From contig JAJEKV010000084.1 of assembly GCA_021234155.1 (NCBI GenBank), forward strand, positions 1,754,545-1,818,544: a stretch of 64,000 nucleotides of DNA, given 5' to 3'. Source of the DNA: Isoetes taiwanensis (taxonomy: Eukaryota; Streptophyta; Lycopodiopsida; Isoetales; Isoetaceae). Under the pieces are notes generated by a model, which was not told the DNA's origin, did no database searches, and saw only the letters and a program-made list of their open reading frames with translations. Position numbers and translations under genes: made by a program. This document shows, piece by piece, positions 1-64,000 of this stretch (within the stretch, counting starts at the first letter, position 1; the number at the start of each line of letters is the position of its first letter).

Positions 1-2600
1 AATGAAAATCCTCCAAATAAGCTTTGATATCATCACCTTGCTTTGGAGGTGAAAATCAACATACAAGACCACGAATTTGCTTAGGTCTAATGCATTTAAA
101 GCCCAAGCTACCTTGACCCACAGCCCTAACTCATTTCCACCCCAAATAAAATTTGACGATCGCTGCAATCTCCTCCATCTTACACCTTGAATGGCCGGTA
201 GGCGCCATGTAGACATGAGTATTACTAAGAACACATTTAGCCACGGTGATTCTCTGGGGCATGGACAATTTAATTTGTATTCCACCAAAACAAGTGCTTT
301 TGCAACCCACTAATGATTTCATCCCAAGCATCACGAGCGAGGCATTGAATTCCAAATTTGGGATACCAAGCAAGATTGCCATCACGAGGAAGAATCTTCC
401 ATGGATAATACAAAACTCGAGGGAGGATAGGGTACATCCAGCGTCCACAAAGCTATACATTTTTTTCCACCCTACAAGAACTCGATGCTAAGGAGAATGT
501 GTCTAACAATAGCTTAGCATTACGAAGGTTCATTACCGACGAATTAGGAACAAAAAGTGTCATGCGGCATATTGGTTACATACCTCTTGAGAACCATCGT
601 CCATTGGGAGGCCTTGAATAGCACGCCATCTTGGTAGCCCGCGAGGAGAAAATTTTGGGATAATACTTACGCCACAATTGTGAGAAAAGCAAAGGGTGCT
701 AAGGGACAACCTTAGAATTCCTCTACCCACTACAAAAATATCGGATGGCTGCATACAGAAAGGACGATGCGTCTGGTGATGTATGGAGCTTCATGACATT
801 CCTTGTGAATGACTCCCCAAACCAAGTGCAAGAAGACACTTCTCCAAAAGAAACCCCTAATCAACCTCTCATTAAGCTTTAGCAAAATCAAGCTTAGATA
901 CCTTTGCTCTATGACCACATCTTAGGGCCCAATATATTCCCTTCATCTGTGATCCGTTGTTGAGAATACAGCAGCAGGGAGAAAAGCAGTGTGTTGATGA
1001 GATAAGCGTCAGTCAAGATGTCTCGGACTCTTACGCCAATGTCTTAGCAAAGATCTTGTACACGAGGAGGAAAGCAATATAATAGGTAAAAGCCCGGTCC
1101 CGGAGAAATAGTCTTGGGTTCCTTACTCTTGGAGAATAAGAGAGATACAACACAATATTCAAAATCTTATCAAGGCTTCTAAATCCTCTGAAACTCACAA
1201 AGGCATCATATATGTCATCCTCCAACCCGGTCAGCACTTGAAGGAATTCAATAGGAAAACCATCGAGACCCGGGGCATTGTCCCTTTTTCAAAGAGAGCC
1301 ACAACCCTCCTTCACGATATTGGACTCAAAGAAGCAACCTACGCTCGCCGAGAAACAATCACGGCACCTTGAATCAACCACGGCCAATTGCATGTCCTTT
1401 TGAAAGGGCAATGTGTGTCGTCACAAGAATGAAGAAAAGTGATGATGAAGATCGCTTCACGATTCAGGATCCGGAGATAAGGCGCCATCACGGCAACACC
1501 AAAGAATGTATAGAAGTGGCGAGTTTCCTTCTTCTTCGCGGCCATAGAAAAGAGCGGGTACATCTATCTCAGATCCTTGAACCAACTGCAACCACGCCTT
1601 CCACCTTAGCCTCGGTAGCACTACGGTTCCATAGCCTTGATCGAGATAATAACTCCTTTTCTCACGTCCACTAGTATGGCCATGTGTGAGTGCTTCTAAT
1701 TCTTGGTACAATGCGGTCAATAGTCCTCTAGCTTCAAGCAGCTCACGACTCTCCATATTCTTTTGCAAATGGCTTCACTACTTGGAGACAGCGGCTGCGA
1801 CAACCCAGACATGCCCTACAAGGGTGAAGGCGAGAGACCAAGCGGGCCTGACCAAGTTTGAACTCATCATCCTCCAAGTACTTGCAATTAAGCTTAAAAT
1901 AGGTCACGGTAGGTCGATGACAACTAATACATCATTAGTTAGGAGTTGTGGATTATGATCGGATACGGAGCTATCGGAAGATTTGGCGGCGAAATCCGCT
2001 AAGTAGAAGCGGTTTGCACAAGTATTAAAGTATCCTCTATCATGTGCAGCATAAGCTGCGCGGCTCTGTCCAACCATTACACCCGCGTAAAGGGTGATCA
2101 CCATCGAAATCTCTATAAAGTGACCATCATGTAAAGGCATAGCCATTGTTCTCTGGCATTTCGAATCATAGCGCGACCACTTCTATCTCTTTCCAACTTG
2201 ACCATATTAAAAGTAAGCCAGCGAGCAACCATGCAACGTGCCCAAGCTGAAGAACTTTACTCCCTCGAGTTGCCCACAAAGCACCGGCGAAGTGCATTAT
2301 GAGCATATACATTTATCAAACCCCATTCTTGGCCCTTATCTTTCCATTTGATTATTATCCGCGGCAGAACCTATGCATTTTGAGTAAAGTGGCATCCTGA
2401 GAAGACATCCATCGCGGTAAGCACACCCGGCCTTAGATGCATCGTGGAACACCAAGACATTATAGTCCGTCCAAATACACAGCTACTTTATGTACATCAC
2501 ACCGTGGCATTTATGTCGCCAGAAGGCAACAAAGATTAGGTGGAAAACTTAGATGTTCCTTACGATCATAAACATTAGCATTACCTAGATCAAGATATTT
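1..2600 (-). mobile_element. Decayed L1-type LINE ORF2 copy (runs off left edge)
   Basis: Reading the minus strand from high to low coordinates gives ORF2 pieces in order. An endonuclease C-terminal piece ends in SDHNPQLL (about 1950-2000). An inter-domain segment follows (1457-1768), then RT motif 1 as NAPGLDGFPIEF (about 1225-1290), then RT and post-RT segments (1-760). Positions 1-760 are nearly the same DNA as 51670-52310, so this is the same family as the two copies at 48.5-52.3 kb. Frameshifts and stops are frequent. The catalytic YADD region reads Y-A-A followed by a stop (about 570-580), so it cannot be active. The 3' end lies outside the window. The upper boundary near 2600 is approximate. 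Confidence 0.8.
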
Positions 2601-2699
2601 AAAACTAACTCTTTAGATGTTGAAGCTACCCAATCAAACTTTTGGGTTGCCCCTAATGGTCTTGTCACATAGTTCCATCAACAGCGAAAAATCCCTGTT

Positions 2700-2945
2700 G
2701 ACATTAATGTTTCTTTTTTGTGACAATTACTTGTTCCTGTCAACGTTAATCAATATTAACATAGTTCCACGTGGATGAAAAATGTGGGCTTGAAAACGTT
2801 CATATTTTGGATGGAAGATAGAGATGCCAAGTGATAACAAAATTTCTATTCTCCACTGGGTTTTGAGTCCCTCATGTACTTTTTGTATTCTTTTGCGTAA
2901 TAAAGGTCCATGTTCATCAAAAAAAGAAAAAAAGAAAAAAAAATG
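2700..2945 (+). repeat. Probable LINE 3' tail remnant
   Basis: A stretch ending in AATAAAGGTCCATGTTCATC is followed by an A-rich tail (2919-2942). It resembles the 3' end of the plus-strand LINE at 7170-7214 (GAATAAAGTCGGCGATCCTTC then poly A). No coding sequence is recognisable in it. 2600-2700 shows nothing I can name. Confidence 0.4.
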
Positions 2946-3169
2946 TAACCTAAACAAAAGCTGTGTAGTGTTATGTTCAAGTATATAATCACACAATCTT
3001 TCTGTGGGTTTGCAATATGCTGCATTTTATGATCCCATGTACGACAAGGAAATTGGGTCATGGAATTGGTGCATGCAAATTTCTCCAAGTTGCCATGATC
3101 ACAAGGCCCTCTCGTTTTGCTGCTCGACTCCACTCCCTCATACATCAATAAGTAATTACTGGCGGAGGT

Positions 3170-3594
3170 TTGAATGACCAGTTTCCAGTGCGAGTAAGGT
3201 TATGATCTCAAAAATTCATTTGGCGGCTTCTTATAGGTAAGGATGATTCTCACGTTCACGGCTTATTGCCTGAGGCTCTTACCTCACTTGTATCCCTTTT
3301 GGTAAAGATCTGCACTCAAACTTTGTTCTTCCATGGAGTTTATTTTTATGAGTTGCGGCCTTATCCGCGAAATGCTTCTCCATTCTTAAAAGGGATTGTT
3401 GATTCACGGCACCACCGATCAAAACTTTATTTCACATCGATCCAATTTGCTTGGTAATGGAGTTAGTACGCCCAGGTAGTGGATCACCGGTAGATAATCA
3501 ACCACTTTGCTTCTGAGCACCCATTGACTCAAAGAGCGTTGGAAGAATCTTTGGAATCTTAACTATTCGCGGCATGAGGTATGACTTGTTAGTT
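3170..3594 (+). mobile_element. LINE ORF2 3' part, upstream piece of an interrupted copy
   Basis: The translation contains SKVMISKFIWR-type and RPYPRNASPFLKG-type segments. These align with the post-RT region of the LINE copy at 50.95-52.3 kb (SKVMISKFIWR and HPYPNASPFLKG there). The reading is interrupted by frameshifts and stops. The similarity stops at 3594 and resumes at about 6340, because a 2.7-kb LTR element sits in between. The piece is 5'-truncated, as is usual for LINE copies. Confidence 0.7.
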
Positions 3595-3953
3595 TGAGTT
3601 CTTGGCATGCACCACAACGTGACGATCCATGACTGCCGGATGCTACAAGGCTGCCATGCTCATGATCACAAAACAGAACAGAGAAAGAAAAATGTACAAA
3701 AGAATAGAAGGAAGCATTGAGCTAATGAGGCTCTCAAATTTGAGATAAAACACAGTTACATGCGAAGAGCTCAGGTCTAATATAGTGTGAGCCCCTTAAA
3801 TCGGCCCAGTACATCTAACTAAATCTAAGCCCTACAGCCCATGCTAACTTTGAACATGCCAAGTGTCGGTCTGCTGCCCTGCTTGACACCTAACATGTGC
3901 ATGCACCTATTTATGTGCATGCACAATGTTAACTTCCACTAAGGTGGTTAACA
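3595..3953 (-). repeat. LTR (3' LTR in element sense)
   Basis: This 359-bp direct repeat of 5975-6333 shows scattered substitutions and small indels between copies. It has TG/CA ends and is followed on the inner side by a polypyrimidine stretch, which is the minus-strand polypurine tract. Confidence 0.72.
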
Positions 3954-5974
3954 CTTTGCCTCCCCTAAAAGTTGATGCAGCACAAAACATGTCTGACTTT
4001 TATAAAACAAGTCAGAACAAGTACAATAGATTGCCAAAAATTTTAGAAATGAAAATGAAATGCGGTAATGGTTTTGTTGTGTCGCTTGAGAAAGATGCGT
4101 CATGAAGGCATTGATGACTAAGATCGAGAAGGAATGTGATGCAAAACATGGATCATAAGGCGTTAAGGGCAAAAAAACATAAGGACCATCCTTATATCAT
4201 GGGTAAGTCATTGGAACAAATATTGCCAAAGTGCAGAAAAAGCTAAAACAATGGTTATAGGGGGCCTTCAAAGCGTAAGCATGCGTCCCCGTGTCGACCA
4301 TAGGAAGCGTGGCTATGCGTCACAATATTTGTGCGAGGCGTGGGCGTTGAGCAAAAAGCGTGGGTGGGCGTGGACTTATGGCGTGGGGCGTGGCGTGGGC
4401 GGTTATTAGCCAACAAAATATTGTGGCGTGACAGGTGGTACAAGCAAGCGTGGGCGTGGTCCATGCGTGACCGGTATCAGCGGAAATTGCGTCAATATAG
4501 GCTGCGTGCCCTAAAAATGCCCTAAAATGTTTGAGAGAAGGCCCGTAATGCGGCGATGATGGCGGTTCTCCCCTTCCTTCTATTTTTACGGCCTTGATGT
4601 GGTGGCGGTAGGCGGCAAAAGAGGCCTAGAATCGGATCTAGATGTGTGAGCTGCGGCACTTGCCGGTCGTGCTAAATATGATGCCTTTCTTGATGTCTTA
4701 CGATGCGTCCGTCTGCCAATGAAGAAGCTTGGTGTGGGATGAAAATTAACCGCGGAGTTCGGTGTGGAAGAAATGTGCTTTTCGGGGGCCATCCATGCTC
4801 TTCTATGAAATCTTGAAAAGAGAAAGAACGAGAACTGCAATGCGTCTGGACCCGGTTACAATGCGGGTACCCGGCGGAAGAATCTGAGATGAAGCTGCTT
4901 CGACAAAGAATACTCCTCTACGTAAGGCGAATAGAGGTACGGTCATGTATTACTCTAAAGATCGCGACAAAAAGTGATCCTGCTTGCATGAAATGTTGAA
5001 AAATCGTTGCTTCTCTCTTTCTTTGTCTTGAGGCGAGGCCCGAATCTTGTATGAGGAGGCGACTATCGGCTTAATGAAAAAACTACCAGCGGTGATACGT
5101 AGTAAGCTATAAGCTCATGAAAAATAGAAGCCTTGGAGAACGTGATGAAGTATTTGCTGGTTTTGCAGATGGTGCAAATCAAAAGAACCTGAAGGAATCC
5201 GATGTAAGAGCTTGGAAGACAGGATTTAATGGCCGGTGGTATGTGCTTGAAGCGGATGGATGGGGAGCTGTAGCCAAAGTCTTTGGCCCTATGAAAAAAT
5301 CCAATAAAATTGCATCTTGTCTGATGTTGAAGATAAGCGAGGTGCACTACTTGAGAGAAAGATTTCAGCGATAGAAATATAGAGGACTTACTGTCATATA
5401 AGTGTTTGTGCAAAGAAAGACCTTGGGAATTCTTGCTTGAACTGTGAGGGCGAAAATTTGGGGGCTAGCCGCGGTGTAGCCCTCTTGAAATAAGTGGAAC
5501 AAAACTTCATCTGAGAAAGCAATCACGCCTTTGAAACAAAAAGATTTTTGGTGTCGCGAAGCCGTTTTCACGAGATAAAATAAAGATAAAGAAATCACGG
5601 ATATTTTGGACAATTTTCAGCAAATAGAGATAAAAAATATCAAACCCATTTTAAAGAATTTGGCGAGAGAGAGGAGTCATCACCACTCGAGAGAAATCCT
5701 CTTTATCATGCTCTTCGCGCACCATGAAAACGAGTTTGAAAGCTGATTACATAACTAGACTAATTGTTAAAGGAATTGATTAATGAAAGGGCCTCCGTAC
5801 AGGACCATTTGACAAGCTGGTTGGGCCAATAAAAAGGATTGAAGGGTGAGAATAGTGTCACAAAGTATTCAAATTGATGAGGATAAAGAAGCTGACAAAG
5901 ACAAACAAAACGACAAGAGGCCGAGAAAGAAGTGATCGAAGCGAACCGGCATAAACGGCGCCCGGTGTGGATTT

Positions 5975-6333
5975 TGAGTTCTTGGCATGCACCTGCGGCG
6001 ATCATATTTAGGGATGCTACAAAAGTACGCCATGCTCATGATCACAAAACAAGAACAAGAAAAGAAAAAAATGTACAAAAGAATGAAGGAAGCGTGAAAT
6101 TTAATGAGGCTCTCAAATTTGAGATAAAACACGGTTACATCGAAGAGCTCCGGTCTAATATAGTGTAGACCCATAAAATGCGAATGATACATCTAACTAA
6201 ATCTTCAAAGCCCTACACTTATGCTAACTTTGAACATGCCAAGTGTCGGTCACATACCACTTAGGCACACAACATGTGCATGCACCTAGCATGTGCATGC
6301 ACAATGTTAACTTTCACTAAGGTGTAGTTAACA
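5975..6333 (-). repeat. LTR (5' LTR in element sense)
   Basis: This is the partner of 3595-3953 and has the same length, 359 bp. The adjoining inner sequence on the minus strand holds GGGCGCCG, a plausible primer-binding region. Confidence 0.72.
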
Positions 6334-7214
6334 TTTCGAGGCCAGTTCTTGCGACATGGGAGGCTTTTCAGTTAAAGTTTCTATTGAAGTGATGGGATGA
6401 GGGATTCTTTGGCAAAAAGTTGTTGATTTTCTCACGGCCTACTCTGCCACACCAAGAAGATATTTTGAGTATAGGTTTGTCATGAAAAGAAATTAAGGAG
6501 TGTGGTGAACTCTATGTATCGGTTGTTGCTTGATCTTTGATATTCTTCCCTCCGTCTAATAAGTGGTCTGCTTCAGCTTCCTCCTGCAATGGCCCGAGAA
6601 GGTGTAGTCTTGGGCATGGGACAAGCTACTTCATCCTAAAGTGGCCAGTTCTTTGGTGGCGTTCTTCATAGGTGTCACCGGGTTAATGTCTTGTCCATAA
6701 GTTTAACCCTAGAATATCAAATCGGTGTCCGTTATGCAGCCGGTTGAGACCATTGAGCATTGCTTTTTCATATGTGAACACTTTAGGCGAGGTATGGGGT
6801 AGTTGTTTCCCTTTTGGGGTTTCACTAACAAGTCAACAAGCTGCTTTTGGCAATTGCAGTACACGGGCGAGTTACAAAGCGGGCTTTTCATCTAGCAGCG
6901 GGATGGTTGCTGGGCCCCTATACGGAAAAGGCAGATTGAAGTGGTCTTCGAGTGCGGATGTGGCCGGAATAATCATGTTCTCCAAGAGCTCAAAGGTTAC
7001 ATTGTAAGTCATTATCATTGTTCTTCACTTGCTCCTCATAAAGGCTGATTGATTACGAAATTATTTGGATGTGCACTCTTATGTAAGCGGAGTTGCTTCC
7101 TTTCGGTGGGTCTGCTTATCCGCTGAGATTTTATTTTGTCTGCATTTATACTTGTGTTGATCTTTGATTGAATAAAGTCGGCGATCCTTCAACAAAAAAA
7201 AAAAAAAAAAAAAA
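6334..7214 (+). mobile_element. LINE ORF2 3' end and poly(A), downstream piece of the interrupted copy
   Basis: This continues the LINE interrupted at 3594. Broken frames match the end of ORF2 in the 48.5-52.3 kb copies, for example WEAFQLKFLLK corresponding to WEAFRTKFLLYRW, and a zf-RVT-like LHRCHRVNVL segment. The 3' end has AATAAAGTC...CCTTCAAC followed by poly(A) at about 7196-7214. That is the reverse complement of the tail preceding the poly(T) runs at 48490 and 48979. From 7215 to about 7716 I recognise nothing. Confidence 0.72.
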
Positions 7215-7716
7215 TGTTAGTTAGGGCAAGGCATGCATGCAAAGCCTAAATTTTAACCTGGCCTTTTAATTACTTGGATTGTCTTTGATCACAAGAGAGA
7301 GTTGTTTTGATATATTCATATATGTTGGGTAATCTAGCGGATCTAGTTGCATGGTTGTTTTTCAGCAGTTTTTTGCAGAGGATTTTTTATGGAATTTTTC
7401 CAATTGACCATTTATAATGTAACATTTCTCTTCTCTCTATCTATTTCTTTTCTTTTCTGCTTTCTCTCTCTCTTTTTGTACATAGGCTTCGTTAAAAAGA
7501 AAAACTATTGCTGGAAAAGCAAACACTACTCCAAAATCAAATATTAGCTTCCTGCCAAATCATGAGATAGCATTGGGATTAGTGAGTTATTCTATGCAGC
7601 AAAAAAGAGGAGGAGAAGAATATGTGGTATGTTTCTAAATTTATTATGCAAGTTTGGTGGAGCCAACCGGAACACGATTGAAACAAAAGCAAGTTCATTT
7701 CAAGCTTTTGCCCTCC

Positions 7717-8300
7717 ATTAACAAAGCATTATCCTTTAAGCAAGCTACTTCAAATACATCTAATTTAATATTGTTATTTAAGTGCTTGACCATTGAATTT
7801 AAAGCCCTTTGCACATTATTATGTATTATAAACTCTTACATTTCTATCTGTCAAGGAACCCTCCCCCCTCCTGGCATTTTACCCTCTTTTGTCCTTTCCT
7901 TTCTTTACCCCCAAACACAACGTTCTGCTAGTTTTTTTTCTTTCTTATAATCGATTTCCTTTTATTAAGGGTCTTCTCTTAAAATAATCGACTTGGTGTC
8001 CTTCTCCTTATATAATTGGTAGTTTCCTTTTCTTTTTCCTTTATTTGATCCTTGCCTTTCCATACATATTTGCTCATGATTCCTTCCTATACTCCAGATG
8101 CCCATCTTTTAATAGGCAGCATAGGTATTTAAGATAAAAAGTCTCCCTTAACATTAATATCCTTAGCTCTTATCACTATCACTACATATAAAATCTATTA
8201 TATCCGATATGGATGCCCACGTGGCAGCAAGCCATGTCTTCTAAAGTCATGCATGTTTTTCCCAGATATTTTTCAGTGAAAGAGAAAAATGAAAAATAGC
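7717..8300 (+). mobile_element. 5'-truncated 3' end of a Penelope-like element
   Basis: This segment is almost the same as 33890-34492, the end of the Penelope-like RT ORF plus its 3' non-coding sequence. It starts in the thumb region (INKALSFKQATSNTSNLILL) and ends at the same point (GAAAAATGAAAAATAGC) as the longer copy. Beyond that point the two flanks are unrelated. The shared 3' end and different 5' ends are what 5'-truncated retrotransposition gives. The reading frame continues for a while by chance after the conserved part. Confidence 0.8.
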
Positions 8301-8912
8301 AAAATACTGTATTTCCCATATTTGGACATACCAGACATGTTTACCATTAAAATATCATATTCGCCAGCCGATGTAGACCTATACCCTACAGTGTGGCATC
8401 CCTCTGGCAAGAATACGGCTCCATCTGGATTATCAGGCAAAGTTTTTCTTATGGAATTTTGTTTTCCCTGTGCTATATTTATGCTACTTCATGGCACTGC
8501 ATTCTTCCTTTCTGTCCTTGGAATTCTGGCTGATGTCTGCTCTTTGAGTCCCCGCTGGTTAATGGGGAGAAAGAAAGGTGGTTTTAATAGAGCCACACTA
8601 GCTAAGATGGCGAGGAAGAAAAACAAAGCGAGAAAAAAGGGAGGAGTATCTTGATTTCCATAAGACACGCAAGGGTTTGAATCTTGGGTCTAAAAGAATC
8701 CCATCGATTGGCTGACCAAAGGCAGCTCCACTCAGGCCTTTCTGAGGACATGCTTACAGCCACCGTCGAACTCTTGTGTTCCTAGTCTAGTGGCTCCTAA
8801 GAATCACTCTATTAACTTCTGAGATTGCCAAAGATCAAATTCCGGTGCGAGATGCACTTTGTGAAGCCCTGCTCCCGCGTAGATCCACGGAAGTGGCGAC
8901 CTTCACATCCAG
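8301..8912. other. Unassigned stretch
   Basis: It contains an open frame (8289-8654, plus) with a hydrophobic middle and a Lys/Arg-rich end, but its first codons belong to the PLE tail and I recognise no family. The part from 8660 may be decayed upstream copia sequence, since a recognisable copia fragment follows. Confidence 0.3.
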
Positions 8913-9183
8913 ATGCATGAAATCCATAATGTCTTCTATGTACCTGGAATAAGCCAAGTCCTTCTATTGATTAGTCGGATAGGCGTCACGAGGTTTTGGT
9001 ATCACATCGATAGTAAATGCTTCATCATTGATGAAAACACCAGTAGTGAGAGTGCTACTCGGATGGATGGGTTGCATCAGCTTGATGCAAGAATCCAACA
9101 GCCCCAACAAGCTTTGGTTGTGCAAACCAATATGATAGATCTGCAACTTTGGCATAATCGCCTGGGTCATCCCAATGTATTCC
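8913..9183 (+). mobile_element. Ty1/copia gag-pre-integrase fragment
   Basis: The translation reads IHNVFYVPGISQVLLLIS, then a glycine-hydrophobic stretch, and ends LQLWHNRLGHPN. LHNVLYVP...NLLS and LWHxRLGHP are the hallmarks of the domain between protease and integrase in copia polyproteins. About 90 residues are intact. No integrase HHCC core, RT or LTR is visible nearby, so this is an isolated relic. Confidence 0.82.
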
Positions 9184-9199
9184 TAACACCATCACGAAT

Positions 9200-12068
9200 A
9201 AGGTTTTTAGTTTAAAAATTCATTTCATTCTCATGCTCATGCTTATGCCTGACTCATTTTCTCTTCTCATTTTTTAGCTTCTTCATTGCTAAACTTCATA
9301 GGACCTATTTTTTAATCTAATCTCCTGATCTATTAGATAACATGCTGGCCATTTTTGTTCCATAGGGTTCTATGCTAATCATTGTTATAGAAATCCCCTT
9401 TAAGAATGTAGTTCTATAACCTAAACAGGATTTTCGGAATTGGGTAAATGTTTTTCTTAATTTATGCTCTAGAAATTCTAGTTTGTCATCCTTTCTGAAC
9501 TTATATCTAAGTGTTTTGTTCCTGATCATGGTGAGAAATTTGCTGGTCTATGCATTTTATTGAACTCTACATTATAATTTATGCCAAAATGTTCTGATCC
9601 AGATTATTTAAGCCACCAGCCATACAGAGATAAGTTCTGAGTTATGAATTTTATACTTGTAGTTTGCCAGCATTCCTTTTAGTATCCTTGCATTTTTATG
9701 ATATTAGATCCATATCCTTAGATCTTATGATCTTAGATCCATATCTTAAATCTAGGAAGTTTTCACCAAGCTAGCTGGGATCTAATTATGAGATCCTTTA
9801 ACCATTTAATTATAGCAAAAAGTACTGCTGATATATCTTAAATTCTAGTTGGTCTTGTGAATTGAGAGCTATTATGAACTGACCTAGTCTATTTTAAATT
9901 GGAAAGGTTTCTGCCGTGTAGACATAATGAAAGAATTAATGCTAGGCTGTGATCCACTGCCACATATGCCCAACTTGGAAAGGGTGTCTATTAACGACAC
10001 TATTGCTCATAATTACATTACAGGGAAGAGGTTAAACGGGTACATTATCCACTTCCCGGAAAATGCTTATCACCGGTGGAAAACTTGAGCTCAAACCATT
10101 ATTTAAATCATCTATGCTAGGGCCTTTGATAGGGTGCTTGTGTTATTGTGTTTTTGCAATCATGACTTTATGTGGTCAGATGTAAACAGAATTGATATTT
10201 GGTCATTTCATCCTTATCTTTTTAAATCTGCTGATTAATTTTATGGTTTAGATGGTGAAGGGCGTTAAGCCGGATAGATTTATAGCTTACCTGTGATAGC
10301 TTAGGCAATTACCCTGTTCAAGGCTAACTTGCTTATGGTTCTATTGCAGGTAACCAAATCTATCCCTCCACGTGATATTTTAAGGTTCAAATGTTTACAA
10401 GGAACTTCTGCTCAAAAAGATCTTCTGGACATGTCATTTACATCAATCACTTATTTCTACATAAACTTTGCACTTTAATGTTCTCTGAATGCTGGTGATA
10501 CTTCTACTTTCTTACTTTAAAAGGGTTTTCAGTTTAATTGTGAAGGCTATTATTACCACATATGATCCCATTTTGTGGATTAATAGTACTGGTTATATAT
10601 TCAAATTTTGCTGAAACATTGTTCTGTTAATGTTTATTTGCTGCATTCCTTCTAATACTATATCAGGATTGTTATCAAAACATTTATATAGCTTGGCCAT
10701 TTCATTAGATTGTCCATTTCGTTCTTGTTAACTTTTGTTGTGCTTCCTTCATGGTATTATGTTTAAAATCCGATTTTATCCCTTCAAGTTCCTTTTTATT
10801 TCAATAAGTCCTTAATGAGAGGTCAAATAGTGTCCAATTTTCTTATCTTCCTAGTTCTGTTCTAAAGCTAAGCTTAACTTGGGGATGTTTGACCTGTGAA
10901 CTGCTTATATGGCTTGTCCATTTTGTTCTTGTTAACTTTTGGTGTGTCTACATCATGGTATTTTGTTTAAGAGCTGTCTTTATCCCATCAAGTTCGTTGT
11001 TCTTCCAGTAACTCCTTAATAATAGGTCAAATATTGTCTAAATTCTCTTGACTTCTTAGTTCTACAGTTCTGGTCTAAAGCTACAATTAACTTGGGGTTG
11101 TTTGACTTCTGTCTTAGTTCTTTTCTTATTGGGCCCTAGTAAATATGTCTTGTCATCAGTTCTCTCCAATTTCTATCAGTATAATGTCCTTTGGTATTCT
11201 TCTATGGTTTTTCTGATATCTGGAGTGAGAAATTTCTCTCATAACCTGTTTGTAGTTCTTATAAATTAATTCTTTAGACATAAAATTTCTTTGATCTCAA
11301 ACCAAGGCCTAAATTAGGCTGGCACCTACTCTAGTTTGGGATTGCACTTGAACGTCTAATAGTTTCATATGAATCTAGTAGGCTTAGGTCTGTTTGCATA
11401 AACAGACTAAATGGTTTTTTAATGTTACCTCAATTTTTGGGTTTAACCCGGGACCTTGGTTTGGGGTTTAGGTGTCTTATAATGGCTAACTAATTATTTC
11501 TTTGATATTGTACAGAAGAATGAACAGAAATCTTCCATTGATGGAGTGGATATCAATTCCATTTGGATCAAAGAACTTGCTGCTCTAAACTATGACAAAT
11601 GTGGCATTTCCAGTCCCAATTTTGCTGTTCAGACCCTTATTGCATGCATAAAAAATAAGGAGGTACATCAATTTATTATCACGTAAAAGCGATCTTGGTG
11701 GATAAGAATAAATCTCGGTCCCGGCTATTGGCCCGGTTAATGGTTGGTTTGCAGTTTTTGTCAAAATGAAAAAATCAAACTTTAAGTTGGAGTTGTGTAA
11801 AATGCTTGTTTCAAAGTTGTATGCTGATATGGATAGTATCTTATTCTCAAGAACATGCTCCGAGGATGAGTTAGGAAGAAAATTTCTGATTGGCCTGTCT
11901 CATTTGGAAGATTCCCACAAATGAAATCCTCATTACTGGCTGTGGAGGAAGCTGAAATTACTGCAGGAGATTATATGAAGGATGAAGTAAAAAATTGTGT
12001 GTTTTTCGAAAGTGATCTAACTGATGAAGATTTCCACAGTCTAGAAAGCGTGCTTGATATAGAAAAAT
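9200..12068 (+). pseudogene. Exon-like islands of an unrecognised gene in T-rich intron-like DNA
   Basis: Three short stretches look like exons. 10349-10437 follows TTCTATTGCAG and reads VTKSIPPRDILRF... 11516-11663 follows TTGTACAG, ends before GTACAT, and encodes about 49 residues (KNEQKSSIDGVDINSIW...AACIKNKE-like). About 11872-12068 reads KKISDWPVSFGRFPQMKSS and ends ESVLDIEK-stop. A further open piece at about 9929-10089 reads MKELMLGCDPLPHMPNLE... The intervening DNA is T-rich on the plus strand, as plant introns are. I recognise no family. The islands do not join into one frame that I can verify, so this may be a decayed gene, a gene fragment, or a real gene whose other exons I miss. 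Confidence 0.35.
10692..11125 (+). repeat. Tandem duplication, ~204 bp period
   Basis: Two adjacent diverged copies each contain GTTCTTGTTAACTTTT (10721 and 10925), a CATCAAGTTC- or CTTCAAGTTC-like segment, an ACTCCTTAAT-like segment and AACTTGGGG. The second copy starts at about 10900. It lies in intron-like sequence. Confidence 0.65.
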
Positions 12069-13500
12069 AGAGTCAAATGATGATAAAAACAGACAAGAGA
12101 AAGTCCCCACCACGACTTTACAAAATTAGGCGGATTTCTTATAATTCACGAACAAAATGTGGAATGTTATGCTTTGCATAGGGACATGCTATTTGGAAAA
12201 AGCAAAAACTTTGGGGCTCTGCTCCTAATTAATTTGAACCTTGAGCTCTCCTTGGCATTGCCAGATGATGAAATCCGGTTTGGAATTATCAAAATTTTGA
12301 TAGCTAGAGAAATACTTTACCAAAGAGATTGCACTACACGCTTTCTTTGGTGAACCACATCAAACCGCGGTACATATGAGCCAAAAGGGGAACATGGCAC
12401 TACGATGATAAGAGAGATGGATTTTGGTCAAAGAGATCACGGAGGACTCGCGTTTATTACATGTGGATGCAATAAGTTTCTCAGAAGGTAGCCCGAAATT
12501 GACGATGAGTGCCGATTGGAATTATATGGATCATGCAATATGGTTTATTCTCAGCAATCTCAGTGATATTTTCTGATACAACTCTATGGCTAAAATGGTA
12601 TGTCTAACAAAGTTATTACATAATGTTCACCGCGACCCCAATTTTTGGTCCGCAGTTGACTTGGATTTAATACGGAAGTGTTGTTTTATATAAAAAACAA
12701 CTTTAAAATATTAAAGTCCGCATTATTTTGTTGCTCCGGTTGCTAAGAGCGATGGTCTCTTGAGGAAAAATCAGCGATAAGTGACATAGTTTTGTGAATT
12801 TTTGTCAAGCGTGTCTTTTCCTTCAACTGTTGTTTTAGGCCGAACCATCGTTGTTTATCTTTAAAATAGCCGCGTGTAGGTTTTAATTTTACTACACACG
12901 AAAAACTAAAATTATGATGAAATAAAACACTACAAAGAAAAAAAACACATAGGAAATAGAAAATTGGTGTTTTCAAGTGTTCTTTTCGCGTGTAATGGAC
13001 ATGTTGTTTTGCAAAAATTAAAAAATCATTATGGCTTTTTTTTAATTTACAAAACCCTACATGTGTTATTGAAATCTAGCTATAGTTTTTCTAAATAAGG
13101 ACTATCACGAAAAAATAAAATTATTACCGCATTAGAAAAAATATGTTTCTAATGTGGTTGTTTAACTAATGAGATATTAACCGCGTGGCATATTTAAAAA
13201 AAAACGGTATTCTTGCTAATCAAATATGGACCGCGTGGCCTACTTTTGAAATAAAAAGCATTATTATCACCATTAGGAAAAACAAAGTATTGTTTTTAAT
13301 ATGTCTTCTAACAAATCAAATGTTGACGTGCATGAGACATTAAAAAAAATTCCTATAGACCACAATTTAAAAGCTAATATATTATGAACTTTATATTGCT
13401 CTTTTTATTTTAAAAAGAGGAAAACCTTTTGGGAATCGAACCCAAAAAGATCCATAAGGCATAATATACAATGTTATCCTAATTCTCATTCATAATAATA
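12069..13500. other. AT-rich unassigned region with recurring ACCGCGTGG motifs
   Basis: There is no convincing gene. Motifs such as ACCGCGTGG, ACCGCATTAG and their near-complements recur between 12630 and 13260, as subterminal repeats of DNA transposons do, but I cannot find termini. A minus-strand GGGTTCGATTCCC at about 13430 looks like a tRNA T-arm, without a matching tRNA body. Confidence 0.3.
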
Positions 13501-13502
13501 GA

Positions 13503-15282
13503 TTGCAATCTAAATTTCCAGTTAGATTAAAACATTCAATGGTAAGGTCAAAAGCAATTGAATTAATGGTTAAGATTAAAAACAATGTAGCACAATTGGT
13601 ACGTGCTAATGGAAACTTTGATCAAACCTCCTTGGTTCAGCTTAGCAATGCTATGTCACCAGGGCTTGAGGGAGAGGCAACACCATTACCATTCACCACT
13701 GACTTTCGGATTTTTGGTATGGTTGCAAGCTCTTTTAAATTCTTGGTAGTGGAAAAGCAACCATGACTCGCTTCATGCGCATATGCATACTCAGGTTCTA
13801 GGATTTGCTCACCGAGGTTGAATTGTAGCTGGCTCTAGGGTTATGGTGCCGACCCGAGCCAATGAGAAGTAGGGCAGACGAGCTTCTAACTGGATTTAGG
13901 CGGACGCTTACGTGCCTTTAAGCAGAACAAGCTTCTTTGCCTTTAGGCAGAACCGAGCTTTAGATGTATCTGTAGGCTGCGGTACGGTGAGGGAGAAGCA
14001 GTAGTAGTTGATCTGAAAAGGAAAATCAAAAGGGAAAATGAGTCTTTGTTGTGAACGTCACGGAAAGAAAAACAAGGGAAAGCGAAAGGAAGAATCGAGG
14101 AATGAAAATGAGTAAATATACCATTGCGGATGGGAACTTGCATGAGTCCGGACCGCAAGAGTTCTTTCAGCACGACTACGATCGGTATTGTGAGATCTGT
14201 TTAGCCACTTCAAAACCTTAAATCCGACATGATAATAAAACAATTTCCATTGTTATTGATGCGAAATGAAGAAAACGAGAATAACCCGAGAAATAGATCA
14301 GCCGGGGTCTTTTGGATCCGAAAAAATGGCGGCCGAAGCAAAATGCGTGCGAATCGAGCGGTGTAGAATCGATCTCTCTCGTATTCAATAACGGCGAGAG
14401 GCGGACCCAAAAAGGCGTGCTTTTAGCCGTGGAGTGGGATTTATCCGGCACACAAAAACCGTTATTTTTACCACCTATATCGTGGCTCGTTCTCGCCGCC
14501 GCAAAGCCATAACCCCAAGAAGCTTAGGCGTACCTACGCCTGTCGCTACAAGCCATAACCCAAAGATGGGAAGCTTGACCAATGGAGAGAAAGGAAAGAT
14601 CTGAGGGGCACATTGCCATAGCCAAGGAGCTCCGCCATCGCCATAGCATAGGAGCTCCGGCAGACGCCATAGCCAATGCATGGAGCATCGCCATAGCCAA
14701 TGTAAGCGGCGGGGAGCATTGCCATAGCCTAGGACCTCGCCATCGCCATGGCCAAGGGAGGGAAACGAAAAACACAAGGAACCTCAAAGGGCCAATGAGG
14801 GTAGAGGACCCGGATCAAGCATCTTGGCCGTTGATCGGCGTCATCAATCGCTTGCCCGCCGTTTTTAAGGGCCAATAACATAATAGGGCCGGGATCAAGA
14901 TCTCCACCATGCATCTTGATTAATGAAATATTTTTAATGGTTTAATTCATATCTTTTTTTATAATTCAAATGTTGTGCCCCTAGGATTCACCATGCTACA
15001 CGGTTGGCTCCAACATGCCCCTCTCTTTGTAATATCCTACCGAGCAGCCTCTTTGTATTATCAGGCCCCCTCCATTGAACTAATCCCCCCCTTTGAACCT
15101 ATCCCCCCACCCCCAACTTCATCGCCCGAGATAAGACAACCGTACTAGATTTTTGGTATTTTTTTTTGTACTAAATCGGCAAAGCAAAGCAGGATAGGGG
15201 GGGATAGGTGGGGACATCTACTTCAATCATTTGCAGGCGGATACTACAAGAGAGGGGGCGGATTATTCAAACCAGCCCATGT
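13503..15282. other. Unassigned region, including a short CCATAGC-rich repeat
   Basis: The small open frames here (for example 13503-13766 plus) match nothing I know. At about 14615-14760 a CATCGCCATAGCCAATG-like motif recurs imperfectly, giving low-complexity frames on both strands. 15040-15260 has C-rich and G-rich patches (CCCCCC, GGGGGG). Confidence 0.3.
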
Positions 15283-16165
15283 CACGCGGGCTCAAACATG
15301 CCACCTAGGCTCCAACATGCCAAGGTGGCTCAAACCCGCGTGGGCTCCAACATGCTAAGGTGGTTGAAACATGCCACCTAGGCTCCAACATGCCACCGGT
15401 GCTCAAACATGCCATGCATGGAGTGCCTAGGTGGCGTGCTTGAGCCTAGGTGGCATGCTTGAGCCACTAGATGGCATGTTGGAACCACCTTGGCATTTTT
15501 GAGCCTAGGTGGCATGTTTGAGCCACCTTGGCATGTTGGAGCCCGATGGCTGAACCCAGCTTGACATGTTGGAGCCTAGGTGAGCTTTCTGTGGCATATT
15601 TGAGCCACCTTGGCATACCCGAGCCTAGGTGGCATGTTAGAGCCACCTTGGCATGTTGGAGCCCACGTGGCATGTTGGAGCCACCTTGGCACGTTGGAGC
15701 CTAGGTGGCATGTTGGAGCCCACGTGGCATGTTTGAGCCACCTTGGCATGTTGGGGCCTAGGTGGCATGTTGGAGCCACCTTGGCACGTTGGAGCCTAAG
15801 GTGGTGGCATGTTGGAGCCCCGTGGCATGTTTGAGCCACCTTGGCATGTTGGGGCCCTCGGTGGCATGTTTGAGCCACCTTGACATGTTTGAGCCTAGGT
15901 GGCATGTTGGGCCACATTGGCATGTTATTGGAGCCTAGGTGGCATGTTGTAGCCCATGTGGCATGTTTGAGCCACCTTGGCATGTGATGCCACCTAGGCT
16001 CCAACATGCCAAGGTGATGCCACCTAGGCACGAACATGCCACCTAGGCTCGAACATGCCAAGGTGGGTCAAACATGCCAAGGTGGCTCCAACATGCCACC
16101 TATGCTCCAACATGCCAAGGTGGCTCAAAAATGCCAAGGTGGCTTAAACATGCCATGTGGGCATG
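15283..16165. repeat. 19-bp minisatellite array A with internal orientation flips
   Basis: The unit is GGCATGTTKGAGCC plus a 5-bp variable part drawn mostly from TAGGT, ACCTT and CACGT. About 45 units are present. Orientation changes near 15416 and 15985: minus at both ends, plus in the middle. Neighbouring units form near-perfect inverted repeats, so both strands show long open frames. Those are artefacts of a 57-bp (19-codon) periodicity. Confidence 0.85.
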
Positions 16166-16835
16166 ATGATAGGACTTCATGCAAGAAATATGATAACCTT
16201 TGGAACTTTTGGTAGAGGCATTTTGTCGCCGGGCAATTACAAAGGCTTGAAATAGAGATTCGACTTAGCCATGCCATCCTAAACTGCGAAATTACCCTAG
16301 GGACCAAGTTAAACGGTCATTTTTGCAACGAAAAAAATACTTAACCCTCTACATGGCGTGATACGCAGCCACCTCTTAGACCGGTTGACTACTTAACATG
16401 TTGGACATGAGCTACTTTGGCGCTTCTTGGAAAAGGGGTAGTCTTCTACCCACGAAACTTGGTCTCCAGGGTAATGTCAACGTTTTGAGTCCATTGGCAG
16501 AGTCAGTTCACAGTTCCGGAGTGGGAAAGTTGCCCATCCGTGGCCAAGGTTCTTTGGGAGAGGACCTTTGGGGCGAACTGCCTCCGGAAGGTTTTAAAGG
16601 CACATCTTATGGCATCAACACCCTCCCTCTACGTGATGACATTGTGCAAGATTTTGGTCGAATCTGACTAGGATATAGCCTCCGAAACGTAAACCCTGTG
16701 TGTTGCTAGGTTATTGAAGGGTTTACGTTATGGGGGTCGAGTTTTAGTCGGTTGCACTTGGGTCATGGTTGAGAAGCTGCAATTGAGAACATGAAGCAAT
16801 AGGAACTAATGGAATGGGGTTTGGAGTTATCGACA
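16166..16835. other. Spacer between minisatellite arrays
   Basis: 16170-16245 repeats the sequence found at 17650-17720 (GCAAGAAATATGATAACCTTT...). 16275-16500 shares GTAATTTCG- or CCTAGGG-type pieces with the ~825-bp repeat further right. An 89-codon plus frame (16398-16667) has no recognisable family. Confidence 0.5.
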
Positions 16836-17520
16836 TGCCATGTGGGCTCCAACATGCCACCTAGGCTCCAACATGCCAGGTGGCTCAAACATGCCACGTG
16901 GGCTCCCAACATGCCACTTAGGCTCCAACATGCCATGATGCCACTCGGCCCAAACATGCCAAGGTCGCCAAACATGCCACGCAGCTCCAACATGCAAGCT
17001 ATCCTCCAACCTGCCAAGGTGGCTCGAACATGCCACCTAGGCACCAACATGCCACCTAGGCTCAAACATGCCACGGTGGCTCAAACATGCCAAGGTGGCT
17101 CAAACATGCAACGCGGGCTCCAACATGCCAAGTTGGCTCAAACATGCAATGTGGGCTCCAACATGCCAAGGTGGCTCAGGCATGCCAAGGTGGCTCAGAC
17201 ATGCCACCTAGGCTCGGGCTATGACAAGGTGGCTCAAACATGCCACGTGGGCTCCAACATGCCACCTAGGTTCCAACATGCAAAGGTGGCTCAAACATGC
17301 CACGTTGACTCCAACATGCCACGTGGGCTCTAACATGCCACGTGGGCTCTAACATGCCAAGGTGGCTCAAACATGCCACCTAAGCTCTAACATGCCACCT
17401 AGGCTCAAACATGTCAATGTGGCTCCATATGCCACGTGGGCTCCAACATGCCACCTAGGTTCCAACATGCAAAGGTGGCTCGGGCATGCCACACCTAGGC
17501 TCAAGCATGCCACCTAGGCA
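16836..17520 (-). repeat. 19-bp minisatellite array B (left arm)
   Basis: About 36 units of the same 19-bp repeat lie in minus orientation (CAAACATGCC then ACCTA, AAGGT or ACGTG). Unit-to-unit differences are mostly in the 5-bp variable part. It is followed by the inverted unique flank 17521-17650. Confidence 0.85.
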
Positions 17521-17893
17521 CTCCAAGTGGTGACATGGCATGTCAAGTAAGCAAGGCCAAGTTTTGACTAGGCCAAAATGAAAAGATGTCCATCTTTGGT
17601 CTTTTCATTGGGTGATGTTGGCAAATTTTGGGTGACATGGCTAGATGGTGGTGACGTGACTAGGACTTTATGCAAGAAATATGATAACCTTTGAAATTTT
17701 TGTAGAGGAGTTTGGCAAGGGATAGAATAGAAGGATCTTGGAGAACTCACAAGCCCCTTTCCAAAGGGTGGGGAGTCTCGGATCAGCATGTTGTGCGGGG
17801 GATTCGACCCCATCTTCGGGCATGGTCCCCGTGAGCATACACAGAGAACTCCATGCAAAGTTTAGGATGTGTGAGTCTCGTCTTGACTTCGAG

Positions 17894-17935
17894 ATGTAAA
17901 CCCTAGCAAACCCTAGGGTTTGATAGGGTTTACAT
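17894..17935. repeat. 42-bp telomere-motif palindrome, copy 1
   Basis: Outer arms ATGTAAACCCTA and TAGGGTTTACAT enclose CAAACCCTAGGGTTTG. It is symmetric except for one mismatched pair (G/A). The arms contain AAACCCTA, the plant telomere motif on the C-rich strand. Confidence 0.9.
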
Positions 17936-18197
17936 TCGGGATCTCGATGACCCCGGAGGGCCCGGGGATCCGGCGTGGAATACCCGTCTTTGGATTACCC
18001 TCATGGCACCGGGAGACAGAGCCAAATTTCGGTGCGCGCATACCTTTCGAGACTCCCCTTCACAAGCCCCTTTTAGGTGAAGGGGAGTGGAAAAAGCATC
18101 TTTTGCTAGGGGATTCGACCCCATCGAGGGCATGGTCCCCAGAGCATACACATAGAACTCCATGCAAAGGGATGTGTGAGTCTCCGCCTTGGCCGAG

Positions 18198-18239
18198 ATG
18201 TAAACCCTAGCAAACCCTAGGGTTTGATAGGGTTTACAT
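18198..18239. repeat. 42-bp telomere-motif palindrome, copy 2
   Basis: It has the same 42-bp sequence as 17894-17935, 304 bp further on. Confidence 0.9.
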
Positions 18240-18513
18240 TCTGGGGATGCTCCGATGACCCAGAGGGCCCAGGATCTGACGTGGAATACCCGTGCTGGAT
18301 TACCCTCATGGCACTGGGAGACAGAGCCAAATTTCCCGGTGCAGCATACCTTTCGGAGACTCCCCTTCACAAGCCCCTTTCCAGTGAAGGGGAGTCTGGA
18401 AAAGCATGCTGCGCAGGGGGATTTGACCCCATCTCCGGGCATGGTCCCCAGAGCATACACAGAGAACTCCATGCAAAGTTTCGGATGTGTGAGTCTCCGT
18501 CTTTGATTTCGAG

Positions 18514-18555
18514 ATGTAAACCCTAGCAAACCCTAGGGTTTGATAGGGTTTACAT
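18514..18555. repeat. 42-bp telomere-motif palindrome, copy 3
   Basis: It has the same 42-bp sequence, 316 bp after copy 2. Confidence 0.9.
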
Positions 18556-18583
18556 TCTGGGGATGCTCCTCTGATCAAGAGGG

Positions 18584-21440
18584 CCGTGGAACTTGTCCCC
18601 TAGGGTAATTTCGGCGTTCCAGATGACATGGAGAGGTCGGATCGCCAATCCGGGGCCTCCTCCATGCCCCAAAATCGAAAACGTGGTCTAAACCCTGTCA
18701 GGGCCAACGGTGGCCATCCCAATCAAAAATCGAGGGTCTAAAGCTCGCCCGAAAATACCGGGGATTTTCCTGTACGCTCGCGGCCACTTGGCAAGCCAGC
18801 TGGCTGAAAATCAGGATTTTTCCCCGCCCCATGCATTAATTATGAATTTCCGGAGCATAAACACAAAAAACAACACAGATAAAAATCCGGGTCTCGAAAA
18901 AAGGTGAAATCTTGGCAGGATATGCAACATGACGCTGCACACGCAAGAGAAAATGCACCGACAATAGAAGCACAAGCAGAGGCATGAGACGAGCTTCCGA
19001 GCCAACCCCCTTTCGGAGGCCACCGGGTCGGTAACGTCCTACTGAGCAGTGGAGCTAGCTTTTCTTCTCCGTGGTCACATGTATACCACCTAGCAGTCCT
19101 AGTGCTCCTATTGTCACTTCAATCTTCTACCAGGGCCTCAGGGTGAACCCCAAGTATCTTGTTCTTGCAGGCTAATCCAAGCCGGGGCCGAGGGCGGGCT
19201 GGACCCCCACTCCTAACCGAACTGCGGTCCGCCAATGGACCCGGAACATCCCCATTACCTAGGGGACCAAGTTTCGTGGGCAGAAGACCACCCCCTCTCC
19301 AAGAAACGCCAAAGTAGGTCGTTTACTACACACTTGTAGTCAATTGGCATGGAGGTGGATGCTGAATACCTCCTAGTGAGGGGTAAGTGATTGATCCCCT
19401 GGGAAAACTCGCCGTGGAACTTGTCCCCTAGGGTAATTTCGATTGGGACGACGACGCGGCAGGTCGGATCGCCAATCGGGGGCCTCCTCCATGCCCCAAA
19501 ATCAAAAACGTGGTCTAAAACATCGCCAAGGCCAGCGGTGGCCATCCCAATAAAAATCGAGGGTCTAAAACTCATCCGAAATACAGGGATTTTCCTATAC
19601 TCGAGGGCCACTTGGCAAGCCAGCTGGCTGAAAACCAGGATTTTTCCCCGCCCCATGCATTAATTATGAATTTCGAGCATAAACACAAAGAAAAGCATGA
19701 TAAAAATTTGGTCTCGAAAAAAAGGTGAAATCTTGGCGGGGATGTGCGCATGACGCCGCACACGCAAGAGAAAAAATGCACCGCAATAGAAGCACAAGCA
19801 GAGGCATGAGACGAAGCTTCGAGCCAACCCCTTCCCGGAGACCACCGCCCAGAACGCCCTACTAGGTAGTGGAGCTAGCTTTTCTTCTCCGTGGTCACAT
19901 GTATACCACCTAGCAATCCTAGTGCTGCTATTCTCACTTCAATCTTCTACTGGGGGCCTGGGGTGAACCCCAAGTATCTTGTTCTCGCAGGCTAGTCCAA
20001 GCCGGGGCCGAGGGGCTAGACCCCCACTCCTAACCGAGAACTAGCTCGCCTAATGGACCCTAACATCCCCATTACCTAGGGGACCAAGTTTGGGGCGTAA
20101 GACCACCCCTCTCCAAGAAACGCCAAAGTAGGTCGTTTACTACACACTTGTAGTCAATTGGCATGGAGGTGGATGATGAATACCTCCTAGTGAGGGGTAA
20201 GTGATTGATCCCCCCGGGAAAACTCGGCCGTGGAACTTGTCCCCTAGGGTAATTTCGTCGCCCGACGACGCCGGGCGCAGGTCGGATTGCCAATCCGGGG
20301 CCTCCTCCATGCCCCAAAATCGGTAAAAACGTGGTCTAAACCCTGTCAAGGCCAACGGTGGCCATCCCAATAAAAATCGAGGGTCTAAAACTCATCCGAA
20401 AATACCGGGATTTTCCTATACTCGGGGCCACTTGGCAAGCCAGCTGGCTGAAAACCAGGATTTTTCCCCGCCCCATGCATTAATTATGAATTTCCTGGAG
20501 CATAAACACAAAGAAAAGCATGGATAAAAATTTGGGTCTCGAAAAAAGGTGAAATCTTGGCGGGGATGTGCAGCATGACGCCGCACACGCAAGAGAAAAT
20601 GCACCGCAATAGAAGCACAAGCAGAGGCATGAGACGAAGCTTCGAGCCAACCCCTTCCAGGAGACCACCGGGTTGGTAACGTCCTACTAGGTAGTGGAGC
20701 TAGCTTTTCTTCTCCGTGGTCACATGTATACCACCTAGCAGTCCTAGTGCTGCTATTCTCACTTCAATCTTCTACCAGGGCCTCAGGGTGAACCCCAAGT
20801 ATCTTGTTCTCGCAGGCTAGTCCAAGCCGGGGCCGAGGGGCGGGCTGGACCCCCACCGGAATCGCAGAACCGGCTCTCGCCAATGGACCCGGAACATCCC
20901 CATTACCTAGGGGACCAAGTTTCGTGGGCAGAAGACCACCCCCTCTCCAAGAAACGCCAAAGTAGGTCGTTTACTACACACTTGTAGTCAATTGGCATGG
21001 AGGTGGATGCTGAATACCTCCTAGTGAGGGGTAAGTGATTGATCCCTTGGGAAAACTCGCCGTGGAACTTGTCCCCTAGGGTAATTTCGCCGTTCCGGAC
21101 GACGTGGCGAGGTCGGATCGCCAATTCGGGGCCTCCTCCATGCTCCAAAATTGAAAACGTGGTCTAAACCTTGTCAGGGCCAACGGCGGCCATCCCAATA
21201 AAAAATCGAGGGTCTAAAACTCATCCGGAAATACCGGGGATTTTCCTATACTCTCCGGGACACTTGGCAAGCCAGCTGGCTGAAAACCAGGATTTTTCCC
21301 TGCCCCATGCATTAGTTATGAATTTCCGGAGCATAAACACAAAGAAAAGCACAGATAAAAATCCGGGTCTCAAAAAAAGGTGAAATCTTGGCGGGATGTG
21401 CAAGATGACGCCTGCATCACGCAAGAGAGAAAATGCACCA
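18584..21440. repeat. ~825-bp tandem repeat, three copies plus a partial fourth
   Basis: Copies begin at CCGTGGAACTTGTCCCC (18584, 19412, 20228, 21060), giving periods of 828, 816 and 832 bp. The fourth stops near 21440. Copies are very similar, differing by small indels and substitutions. Each contains two CCCCTAGG-type sites, GCCAGCTGGC and a CATGCATTAATTATGAATTT segment. Recurrent minus-strand frames of 60-130 codons here are the same sequence read repeatedly and carry no known domain. It could be a satellite or a tandemly amplified spacer. Confidence 0.85.
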
Positions 21441-21664
21441 GCATATATACCTTCGGAGACCCCTTCACAAGAAAGGGGCAGCCGAGGTGCCCCGCCTGTT
21501 TTGCAAAGACATCCAAGGTCCATGTCACCATCATCTAGCCATGTCACCTAAAATTTGCCAACGTCACCCCATCGAAAAAAGACCAAAGATGGACATCTTT
21601 GGTTTTTGGCCTAGTCAAAACTTGACCTTGCTTATTTGGCATGCCATGTCACCACTTGGGGTGC

Positions 21665-22795
21665 CTAGGTGGCATGCTTGAGACTAGGTGGCATGCCCGA
21701 GCCACCTTGGCATGTTGGAGCCCTGCATGGCATGTTGGAGCTACCTTGGCATGTTGGAGCCCACGTGGCATTATGGAGTCCACGTGGCATGTTTGAGCCA
21801 CCTTGGCATGTTGGAGCCTAGGTGGCATGTTTGAGCCCACCTTGGCATGTTTGAGCCACCTGGCATGTTTGAGCCTGGGTGGCATGTTGGAGCCAAGATG
21901 GCATGTTTGAGCCACCTAGGAATGTTGGAGCCTAGGTGGCATGTTGGAGCCCACGTGGCATATTTGAGCCACCTTGGCAAGTTGGAGCATAGGTGGTATG
22001 TTGGAGCCAGCGTGGCATGTTTGAGCACGTTGGAGCCTAGGTGGCATGTTTGAGCCATTTTGTCATTTTGTAGCCTAGGTGGCATGTTTGAGCCACCTTG
22101 GCATGTTTGAGCCTAGGTGGCATGTTGGATCCACCTTGGCATGTGGGAACCACCTTGGCATGTTTGAGCCTAGGTGGCATGTTTGAGCCACCTTGGCATG
22201 TTTGAGCCCACGTGGCATGTTTGAGCCACCTTGGCATGTTTGAGCACGTTGGAGCCTAGGTGGCATGTTTGAGCCACCTTGGCATGTTGGAGCCACCTTG
22301 GCATGTTGGAGCCTAGGTGGCATGTTGGAGACCACGTGGCATGTTTGAGCCACCTTGCCATGTTAGAGCCTAGGTGGCATGTTGAGCCCCAGGTGGCATG
22401 CTTGAGCCACCTTGGCATGTTGGAGCCCACTTGGCATATTTGAGCCACCTTGGCAAGTTGGAGCATAGGTGGCATGTTAGAGCCCGCGTGGCATGTTTGA
22501 GCATGTTGGAGCCTAGGTGGCATGTTGGAGCCACCTTTGGCACGCGGCATGTTGGAGCCCACGTGGCATGTTTGAGCCTAGGTGGCATGTTAGAGCCACG
22601 GTGGCATGTTGGAGCCTAGGTGGCATGTTTGAGCCAACTTGGCATATTTAAGCCTAGGTGGCATGTTGTGAGCCACCTTGGCATGTTGGAGGCTAGGTGG
22701 CATAGTGGAGCCCACGTGGCATGTTTGAGCCACCTTGGCATGTTTGAGCCTAGGTGGCATGTTGGAGCCACCTTGGCATGTTGGTGCCCACGTTA
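21665..22795 (+). repeat. 19-bp minisatellite array C (right arm)
   Basis: About 59 units of GGCATGTTKGAGCC plus TAGGT, ACCTT or CACGT lie mainly in plus orientation, opposite to array B. Many adjacent TAGGT/ACCTT pairs form AGGTGGC-(8 nt)-GCCACCT hairpins. Confidence 0.87.
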
Positions 22796-22887
22796 TGCAA
22801 AAATAGGTGTTAAGTAATTGAAGTAGTTGAAGTAACTTGTGTTACATGGAATACTAGTATAAGAACATGTGATTGTGCACGTGCATC

Positions 22888-23235
22888 ACATGTAGCAAAT
22901 CAAGTACTCTGTCCTACCACTATAAAGACCCGTGATATGGAAGGATAGGACATGTAGAGAATCAAGTACTCTTTCCTACTTCTATAAAGACATGTGAGAA
23001 TAGAAGTATTACACATGTCGTAATTCATGTATTCTTTCCTACAATGCCTTAGCAAATAAAGTACTCTGTCCTACTACTATAAAGACATGTGAATGGAAGT
23101 ATAGGACATGTAGAGAATCAAATATTCTTTCCTACATCTATAAAGACATGTGACAATAGAATTATTAGACATGTAGAAATTCAAGTACTCTTTCCTACAG
23201 TGGATTGTATTATAAAATGACATGTCACAATAGAA
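22888..23235 (+). repeat. 62-63 bp tandem repeat, five units, with TATA-like motifs
   Basis: Units start at ACATGTMG near 22888, 22950, 23013, 23106 and 23169. Each has a TACTCTTTCCTAC-like block. Units 1-4 carry TATAAAGACM-GTG (22921, 22983, 23078, 23139), and the last has TATAAAATGACATGT (23211). The third unit is about 30 bp longer through a partial internal duplication. It lies directly upstream of the ORFs at 23.27-23.87 kb, so it may be a promoter array. Confidence 0.75.
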
Positions 23236-23273
23236 GAAACTACAAAACAACAGTGGATGTTTTAGTCCACTGA

Positions 23274-23872
23274 AAAAAGAACACCATTATCGAACAAAAC
23301 CATACCTTCACAAATCCACATGTAGGATTCTTTGAAAACAGGACATGTAGACCTACCAAAACTGATGTTTTCAACAGTGGACCAAAAACCGGGGTGAGTG
23401 TGGTTTTGAAGCCAGCTGTATTGGCGTTTCTGTCTTACTTGGAGGTTAGAAGGGTACTTATTGAAATGACCCTCCAATATGCTGCTGCGCCTGACACAGA
23501 TCTGAAAGTTGCTTTTGGGAACAATAAACTTGCTGACATTTGTGAAAAAACTCTCAGGCCTGTCTCTTTCAGGCACAATCAAGCTAGCAAGAATAAAATT
23601 TTTACATTTGGTGGACAAGGAAATGCATCAAGCAATGTTACCACTAGTATCTTTTCACCCAAAAGACCCCCAGGGTCACCGTGGACTCAAAATTATGCGA
23701 TTCTAACAGTCAGGTACAAGTTCTGAAACCCTTTAAACCTACTCATGATGGTTCCAATGAGGATGAATACTCTGTCATGAAGGGAGGCAACAAAATTATA
23801 TCTCTTGAAGATAGTGTTCCAGTCAATCTGCAGTACAAAGAGGATTCTAGGTCAGTTCATTATTCTTTATAA
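23274..23872 (+). pseudogene. Exon-like ORFs upstream of the PLE reverse transcriptase
   Basis: One frame is open from 23274 to 23726 (about 150 codons, including VVLKPAVLAFLSYLEVRRVL). An overlapping frame (23681-23872) encodes SNSQVQVLKPFKPTHDG...NLQYKEDSR. A good splice donor, CTAG|GTCAGT, lies at 23850. The possible matching acceptor, TTTGTTTAG, ends at 32088, just before the PLE frame, and a LINE has inserted in between. The reading phases do not join cleanly, so either there is a frameshift or these are not parts of one gene. I recognise no domain. Confidence 0.35.
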
Positions 23873-24118
23873 TTATGATTACGAGTATATTTTCCTTTTT
23901 TTGAATATATTGTTGTATTGTTAACCTCATGAACTGGTTTTATGTATCATTTGATTATTAAGACTGATTGACTGATTTTCCTAAACTGTGACCAATGGTT
24001 TTTATGAAAAGACTCTTCCCTTGGTTAATGATTATTACAAAAAAAGTTTTACATCTCCTTTATCCCATTGATCTCGTTCCCAAGTTTTTTTTGCAAACAT
24101 TTTTGGGTCCTTATTAGT

Positions 24119-24132
24119 AAAAACAAGACAAG
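24119..24132 (+). repeat. Target-site duplication, left, of the 7.9-kb LINE
   Basis: AAAAACAAGACAAG here is repeated at 32003-32016, immediately after the LINE poly(A). Confidence 0.9.
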
Positions 24133-24415
24133 GGAGGTATTAAAATTTCGTTTAGGATGGAGGTGAAGAAAATGGACGTGCGCCTATTTTCTTGCCTTTT
24201 TTGTCTTTTTCCCATATTTTCTGTTACAAACTCTTTCTTGGTTCAAAATATGGGAAAATTTGAAATTTCTGAGATTTGAGGCAGAATTTTTGTGGATCAA
24301 TCTGCTGCCCTTGTAGAAGGGTAGCTACAGTTGGATTCTTCACATTCTATTCTTCAAATTGACTATCTTTTTACTATACTTATGCAGCAGCATCACCTTT
24401 TCTTTCGTTTGATTC

Positions 24416-24742
24416 ATGGAAACCTCAGTTTTCACAATTATAAGGGAGAAATCTAGAATCTCGTGTGGTTTTTTGAAAGGCTCGACTTCTGATCTTTGGA
24501 ATTCCTTAATCATCCATCAGTTCTTCCCGGATAATTTGTTCAGCTCTGAGTACTCCTTTGTGCCAAGCACTGTTGAATTTGAAGTTCAAATCACAAATTC
24601 GTGGCTAGAGGAATTTCTGGGTTCAAGTGCATTTGGCCCAGCAGGAAAATTTCGAGTTCATTGTGAATGGTTGGACTACATGATCTCTGTTGAAGTTTAT
24701 TCTCCTCAAGATCCTGCTCAATTCGGCGGAATTTCCCCCTAA
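24416..24742 (+). CDS. Small ORF in the LINE 5' leader (108 aa)
   Basis: This ATG-initiated frame of 108 codons lies about 190 bp before ORF1, on the same strand. The protein is mixed polar and aromatic (METSVFTIIREKSRI..., later NSWLEEFLG), with no signal peptide or known motif. It may be an extra leader ORF comparable in position to ORF0 of some LINEs, or chance. Nothing else supports translation. Confidence 0.35.
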   Translation: METSVFTIIREKSRISCGFLKGSTSDLWNSLIIHQFFPDNLFSSEYSFVPSTVEFEVQITNSWLEEFLGSSAFGPAGKFRVHCEWLDYMISVEVYSPQDPAQFGGISP

Positions 24743-24931
24743 AATTCTTTTGAATTGTATCATGTCTCTTCGGCATTCGGTTATTTCATTGTGTATGGCA
24801 TCCAGATCTCTTTGGGTTAATTATGTTTCATGCTTTTAGTTTCTATCCTCTATTTCCTGTTATCTTTTTCCCCTTTCTAATTGTTAAAAAATTTGCATGA
24901 CCTTTTGTTGTTTCCACCTGAATTTTTCGCA

Positions 24932-26959
24932 ATGGTCTCCAATTTACCAAAAAACCCTAAACATTTAGCTCTTTTGCATGCATTCGCGAACCTTTCCGCC
25001 TCTGATCGATCCTCAGTGCTTCAAAATCTGATTTCCTTTCAGGATCAACCTTCAGACACTATCCTTTTCGGAAACTTTGACAATTTGCTTCCTTCTTCTT
25101 CTTCAATGGATCCAATTTCTCACCGTGTTCCTCATTGGGACAATTTTTCTGCTGATCCTGACCACAGGGGTATCCTTCATCCCATAAATCCTGTTACTCA
25201 AGCCCCTGTTCCTTACGGAGTTGCTAGAGGCCATCAGGAGATCCGCTCAAACGTTGATTTGGATGAAAGGCTCAAGCGCACCACAATTCCTCATCTCAGC
25301 GACCGGAAGATGAACATCTACCATGGTATTTCTTTGAATCTTCCGATTGTCCATTCAAAAATTGATGCTTTATCAAACTCTGCTGTGATTATTAAAGTTC
25401 AAAAATGTGGTATGAAATTAGATAAATTGTGGGCCTTTCTTCTCAGCCTTCATAAAGGTATCCTTATTCAGGCTATATATTGGCTTAATTTTCCCTACAT
25501 TATGCTTGAATGTGGGAATTCTAAATCAGCCAATTTCTTTCTGAATTTTGGCCCTTTAACCTATGAGACCTCTCAATTGACCTTCCTTAAATGGCATCCA
25601 AAGCTTGACATTGATCAAATGAATAACTTATGCATTGCTTCCACGTCTTTATTTGGCCTGAATCCAATCTATTGGGATGAAGATTGCTTTAAACTCCTAT
25701 TTAACTCTATTGGAACTTATATTTCCACTGAATATTCCCCTGCCAAACCCCCCAGGAGCTTTGTTCAGCTTGATCTCTATAAAGATATACCCCTGTCCAT
25801 TCCTTTTACAGATGCTTTTGGCCATGAATCTTTATTAAGTCTTAGATGGTCTGGACTGCCCTCACAATGTCAGAAATGCTCTCATAGGCATTTCTGGTAC
25901 TCGGATTGCAAATTGTTAACAGAGAATCCTCAAGTCAACAGATTTCATCAAGCAGCTCAGGTTCCAGATAAGGATTCCAATCAGCAAGCTCTATGGGACA
26001 ATCAAATGGATCAGTCTGAAAAAAGCATTGCCATAAATGAAAACAGTGATCCCCAGTTTCAAAGGCTGCCAGAAAATGATACATTCAAATGGACAAAAGT
26101 AAATGGAAGCTACAAGAGAATCCAGAAAAACAAGGCTGCACGAGATGAAATGAGAGGCAAAGACAAAGTTCGTGAAGATGAGTTCTCAATTCCTGCAAAA
26201 GCTCGAGCCCTAACAATTGGTGAGCCAAAGCTTCTAGTCAAAGGTATTATGACTGGAAAAGCTTCTCAGGCAACTGATAAGTTAAATTTCACTCTAAGTG
26301 AAATAATTAAAGAGGCCAAAGAGGCCAAAAATCAGGAAAAAGGTCAATGTTCCAACAGTCTTATGGATTATCCTGTCAAAAACAAAAGTAAGAGTGGGTC
26401 ATTAACTACAAAATCTCGGGACAAATCTAAGTTTCAGCTGAATTCCTCTCAGGTGAATTCACATGTTAAAATAGCTGTGTCAGCAAATTTAAATCAGCAA
26501 GACAAAAAATCAGATGAGCCTAAAATGGACACTCATTTGTCCAATATCTCTGATCAAAGTACTACAGATTTGACTCAAGAGTCAGCACAGCAGCAAGTCA
26601 ACTTCAAAGTCAACTGCTCTAATCCTTTCCAGGTATTATCTGACCTTAATGGTAATCTAGATTCTGAATTAAATAAAAGCAAAAAATGTGTTTCCCAGAC
26701 TTGTCCCTCAGCTATCCATCCCTTAGCCACTTCACATCGCCATACTCAATCTGCTGGTGCAAACCTTGAAGAGTTGCCTTCCCTAATTGACCTTGACTCT
26801 CCAGTGGTTGATTACCCTATTAGCCCTCCCAAAATATCAGATAAGTTTGCTGAGCAGATGGCCTCTCTGCAAAATCTCACCTCACAAACTTCACTTCTGG
26901 AAGGATCTGCAATAAATGAGATGGGAAATGATTCTGTACCTGTTCCTGTGTGTTCCTGA
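24932..26959 (+). CDS. LINE ORF1 protein, zinc-knuckle type
   Basis: The first in-frame ATG is at 24932, giving about 675 residues. Residues ~135-310 have the layout of the DUF4283-type domain of plant L1 ORF1 proteins, including a LTFLKWHPKLD segment and FVQLDLYKDIP. These are followed by a zinc knuckle CQKCSHRHFWYSDC, spaced C-x2-C-x3-H-x5-C, slightly off the usual C-x2-C-x4-H-x4-C. The second half is Ser/Lys/Gln-rich and looks disordered. The role is binding the element RNA in the nucleoprotein particle. The frame ends within a repeated GTTCCTG motif, and a second frame (26916-27335) continues to a basic tail (TRSKRKSRKTRL) typical of ORF1 ends. A one-base slip in that repeat probably truncated ORF1. 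Confidence 0.85.
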   Translation: MVSNLPKNPKHLALLHAFANLSASDRSSVLQNLISFQDQPSDTILFGNFDNLLPSSSSMDPISHRVPHWDNFSADPDHRGILHPINPVTQAPVPYGVARGHQEIRSNVDLDERLKRTTIPHLSDRKMNIYHGISLNLPIVHSKIDALSNSAVIIKVQKCGMKLDKLWAFLLSLHKGILIQAIYWLNFPYIMLECGNSKSANFFLNFGPLTYETSQLTFLKWHPKLDIDQMNNLCIASTSLFGLNPIYWDEDCFKLLFNSIGTYISTEYSPAKPPRSFVQLDLYKDIPLSIPFTDAFGHESLLSLRWSGLPSQCQKCSHRHFWYSDCKLLTENPQVNRFHQAAQVPDKDSNQQALWDNQMDQSEKSIAINENSDPQFQRLPENDTFKWTKVNGSYKRIQKNKAARDEMRGKDKVREDEFSIPAKARALTIGEPKLLVKGIMTGKASQATDKLNFTLSEIIKEAKEAKNQEKGQCSNSLMDYPVKNKSKSGSLTTKSRDKSKFQLNSSQVNSHVKIAVSANLNQQDKKSDEPKMDTHLSNISDQSTTDLTQESAQQQVNFKVNCSNPFQVLSDLNGNLDSELNKSKKCVSQTCPSAIHPLATSHRHTQSAGANLEELPSLIDLDSPVVDYPISPPKISDKFAEQMASLQNLTSQTSLLEGSAINEMGNDSVPVPVCS

Positions 26960-27335
26960 TTTTGTTCCTGATACCCCTGAAGACACTCAAATTGTGGAGC
27001 TTCAAGAAAAAGAAAGTACCAGGCAAGTTCTTGCTTCTGCCCCTTCAAATTTTAATGTAAGCCCTATTAATATAAATCCTATGTTTCAATTCTTTCCTGG
27101 AGGATGTTTTGATTATAGTGATAATGAAGGTTTTGGGAGTGACAAAGAGAATTGGGGTAAAGAGGAATATTTAAATGAAAATCTTAGCATTGATCCTAAG
27201 CCTGAGAAGAGTCACTCTGTGAAAAAACCTTCTAAAAAGGATGGGGATAAATTAGGATTGGTCCTGTCTGGTCTAAATAAAACTCCTGCTCAAAATACCA
27301 GAAGTAAGAGAAAATCAAGAAAGACTAGATTATAA
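26960..27335 (+). pseudogene. ORF1 C-terminal extension, frame-shifted
   Basis: Open in the frame following ORF1, it reads VPDTPEDTQIVELQ... and ends NTRSKRKSRKTRL-stop 29 bp before ORF2. Acidic then basic composition fits an ORF1 tail. It is separated from ORF1 only by the slip near 26950. Confidence 0.65.
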
Positions 27336-27363
27336 ATCTTCCTTTTCCATCTTCCTCTTTATA

Positions 27364-30300
27364 ATGAAGATTCTTTCTTGGAACCTTAGAGGTATAAAAG
27401 GTCCTTTGAAAAGAAGAAGGGCTATTGCTCAAATCAGGATGTATAATGCTGATATAATCCTTCTGCAAGAGCTTAAGCTTGCCTCTTTTGAGTGTAGCAA
27501 TTTGGGAGATTGAATCTACCCTTCTTCGTCCTCAATTTGGATTAACTCCTCTGGAGCTAGTGGTGGTTTAGCCATTGTTTGGAAAAAAGACATTAAGCAT
27601 TCCTCCTTTTATAACAGCCCATCTAGAGCTTGGCAGGCCATGATCTGCTCTGTATCAAATTCCAGCTTTGGAATCATCAATATTTATGCTCCTACCTCTC
27701 CAAAAGATAGAGAACCTATCTGGAGTGAAATTAATAGCTGGTTGGAATCTCAAACTATTGACAATTGGATTGTTGCTGGAGATTTCAATAATACCCCCTC
27801 TTGGGATTTTAAGCTGGGAAATAAAATTAATATGTCCACAACTGAAAAAGAGAACTGGGACTTGCTTATCTCTGATAATAATTTGATTCATATTCCCTCT
27901 TCTACTGCTACCTACACTTGGTCTAATAAGCAAAAAGATAGAGCAAGGGTTTACTGTACTCTTGACAGATTTTATGTTTCCAATCCATCTACAGCCTTTT
28001 GGGATAATAGTTATGTAACAAGTGATGAAGGAACCTCTATTTCTGACTACCAGCCTCAGTTCCTTCATACCTCCCATGTCATCAGGATTCAAAGAGAAGG
28101 GAGCACTCCTTATAAATTTAATTCTTCTCTTCTTGAGAATGAAAATTTCTACTCCCAACTCAAAACTTTCTATGATGAGCTTACTAATAGGTTTGCTGAC
28201 AATTCTATGCCTCCTATGAAGCTTTTTTATTCTAAAATCAAGGAAGTCAAAAGATGGATTAAGAACTGGTCAAAGCTTATTAAGGATCAGTGCAGCAAAG
28301 AAAAAAACCAGCTTCTCATGTATATGAAGGAAATTAGATCCTTACTTCAAAATGATCCTTCCAACTCTAACCTTCAAGTAGGGGAAGAAATTCTTGAGAG
28401 AAAAATTAAAAATATTGAGGAGATTGAAGCTAAAGGCTCTGCTATTAGATGCAAGATCAAATATACTAATGATATGGACTCTGGCTCCTCAGGATTCTTT
28501 TTCAGGGTAGCTAAGAGTAGGGTTCTTAGAAACTCTATATTGATGATCAGGATATTAAATATAATTCTCACTCTGACATTGCAAATTTCTTCAAGAGCAG
28601 ATACGTGGACCTTTTTAAAGGCAAACCAATTCCTCCCAATGCGATCTCGGATGCAAATGACTTCTACTCCATAGTCAATAATATTTTACCTGATCCTCTT
28701 GAAACCATGGACGAGTCTCTGACTGCCATTCCTTCTCATAATGAGATTTTTGACACTCTCAAGTCCTTTAGTAATGGTAAATCTCCTGGACCTGATGGTT
28801 TCCCAGCTGAATTTTATATCAAATTCTGGGATATTTTCAGAAATGACTTGATCTCCTTAGTTACTGCCTTCTGGAATTCTAATCATCTTCATCCTTCTAT
28901 TTCCAGTGGCCTGATCTCTTTGGTTCCTAAGGTTGATCACCCCTCAAAGTTTCAAGACTGGAGACCAATCTCTCTCACAAACACTACCTATAAACTTTGT
29001 GCCAAGATCATTGCTCTCAGAATTAAAAGCTTTCTCCAAAGAAATATTAGCCCAAATCAATCTGCTTTTCTTCCAAATAGATATATTTTGGATAATTATG
29101 TGGCTGCTATGGAGGGACTGCATTGGAATAAAATCTCTAATCAAAATTGCATTCTCCTCAAATTGGATTTCAAGAGAGCTTTTGATTCTGTAAGATGGGA
29201 TTTCTTAGATTTTGCTATGTCCAAAATTGGTTTCCCTCCTAAGCTTATTAGTCTTATTCATGGTCTGAATGCTAGATCGAACTCAGCTGTTCTTATCAAT
29301 GGTGTCCCTTCTGGTTTCTTTCCTCTTTCCTGTGGAGTGAGGCAGGGATGTCCTCTTGCTCCTTTCCTATTCTTAGTGGCTGCTGAGCTTCTTACTAAGG
29401 TCATCATGCATTATCAGAATTCTACTCAATTAAAAGGTTTAAAACTTCCAAATTCCAGTGATAGCATTACCACTCTCCAATATGCTGATGACACTTTCTC
29501 CTTTCTTGATGCTGATCTTATGAACATCAATCTTTTTCTCAAGATTTTAGGTCAATTCTCTGCTGCATCTGGTATTCATCTGAACTTGAACAAGAGTATG
29601 ATTATTGGAGATATCAGTACTCCAACTTTAGCTGGGATAAATGTTCTTCCTTCCAATCAGGCAACCAAACTTCTAGGTATGCCTCTTGCTATGGACCATA
29701 GTATCAAAGGCCTTTGGGACCCTATCCTCTTGAGAATAAAAAAGAAACTGAATAATTACAAGAATTATCTTTCTCTTGCAGGCAGAACTATTATTGCTAA
29801 TGCTGTTCTTGCTAGCTCACATGTATACTTCTCAACAGCCTTGGTGGCTCCAAAATGTGTCTATTTGGAGCTTGAGAAAGTCCTTAGGAACTTTATTTGG
29901 AAGGGTAGTCACTTGGTCAACTGGAATTCTATCTGCAAACTGAAATCTTCTGGTGGTTTAGGATGCAAAAATCTCTTCAGACAAGCACAAGCTCTTGCTG
30001 GTAAGTTTATATGGAAATCCATTCATGGAAATCCTTCCCCTGCCTGCAATTTCATCAGATATTGGATTTCTCTGAGTCATCCTTATGGTCATCCCTCCAT
30101 TCAGCACTTGCTCCCTCATTCTGCCTTCAATCAGCTAAGACCAGCCACTAATATCTCCCCTCTTATGTGTAATCTTATCAAGGCTTGGAATGCTATCTCT
30201 CCTAACTTCCAATTTATTGCTAGGAATAAGCTTCATGCTGATACTACAATTTTCTGAAATCCTATTTTAGTTGAGCAGAATTGTCCTGTTCTTGCCATTA

Positions 30301-31160
30301 AGCATCCTAGAATTTATAAGAAGTGGTCTGAGGCTGGATTTTTATATCTTAAAGACTTGATTATTGATGGAAGAGTTATCTCTTGGACTAGACTGAAGGG
30401 TATTATTAGAGGTACATCATCTGATAAGAAAATCTATGCTCTTATCAAACCTTTTCTCACAAACTTATCCCCCAATCCAGATAGAATTGATTGAACCATA
30501 AAGGGAAAAGGAGTTTACAAAGTGAAGAATGTCTATAATGCTATGTCCTCTAACATGGATAATTGCAAAGCTTTGCTCAAATGGTCTATTTCTCATGATC
30601 AGCTTAGGAGTCTTTTTCATAATGTTTGGAATTCTTATTGTCCTCCGAAAATTTCCTATTTTATCTGGCTCCTAGCTAATGGCAGTCTGAATAATCTGGT
30701 CTCTGTTTCCAAAAGAAATCCTAACATCTCAGCAAATTGCCCCTTAAATTGTAACAATCTTGAGGACATATCTCATATTTTCTTTTGTTGCAAGTTGGAT
30801 GATTTTTGGACCTGGATTGCTGCTAAATTTGGTATTGTGACTAATGGAGATCTTCTCTCCCTTATTCAACATAATGATATGTTTACAAATTCAATCATTT
30901 ACATTGCTCTGTGGAATATTTGGAAAGCAAGAAATCGGGTGTTATATGGTCATAAGAATCCTTCTAACTTCTGGATTAAGATGCACTTTCAGTTTGACTT
31001 TGAGACTATTGCAACTACACATAAAAAGAAATTTGGTGCTAACTTTGACAGGAAATGGGAGGTCTTTGGGCAGTTTAGGGGACATTATAGTTTATTTGCT
31101 TCAAACCTTAATGTTGTGGATTCTAACTTGTTTCTCTCTGATGATCCTAGAGTACCTTGA
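27364..31160 (+). pseudogene. LINE ORF2: APE endonuclease, reverse transcriptase, zf-RVT
   Basis: It starts ATG at 27364 (MKILSWNLRGI, the usual plant L1 ORF2 start). The endonuclease has LLQELK and AGDFNN (about 27775), but the SDHxP motif reads SDYQP (His codon CAC changed to TAC at 28047), losing a catalytic His. The RT has GKSPGPDGFPAEF (about 28780), FKRAFDSVRWDF, GVRQGCPLAPFLF and YADD (29481-29492). A zf-RVT region lies at 30.5-30.9 kb (KISYFIWLL ... HIFFCC). Breaks are TGA at 27511, a one-base shift near 28535, TGA at 30255 and TGA at 30492. ORF2 products nick DNA and prime reverse transcription; this copy cannot make an intact one. Confidence 0.92.
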
Positions 31161-31975
31161 ATTCTTGCGTGGAGAGGGGAGCAATAAATTCGACAGCAGC
31201 CACTCTCCATTCAGTCAGACTTCACATAACCATATTATGAAGAATGACATTGCTACCACCATGGAATCATTTCTCATGAAAAAAGGGCATATGAGACACC
31301 TGAAAGAAAGTGAAGATTTGTGGGCAAGCATTTTTTGCAGAGAGGTTGTCCAAATCCATTGCCTCTGGATGTTTCTGTCAATCAACAACTTCATTCTTAG
31401 TGAAGCTCAGCTGACTAGGTACAGATCTATGTACTACAACCACAAGCTATTGGCAGATCTTTATGGGTCGCTTCTTTTACTTTTGGAAGGAAGAGACATG
31501 TTCCGTCTATTCTACCATAATAATTGGGCACTCAATCATTATCTTTTTGGATCTACAGATGGATTCAATGCATACTTCAATTCTGTCTTTTCATCTCAAC
31601 CTGATATGTCCTTGCTTTTGGCCTATCCTCCAGGAAACACGCTTTTGCTCTTATTTAATTTAGTGCTGGCTTACCTTTTTGGTGGATTCAATTTTGGCAG
31701 GTTATCAGTTTTCTCTCAAGGTTCACAAATTCTACACTGCATTGTGGAAGTTACAAAATTTTTCTACTCTCCAAGAACGGGAATACTACTGGATCTTCTT
31801 AATTGTAGCTGCTCACCACTCTGACTCATCCTTTTGACTGGTTATAAACTTATTTCAATGTCCTGTTGTTATTTGCTGATTCTGATACACATTTTGGTAT
31901 GCTTATTTATAAAGGCATACTATCACATTGTATCTCTGAGATTTTATAATTAATGACAAAACCAACTCTTACTTT

Positions 31976-31978
<3 letters not shown>
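31161..31978 (+). other. LINE 3' region with a long overlapping open frame
   Basis: After the ORF2 stop about 820 bp precede the poly(A). A frame that begins inside ORF2 (30844) stays open to 31824, adding about 220 codons beyond ORF2. It includes a hydrophobic stretch near its end (LLLLFNLVLAYLFGGFN). No RNase H motif or known domain is seen. Confidence 0.4.
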
Positions 31979-32002
<24 letters not shown>

Positions 32003-32008
<6 letters not shown>

Positions 32009-32016
32009 AAGACAAG
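32003..32016 (+). repeat. Target-site duplication, right, of the 7.9-kb LINE
   Basis: AAAAACAAGACAAG matches 24119-24132. The first A's merge with the poly(A). Confidence 0.9.
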
Positions 32017-32088
32017 TCCTTGATTTTCAAGGTCTTTGTTTCAAGTATTTCTCTCCCATTTAACTGATTTAGAATAACTTTTGTTTAG

Positions 32089-34131
32089 GTGAACACGATC
32101 AAAACCCGTTTTGTGAAGAGAGATTGCAACTCTAAACGACATCTTATTACTAGCAGGGACAAATCTAAAACCAAAGTTGTGCATAGCACTTTCTTCTCAA
32201 AATCCTTGGAAAATTTTAGCGTTCGTGGGATTTTTAAGGAAGTCTTGAATTAAGAAATTCCACTGATAGCGGATGAATTATTGGACAGTGCACTCTTTGG
32301 CTGGAAATATATTGACCAGATTAAGGACAAGGTGTATAAACCTTATGATGTCTTTGCTATAGACAGACCCAAAAAATGCCCTTGTAAGAATCCGAGCCTA
32401 TCTAAGTTCATTGATCCTAAAATTAATCATGTAAGAACCATGGACCTTGAAATTATCCACTGCCCCAAACTCAAGACGGCTTTTTTAAATGGTCTCAACC
32501 ATATCCCTGACTGTGGTTTCTCTTTGGATATATTTATGATTGACATTGAACATACATGTGATCAGTTCTTATCTACTCATCGTTTCAGCCCATTACACCT
32601 TAATGAAAGTGAAGTTGAAGTCATAAAACAAAAAGTGTTAGCCTTGGCTAAGGTCAAGATCATTGCTCACAAAAAGTGTTCGAAACCTAAGAGATTCTTA
32701 TGGGATGATGGGGAAGTTAAGAATAACTTGTTATGGCTGGAGAAAAATCTGTATATCTCTGAATTAGATAAAGCCAGCAATAACGCTTCATTTATCTGCC
32801 AATGGCATATCAAGGAAATGGCCTTGCTTAGACTCAACAGCTCCGATTTTGAAACTATATCCCTCAGTCCTGATGTGGTAAGGAACAATTGTGTCCTTGA
32901 TATTTCAAATTATCTTTCCCTTCAAACACCCTCGAGTGTTAAATTTCCATACCTTATGGGCATTTTTCAAGCCCATAAAGGTGAATATAGGTGGCTGACC
33001 AACGCGCATAATACAATATTTTCTGAAGTTTCGGATTTGTTGACTGCTATCTTGAATAGCTTTATTGATTTATGGCCAGAAGTCTGCCATTGGAATAGTG
33101 CCCGATTAAAAATTTGGCTCAAAGATAAAATTAACCCATGCTGGATGGTGACTTCCTCTTTCGACTTTGTCTTGAATCTCCCTAAAAAAATCTTTGATGT
33201 ATTCTCAATTGATATCACCAAATGCTATGAGAATTTACCCTTAGATGGTGAAGATGGTGTGATGGAAATCATGAAAGATATAGCTGGTCTTGTATGGGAT
33301 TTCATGGCTCAAAAGACACCTCTGGCGCAACTGGCTATCTGTAACAGAAATGGTACTTTTACCACCAAATGGTTAAAAGTGGACAAGGGCACTCAAAACA
33401 AATGGACGACCATCTCAAGAGAGGATTTTGCCAAGATTAGTGATTGGTTATTATGCCATTGTTTTTTACAAATGGGTGGAAAAATTTGGAGACAAAAAAG
33501 AGGAATTCCTGTGGGATTTTCTAGTAGTCCAGCTTGGTGCAACCTCTATTTGGCATGGTATGAACTTAGATTCATTGTAAAACTTGCAAAGCTTAATAGA
33601 GCTTCAGAGATTCCCAGATTCCAATATGCAGCTAGGTATATTGATGATCTCAGTATTTCCAATGGAGGGGATCTGAGAGAATTTTTCTCGTCAGACTCAA
33701 ACATCACCATTTACAATCTTGAGCATCTAGGTATTAAGGATGAGACTATTTACAGGATGAACTCCAAAGTTGGATACAAGATAAATTTCCTTAATGTCAC
33801 CATCGAAGTCATGGATCCCAACATTGGATTATTCCAGTTTTACAGATATGATAAAAGGACAAAATTAAATTTCGAGGCTAACAAATTTATAAACAAAGCA
33901 TTATCCTTTAAGCAAGCTACTTCAAATACATCTAATTTAATATTGTTATTTAAGTGCTTGACCATTGAATTTAAAGCCCTTTGCACATTATTATGTATTA
34001 TAAACTCTTACATTTCTATCTCTGTCAAAGGAACCCCTCCCCCTCCCCCTCCTCGCATTTACCCTCTTTTGTTCCCTTCCCTTTCTTTACCCCAAGCCTG
34101 CGTTACTGCTAGTTTTTTTTCTTTCTTATAA
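32089..34131 (+). pseudogene. Penelope-like element reverse transcriptase, no endonuclease domain seen
   Basis: The frame is open from a possible acceptor (TTTGTTTAG, ending 32088), has one in-frame TAA at 32251, then runs 616 codons from 32281. Counting from 32281, a Cys-containing CPCKNPSLSKFIDP block lies at ~37-50 (the PLE pre-RT signature), SIDITKCYENLP at ~308-319, RGIPVGFSSSPAWCNLYL at ~405, and the catalytic RYIDDLS with YIDD at 453-456. The thumb is FYRYDKRTKLNF...INKALSF. Y-I-D-D with the GIPVG loop fits Penelope-like RTs, relatives of telomerase, and not LINE or LTR RTs. The end after ~580 (poly-Pro) is read into the 3' non-coding part. No GIY-YIG domain is visible before or after. 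Confidence 0.82.
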
Positions 34132-34492
34132 TCGATTTCCTTTTATTAAGGGTCTTCTCTTAAAATAATCGACGGTGTCCTCCTCCTTATATAATTGGTA
34201 GTTTCCTTTTTCTTTCCTTTATTTGATCCTTGCTCCATCATGACCCCTTTCCATATATTTGCTCATGATTCCTTCCTATATATTTAGATGCCCATCTTTT
34301 AATAGACGCATAGGTATTTTAGATAAAAAGTCTCCCTTAACATTAATATTATCCTTAGCTCTTATCACTATCACTACATATATAATCTATTATATCCGAT
34401 AGGGATGCCCACGTGGCAGCAAGCCATGTCTTCTAAAGTCACGCATGTTTTTCCTGGATATTTTTCAGTGAAAGAGAAAAATGAAAAATAGC
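33890..34492 (+). repeat. Penelope-like element 3' end, shared with 7717-8300
   Basis: About 600 bp are nearly the same as 7717-8300, ending at GAAAAATGAAAAATAGC in both. This fixes the element 3' boundary at about 34490. The element has no poly(A) tail. Confidence 0.85.
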
Positions 34493-36339
34493 TTTGCATC
34501 GTCTTGCGCCAGATAGATAATCGTGCAGTTTGCCTCGCTGTTTTAGCCATCTGTCACAAGTTTGTGGAAGATCTGAATGGCGGCAAACACTTCTGGGAAT
34601 TATTTGGTTGTATCGATTGCTTCTAAGGCAAGAAAAGAAATCAAAATATGTGGGCAGTGCGGCATCGGCTATCTATCAGTAAATTGTGACGGGTGTGAAT
34701 TTATAGACAGGTGTGAGGATCCCAGATAGCTAGAACATGGTTGAATGAGTTGTGTGTTATTTATTTCTTCATATAAATATGAAGACCTGCTCCATTATTT
34801 GTCATCTACTTCAAAGAAATGTTTAAGTGCCTTCATACTGCAGGTTTTTTTTTTTTTTTTTGTTGTTGTTGTTGTTGTTGTTTCCTTTTCAAATTTTAAT
34901 TAGGTTTAGCCTGAGATCCTTTTCTTTGATCTATTCATGCTAGCTGAGACCTATTTTAAAATAGATATGTATATCTCTATATTTAGGCTTCATTTGATTA
35001 AATATGTTATCTATTCAATGCAAAAAATATGTTATCTGTTCTGCATAGAGTGCACAAGTCTAAGCTTGTGCATAATTTGTGCTTCAACAATGGGATTAGA
35101 CAGAATAGAGAGATTGCTTCTATATCTCAGCAGATAAGCCCTCTATATATAGTTCAGCAGATAAGCTCTGAACCTGTTAGCCATAATGCAAGACATTGGT
35201 GGCGGCTCTTTAATTCTAACTCTGGATAATGCAAGGTGTCACTGGCTTCCCCTTAATTCTAACTAAGAAAAAATGATTGATTACATGGAAGTGCCCCTTG
35301 TGGTAGTCCAGGGTGCACTTTGCTTAGAATATGTAGCATAATAACAGGGTTTTTTTTTGTGTTTTTGTCGGATGGGCATATTTGCCCTTTATTCCAAGAT
35401 CTGGACGGTACATAGCGATCCTCGTTTGTGGGGTATGCATGTACAAATTTTTGTATACTATATATTAAGGTTTGCAAAATACTATAAGGTTTGAAAATAT
35501 GTACTTAATGGTGTTAATTTTGTACATGTATTATAAATTTTTTGGGGCTCTCGCTGCCCTACGTAACCCCCGTGTGAATATGCACCCAAACCAAAGGGGG
35601 TTTAGGGGGATTTTAATTTAAATGTGTCAAATGCAATGATTTGTGTTAATAATATTAATGGAAGTTGTGTGTTAATGGTTTGTGTTAACTAAATTTTTTT
35701 TTTGGCCCCTTCGGGGCCTTAAGGATGTTGTAGGGGTGTACATATAGACATTACCTAATACTCCAATGATGGATGGAAGGGCACTAAGAAATCCATAAAT
35801 GCATGTAACAATTTTAGAACACTTCTGCATGTAATATTGTGCGTGTAATATCTGTGCATGGAGATTCCTTAGTGCATGTAATATTGTGCATATAATATCT
35901 GTGCATGGAGATTCCTTAGTGCATATGAATCATAATAGAAAATGGTAGTAGAGCTAATACTTTAATTGCTAATCACACCCAAAGAGATTGTTTCCAATCA
36001 GCACGCAAAAGTTCAACATGTAGCTTTTTCTGCACCATGGCAAAGTTGCTTGTTAATGCAACTACAAGGCATTGTCACATGTTTTGAAAAACATAAGATG
36101 CACCACTTCCCACTGTACATCGACTTTTAAACAATAGACAAATAGATTAATACAAAATGTCAACGGACCAGAAACAACAAAAGAGACTGAGTATATACTA
36201 GGAATTACCAATCTCTCTTGTACCAGCTCCATTTTCGGTCTTTTTTGTAACCATTGCACAAGTTTTGTAAAAGTTTGGACTTAGCTATCCGCAGAACTCT
36301 ATGTTCCATCAGGCTGTCCAAGACATATGAAGAATGCAA
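34493..36339. other. Unassigned region with simple repeats
   Basis: No gene is recognised. It contains a T run followed by (GTT)n (about 34845-34880), T-runs at 35346 and 35693, and a 47-bp tandem duplication (GCATGTAATATTGTG at 35827 and 35874). 36.0-36.33 kb is the downstream side of the thioredoxin-like gene. Confidence 0.4.
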
Positions 36340-36664
36340 CTAGACACGATCCCTCAGTCGCTGATCTCCCGCGCCATAAAATTCATCCACTTTTTCACCA
36401 TTCTGGTAGAAGCTGAATGTTGGAGTGTAGCGTATGTCCTTTGTTTCTTCTGGACATTCATCGATGTCAGCATTAATGAATGAAGTTGATGGATGGTCAT
36501 TGCTAAGATTGCAAAATGTCGGAAGCATTTGTTTGCAGATATAACACCTATTCGTTCAAGCATGCATAAGCCAACATCAAAAGCAAAACCTCTAATCACA
36601 AAATTGAAAAGAAAGGTCATACCAACATGCTCCATAGCTCACTACGGCCTGCACAAGTTTCGTC
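36340..36664 (-). CDS. Thioredoxin-like protein (thioredoxin-like 3-3 type), last two exons
   Basis: Exon 36623-36664 encodes TKLVQAVVSYGAC plus TG. A 75-bp intron (36548-36622, GT...AG) splits a Trp codon. Exon 36340-36547 continues C-YI-C-KQMLPTFCNLSND, then INADIDECPEETKDIRYTPTF and NGEKVDEFYGAGDQRLRDRV. The ADIDECPE, IRYTPTF and FYGAG blocks match the plant thioredoxin-like 3-3 family, a small cytosolic-type thioredoxin fold with an unusual active site (WCxxC). Here the site reads W-C-Y-I-C across the splice. The cis-Pro is in YTPTF. The frame ends in TAG where the family, as I recall it, continues W-L-H-S; the next codons do read L-H-S. The N-terminal exon(s) upstream (higher coordinates) were not found. 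Confidence 0.85.
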
Positions 36665-38705
<2,041 letters not shown>

Positions 38706-38935
38706 GAGGTGAGGTGAAGTGTAGTGTATTATTTCGTCTTTTGAGACCATTAGGTCTATGAGACGTCTAGAAAAACATGTTCAAAGTTAAAAACATTTTC
38801 ATGTGATGAGCCCTCAGAAAAGAGAGGCTCATCATCAATCTCACTCTCCTCTTCCTCATCAATTATACCTCTAGATATATTTACAATTGACTCTCGCAGT
38901 TGTAGTACATCTATTAGAAAACTTGCAATACGGGT

Positions 38936-40537
38936 GTGACGTCCCCTACTCATATACGGTGCACTCACCGTATACGAACAGGAGTTCATCCCCCATACCA
39001 GCTCCATACTGATACAGGGCCCTCCACGTATCACTGCAACCTTGGTGAGTTCCAGTGGGAAGAATGAAGGGGTCATTTACCCTGTCTCCCTCAGGGCCTA
39101 CCTAGCTGCGGAAGCGTAAACATACATGTCAGTATACAACATCAACATCACATACCCATCTCGAAGGATGGCACATCACATATCTGCATAGACAAAGATC
39201 AGTACATCACATATGGAATCCTACCCCAGGCTCAGACTCAAGGGCACGACTGACGGCTTGGGTCTCCAGAGGTCATTGCAGACAGAATTCATGGCAAATG
39301 GATTTGGCTGGCATAAGAACATGGCTTAGGGTTGTCCACTCCATCCGCCCCTCCTGTGCACACTTTGCAGAGTAGGTTGAAAAGTGTTGGGACCTTACTG
39401 TAGCCAGGGGCTATTCCTGGGTTGCATCTCCCCAGTTCCGATGGGGCAGGTAGGGATCACTCCCTCCAGAGATCTACATGCTGATTCAAGGTGACTAGAG
39501 GGCCACTGCCCTTATTCGACTTGAACCCAATGGAGAGTGACGCATCACTCCACGGGTGTCGAGCCCATGCCTTGCCCACACGCAGTGGCAAGCCATTAGA
39601 CCTAGTCCACAGGAATCCCCGGTAGGCCTTACACACCAAAGGGATCATTCTCATGAGTCAGGACATGAACCTCCTTATGAGCCAGTCTGGTCCCTTCACC
39701 CACAACCAGGTGTGGTTCTTGTACACAGGCCGAATTTACAGTGCGCTAAAGAGGCTAGCTAGGAGCATCAACTACTAGGCTTTAAGGTCTCTACCCCCCT
39801 TCCCAATACAATGAGTTCACAGAGATACATCATCATATACATATCACAGAAGAACTAAAGAACAAGATCTAATCTAAATCACAGAGTTAGGTTCTTTAGT
39901 TATGGCTCGATATCTAGAGATCTAGATGGCTGCTATAGGCAAATCAATAGGCTAAACCTACTTATTCTATGTCTGGGAGGCGATTTAGGCTATTGATTTG
40001 GCAAAATACCTGATCCTTGGCTTGCTCCTCCTGCTCTGAACTCGACCATGCTGCAGAACTGCTTGAAGATGAAGCTAGAGGGGAAAACTGATGGCCTAGT
40101 CTGCAGAGACAGACTTTGGGAGGCGAGATGGGCTCTTGAAGCAAGCAAAACAGAGCCCTAGAAGCCTTTAGATGAAAATGGAAAGTTAGGGTTTCCTAAG
40201 CCTATATAGACTAAGGGTTAGAGCTAGGGTTCCCACTATCCCCTTTAGGCATGTGGGATAATTGGATGTGGCCCCACTTATATTAAATAAGTGGCCTAGG
40301 ATATCCACATGGATAAATGTGTACACATGGATAAATGTGTACACATTGACACACACATGGATAAGTGTGCACATGAGCAAATGTGCCCATAATTAAATGC
40401 ACACACCTTGCAAGTTGCCTCCTAGGGTGCTTTTGCTCGGCTACGCGTCGGCGTACACATCAGTCGGAATGGCGTGTACGCGTGATGAGGCAGTACAGTA
40501 TACGTCTTAGGACTGTATACTGTGCTGGAACGTCACA
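38936..40537 (-). repeat. 3' LTR (complete), 1.6 kb
   Basis: On plus coordinates it starts TGTGACGTCCCC and ends GGAACGTCACA, so both strands have TG...CA. It is flanked on the inner side by the complement of a polypurine tract. It contains strong inverted repeats: ATACGGTG-CACT-CACCGTAT (38956-38975), GCGTACAC...GTGTACGC (about 40449-40480) and a 13-bp arm pair around 40492-40528. Tandem CACATGGATAAATGTGTA units lie at about 40303-40360. Confidence 0.8.
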
Positions 40538-40551
40538 TTCTCCCCACCTTG
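40538..40551 (-). promoter_or_regulatory. Polypurine tract of the LARD-like element
   Basis: The minus strand reads CAAGGTGGGGAGAA directly before the LTR start TGTGACG. This is the plus-strand DNA primer during reverse transcription. Confidence 0.7.
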
Positions 40552-43500
40552 AAATGATGCTGTCCACAGTATCGTGGGTCTCCCCACCTTGGGATCTTCT
40601 GAACCTGCAATCAACTTGATGCATACAATTTATTATTATTATACTTACACAATTATTCGAATTACTCTAAGGTAATGTTTAAGACATTACTGTACTATTT
40701 CATTATCCAATTAACTTATCACTTCATAACTTAATCAACGCAAGGTAATTACTAACCTTACTTAATACAACATTTAAGTTTATCAAAGTTTATCAATTTC
40801 ATACAAAATTTACACTTCCAAGGTACTCTTCATCCCTTGCAACACGTTATAACAAAATTTGTGTTGCAAGTCTTTGCACCTTAAAATCCTGCATTAATTT
40901 TACAATATCTATAATTACATACTTACTAGCTTACACAAGATTTAAGCGATTAGTTTCAATGGTAGAAATCACAACTACTCTAGAACTATCTATACAAGTG
41001 CTCGTGATGCGACTCCCCACCGGTTCTTCGTTCTCATTGGCCTCCTGGATTCACACCTCGCTAGAATATTAATGTAAAGTTGGTTATAAGGGAACCACTC
41101 CATCTATCTACATGAATGCATGACTAATCTCCCGGCATAGGAAGAGGATGCTTCTTCCATCGTGGCCGTGGAGACAGCGCCCTATAATGCCTATATGCCG
41201 CTCATGCCTACACCTTTAGTTGCCTGAGACGTGGAGGATAGGGTCCTTCCCGTATTTGGGCGTGAAGGATAGGGTCCTCCCCGTAGGCATTGACTAGGGG
41301 TGCTTTCCTATCAAGGCATTCCTGAATGACCTCTTATCTCTCGAGGTCGTCTACTTTCGTGGGACGGAAGTAGACTTTTTAATCTACCTTCCAACTCATC
41401 CAAGCAGAACCGCGGTCATGTCTACAATGACATTACACCACGTCCTAGAGATCACCGTAGTGGTCCCATCATCGGTAAATACGCATGCAACCCATACCTA
41501 GCATAGGCTGCATGCGTAGATTAACTTGAAACCTGCATGATTTCTGCTGGCTCCTTTAATGCATGCGATTAACATAATTACCCTAAGGTAATATTTATGA
41601 ATTAACATTATCATAGTATCGGATACATTACTTCCGATAGTACAATTATATTTACTCTAAGCTTTACAATATTTAATGACTTTTAGATCGCGATTATTTA
41701 AACAATAACCCTGATTTAGACCTATTGTTACATAGACAAGGTTTTAATTATCATACACAAGAATTAGATGTGCTTCTTATTCTCTTCCTTGGGTCCTGCT
41801 GCATTACCCTTGGAAGTATATCCCTAAGATGCACTTAAGTATATCTGAATTCTATTTTCTATTTATATTTATAAGGACCCCAAGGTCATATAGCTAACCT
41901 TGGAAGGAATTGCATCCTTGCGAAGGATTAATTAACATGGTACCTCACATTATCGTTGTTATTTAACTTATTTCCCTATGATACATATACGTACGGCAAC
42001 TTCTATGCAGTTATTAGGATCTATATTTAACTTATCAATAAGACACATTAAAGCTTATAATACATGCGCACACCTTACCTAAGGCTAGAACGCATCCACC
42101 CATTGAGCCGGCGTGGAGTAATTTGGAGATGACTTGGTCGTTGCATTGCTCCCATACTTTTGCTCCACTTCATTGGTGTAGTTAGCTACCACGTCAGTCT
42201 CGCACGTTGAAGGCCTCCTGTTCATTCGTTTCGGCTCTATTCGGTCAATTCGATGGCCCTTCAATCCTTAAGATGCAAGTACATTCAATTATAAGATTGA
42301 GCCCCACCACTTTCTTCGAAAAGAAAATGGTCCCACACCCCTTCAATGACGTTGTACACAACGTCATATCTATTCTCCCTTAAGAGGTTATACGCTTCTT
42401 ACGTAGCGCATTAATTTACTAGCCTTAGCTAACATATATAACCATCTAAGATGGATGCACATATTATGTTATCATTTATTTCAATATAATTATGGGTTAC
42501 CTACTTAGTTAGAACGATTCTAAACCACAAGGTTTTGTCATCATGACAATTCCTTTTGTCTCAAAAGACTATTTGATTACTATAATTCTTATTTTAGATG
42601 TACCTTGCATGTACTATTGTTTTATATTCTAGATATTCCCCCTTTCTTAGTTATTTAAACTCTTGGAATATTCCTACCAATCGAATTGATGCCATCGTAA
42701 CAAGTTGTTAGATTACTTCTTTTCTTTCGGTTGGATTATTCTTTTGGAGGTACTAGCTTTATACATGGTCAACAATTATCCTACTAATGATTCCGTCTTA
42801 GCGAGGTGATCAATCTCACCAAGTGGTTTCAATATGTTGGATGTCTGTTAACAATCGTGTATAATTTTAGTTACTCCTATGCATTTCCTTCCCAATCCTT
42901 GACGCTTAGCTCAATATTGGGGCAATCCTTTCAGCGAGAATATCTGGAAATGCCTTCTAATCCCAATATAGATGTTAGCGTCCATACATTTAACCTACCA
43001 GGCCCCATGGCCTTAGATCCTTGAGCTTGCTAGAAGCTCATCCACTCGTTGCCTGCTTGAAGTAGCAAGGTAACGTTCTTTCGAGTCTCTCAATACTTCA
43101 GTCTCCTTGATAGTGGCTCCTCTTTGATGTAGAGGTTGACTTTGTTCGTTAGAAGCCTCTCATTGCTGGTGGCTTGATGGTGTAGTTGATCACTTGAAAT
43201 CTTCCATGCCGCTTTTCAAAAGCCTGGATGAAAAAGATCTTTCATCTTGAACTCTTTGTCTTGGCAACTAAAGGACGACTCTGTATCCGATATTGTTTCT
43301 TCGACTCCATCGACGTCTCATACGTCGAGTCCTCTTGTCGTTATTGTGTTGCCCGAAGAGTCTTGAGGATGTTGATTGCTTCACCCCTGCAAATTGCCTG
43401 ACATCTCTTCCTTTGATCTGTTACGCTATGGGAGGGAAGGAATAACAAGGGAACTATATATGCAAAGCATATAGCTTACATAATTACAATTACTACTAGA

Positions 43501-43600
43501 GCTATTAGGTCCCCCTTGTGCCTCCCTTCGAGTTGCACATCTACTCCTTGGCAATGTCATCGGTGTTCCTCCCGGTGCAATGGTGTTGACGATCTATATC
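40552..43600 (-). other. AT-rich internal part of the LARD-like element
   Basis: No ORF above ~75 codons has meaning on either strand. Short repeated ATTAC and TTAATTA motifs are frequent. I see no pol motif (no YVDD, no integrase DDE pattern). Confidence 0.5.
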
Positions 43601-46002
43601 CTCCTATTTGTACGTCAGCTCCGGTGTTTGTCGGCTATGGCACAACACGCTTTGCATCACATTCTAACTAAAGGTGTGCTGGTCGTTGATGCTTCGACAT
43701 TTCGGTCTGCTTCCTGATCCTGTTCTTGGGCGGTAATTGTTCCTCCTTCATGATACTTGAAGCTATTTGGAGGCGTCTCTTGAGGCTGTGCTCGATTCCT
43801 TTGGCTATACTCCTCTGGAGTTGTTCTCTTCTGCAGTTGTTCTTTGAATCGTCGATCCTTGGGTTCACCAAGTTGCATGCAAGTCCGCGTGCAAGTCATC
43901 GGCTCGGCTCGCCTAGTTGCTTCTCCATCGAGCTTCCAATCTTACTTGTTTGATCCCCTCGATCACATGGCTTGGACGTTGTCACGTTCCACAGTGCTAT
44001 GCCGTCTTCTTGTCTTGAGGTACCTTCCGGTGGCTTTGATTGTGTTCTCCAGTTTTGATCCGCCTGTTGCCTCTAGGGGGCTCGTGGAAGAAGTCGGTTG
44101 CTAGCACTTCTCTAGCTTTCAGTTCCTGACCTTTGTCCCTCTATGCATGTCGGTCTGGCAAGTAAAGCATCATGGCTCTCCTCCCTGCTGGCTATGTTGT
44201 CGGGATGATGGGTCCTTATATCTGCGCAACTTGACCCTTGAGTTGAAGAAGTACCTACCTTAGATATACTCTTGTCGTTGAATAGCCTGGCTATTATCTT
44301 GAACTCTCTTTTGCCGAAGGTGCTTCAGTTGCTATCCTCGTCGTTAAGGTGTCGAATGCTTCTACCTTGGGCGTTTGATGTCCCACATGTCGGAGGTATG
44401 ATCGGCTTCTTCTTTTCTAATTACTGGTAGGAGTACCTGACGAAGCCATCACCTAGTTGTTGAAGGCATATCTCCTCGTCGCGGTGCCTTTCGTATGTGC
44501 ATCTCCATCTAATACGCGTGTCATAGCGCATCACCTTATATTACCACAGGGTGGAATTATGGTCGTCGAGATGTTGCCTTCTTAGTTGGCTCGTTGATGT
44601 CGGGTTGTTCCTCCTTCTATTGTTGAGGCCACTCGTGTCATAAGTTCGTCAAGTGTTGCCGCTACCACAAGAGGTAGTGTTGCACCCTGACGATGTCCTG
44701 GTGCAGCGCTGATGATCTTGACATGACCGATGTTGTCTCTTATTCTGACATTGGGTGGACGAGCGGTCTTCTACTTGAGGGCACTTCCCTGAGTGTTTGG
44801 AATCGAAGGTTTGCTTGGGCTCTGGTCGTTTCTCCCTCGTACTTGCTCTTCCATTTTGATCTTGGGCTATAGGTGTGCTTCCTTGCTTCCTCCTTTGGTA
44901 GTCGAAGTGAAGGAGCTTCTTGATCTAAGCACTAAATCCGTAAAACATGACTCTAAACTCATGTTCCTCCACTATATATATGAACACCCGAGATATACAA
45001 TAGACATATACGCACTTACATTGGGATTTTAATTCATCCGCTTTTCCAAAACAACTACGAAGATCTACTTAAATGTTTATACTCCTTTAGGGTTTCCCCT
45101 CCTCCTATCGCGATTGATTCTTCGGTTTTGTTGCATCTTCTTCGTTCTGGTTGACTCCGGGATTCCTTGAGATGCTGCTACTATTGTTGACCTTCATGTC
45201 TGATCCGAGCTCGTCACCCCAAGTTGCGAAGAGTGTTCGTCGATGTGATCCCTTAAAAAAGATGCTCCTCCTTAATGTGTATGTCCGTTGTGAGGAATGC
45301 GGTGACCGCTCAACGTCCCTACATGCGGTGTGTCGTTGCAAGGTTGCCGATGTGCGGTGCCGTTGATCGCTTGAGTAGGATCACCTGGCTGTTGCAGTCG
45401 GGCATTCTTGAATGTCTTCGAAGCTTTGAGATCGTGGTCGGTAGACAGGCATTGTCATTCCTTCGCAGATTGAATTTCTGAGTGCGACTTCTGTTGCTTG
45501 GGCTTTGCTTCATTCCGAGGTGCCTCTCCTGTTCCTGGAAGTGTGGTCATCTCCATTGCATCTACCATAGCTCCTTCTGGTCGCCTTTGCGTGATTTGTA
45601 CCTGCTGGCTAGGCCGTCTCCTTCGTCCTTTGGGTCCCATCCATTCGAGTCTCGCACTCCTTGGCTGACGTAGTAAAGTCGTCCTTCCTTTGGTTTCTAG
45701 GTGTTTCTGGGTCCGGAATTCTTGTTCGAGCGGAATATTCTCCTCCTTGATCTTGCCCCTAATGTTGATATAGGCCTTCAAGTCGAAGATGTTCCTTCCC
45801 TGGTATACGTCTCCTCCCCCTCGTGGTCTCCTACTTTTTGGAACTGATGAAAGTTTTCCTGCTGGTGCAAGGGAGCTGGAAGCTCGTCCTGGTCAGCCTT
45901 AGGTGCTTTGTGGTTGCCTAGCTTGGTTGCTCCTTTTGTCGACGTTGCATGACATTCGCTTGAGCTGCTTGACATATCTATAATTTTCAAGTCTATGGAC
46001 AT
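43600..46002 (-). other. Broken charged ORFs, possibly decayed gag-like sequence
   Basis: Minus-strand pieces at 45778-46002 (SSSSSECHATSTKGATKLGNH...), 45455-45781 (GPKGRRRRPSQQVQITQRRP), 45105-45341 and 43657-43899 are rich in Gln, Glu, Arg and Thr and overlap or abut in different frames. They could be remnants of one long hydrophilic ORF in element sense. No CCHC knuckle or other motif is seen, so identity is open. Confidence 0.3.
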
Positions 46003-46613
46003 TAGGACGTGTGGTATGGCATGAAATGAGGTTTGTTTTACAAGGCCCTCATGGTGTTTGAGGCATATTCTAAGGTCCTAGCAAAGTTGGTTTGGAGGGG
46101 GAGGGGGAGGTCCAATCTCTATACATGGAGTGACTTGGGCAGCTCTAGACTCTAGCTCCTTTCTAGGTATCCTGGCAATAGGGAGTGTCAATGTGGCGGC
46201 TATATAAGTCAAACTCTATTAGAAGGGCACAGAATTAGGTCAAGGGTTATGTCTTTGGCATGAGCAGAGGTGATGTAGGAACAGTTGAACTTGGGTTGCT
46301 ATGCTGAGGTCTAGATGACTATAACAAAGGGGTGTTCTTGAGCACTTCTATCTAGGAGTAAGGCATCAGTTTTGAGCCGAGAGCAATACTTGCAAGATAC
46401 TAATGGGGTATGCTTCTATTTACAAACAAACCACAGTTTGGAAAAACAATTCAAGGGTTTTGAGCAATTTCGGTCATTTTGAGCTGAGGTTTGACATTTC
46501 TAGTCTAATTTGACGTCATAAATGGATTCTAGACTATCTAACAGTCCTATTGCAACAAATTTCAGGCGATTTGGAGCTCTGTAGCTCAAGTTATGGAGGT
46601 TCAAAGTTTGGAT

Positions 46614-46680
46614 GTCTCATGGTGTGCGCTGGGTGGCAAAACCAAAATCTGGTTTTTGGCCTGGGCGCATACCGTGAGAC
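46614..46680. repeat. 67-bp hairpin, copy 2 (distal)
   Basis: Arms are GTCTCATGGTGTGCGC and GCGCATACCGTGAGAC (two G/T-type mismatches), with an inner AAAACCA/TGGTTTT pair. It is the same structure as 47184-47250. Confidence 0.8.
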
Positions 46681-46777
46681 ATTGGGCACTATTTGGCCTA
46701 CAAATGTCCAAATTTACTAAAACAAAGGGCAATTGTTGCTAATTCGACCTAATTAACATCAATTATGCACATATAAC

Positions 46778-47008
46778 TTACAACGAAACACTTTGTTCTC
46801 CTTTAATGTGGCTGGCGAGGTGCATGTCTTTCTTCATTAAGGTCACCCTCTTGGCGTGTACAGTGCAGACTGTTGAGTCTTCAAAATGTTGGACCAGCTT
46901 CTGCTCTGCTGCTTCTTGAACCTTGGCCTCCCGCTCTCGTTCTGCCCTCTCCTCTTCTTGTATCTCCCGCTCTATCTGCTCGTACACTTCTTGGATCTCT
47001 TCATCCAT
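46778..47008 (-). CDS. Charged coiled-coil ORF ending in a histone H3 C-terminal segment
   Basis: The ATG at 47008 (open back to ~47073) gives 76 residues. Residues 1-30 are a Glu/Arg-rich helix (EREIQEEERAEREREAKV). Residues 31-72 align with histone H3 residues 93-134: QEAAE, LV, FED, C, HAKRVT, M, KD, LA, I, GE are all in place (25 of 42 by hand alignment to canonical H3). The H3-H3' contact residues C110, H113, R116 and D123 are kept; P121 is Lys. H3's tail, alphaN, alpha1 and most of alpha2 are absent. It lies 438 bp after the primer site in the element's sense direction, where gag normally begins. A captured H3 exon is the simplest reading; function is unknown. Confidence 0.75.
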   Translation of the reverse strand: MDEEIQEVYEQIEREIQEEERAEREREAKVQEAAEQKLVQHFEDSTVCTVHAKRVTLMKKDMHLASHIKGEQSVSL

Positions 47009-47183
47009 TGAACCCGGAGGTCCAATGTCCTCTTCCTCCAGTGCTTCCGTTGATCCCTGGGATCCCTACTCCTGGGCTGGCTGGGCCTAACTAATCTAAC
47101 TAATCTATCTAATTCTTACCTTAAAACTCGATCTAGCAGGTTAGCTCGTTACATCGTCATGTTTCAAGGTGATTATGACCCAT

Positions 47184-47250
47184 GTCTCACGGTGTGCGCT
47201 GGGAGGTAAAACCAGAATTTGGTTTTTGGCCTGGGCGCATACCGTGAGAC
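47184..47250. repeat. 67-bp hairpin, copy 1 (leader)
   Basis: Arms GTCTCACGGTGTGCGC and GCGCATACCGTGAGAC pair at 15 of 16 positions, and inner AAACCA/TGGTTT arms extend the fold. It lies about 200 bp downstream of the primer site in element sense, where packaging or dimerisation structures sit in LTR elements. Confidence 0.85.
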
Positions 47251-47445
47251 CTTTGTTACTTTAGGTCAAATTTTTTTTTCAACTTTTTAGTTTTCTTGGT
47301 TCTTCAATTCTTCTAACTGTTATTAGTTTAGCATATACTACAAAAATGAGAAAAATTTTCCCACTTTTTCGAGGTTTGAGAATCCTACTAAGTTAGTACT
47401 ACTGGGAGCATGGTCAGTGCTTTGCTCTTGGTCACCAAGAACATT

Positions 47446-47457
47446 GCTCTGATACCA
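47446..47457 (-). promoter_or_regulatory. Primer-binding site, initiator-Met tRNA
   Basis: The minus strand reads TGGTATCAGAGC one base inside the 5' LTR. This is the complement of the 3' end of plant initiator methionine tRNA and the commonest primer site of plant LTR retrotransposons. Confidence 0.92.
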
Positions 47458-47458
47458 C

Positions 47459-48093
47459 TGTGACGTCCCCTACTCATATACGGTGCACTCACCGTATACG
47501 AAACAGGGCCCTCCACGTATCACTGCAACCTTGGTGAGTTCCAGTGGAAAGAATGAAGGGGTCATTTACCCTGTCTCCCTCAAAGCTGCGGAAGCGTAAA
47601 CATACATGTCAGTATACAACATCAACATCACATACCCATCTCGAAGGATGGCACATCACATATCTGCATAGACAAAGATCAGTACATCACATATAGAATC
47701 CTACTCAAGGGCACGACTGACGGCTTGGGTCTCCAGAGGTCATTGCAGACAGAATTCATGGCAAATGGATTTGGCTGGCATAAGAACATGGCTTAGGGTT
47801 GTCCACTCCATCCGCCCCTCCTGTGCACACTTTGCAGAGTAGGTTGAAAAGTGTTGGGACCTGACTGTAGCCCGCCGGATGCATAGCCAAGGGGGCTATT
47901 CCTGGGTTGCATCTCCCCAGTTCCGATGGGGCAGGTAGGGATCACTCCCTCTAGAGATCTACATGCTGACTCAAGGTGACTAGAGGGCCACTGCCCTTAT
48001 TCGACTTGAACCCAATGGAGAGTGACGCATCACTCCACGGGTGTCGAGCCCATGCCTTGCCCACATGTAGTGGCAAGCCATTACACCTAGTCT
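47459..48093 (-). repeat. 5' LTR, truncated
   Basis: It matches 38936 to about 39608 with few substitutions but several deletions and insertions (for example ~36 bp near 47500 and an 18-bp insertion near 47877). Similarity stops abruptly at about 48093, so the outer, promoter-bearing part is missing. 48094-48489 shows nothing I can name. Confidence 0.8.
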
Positions 48094-48489
48094 AGGCCCA
48101 ACCGCGGGGTCTGCTCCTAGGTGCCCTCCAGAAGCGACAAATGCTACGCTGGAAAATTGCAGAGGCCACCAGCCACAAAGATATAGAAGAGAAGAGTCGA
48201 TCCAGCCCTCACTAGGTGGAACGAGAAGAAATCAACAGATGTTAAGACGAGCCGACACCAGGTGACTAGACTCAGAGGAGGGAGGGAGGGAAACTCTAGA
48301 ACCAACAGAATTCAGCTCAGAGGAAACACCGATGAGGAATGCTAATTCCCTCCCTCCGCACAGCAAGTTCTTTCGGCCGAGCTTTGGCGACGTGAGGGCG
48401 CTGCGGCATTTTTGCAGCTAAGGCGAGTCGCTGCACCTTAATCTAGCTAAATGCTAAGTTAGATTCCAATTTTTTTAAACCTAACATTG

Positions 48490-48978
48490 TTTTTTTTTTT
48501 TTGAAGGACGACAAGCTTTATTCACCAACTAAAAACTAGAGCAACATAAAATGCAAAGACAGGATTATAACCCTAGTGGATAAACCGATCTAACTGAGCA
48601 CAACCACCTGCCTATGCAAAAGAATGAATCCGAAGGTAAGTATGCCAGATCAGTACTTTCTTCTCTTGATCAAGAGAAGAACAATTGTAAGCCATAACAA
48701 TTTTATTTTGCGCCCAATGAAGAACAATCTCATCTGCACTATCTACGCCCTTAAAGATAAACAACCTCCTTCTCTTCCAGATTGACCATAAAAGCCAGCC
48801 ACATACGAGATGAAAAGCTCGTTTCCGTAGTGTGGGCCAAGCATCAGGATAGATAGCAAGCAAAATTTGCTGGCTAGATCGAGACGTGCCAAATAGGGTG
48901 AACAACCAAGACCATGCCTGCCGAAGCCGCTCACACAAGAAAAAACAATGCTCAATACTCTCAACCCGGACAGAGCTC
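48490..48978 (-). mobile_element. LINE-B 3' part (interrupted by LINE-A)
   Basis: Poly(T) at 48490-48502 is the poly(A) tail on the minus strand. The frame reads RVESIEHCFFLCERLRQAW...HSFA-stop, the zf-RVT and C-terminal part of ORF2. It continues from 50952-52306 once LINE-A is removed: RCLRVNRLVHNG runs into the VESIEHCFFLC block, the same order as in LINE-A. Confidence 0.88.
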
Positions 48979-50940
48979 TTTTTTTTTTTTTTTTTTTTTT
49001 TGAAGGACGACAAACTTTATTGAAACTCCAAGCCAAAAGCAAAATACAAATGCAGAGGCGGGAATAAAGTCTCAGAGGATAATCATGAACCACTGAGTAG
49101 AACCACCAGCCTATGCATAAGACAACACACTCAAATAGGACTCAAATATCAACGTCCTTGGGGGGAGCAAGCTTAAGAGCAATGGTAAGCCTTAACAATT
49201 CTAGCTTGTGCGTCCCGGAGGACAACTGCGGGAGGAATATCAAACCCCGAAAGATAGAGCGGTCTCAAGGCTTCGGATGGACCACAACAACCATCCTGAT
49301 GCTAAATGAAATGCTTGGCTCCGCAACTTATTCCAAGTATCCGGATAGACAGCCAGAAGCACTTGCTGACTTGTCAATGTCACATGAAAAAGAGAAAGCA
49401 GCCAAGACCAAACAGGCTGGAGATGAACACATAAAAAGAAACAATGCTCAATGGTCTCGTCCCTTTGCTTTGCAAAGGCGAGTGTCGACACTCGAGGATC
49501 AAATCTGTGGACAAGCACGTTCACACGAGGGCATCTGTGAAGAATCTGCCACCAAAGCACAGAGCCCAAGTCCACATACGTCTCCAATTAGGAAGTGAAA
49601 GCTGAAGGGACCACCTAGTGGATGGCGGAAGGATATCACTATTGACAAGCAGCCTATACATAGAATTCACAAGCCTATGCTCATGAATACTCTGGTGAGA
49701 AACCCACATGTACCCTTCAATAGCCTCTGGAGCAACCAATGGCAGAGTACTAGCAACCTTTTGCCAAATAGGTCTGTCCCATCGAGACAATGAGAATTTT
49801 GTTTGAAAGATTTGCCATGTCGCTAACTGGCCAGAATCATACCATGCCGCAATTGTCAAGATTCCTGCTAACCTCCAGCGCCGTTGAGTTAATGGATGAA
49901 CCGAGGCACAAAGTGGAAGATTATTTTCCACAGGTATCCACCAACAAGGGGCACTCAACTGATGACAAGCAACAAGATCCATCCGAAATAGGGTCCGTGT
50001 CGTCTCCCATGACTCCAGCAAGCCTTTCAAAAAAGGAGAGGCATTAGGAAAAGGGCATAGCTGATAAAAGAGACTCCAAGGAAGAAGCGGTTTTAATGAA
50101 GCTTCCCAAAAGGAACACAATGTGCAAGTGGATTTGCTTCACCAACCGCACTGTGTGAGTCAACCATATCCTTAAGGATCCTCCAAATGAATTTAGAAAT
50201 TAGAATCTTACTCTGCAAATGGAAGTCTGTCATACCCAAACCACCTGCAAATTTTGGCTTGGTGCATTTGGACCATGCAACCTTGACCACAGCATGCTCC
50301 TCAGTCCCACCCCAAATAAAATTACGGACAATCGTAACAATCACCTGAAATTTTGACTGAGAAGCCAGAAGGGCAGAGGCCATATAGACATGGGAATTAC
50401 TTAAAACATACTTAGCAACAGTTATTCGCGCTGGCAGAGAGAGCTTAGCAGTATTCCACCAAAACAAATGCTTATGTAACCCTTCAATGATAATATCCCA
50501 TGCATCAGAGGTAGAAATATGAATACCCACAGGTATACCAAGAAGTTTGGTAGCCTTCCCATGAGGAAGCACCTTCCAAGGAAAATCCGCAACACAAGAA
50601 GGCACAACCCCATCAAGCGTCCATAATGCAGAACACTTTGGCCAACCAACAAGAACTCCAGATGCTAAAGAGAAAGTATCAAGAAGAAGCTTTGCATTCT
50701 GAAGATTGTCTGTGTCAGCAACAAGAAAGAGGAACGTGTCATCAGCATACTGGTTACAAATTTCCTGTGAACCATCCTCCATACTCAACCCCTGCACTAT
50801 CCCATCCTGCATGGCCTTAGCAAATAGCTGTGAGAGGACATCAGCTACTATTGTGAACAAAAGTGGAGCTAATGGGCAACCTTGGCGAACACCTCGCCCA
50901 ACTGAGAAAACAGTGGCGAACACCTCGCCCAACTGAGAAA
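48979..50940 (-). mobile_element. LINE-A, 5'-truncated copy nested in LINE-B
   Basis: Poly(T) 48979-49001 is the tail. The 11-bp target duplication GGACAGAGCTC lies at 48968-48978 and 50941-50951. The minus frames 50093-50932, 49521-50120 and 49240-49587 give RT from GVRQGCPLAPLLF, with YADD at 50749-50738, through the thumb to zf-RVT (IEHCFFLC), broken by frameshifts near 50100 and 49550. Endonuclease and ORF1 are absent. At the 5' end GGCGAACACCTCGCCCAAC is duplicated 31 bp apart (50884 and 50915), a typical imprecise end of target-primed insertion. Confidence 0.92.
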
Positions 50941-50951
50941 GGACAGAGCTC

Positions 50952-52306
50952 TGAAATCCGATTATCCATTATGGACTAACCTGTTGACTCTGAGGCATCT
51001 ATGGATCACTTGCCACCACAAAACTACTACTTTGGGATGAAGCAGCTTATCCCATACCCATATCCAAACACTTCTCCATTGTGGCTGAGGGACCTGAAGA
51101 TGCCACCTATTAGATGGAGGCAGGATTTCAGAATGCAAAAGCAATTTATACACAGAAGACACAAACCGCCCTGGCTGGATATCCTGATGGCAACCCCATA
51201 CGACTACGTCAATCTGTGGACCAAAATCCTGTGGCAACAATGCAGCAATATGATTCCAGATTACTCTGTCCCATCTATATAACAAGAACTTTGTTCTAAA
51301 TGCTTCCCATAACATGAGATGATCAGACTCATACCAAGCTGCAGTAGTGCTTATACCAGCTGCTATCCATCGTCGTTGTGTCTTTGGATGAACAACCACA
51401 CTTAGAGGCACATTCTCTGGAGTGTCCTGCAAAGGAATCCACCAGCATGGAGTGGACAACTGAAGACATGCCTCAGGATTAATATGGAAAAGAGACCTGA
51501 CAGTGTCCCAAGCAGCAAGCAACCCCTTTAGAAAGGGAGAAGCATTAGGATACGGGTGCATATGATAAAGCAAAGCCCAAGGAAGGAGGGGCTTAATGGT
51601 GGCCTTATGAAATGGGAGACAATGCTGAATCGACTGCACCAACAACCTCAGGCCAGGAGAATCATCCTTACCAATGAAAATCCTCCAAATAAACTTTGAT
51701 ATCATCACCTTGCTTTGGAGGTGAAAATCCAACATACCAAGACCACCAGCTGCCTTAGGTCTAATGCATTTCGCCCAAGCTACCTTGACCACCGCTCCTA
51801 ACTCATTTCCACCCCAAATAAAATTTCTGACGATACGCACAATCTCCTCCATCTTACACTGCGGAGCTAATAGAGCAGACGCCATGTAGACATGAGTATT
51901 ACTAAGAACACATTTAGCCACAGTGATTCTACCGGGCATGGACAGTTCAGCTGTATTCCACCAAAACAAGTGCTTTTGCAACCCACTAATGATTTCATCC
52001 CAAGCATCTGAAGCAGAGACGTGAATTCCAACTGGGATACCAAGCAACTTTGTGGTATTGCCATGCAGAAGAATCTTCCATGGATAGTCCAAAATACAGG
52101 GAGGGATGGGACTATCCAACGTCCACAAAGCTGTACATTTTTGCCACCCTACAAGAACTCCTGATCCTACGGAGAATGTGTCGTCCTTGAGAACCATCGT
52201 CCATTGGGAGGCCTTGAATAACGCCATCTTGGGTAGCCACGGAGAAGAGCTGGGATAATACTTCTGCCACAATTGTGAAAAGCAAGGGTGCTAAGGGACA
52301 ACCATT
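50952..52306 (-). mobile_element. LINE-B RT and post-RT part
   Basis: The minus frame 50962-52272 runs through the RT connection region (TKLLGIPVGIHVSASDAWD, SKVMISKFIWRIF) to the zf-RVT start. The 5' end is truncated at GCPLAPLLF (52306). About 90 bp holding the catalytic YADD are deleted near 52193, as comparison with LINE-A and 470-600 shows, so this copy is dead. Its 3' part is at 48490-48978. Confidence 0.9.
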
Positions 52307-52858
52307 AAGTTTGAACACTGTATACCTGTTATTTTCGAACCTCTTTTAAGACCAAACATTACAGTGGAAACTATATTGTGCTTTACCTATAGAATATGAT
52401 TCTTAAGGGATGCACTATTAGTATTCTGTGTGATAAAATAAAAAAGAGGCTAGTCTTGAATTCTTGATGATGCTTGGAGCAAGGGAATCAACTCTAGGAG
52501 TTATGATAGAGAATCCAATTGGAATTCATGAGAATATACACGAACCAATTAGCTATAATTGGTGTATTATTTAATTATGAGGCAAGGTCTCCAGAAATGC
52601 AAGAGTTAACCTGGGGTTGATCTTGCAATAGGACAAATAACATCTCTGATGAAAGATTAGAGTGTGAGGTAGGGTTGTTAGAAGCTTGCTTCTAATTAGA
52701 TCTATTGTATTAACTATCCTAACATATATAAGGCAGTCTCATTTTTTGTTTGAGAAATTAATATTTCTTTGAGGAGCTCTGGTATTGACACGTGTATATG
52801 GAACCTAAAACTAAAAAAAAAATGACCGTGAAACAAAAACTCCGTCCCCTGTTTCTTG
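52307..52858. other. Unassigned spacer
   Basis: This AT-rich sequence has no gene or repeat that I recognise. Confidence 0.4.
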
Positions 52859-53131
52859 CTATGCAAGCAATCCGAGCTTTGGATTATGCTTCTTAAGGGC
52901 TTCTTCAGCTGTCTCCGGTGCAAGAAATTTTGCTGCTTCCGGTGAGGCTGGATCCACCGCAATAGCGGCCCTGGCAGGGCATGGATCCACTTTCAGAATT
53001 AATAAAAAATTTACGGGTGTTGATCGCATTTGATCAAAAGAAACTTCAGATTTAAGGCTCCAATCAGGAAAAACTGGGCCAGAAGCACGCGGTTGTTTGT
53101 GTTCTTCAAAGAATAAAAGTTGCAGATTCAT
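52859..53131 (-). CDS. Hypothetical 90-aa ORF
   Basis: ATG at 53131 opens 90 codons (MNLQLLFFEEHKQPRASGPV..., ending EEALKKHNPKLGLLA). Composition looks protein-like (Ala/Pro/Glu-rich second half), but I recognise no family. It is divergent from the carrier fragment beginning at 53383, with 250 bp between. It may be another gene fragment. Confidence 0.35.
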   Translation of the reverse strand: MNLQLLFFEEHKQPRASGPVFPDWSLKSEVSFDQMRSTPVNFLLILKVDPCPARAAIAVDPASPEAAKFLAPETAEEALKKHNPKLGLLA

Positions 53132-53382
53132 GGCGCAAGACAGATCAGGTTTTGCAGAGCTCAATTACGGCAATCTATGCCCTAGCCTTTTATAAGAATA
53201 TATTAGGGTTCTTGAGCTGTACTTCTGACCGATTGAAAGCAAGAAAACTTTGGAAAACCAGAACCCATCAATCGTAGTTCCCTGGCTTGCTTCAACACTG
53301 CGCAAAAATCAGATTTGGTTTTTGGCAAAACTCAGATTTTGGAGCGCAGGGTTCTTGGGGAATTTTTAATTTCTTGATCGCC

Positions 53383-53935
53383 ATGGGCTTCTCAGAGGTC
53401 CCCGCTGTTCTTGGTAAGGCCAAGTTGTCCCTCTGTTGGCCAAGTTATATTTGCTCTGATTATTGACACTTCAAATGTTCAAGGATCACAAGGTTTGGTG
53501 ATTTTGCAGTATATATTATATACTGTTAATGCATAGCTATAATCTTGCAATTAATCAGAAGCTAAAAGCAAATTGTGATGTTATTTTAGGCGCTAGTGCG
53601 GTCTCTGGATTCTTTGCATCTGCATGCAGTCTACCATTTGACTATGTGAAGACTCAAATACAGAAGATGCAACCTGGTCCTGACGGCAAGTATCCCTATT
53701 CTGGATCTTTTGACTGCGCCTTGAAAACTCTTAGAACAGGTGGACCTTTAAAATTTTATCTTTGGGTTTGGAACATCTTGTATTCGTATTGCGCCTCATG
53801 TGATGGTGAGCTCTAAGACCTGGTATAAAAACTTCGATGCATGATGGTTGAACTAGCTAATCTTGGATGCATGTGTTTGGCGGAGATGACTTGGATTTTT
53901 CTAAATCAAATACGAAGCTTGAAGAGACCGTTGGA
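53383..53935 (+). pseudogene. Mitochondrial dicarboxylate/tricarboxylate carrier, C-terminal fragment with introns
   Basis: Three exon pieces are in order. 53383-53413 reads MGFSEVPAVL plus G, 53590-53805 reads ASAVSGFFASACSLPFDYVKTQIQ...GKYPYSGSFDCALKTL and IRIAPHVM, and 53886 onward reads MTWIFLNQIRSL. Introns 53414-53589 and 53806-53885 have GT...AG ends and join in phase. PFDYVKTQIQKMQ is the mitochondrial-carrier signature (PxDxxKxxxQ) of repeat 3 of the plant 2-oxoglutarate/malate carrier (DTC), an inner-membrane exchanger. The first two carrier repeats are missing. One extra base near 53760 (after KFY) shifts the frame. It is a gene fragment, next to a Helitron. Confidence 0.88.
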
Positions 53936-55380
53936 CTTTGATTTTTCTGATTCCTTTTTAAGTCTGCAACCACAATTCTTTTTATGGTTCTTCGATTTCT
54001 TCTTGTTGGAATTTGGCCACGAAGATAGAACATTAATATTTTCGAGGATGGTGCATAATCGATAGAAGATGATACATGACAATAAGCTTGGTCTTTGCCA
54101 AATCCTCTTTCCGGCGGTGTTCATGTTTAGCATTTCAATGTATGGAGGTTTATGGTGCATTATAAATCTGCACATATAGACTGAATTATTATGCCACAAA
54201 CATCACATAATTGGGAAGATGTTTTCTGTAAATACAACATAGTGGCAAGAGATCTGTATATCCATAAAAGTTCACAGTTCGTTTGCAGAAAAGGTTGTTT
54301 TGGGTGTTATCAATTGAGGCGAGATGAGCATGTGAGGTTCTTTCATGCAATCCTATATATCCTATCCTTTCATGCAATCCCAACAGAATTATAGCACATC
54401 TATGAGAATTATAGCACGTGTCAACTAGATGGAGACGGTAAATACACCATGATGATTGATGTGACCTTCATGCTTTGTATTATTATTTGTCAATCATTGT
54501 GCGTAATATGGGATTGAAATATTTGGATATATGCCTTGTGTTTATTGGCGATTCTCCATTATTATAATATATATCATCGTATCATATCACCTAGATTTGG
54601 AATGGGATTGTGCATGTGCCCTTGTGCTAATTTGAAATTAGGGAACGTGTCCATATAGTTCCATATAAATAGAGAGTGTTATCAAATGTTCGAACACGGT
54701 TGGGTTATTTGGTATTTGGACTTTGCACTTCTTACATTTCTAAGGTAGCCCTATTGCTCATTGCATTGCTAAATTCCCCTTTTCTCATCGATTTTTTTCC
54801 TCTTACAATGTTATAGGCCTTTAGTATTATTTGTTATTTCAAGTTATTAAATATATACTCTAAGTTATTTAGATGCTTATGAGTTGACAATGGCCCTTCA
54901 TTTTAGATGGGCATGCCATTGTCGGAGGCCCTTGTTATGATGACATCTAAGATAAAAAAATTCTATATATAACAATTAAAGGGAAGGGAGATGAGTTATA
55001 CCACGTCGAGTGTGGTTGGATCCAAGGATCTTCAAAGCTTCTTTTTGATACATTAGCTGTGGATCGTTTTCTCCCTAATTCGTTTCTTAATAAACTAGAA
55101 GTGATGGAAACAAATTATCCATCTAGCGTCATATTCTACTACCTTGAAAAATACATGTAGGCATCTTCAAAGTGGAGGCCGAAATGGTGGATGGTAGGAT
55201 AGAGGTTGGGATATTTAGTGACAGTTAATTTATTAGTTGATAGTTGGTCATGCGTGGATTATCGAGTGTACCTTTGAATATTTTAATAGTGATATTGACA
55301 CATATTTAATGTTACGCGGATATGTGGGGATTGATATGTGCATGTTTAGATCTATTTTAATTTGGTTTTTCTCTCTTGCA
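53936..55380. other. Unassigned region between carrier fragment and Helitron
   Basis: The carrier frame runs on to 54065 without family similarity. The rest is AT-rich with short ORFs only. If the Helitron captured the carrier fragment, its 5' end would lie to the left of 53380. I see no clear 5' TC terminus. Confidence 0.3.
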
Positions 55381-55382
55381 TT

Positions 55383-55700
55383 GTAGTACATGGCGGAATT
55401 AGTTGAAAGGACCGCTAAGGCTATAGTTGAACTAGATAATGGGATTGATGAATCCTCAACTGGACATGGTATGAATACACATTTGAACAATAAAAAGAAG
55501 TCCTCCAGTGATGACGAAGAAATTACAATCACAGGTGGATAGGCTCTCTGAAGAGCTAGAAAAAATGTCCAAGGATTCTATGACTCTTTCAATCAGTACT
55601 AAAAGGCTTACCGCACAACTGACTCGTCTCAATCGATTGTTGCAAATTGTTGAGGCTAATGATGCTGTCATGATGGGAGTATCAGAAGGAGATTTTTAGA
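55383..55700 (+). CDS. Small coiled-coil ORFs at the Helitron 5' side
   Basis: A frame from ATG 55391 reads MAELVERTAKAIVELDNG... An overlapping one (55511-55699) reads MTKKLQSQVDRLSEELEKMSKDS and LTAQLTRLNRLLQIVE, heptad-like and probably a coiled coil. They overlap in different frames. They may be exons of one small gene or a captured fragment. I recognise no family. Confidence 0.3.
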
Positions 55701-55968
55701 TGAATTGATCACTTTGTGTGCTTGTGATAACTAGAAAATCATGGTATTATTATGACTGTATTATAAGATACATCTTTGCTTGTGATATTTAAATAACCAT
55801 GCTATTAATATGGATGTGTTATAAGATAGATATTTGCGAGACCATATATGTTAGCAGTATAAGCCCATTATAATGAATCGATTATAAGACATGTATTCAT
55901 GTTACATAATAAATAGACGGTACTTTTTAGATCTTAAAAGCAATGGTCTATGTTGTAGAAGGAACAAT

Positions 55969-56455
55969 GAATTGTGTTAGAACCATCACAAGAAATATGT
56001 TGTGATATGAATTTTAAAGTGTGCCATGGACCTTATGCTATGTAGTACATTGATATTATTTTTTAGATGTTATAAATAGCGACTCGTGTCTTAGAACGAA
56101 CGATGGATCGTGTTAATAATGCCATTTCTCTCTTATTGCAGCTACAGCCACTGATGTCGGTGTTATTTCAAAATACGCGATTTTCGGAGGATGTAAACAT
56201 GTGAGTTGTTAAATGAATTGTGTTAGAACCATCACAAGAAATATGTTGTGATATGAATTTCAAAGTGTGCCATGGATCTTATGCTATGTAGTACATTGAT
56301 ATTATTTTTTGGATGTTATAAATAACGACTCGTGTCTTAGAACGAACGATGGATCGTGTTAATAATGCCATTTCTCTCTTATTGCAACTACAGCCAATGA
56401 TGTCGATGTTATTTCAAAATGTGCGATTTTCGGAGGATATAAACATGTGAGTTGT
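55969..56455 (+). repeat. 246-bp tandem duplication containing an exon-like unit
   Basis: GAATTGTGTTAGAACCATC at 55969 recurs at 56215. Each copy has TTATTGCAG or TTATTGCAA before CTACAGCC and ends AACAT-GTGAGTTG, so an acceptor, a ~60-bp exon-like block and a donor are duplicated together. The second copy has lost the AG of the acceptor. Confidence 0.75.
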
Positions 56456-57256
56456 TCTTCTACATCGTTTTGTGCTACAAGAATATTTGAATTAAATATG
56501 GATGATAATGCATCAAATCCAACTGAAAATCACATAGAATTAAATATGGATGATAGTGCATCAATTTCAACTGAAAATCATCTGAGCGAGAGGGATGAGA
56601 CGATATGCAAATTTGCGAGCAATGGCGAGAGAGCATGCTAGACAACGTTTGTGTGAGAAAATGGGACAGCGACCAAGAAAACGTCAATCCAGGATAGTTA
56701 GCGTGCCAACCCGAGCTTCCTCGTCCACGTCTGGAATTAGAATAAATGAAAATGCTCCAAATTTAGACATTTTGTCTACTAATGGGCGTGGAGTCACTCG
56801 AGGAGTCATGGTATGGGTAGTTGCTTGGCGAGCAAAATAGATCTGATCGGGATGGTATGCTAGGACCGAAGTGAGGGAGGTAGGGAGGAAGCACGGCGTA
56901 GGCAAAGAGAGAAGTATGCAAATTTGAGTGAAACTTTCGAGAGGTAGTTCGTGATTGTGATCGAGACAACGATCAAGACAACTACATTCAATGACAATGG
57001 AATAAGTTGATCCGGCTCTAAACGTTTTATCAACCAATGCGGGTGAGTTGCTTTCGATGGGTCACGACAATTGTGGGCGACGAGAATACATGCAGAGGTG
57101 GTGGTATGCAAGGTTAAGCGAAGAGGGTAGAGAGGAAGTGCGCCATAAACGAAGGGGCGTTATGCAAACTTGCCCGGCGAGGAGAGGGATCGCGGTAACG
57201 CGTCTAATAGAGAGAACGTCGATGAACATAGATGATGCGAGATACATCATCCGGCT
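56447..57256 (+). pseudogene. Helitron ORF N-terminal, Arg-rich region
   Basis: It starts with a 16-residue duplication (ELNMDDNASNPTENHI / ELNMDDSASISTENHL, 56475-56580). Arg-rich pieces in changing frames follow: RRYANLRAMAREHARQRL, EARRRQREKYANLSE and EEVRHKRRGVM. Plant Helitron proteins commonly begin with such Arg/Glu repeats. It is interrupted by several stops and shifts. Confidence 0.55.
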
Positions 57257-57898
57257 ATGTTGATGTGCAAGCGGGTAGTGTGGAGGAGAACTCATTGTCA
57301 AGAACAATTGCGCATTGGCGGGCTGCGTCGCCAACATATGCGATCGGCGATCGATCGTAAATTCATGATGTGTGCATGGAATAAGCGATGCACGTATTGT
57401 CAAATTCCTTTGCTGAACGTTGAGCAAAATGGATTCTGTTGTAATAAGGGTAAGTGGTTGCTCCCGCAGTTACCTCCATTGCCTAATGCACTACTTAACT
57501 TATACGACATGTCGGGCTTCAATGGAGTATGTAGAAAGATAAATAGATTATTTTGCTTTAGTGTGCTTGGAGTCGATGGAGAGTTTGTCAATTTGGACTT
57601 CCCTTCATCTGTGACGATCATGGGGCGTACATATCATCGGTTGCTTCCAACAAGGGACACGGGAAATCCCATACATGGGTATATATATGACGATACACAA
57701 CGTTATGTGCAAGCATGTCGACAAAATGTGCCCTTTCAGTGGATTGCAACTATTGGTTCAGTACTTGATCAAGTAAATCCATTTATTAGAAATCTTCGGA
57801 CAATGGGAAGTATGCATATGCCTTCAGCATATATTACGATTCAAGGAATTATTGGAAGTGATGAAATAGCGGCAATTGCAGAGGTCAACGATCGGTGA
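57257..57898 (+). pseudogene. Helitron ORF: zinc-finger and pre-Rep segment
   Basis: Contains C-TYC-...-CC-NKGKW, then LPPLPNALLNLY, FNGVCRKINRLFCFSVLG, the G-RTYHRLLP and YIYDDT blocks. This is the order found upstream of Rep in plant Helitron helicases. It ends at a TGA after AEVNDR; the continuing sequence needs a frameshift to reach FMNILDPMYEPLQYPLLF. Confidence 0.85.
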
Positions 57899-57958
57899 TA
57901 TTGCATCTCGAAAGTTCTGTGATTTTGGGCTCATAGCTTTGAAGGTGAACCAACTTTT

Positions 57959-58330
57959 ATGAACATTCTTGATCCCATGTATGAACCTTTACAATATCCA
58001 CTTCTTTTTCCACACGGGACGCCAGGTTGGGGTCCCAGAAATGAATACGGTCTCACACAATTACAATGGTACAGATCACGACTGTTGCATGATAGGTTCC
58101 TTCGACTAGGCCGTTTATGTGGGGAGTACTTAGTTGACATGTATTCACGGATTGAGGATGCAAGATTGAATTACTTTAGAACATCTGCCTTTCGAAATAG
58201 GAGAATCCAATACGATGAGGATTATTACGAGCGAGAAAATGGCGATCAAAATGATGTTATCTTGCCTTCGTCATTTTTGGGTTGTCAACGCCGGTGTTCT
58301 CACAAGTTGCGAGATGCTTTGGCTCTCTAG
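57959..58330 (+). pseudogene. Helitron-like N domain
   Basis: MNILDPMYEPLQYPLLFPHG, then YRSRLLHDRFLRLGRLCGEY and RIEDARLNYFR are the Helitron-like N-terminal domain blocks. The frame breaks at 58330; GRPTFFITMT continues in the next frame. Confidence 0.9.
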
Positions 58331-59022
58331 ATCAAAGGGTCGTCCAACTTTCTTCATTACGATGACGGACGAATACGGATTGGCGAGAAATAAAGGTGCT
58401 CTTGGACACGACCGAGAATGCATCGATATACCTATGATTTGTAATGCGATGTTTTCATGGAAGGTTACAACGATTAAAGAGTTGTTACATAAATTTTTCC
58501 AACGCATATCATACATAATAACTTGGTGGTGGAGTTCCAAAAGCGAGGACTTCCACATTCACATCTTTGTTACGTCTTGAACGGATATACCAATAGAATG
58601 TGTTGATGAAATTATATATCTGAGAACTACCTAGTGATCCAATTCTTGAGCACGGGTTGAAAAATTCATGATTCACAGACATTCTAACGGATGATGCCCC
58701 CACGTAATTCTTCTTGCTGCTATAAATATCCAAAACTAGTTAATCCAACGACACACCTTGACTCTAAAGGCTACGTACAATACATGAGGAGAAGTATAGA
58801 TGATGCTTGGGTAGTTCCATACAATGCATTCCTCCTCCAAGAGCTCGATTGCCATATTATGGTTGACATTGCATCCACCGTGCATGTCTTCTCTTATCTG
58901 TATAGTTATATATATAAGGGTTTTGATACTGCGAGATTTCAGATAACCCAAGATAGGCATACAAATGCAGATTTGTCGTCGGGTCCTGAACAACGAATAG
59001 GCGGGCCACGCAAGATCATATG
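58331..59022 (+). pseudogene. Helitron Rep (HUH) domain, frame-shifted
   Basis: GRPTFFITMT is followed by EFQKRGLPHSHL, where H-S-H (58555-58563) holds the HUH metal-binding histidines. After another break come YKYPK, PYNAFLLQELDCHIMVDIA and YLYSYIYKG (Tyr codons 58895-58913), the Rep tyrosine motif. Rep nicks one strand and starts rolling-circle-type transposition. The order of motifs is normal, but at least two frameshifts separate them, so no intact Rep can be made. Confidence 0.88.
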
Positions 59023-61305
59023 AATAGCGAGCATACAAATAGTGGCGTAGGCCAATGTTTTGATGACGTTCCACAAGGGCATGCCACTAGAGCAAATCCT
59101 AGAAATGAGATACATGAGTACCTAAAGGCACGCTATCTTTCTACCACGGAGGCATCTTGGAGAATAATGTCTTACGACATAACAAACAAGAGTCCAGCTG
59201 TTAAATGTCTACCTTTGCATTTATTGCGACCAAATACGAGATCATTATTGGACAGGTACTTTCTACGACCTCTTGATCAAGTATTTAATACACTTACATA
59301 TATCCAATACTATGAACAATACACGTTAACAACATTTAATCAATCTCTAGCATCTGAAGCTGGATCTTACATAGAACAGGAGCAAGAAGGATTTACGCAA
59401 AACATTGTGAGGAAAAGGACGAGGCAACCATTAGTATGTAGGATACGTTTACTATTACCTAAGGTCGGTGAGGCGTTTTACTTAAGACAAATTTTGTTGC
59501 ATCGTCCTGCAAGGACATGGGGTGAATTAAAGGTTGTTAATGATCAATATTATGAAACATATCAACAGGCTGCAGAAGCAGAGGGTCTGCTTGCAGCACA
59601 CAATGAAGCAATGTTGGTTATGGAAGAGGCAGTTTCTCTATCATTGGGCCCTACGCAATTACGTTTTCTTTTTGCCATGTTACTACTTGACCAGGGACCA
59701 GCAATCGATCTATGGACCCAGTTTCAGGTGCCTATGAGCCTCGACTTATTAGACGAATATCCAAATGATGATGTGATTGCTTTCAATGAATCCCTGCATT
59801 TAGTCAATAATATTCTAGTTCAGCACGGCACTAACATCATGGCGTTCGGCCTTCAGTTGCAGCATCGTCTTGGACGAGATGTAATGCATGAGCTAGCAAA
59901 ATTTTCGGATCACTCATCATATTTAAATTCTACATTGCAAATGTCAAGTATTATGAATGACAACCAGTTGGAAATATTTAATTTCATAAGGCAATGGTTA
60001 GAGTCTCCTCAAAGCAATGAACCCATCTTTGTAGATGGAAAAGCTGGGACAGGAAAGACATTTGTCTTGAAATGCATATGCTTTCTCATACGCGGCAACA
60101 AAGGCATAGTTCTTCCATGTGGTACGACGGCACTGGCAGCTCGGTTATATTCAGGCGGGCGAACAACACATTCCCTGTTTCAAATTCCTGTAGTTGAAAA
60201 CAATGCCGGCCTTCATTCGATGTTAGAGCATGATTCGGGAGCAGCACAACTCATTATTGAAGCCAAGGTCATTATCTGGGATGAGTTTCCAATGGCTAAC
60301 AAAGCCGTTATAGAATGTGTAAATCATGCGCTCCAACGATTGTGTGGAAACAACCTTCCTTTTGGTGGAAAACATTTCATAGCTGCTGGTGATTTCAGAC
60401 AAGTTGCACCTGTCGTGAAGGGTGGAGGGAGGATTGCAGCATTCAATGCATCTATAAAATCATCGTCATTATGGAGAGTCTTTCGTGTCTTGAGGTTGCA
60501 TCAGCCGATACGAAATGCAGGAGATCCAGAGCTCATGTGTTTTGTTGACAATCTTGGAGAGAACTGGGAACAAACTACAGTATCATTGAATTTATTCAAT
60601 ATAACTACTAACATTGCAGATACAGCTGAATTCCTTTATCCTCCAGATGTTCTTCGCAATCCAATGGAATGCGACAAACGAATTTCCCTCGCTCCGATCA
60701 ATAGACACGTTGATGACTTCAATGGTCGTATATTGAACAAAGTTCCTAACCAGGATAGAAAGTATTACAGCCATGATCATATTACTGAACAAGATGAACT
60801 CATCCATGATCATCCGTATGCGACTTCAGATTTCTTAAACAATTTCACGCACTCTGGGATTCCTAACCATGAACTTAGACTTAAGGTGGGGGCAATTTGT
60901 CACGTGATGAAACGATTAGACATGGAGAAGGGTCTTGTGAAGAATGCTAGAGTTGTGATCGAATCGATGCATGCAAAGTTTGTAATGGTGAGAGTCTTGG
61001 GTGATCCGGAAGGGAATACTTACCCGATCTCAAGAACAGATTTCTTCTATCAACCAGAAAATCGTCCATGGACTATTCATAGACGACAATTACCACTCCG
61101 ACTTGCATATTCAACCACATTCAATAGTTGCCAGGGTTTAACATTGGATCGAGTGGTCATTGACTTGCGTACAAATGTCTTTGCACATGGTCAATTATAT
61201 ACGGCCTTTACTCGTGTACGAAACAGGCAAGATGTGCTAATCCTCCTCTCCCCAGAGAATACGACAAGAAGTACAGTGAATGTCATCTACAAGGATTTAC
61301 TCTAG
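59020..61305 (+). CDS. Helitron PIF1-family helicase domain (761 aa)
   Basis: This is the longest intact frame of the Helitron. The N-terminal part still belongs to the Rep-helicase linker (EIHEYLKARYLSTTEASWRI). Helicase motifs: Walker A GKAGTGKT (residues 340-347), Walker B IIWDEF (Asp-Glu near 421-422), GDFRQVAPVV (~457), LRLHQPIRN in place of the usual L-x-x-N-M-R, and LYTAFTRVRN (~728, motif VI). PIF1/RecD2-like helicases unwind DNA 5' to 3' during Helitron transposition. Because Rep upstream is broken, this is a C-terminal half on its own. Plus strand, co-linear with 56.4-59.0 kb. Confidence 0.92.
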   Translation: MNSEHTNSGVGQCFDDVPQGHATRANPRNEIHEYLKARYLSTTEASWRIMSYDITNKSPAVKCLPLHLLRPNTRSLLDRYFLRPLDQVFNTLTYIQYYEQYTLTTFNQSLASEAGSYIEQEQEGFTQNIVRKRTRQPLVCRIRLLLPKVGEAFYLRQILLHRPARTWGELKVVNDQYYETYQQAAEAEGLLAAHNEAMLVMEEAVSLSLGPTQLRFLFAMLLLDQGPAIDLWTQFQVPMSLDLLDEYPNDDVIAFNESLHLVNNILVQHGTNIMAFGLQLQHRLGRDVMHELAKFSDHSSYLNSTLQMSSIMNDNQLEIFNFIRQWLESPQSNEPIFVDGKAGTGKTFVLKCICFLIRGNKGIVLPCGTTALAARLYSGGRTTHSLFQIPVVENNAGLHSMLEHDSGAAQLIIEAKVIIWDEFPMANKAVIECVNHALQRLCGNNLPFGGKHFIAAGDFRQVAPVVKGGGRIAAFNASIKSSSLWRVFRVLRLHQPIRNAGDPELMCFVDNLGENWEQTTVSLNLFNITTNIADTAEFLYPPDVLRNPMECDKRISLAPINRHVDDFNGRILNKVPNQDRKYYSHDHITEQDELIHDHPYATSDFLNNFTHSGIPNHELRLKVGAICHVMKRLDMEKGLVKNARVVIESMHAKFVMVRVLGDPEGNTYPISRTDFFYQPENRPWTIHRRQLPLRLAYSTTFNSCQGLTLDRVVIDLRTNVFAHGQLYTAFTRVRNRQDVLILLSPENTTRSTVNVIYKDLL

Positions 61306-61894
61306 CAATAAGGTACGCTCTCTCCGCCTAATCCATGAAAGGAGTTATCACTAGATGTAATGTAGATTTGTGTAGAATACAGGTTTGTTGTATCTGATGC
61401 TGAGAAGGGGAGAACACGAGCGAGAATAATCAGTATCCTCCTATGAATATGCCTTGGATTTCATTTATGCTAAAGGACCACTAGTAGGTGTTGATTGCGT
61501 ACGATTTATATACTATTGACTTGTGTTCTGTGTTTCCTTTTTCTATCTGTGTACATTCTTCCTTCGTTTTCCTTTCTCCAATGGGATATATGATGTGTTC
61601 ACAAGTAGCAATGCATCGAGTGTTGCTTGCGATAATGCATTGAGGTACGTTCTCTTTACCTTTGCAATGAGAAGATGTATGGAGATCTAGTCTTTGGATA
61701 TGATATAGATGTTTCTCTTGCTTGCATGTTTGAATAAAATGCTTATCCCATTGGCTGGATGGCAATACATGTTGTTGCTTCAATATAAGGGTGTCATTTG
61801 CGCGCATTGTGTTTTATTTGAATATGACGTGTTGTTTGATTATAACGGGATTTCCCTCGACCAAGTTTGATCAAAGTGAGCAAATAAAAACCAT

Positions 61895-62003
61895 CCATCG
61901 CGGTGATAGCCTAGTGGTAAATCCTTTGGTTATAGGTGGCCCCTAGCCAGGATCAAAACCCACTGACTATCATCGGGTGGGTAAAAAAAAAGAAAAAAAA
62001 AAG
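61895..62003 (+). mobile_element. tRNA-derived SINE-like unit 1
   Basis: A-box-like GATAGCCTAGTGGTAAAT (61905 onward) and B-box-like GGATCAAAACCCA (61950) lie ~33 bp apart as in tRNA promoters. Then CATCGGGTGGG and an A-rich tail (61982-62003). Confidence 0.7.
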
Positions 62004-62129
62004 GAAGGAACTAAGATATCCATCTCAAAACAATAAAGTACATGTGCATACCTATACATATATAGCCTGTTCAATAGACGACGTGCTACATAGTTACTAT
62101 GGGATTCCCTTTGCTTACATGGCATAAAT

Positions 62130-62231
62130 GCTTATCGCATTGGCAGTATAGTGGTTAGGCTCTTTGGTTACGGGTATTCCCCGGGCTCAAACCCCACTTG
62201 CTATCAATGGGTGGCATGATTGATCTATGAA
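62130..62231 (+). mobile_element. tRNA-derived SINE-like unit 2
   Basis: GCTTATCGCATTGGCAGTAT leads into AGTGGTTAGG (A box). B-box-like GGGCTCAAACCCC lies at 62183. It ends TGGGTGGCATGATTGATC with no poly(A), directly joined to unit 3. Confidence 0.7.
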
Positions 62232-62342
62232 AAGTGCTTATCGCATGTAGTAGTCTAGTGGTTAGGCCGTTTGGATATGGGTGTCCCCCTGTCCAAGCTC
62301 AAATCCCACTGACCATTATTGGGTGGCATGGATGATCTATGT
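62232..62342 (+). mobile_element. tRNA-derived SINE-like unit 3
   Basis: GCTTATCGCATGTAGTAGTC runs into TAGTGGTTAGG (A box). A weak B box reads AGCTCAAATCCCA. It ends TGGGTGGCATGGATGATC, like unit 2, and joins unit 4. Confidence 0.7.
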
Positions 62343-62450
62343 CATGGTGATCATAGCCTGGTGGTTAGACCATTGGATATGGGTGTTCCCCTGTCCAGGT
62401 TCAAAACCCACTGGCTATTGTTGCATGACATGATTGTAAAAAAAAAAAGG
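62343..62450 (+). mobile_element. tRNA-derived SINE-like unit 4
   Basis: ATAGCCTGGTGGTTAGACC (A box) and CAGGTTCAAAACCCACTG (B box, 62397 onward) are followed by a GATTG end and an A run (about 62438-62448). Confidence 0.72.
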
Positions 62451-62504
62451 GCATCCTATAGTCGTTATGATCAGCATCCTTCTATCGTGCGGGCACTGGA
62501 CACA

Positions 62505-62560
62505 GGGCAAAAAAAAAAAGTGCAGGTTCAAATCCTGCATGTTCTAACACGTATACATAA
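62505..62560 (+). repeat. Partial tRNA-like 3' half
   Basis: After an A run, GCAGGTTCAAATCCTGC forms an exact 5-bp T-stem with a 7-nt loop. No D-arm or A box precedes it within tRNA distance. Confidence 0.5.
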
Positions 62561-64000
62561 GTTGGTGAAGAAAGCGTTAGCGGCCGATAGTAGGCGCGAT
62601 AAGTTTCTTGTAAGGATAAAGAAGTTGGGACTTCTGTAGCATGTTATTCTTTCTTTATGTACAGGTGCTTTTTAATACGGTTGGAGGTGCGCGATGGCTA
62701 CTAATCGTGAATCTTTTTTTGTTTAGCTTAGTGTTTAGCTTAGCCATAGATGACAGGCAAAGAAGTAGGTTTTGAATGATGATTTCTGTGTTTTTTGCAA
62801 TGTAACTCATGATTCAACTGAAGTAGTTGGATCAAATGCTGGAACTTGAATGTTGTGCACTTGAGCTATTATTTGATGTGTGATGTTTGTAATTTATTGT
62901 GTTTAACTGTAAATCTATGCTTAGCTGCCTTATCTCTGTGTCGGCTTAAACTTCTGGATTTAATTCTGACATAACAGAATGTACGGTAAAAAAGTTCAGA
63001 ATATCAATTGAAGTTAAGAATGTAGGGTAAAGACTTAAGAACTGGAAGCAAATCAACAAAATGACTCTGAAGCTTCACTTTCTATAAAAGAATGATGTCC
63101 ACATGGCATCACACGATTGGACTAGGGGGCAGAAAAATTGCCACCTGACATTTACGTATTTGGATAAAGTTGCTGGCATAGCGATGAATTTCTGGGTTGA
63201 CGCGCATGGGAAGGACGATTTCTTGGTGGAATTTACAGTTCCCTTGTTGACAGTGCTGCTTCACAGAGCCGATTATACCTTGTGTTTCTCGCTGGAGATG
63301 TGAAGGGCCACCATCTTTATTTTGTCATGATAATGGAATTGCATTGCAAAGATTGATTCTTATAAAGGATTGTGAGAAGGCGTATTTTTCATATCTAGAT
63401 CTGGGGTAGAATTATCCCTCCCCAACAAAAAAAAAAAAAAAAAAGAAAAAGAAAAAAAGAGTGGCATACATCCTTTATGTCACAATTTGTGAGGTCTAGA
63501 TCTGTGCCACGTCAAGTGGGGGGCCAGTAAAACGAATGTCTGCCCGAATATGTGAACATGGTTGTGTAAGGACAAAGTCGGAATGTTTTATATAGGGTTG
63601 TGTGGTGCGTGTTTGCCTTATATTTGTTTGCGCCCTTGTTGTAGCTATTCCTTTATGCTTGTGCCATGTAGATTGTTTGCATAAAGTTTCAAATCTGTAA
63701 ATAATATTTGACTTGGATCTTAGCTTCCTCGAGTGGTGGGGAAATCATGTGCGGAGGTGTTAAATCTAATTTGATCCCATCATGTTTTCAGCGAACGATG
63801 GAGAATGTAACATAGGGAATATATGTGGGAATATTATGCAAATCAATGGCCACATGCAAACGGTGGAGAATGTAACAGAGAACGGTAACCGACAATTAGC
63901 TGCTGACGAAGGGCTAAATGTGATCTACAAGCAACCCACAATTTGAAAATCTCTCCAAAAATCCTCCATGGAACGATTTTCTAAGCCCAAAATATAAGCA
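62561..64000. other. Unassigned right end of the window
   Basis: No convincing gene. A 66-codon frame (63103-63303, plus) reads MASHDWTRGQKNCHLTFTYL... without known family. An A-rich tract (63426-63459) may be a retroelement tail. GGTGGAGAATGTAACA-like sequence occurs twice near 63798 and 63861. Confidence 0.35.

Follow-up and report, generated by a model that had tools for sequence, protein, structure and literature searches.

The closest precedent for a transposable element with a histone H3 gene is fungal: H3-like (H3L) genes are described on hAT DNA transposons of Pyrenophora tritici-repentis (PMC3538342) and on hAT transposons of the genera Pseudocercospora, Cercospora and Sphaerulina (PMC6710886). 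For plants, the available text of a study on Ty3/gypsy retrotransposons describes extra ORFs (eORFs), mainly in the Ogre/Tat/Athila (OTA) clade, and portrays the extra ORFs of plant LTR elements as largely divergent, with functions that are in doubt (PMC6317226). The capture of host genes by plant LTR retrotransposons is documented for Bs1 of maize and, with 1343 captures, for sorghum (PMC7264820, PMC13317346). Here we describe H3-bearing LTR retrotransposons in the genome of Isoetes taiwanensis.

The H3 segment was recognized in a short minus-strand frame of the window, i.e., the whole stretch of 64,000 nucleotides that was analysed (Table 1). The product counts 76 aa from its Met codon at position 47008, and the original prediction of an H3 C-terminal segment was borne out by a histone-profile search (Pfam PF00125 [Histone], 37.7 bits, cut-off 26.4, E 2.9e-9) and by 25 identities over 43 positions (58%) in the span from V/LQEAAE to GE. 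The best solved relative is histone H3.1 (8kcb_F, E 9.2e-12), presumably of plant origin, and both E values led us to reject a chance resemblance. Only the last 43 residues are H3-like; the frame is devoid of a complete alpha-1/alpha-2/alpha-3 fold and its inspected translation lacks the N-terminal tail ARTKQTARKS..., in agreement with the predicted loss of the tail and the early helices. The residues C110, H113, R116, and D123 of the H3-H3' interface were correctly reported as kept, since all four are retained in the alignment. The Glu/Arg helix in front also stands in place of H3 sequence as predicted: an alignment with H3 alpha-1 in register 0 scores 16 (p 0.005 against shuffles), but a shift by +4 scores 20, so that no register is special and a hidden alpha-1 was rejected. 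Within the H3 piece, H3 and rice CENH3 tie at 25/43 and Arabidopsis CENH3 reaches 23/43 (CENH3 sequences of these two plants, not those of the host). A simulation of neutral drift with a matched difference count yielded stop-free sequences of equal score in 45-71 of 3000 cases from an H3 donor and, with the CENH3 sequences as donors, in 55-73 (Arabidopsis) and 249-338 (rice) of 3000; it is only suggestive and outweighed by the dN/dS and pN/pS tests presented below. No relatives were found in IMG/VR.

Table 1. Features of the H3-bearing LTR element, ordered along the minus strand (positions refer to the window).
Feature	Position	Strand	Basis
5' LTR, truncated at 48092	47459..48092	-	self-alignment with 38935-39607
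Primer-binding site TGGTATCAGAGC	47446..47457	-	sequence
79-nt hairpin repeat, copy 2, other flank of the H3 ORF	47182..47260		fold z -7.9
Stop-to-stop frame with H3 segment	46778..47065	-	95 codons; stop = 46778-46780
Met and charged Glu/Arg helix ahead of the H3 segment	46922..47008	-	translation
H3 C-terminal segment, 43 residues (H3 ~92-134: part of alpha-2, L2, alpha-3)	46793..46921	-	Pfam Histone; pN/pS
79-nt hairpin repeat, copy 1, one flank of the H3 ORF	46612..46690		fold z -6.8
Internal region without recognisable gag/pol	40551..46777	-	Pfam scan of frames
Purine tract adjoining the 3' LTR, likely PPT	40538..40550	-	sequence
3' LTR, TGTGACGT...ACGTCACA	38935..40537	-	self-alignment; near-equal limits in siblings, e.g. 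38935-40538 in L018

The ORF sits within a non-autonomous LTR element of 9158 bases (38935-48092, minus strand), which reads on this strand as 5' LTR, primer site, H3 ORF, ~6 kb of internal DNA, purine tract, and 3' LTR. Its primer site, which we take to be of the initiator tRNA-Met type, confirms the predicted distance of 438 bp to the ORF. The two LTRs differ by 14 mismatches in 624 aligned bases and by several gaps. A Pfam scan at E<=0.01 of the 66 stop-to-stop frames of >=45 aa that overlap positions 40544-47459 revealed no gag, protease, RT, RNase H, or integrase domain, thus indicating that the element is non-autonomous and presumably moved in trans; the non-histone matches in these frames (DUF1244, E 0.0026; UvrD_C_2, 0.0067; PRP1_N, 0.0087) are taken as chance. 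Paired LTRs, a primer site and a purine tract are the features of an LTR retrotransposon, and LTRs around a long internal region without element genes are those of a LARD. Large retrotransposon derivatives of this kind have long LTRs, a PBS, a PPT, and an internal region of several kb that lacks gag/pol. The window element is like them in each of these respects and unlike them in that it bears a short ORF in which a histone segment is conserved.

Two copies of a 79-nt repeat (89% identical), each a near-perfect hairpin with the ends GTCTCACGGT...ACCGTGAGAC, lie on the two sides of the H3 ORF, and several sibling copies of the element show alignment gaps at these sites. Elsewhere, the window contains an L1-like LINE with long open frames and endonuclease, RT, and zf-RVT domains (24881-31157, plus strand), a frame of 625 aa that has a YIDD motif and matches RT weakly at E 3.9e-4 (32254-34128, plus strand), and a frame of 771 aa that encodes a PIF1-like helicase domain and probably belongs to a Helitron (58990-61302, plus strand). 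Degenerate repeats at 15278-22793, arrayed both in tandem and inverted, form its G+C-richest part (50-52% in 14001-22000 versus 35-48% elsewhere).

Window-type copies (family 1) are abundant in the genome of I. taiwanensis, which was searched over 1,658,258,908 bases in 1110 contigs. Among the best 150 of 8384 candidates, partial matches included, 124 are free of stops and 26 carry one (counted by eye), in a ranking by score that favours good copies. Fifteen sibling loci were compared with the window element (9158 bases), and the length that each of them covers ranges from 2757 to 9091 bases. The primer site is exactly retained in 14 of the 26 distinct loci, the window's included (counts without L009 and L010, which duplicate L002 and L005). 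The frames vary in length: some have 92-95 aa as in the window, others 69 aa, and those of ~109 aa bear an H3 tail similar to ARTKQTAR; this tail-like start lies inside the printed frame of six of the 26 distinct loci, with L in place of K9 behind it. L012 and L013 (both 1-9901) harbor window-type frames of 176 and 197 aa with a mixed-charge stretch before the H3 part, a hint of a longer ancestral protein. A listed H3 match is located 297-448 bp from 10 of the 40 family-1 LTR sites and farther away, within 20 kb, from seven more; the remaining 23, without an H3 match within 20 kb among the matches listed, may be solo LTRs, ORF-less elements or neighbors of unlisted copies.

The pN/pS of the family-1 H3 part is 0.152 in the 26 distinct copies (bootstrap 0.095-0.242). 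Its diversity is concentrated at third codon positions (0.219 versus 0.061 and 0.057 at the others), and the wrong frames give pN/pS values of 1.1-1.7. No constraint was detected on the Glu/Arg helix (pN/pS 1.9, bootstrap 0.58-5.6; last 13 codons, family-1 copies). Judging from these substitution patterns, constraint has acted on the H3 part of family 1; the ORF of the window copy may by now have become a relic.

A whole H3 fold was found in a second set of elements (family 2). The plant H3 query retrieved from the genome 15 canonical matches and 135 with 71-86% identity (best 150 of 9064 candidates). A stop interrupts six of these 135 matches (counted by eye), and 51 of them are part of open frames that are at least 400 aa long. 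The DNA motif for MPKDLALA of this H3 version has 719 exact sites in comparison to none for the reversed control. The protein is the first ORF behind the primer site (ORF1), located before the presumed gag-pro-pol of a coding family that is probably of Ty3 type. In eight copies (L039-L046), a domain 255-298 residues long is joined through a basic linker (52-61 residues) to the H3 fold (H3 residues 37-135), which ends at the stop. The original prediction had placed the H3 ORF where gag would start; this position must be corrected, because the coding relatives hold an extra ORF there, ahead of gag. All four scanned copies match Pfam Histone with 137.5-143.6 bits, and in the same four copies the N-terminal domain has no Pfam match over the cut-off (weak ones E 0.029 or worse). 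The 60 PDB matches listed for this domain are all histones that aligned to the start of the H3 fold, and its search against the own genome returned at least 121 scored matches of 5524 candidates, with open frames of 352-567 aa. The H3 tail ARTKQTARKS... is absent from all eight copies, and the linker in its stead contains 12-15 K/R versus 2-4 D/E. ARKS or ARKT is present in the linkers of L042, L044, and L045, PRKS in L046, and AHKS or AHKA in the other four; the ARKS-type motifs resemble the surroundings of H3 K9/K27, which may be due to chance. A general expansion of histones was rejected, since H4, the histone used for comparison, lacks any such proliferation: the H4 query found 16 full-length and 27 lesser matches (43 of 69 candidates) and no multicopy long frames. 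Most H3-like sequences in such a genome are retrotransposon-borne, which calls for caution in annotation.

The fusion ORF is unequally conserved along its length. In the eight copies the median dN/dS (NG86, unsaturated pairs) amounts to 0.032 for the H3 fold (21 of 28 pairs), 0.115 for the N-terminal domain (16 of 28) and 0.232 for the linker (25 of 28), at a dS of ~0.9 in the fold; the closest pair, L039 and L041, exhibits a dS of 0.117 and zero amino-acid changes in the fold. The pooled in-frame pN/pS is 0.058 for the fold and 0.260 for the N-terminal domain with L046 left out (0.080 and 0.353 with L046), in comparison to 1.2-6.3 in the wrong frames overall and 1.9-6.3 for the H3 fold in five wrong frames. 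L039 and L046 share 34% of the N-terminal domain and 85% of the fold. As far as substitution patterns can tell, this shows that retrotransposons of I. taiwanensis encode an H3-fold fusion under strong purifying selection. The fold aligns with the host H3 in 99 gap-free columns, of which 25 differ in at least one of the eight copies. All eight copies retain the host H3 residue at 19 of the 22 DNA-contact positions and at 12 of the 13 H3-H3' positions, under an assignment to these classes that we assume to be correct. The host H3 protein itself, identical in the 10 loci read of 15, carries Y41, S87, and L90.

The synonymous sites of the fusion fold and host H3 are saturated (pS 0.86-1.00), which documents that the capture of H3 is old. 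A single recent capture of a host exon, the alternative offered by the original prediction, was accordingly rejected on the grounds of these saturated sites in the coding relatives and of the many diverged copies; the window piece is 58% identical to H3. CENH3 is distinguished by a loop 1 longer than that of H3 and by its own C-terminus, and it was rejected as the likely donor of the fusion fold because of the gap-free alignment with host H3. The nearest PDB chain of L046 is named H3.3 and presumably of plant origin (184 bits versus 176.7 for H3.1 8kcb_F); this match may be a hint of H3.3 as donor, not a proof.

The localization of ORF1 within LTR elements is supported by its neighborhood. ORF1, ORF2, and ORF3 are common to L039 and L040 in the same order and strand, and the composite order of family 2 is ORF1-ORF2-ORF3-gag-like-protease-RT (ORF1-3 in two loci, protease and RT in L039). 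The gag (E 0.044) and protease (E 0.086) matches of L039 are both under the Pfam cut-offs. Its 96-aa RT piece has Ty3 RT as nearest solved relative (E 3.2e-15), and the stretch of L039 up to this piece is the basis for the Ty3 placing. The second best genomic match of the L039 LTR is 93% identical and lies beyond ORF1 at a distance of 11.6 kb, and another case of LTR-ORF1-LTR was found on C1038. The spacing is constant among the matches listed: the 5' LTR is 1639-1664 bp from H3 in five and 743-767 bp from the N-terminal domain in three, and the 3' LTR follows H3 at 8715-10006 bp in six. A listed ORF1 match lies within 25 kb at 16 of the 40 family-2 LTR sites; the other 24, without one, may represent solo LTRs, ORF-less elements or unlisted copies. 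No hAT domain was detected in the 66 frames of the window element or in 14 scanned pieces of L039, L040, L043, and L046. ORF2 (L039 3255-4661, minus strand, 468 aa; L040 5304-6783, plus strand) has no Pfam match over the cut-off. With a dN/dS of 0.071 (one pair, 276-aa overlap) it looks to be under selection as a second conserved protein ahead of gag.

The primer site of family 2 is decayed yet occupies the same place, and part of its LTR is 74-83% identical to the family-1 LTR over ~125-157 bp. The two families thus look related, with the window ORF apparently in place of ORF1. The window H3 piece is equally close to host H3 and the L039 fold (25/43 each; L046 24/43), and the H3 parts of both families may be separate captures.

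The explanation that we lean towards sees in the window ORF a reduced member of a group of retrotransposon-encoded H3 proteins, the fold of which would associate with H4 of the host and be incorporated into nucleosomes or attached to chromatin. The element's own domain would then stand in for the modifiable H3 tail, and either the element's complex or its DNA would be tethered to chromatin or the element copies would obtain nucleosomes that lack the usual K4/K9/K27 sites. Of the H3 fold, the window element has kept only part of alpha-2, L2, and alpha-3. From the pattern of kept residues the fusion is apparently nucleosome-competent, and we infer chromatin entry or tethering through host H4 as its likeliest function. 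Entry into nucleosomes is favored because the DNA contacts and the H3-H3' face are both kept, while the binding of one partner would not need both. This argument cannot be extended to family 1, because alpha-1 and most DNA-contact residues are missing there. The interpretation given in the original prediction is thus supported in part: the interface or chromatin role is consistent with the constrained H3 part of family 1 and fits better to the coding relatives with their whole fold and a dN/dS of ~0.03. More tentatively, we propose that the elements make their own tail-replaced H3, which would be built into nucleosomes with host H4 and thereby write part of their own chromatin state, either as an escape from tail-based silencing or for the marking of preferred insertion sites and anchoring to them. 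Such a histone would not be cargo but would belong to the life cycle as one of its conserved steps, with window-type elements keeping only the half that faces H3' and the chaperones.

Two other roles of the fold are the main alternatives to chromatin entry. It might act inside the particle and, together with the linker, condense the element's RNA or cDNA like a nucleocapsid without ever entering host nucleosomes. The retained DNA-contact residues, the basic linker (12-15 K/R versus 2-4 D/E) and the placement of ORF1 ahead of gag would suit such packaging, which we nevertheless regard as unlikely: the H3-H3' positions are also retained, a DNA packer need not keep a dN/dS of 0.03 across its whole fold, and a separate gag-like region, if weakly matched (E 0.044), follows downstream. 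More doubtful still is a decoy that binds H4 or the chaperones ASF1, CAF-1, and HIRA and weakens chromatin deposition or silencing by the host. Among the alpha-3 positions to which we ascribe chaperone roles, 122, 126, 129, 130, and 133 are as in host H3 in all eight fusion copies and 125 and 134 differ, and the window-type protein retains mainly the C-terminal H3 part; such a decoy would, however, not account for the DNA contacts that the full fold retains, and position 129 is altered in the window copy. That the fusion ORF belongs to a host gene family merely adjoining retroelements is very improbable. Its H3 fold is host-like, but 719 MPKDLALA sites, the constant LTR spacing in the listed cases with two instances of LTR-ORF1-LTR, and the same downstream ORFs in two loci, one with protease and RT pieces, speak against it.

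For the H3 piece of family 1, we consider it evenly balanced whether it is a decaying relic, in which case the constraint would go back to an earlier ancestor with coding capacity and the 76-aa frame would be without present function. The window element is otherwise non-coding, the charged helix is unconstrained, the start of the frame varies among copies and stops occur in 26 of the 150 best matches. In the two recent clades of family 1, variable sites number 7, 9, and 16 for the first, second, and third codon position, a weak bias (p 0.04), and the seven copies of the window's own clade have 1, 2, and 3, which is not significant (p 0.32). Against decay stand the 124 stop-free sequences among the same score-ranked matches and the third-position excess across the 26 copies.

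The genome of Isoetes taiwanensis contains hundreds of copies of elements with an H3 of their own, which selection has left nearly unaltered. The H3 domain of ORF1 is recognisable, structurally understood, and strongly conserved, which makes its role testable, unlike that of most extra ORFs. If nucleosome entry is true, a selfish element would supply a core histone and thus have a route to evade silencing or pick insertion sites, and the elements would represent a natural experiment on the extent to which the H3 tail can be replaced. In line with the original prediction, whose author knew of no described LTR element of this layout, no LTR element with an H3 ORF was found in the titles and abstract openings of the open-licence papers listed for this subject. 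The term "histone" is absent from the main texts of a review of additional ORFs (PMC7264820) and a review of gene capture (PMC13317346) and from the available main text of the I. taiwanensis genome paper (PMC8566536), and it appears once, with respect to chromodomains, in that of PMC6317226.

ORF1 shares with eORF-5'F both its sense orientation and its location in the 5' part of the retrotransposon. The eORFs named in the available text comprise the plant mobile domain, Transposase_28, and Athila ORF-1 (PMC6317226), whereas the Isoetes ORF1 contains a highly conserved H3 domain. Bs1 and the sorghum captures likewise have host sequence within an LTR element; unlike these, the Isoetes H3 fold is lasting, selected, and common to many diverged copies, a case without equivalent in the available text of PMC7264820 and PMC13317346.

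The chromodomains of chromoviruses can bind methylated H3. The Isoetes elements share the link to H3 chromatin with chromoviruses, Ty3 elements whose integrase bears chromodomains (PMC6317226, available text), and differ from them in that they encode an H3 fold themselves. The closest resemblance is that to hAT/H3L, because in both systems a transposon took up an H3 gene and multiplied it, and a non-autonomous short form is also described in the available text for Pyrenophora (PMC3538342). The fungal system is a DNA transposon with an H3L gene, whereas in Isoetes an LTR retrotransposon carries the H3 fold fused to an element-specific domain. According to the available text of both fungal studies, the H3L copies are highly similar in Pyrenophora or inactivated by RIP in P. 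fijiensis; those of Isoetes are anciently diverged, with a fold under purifying selection.
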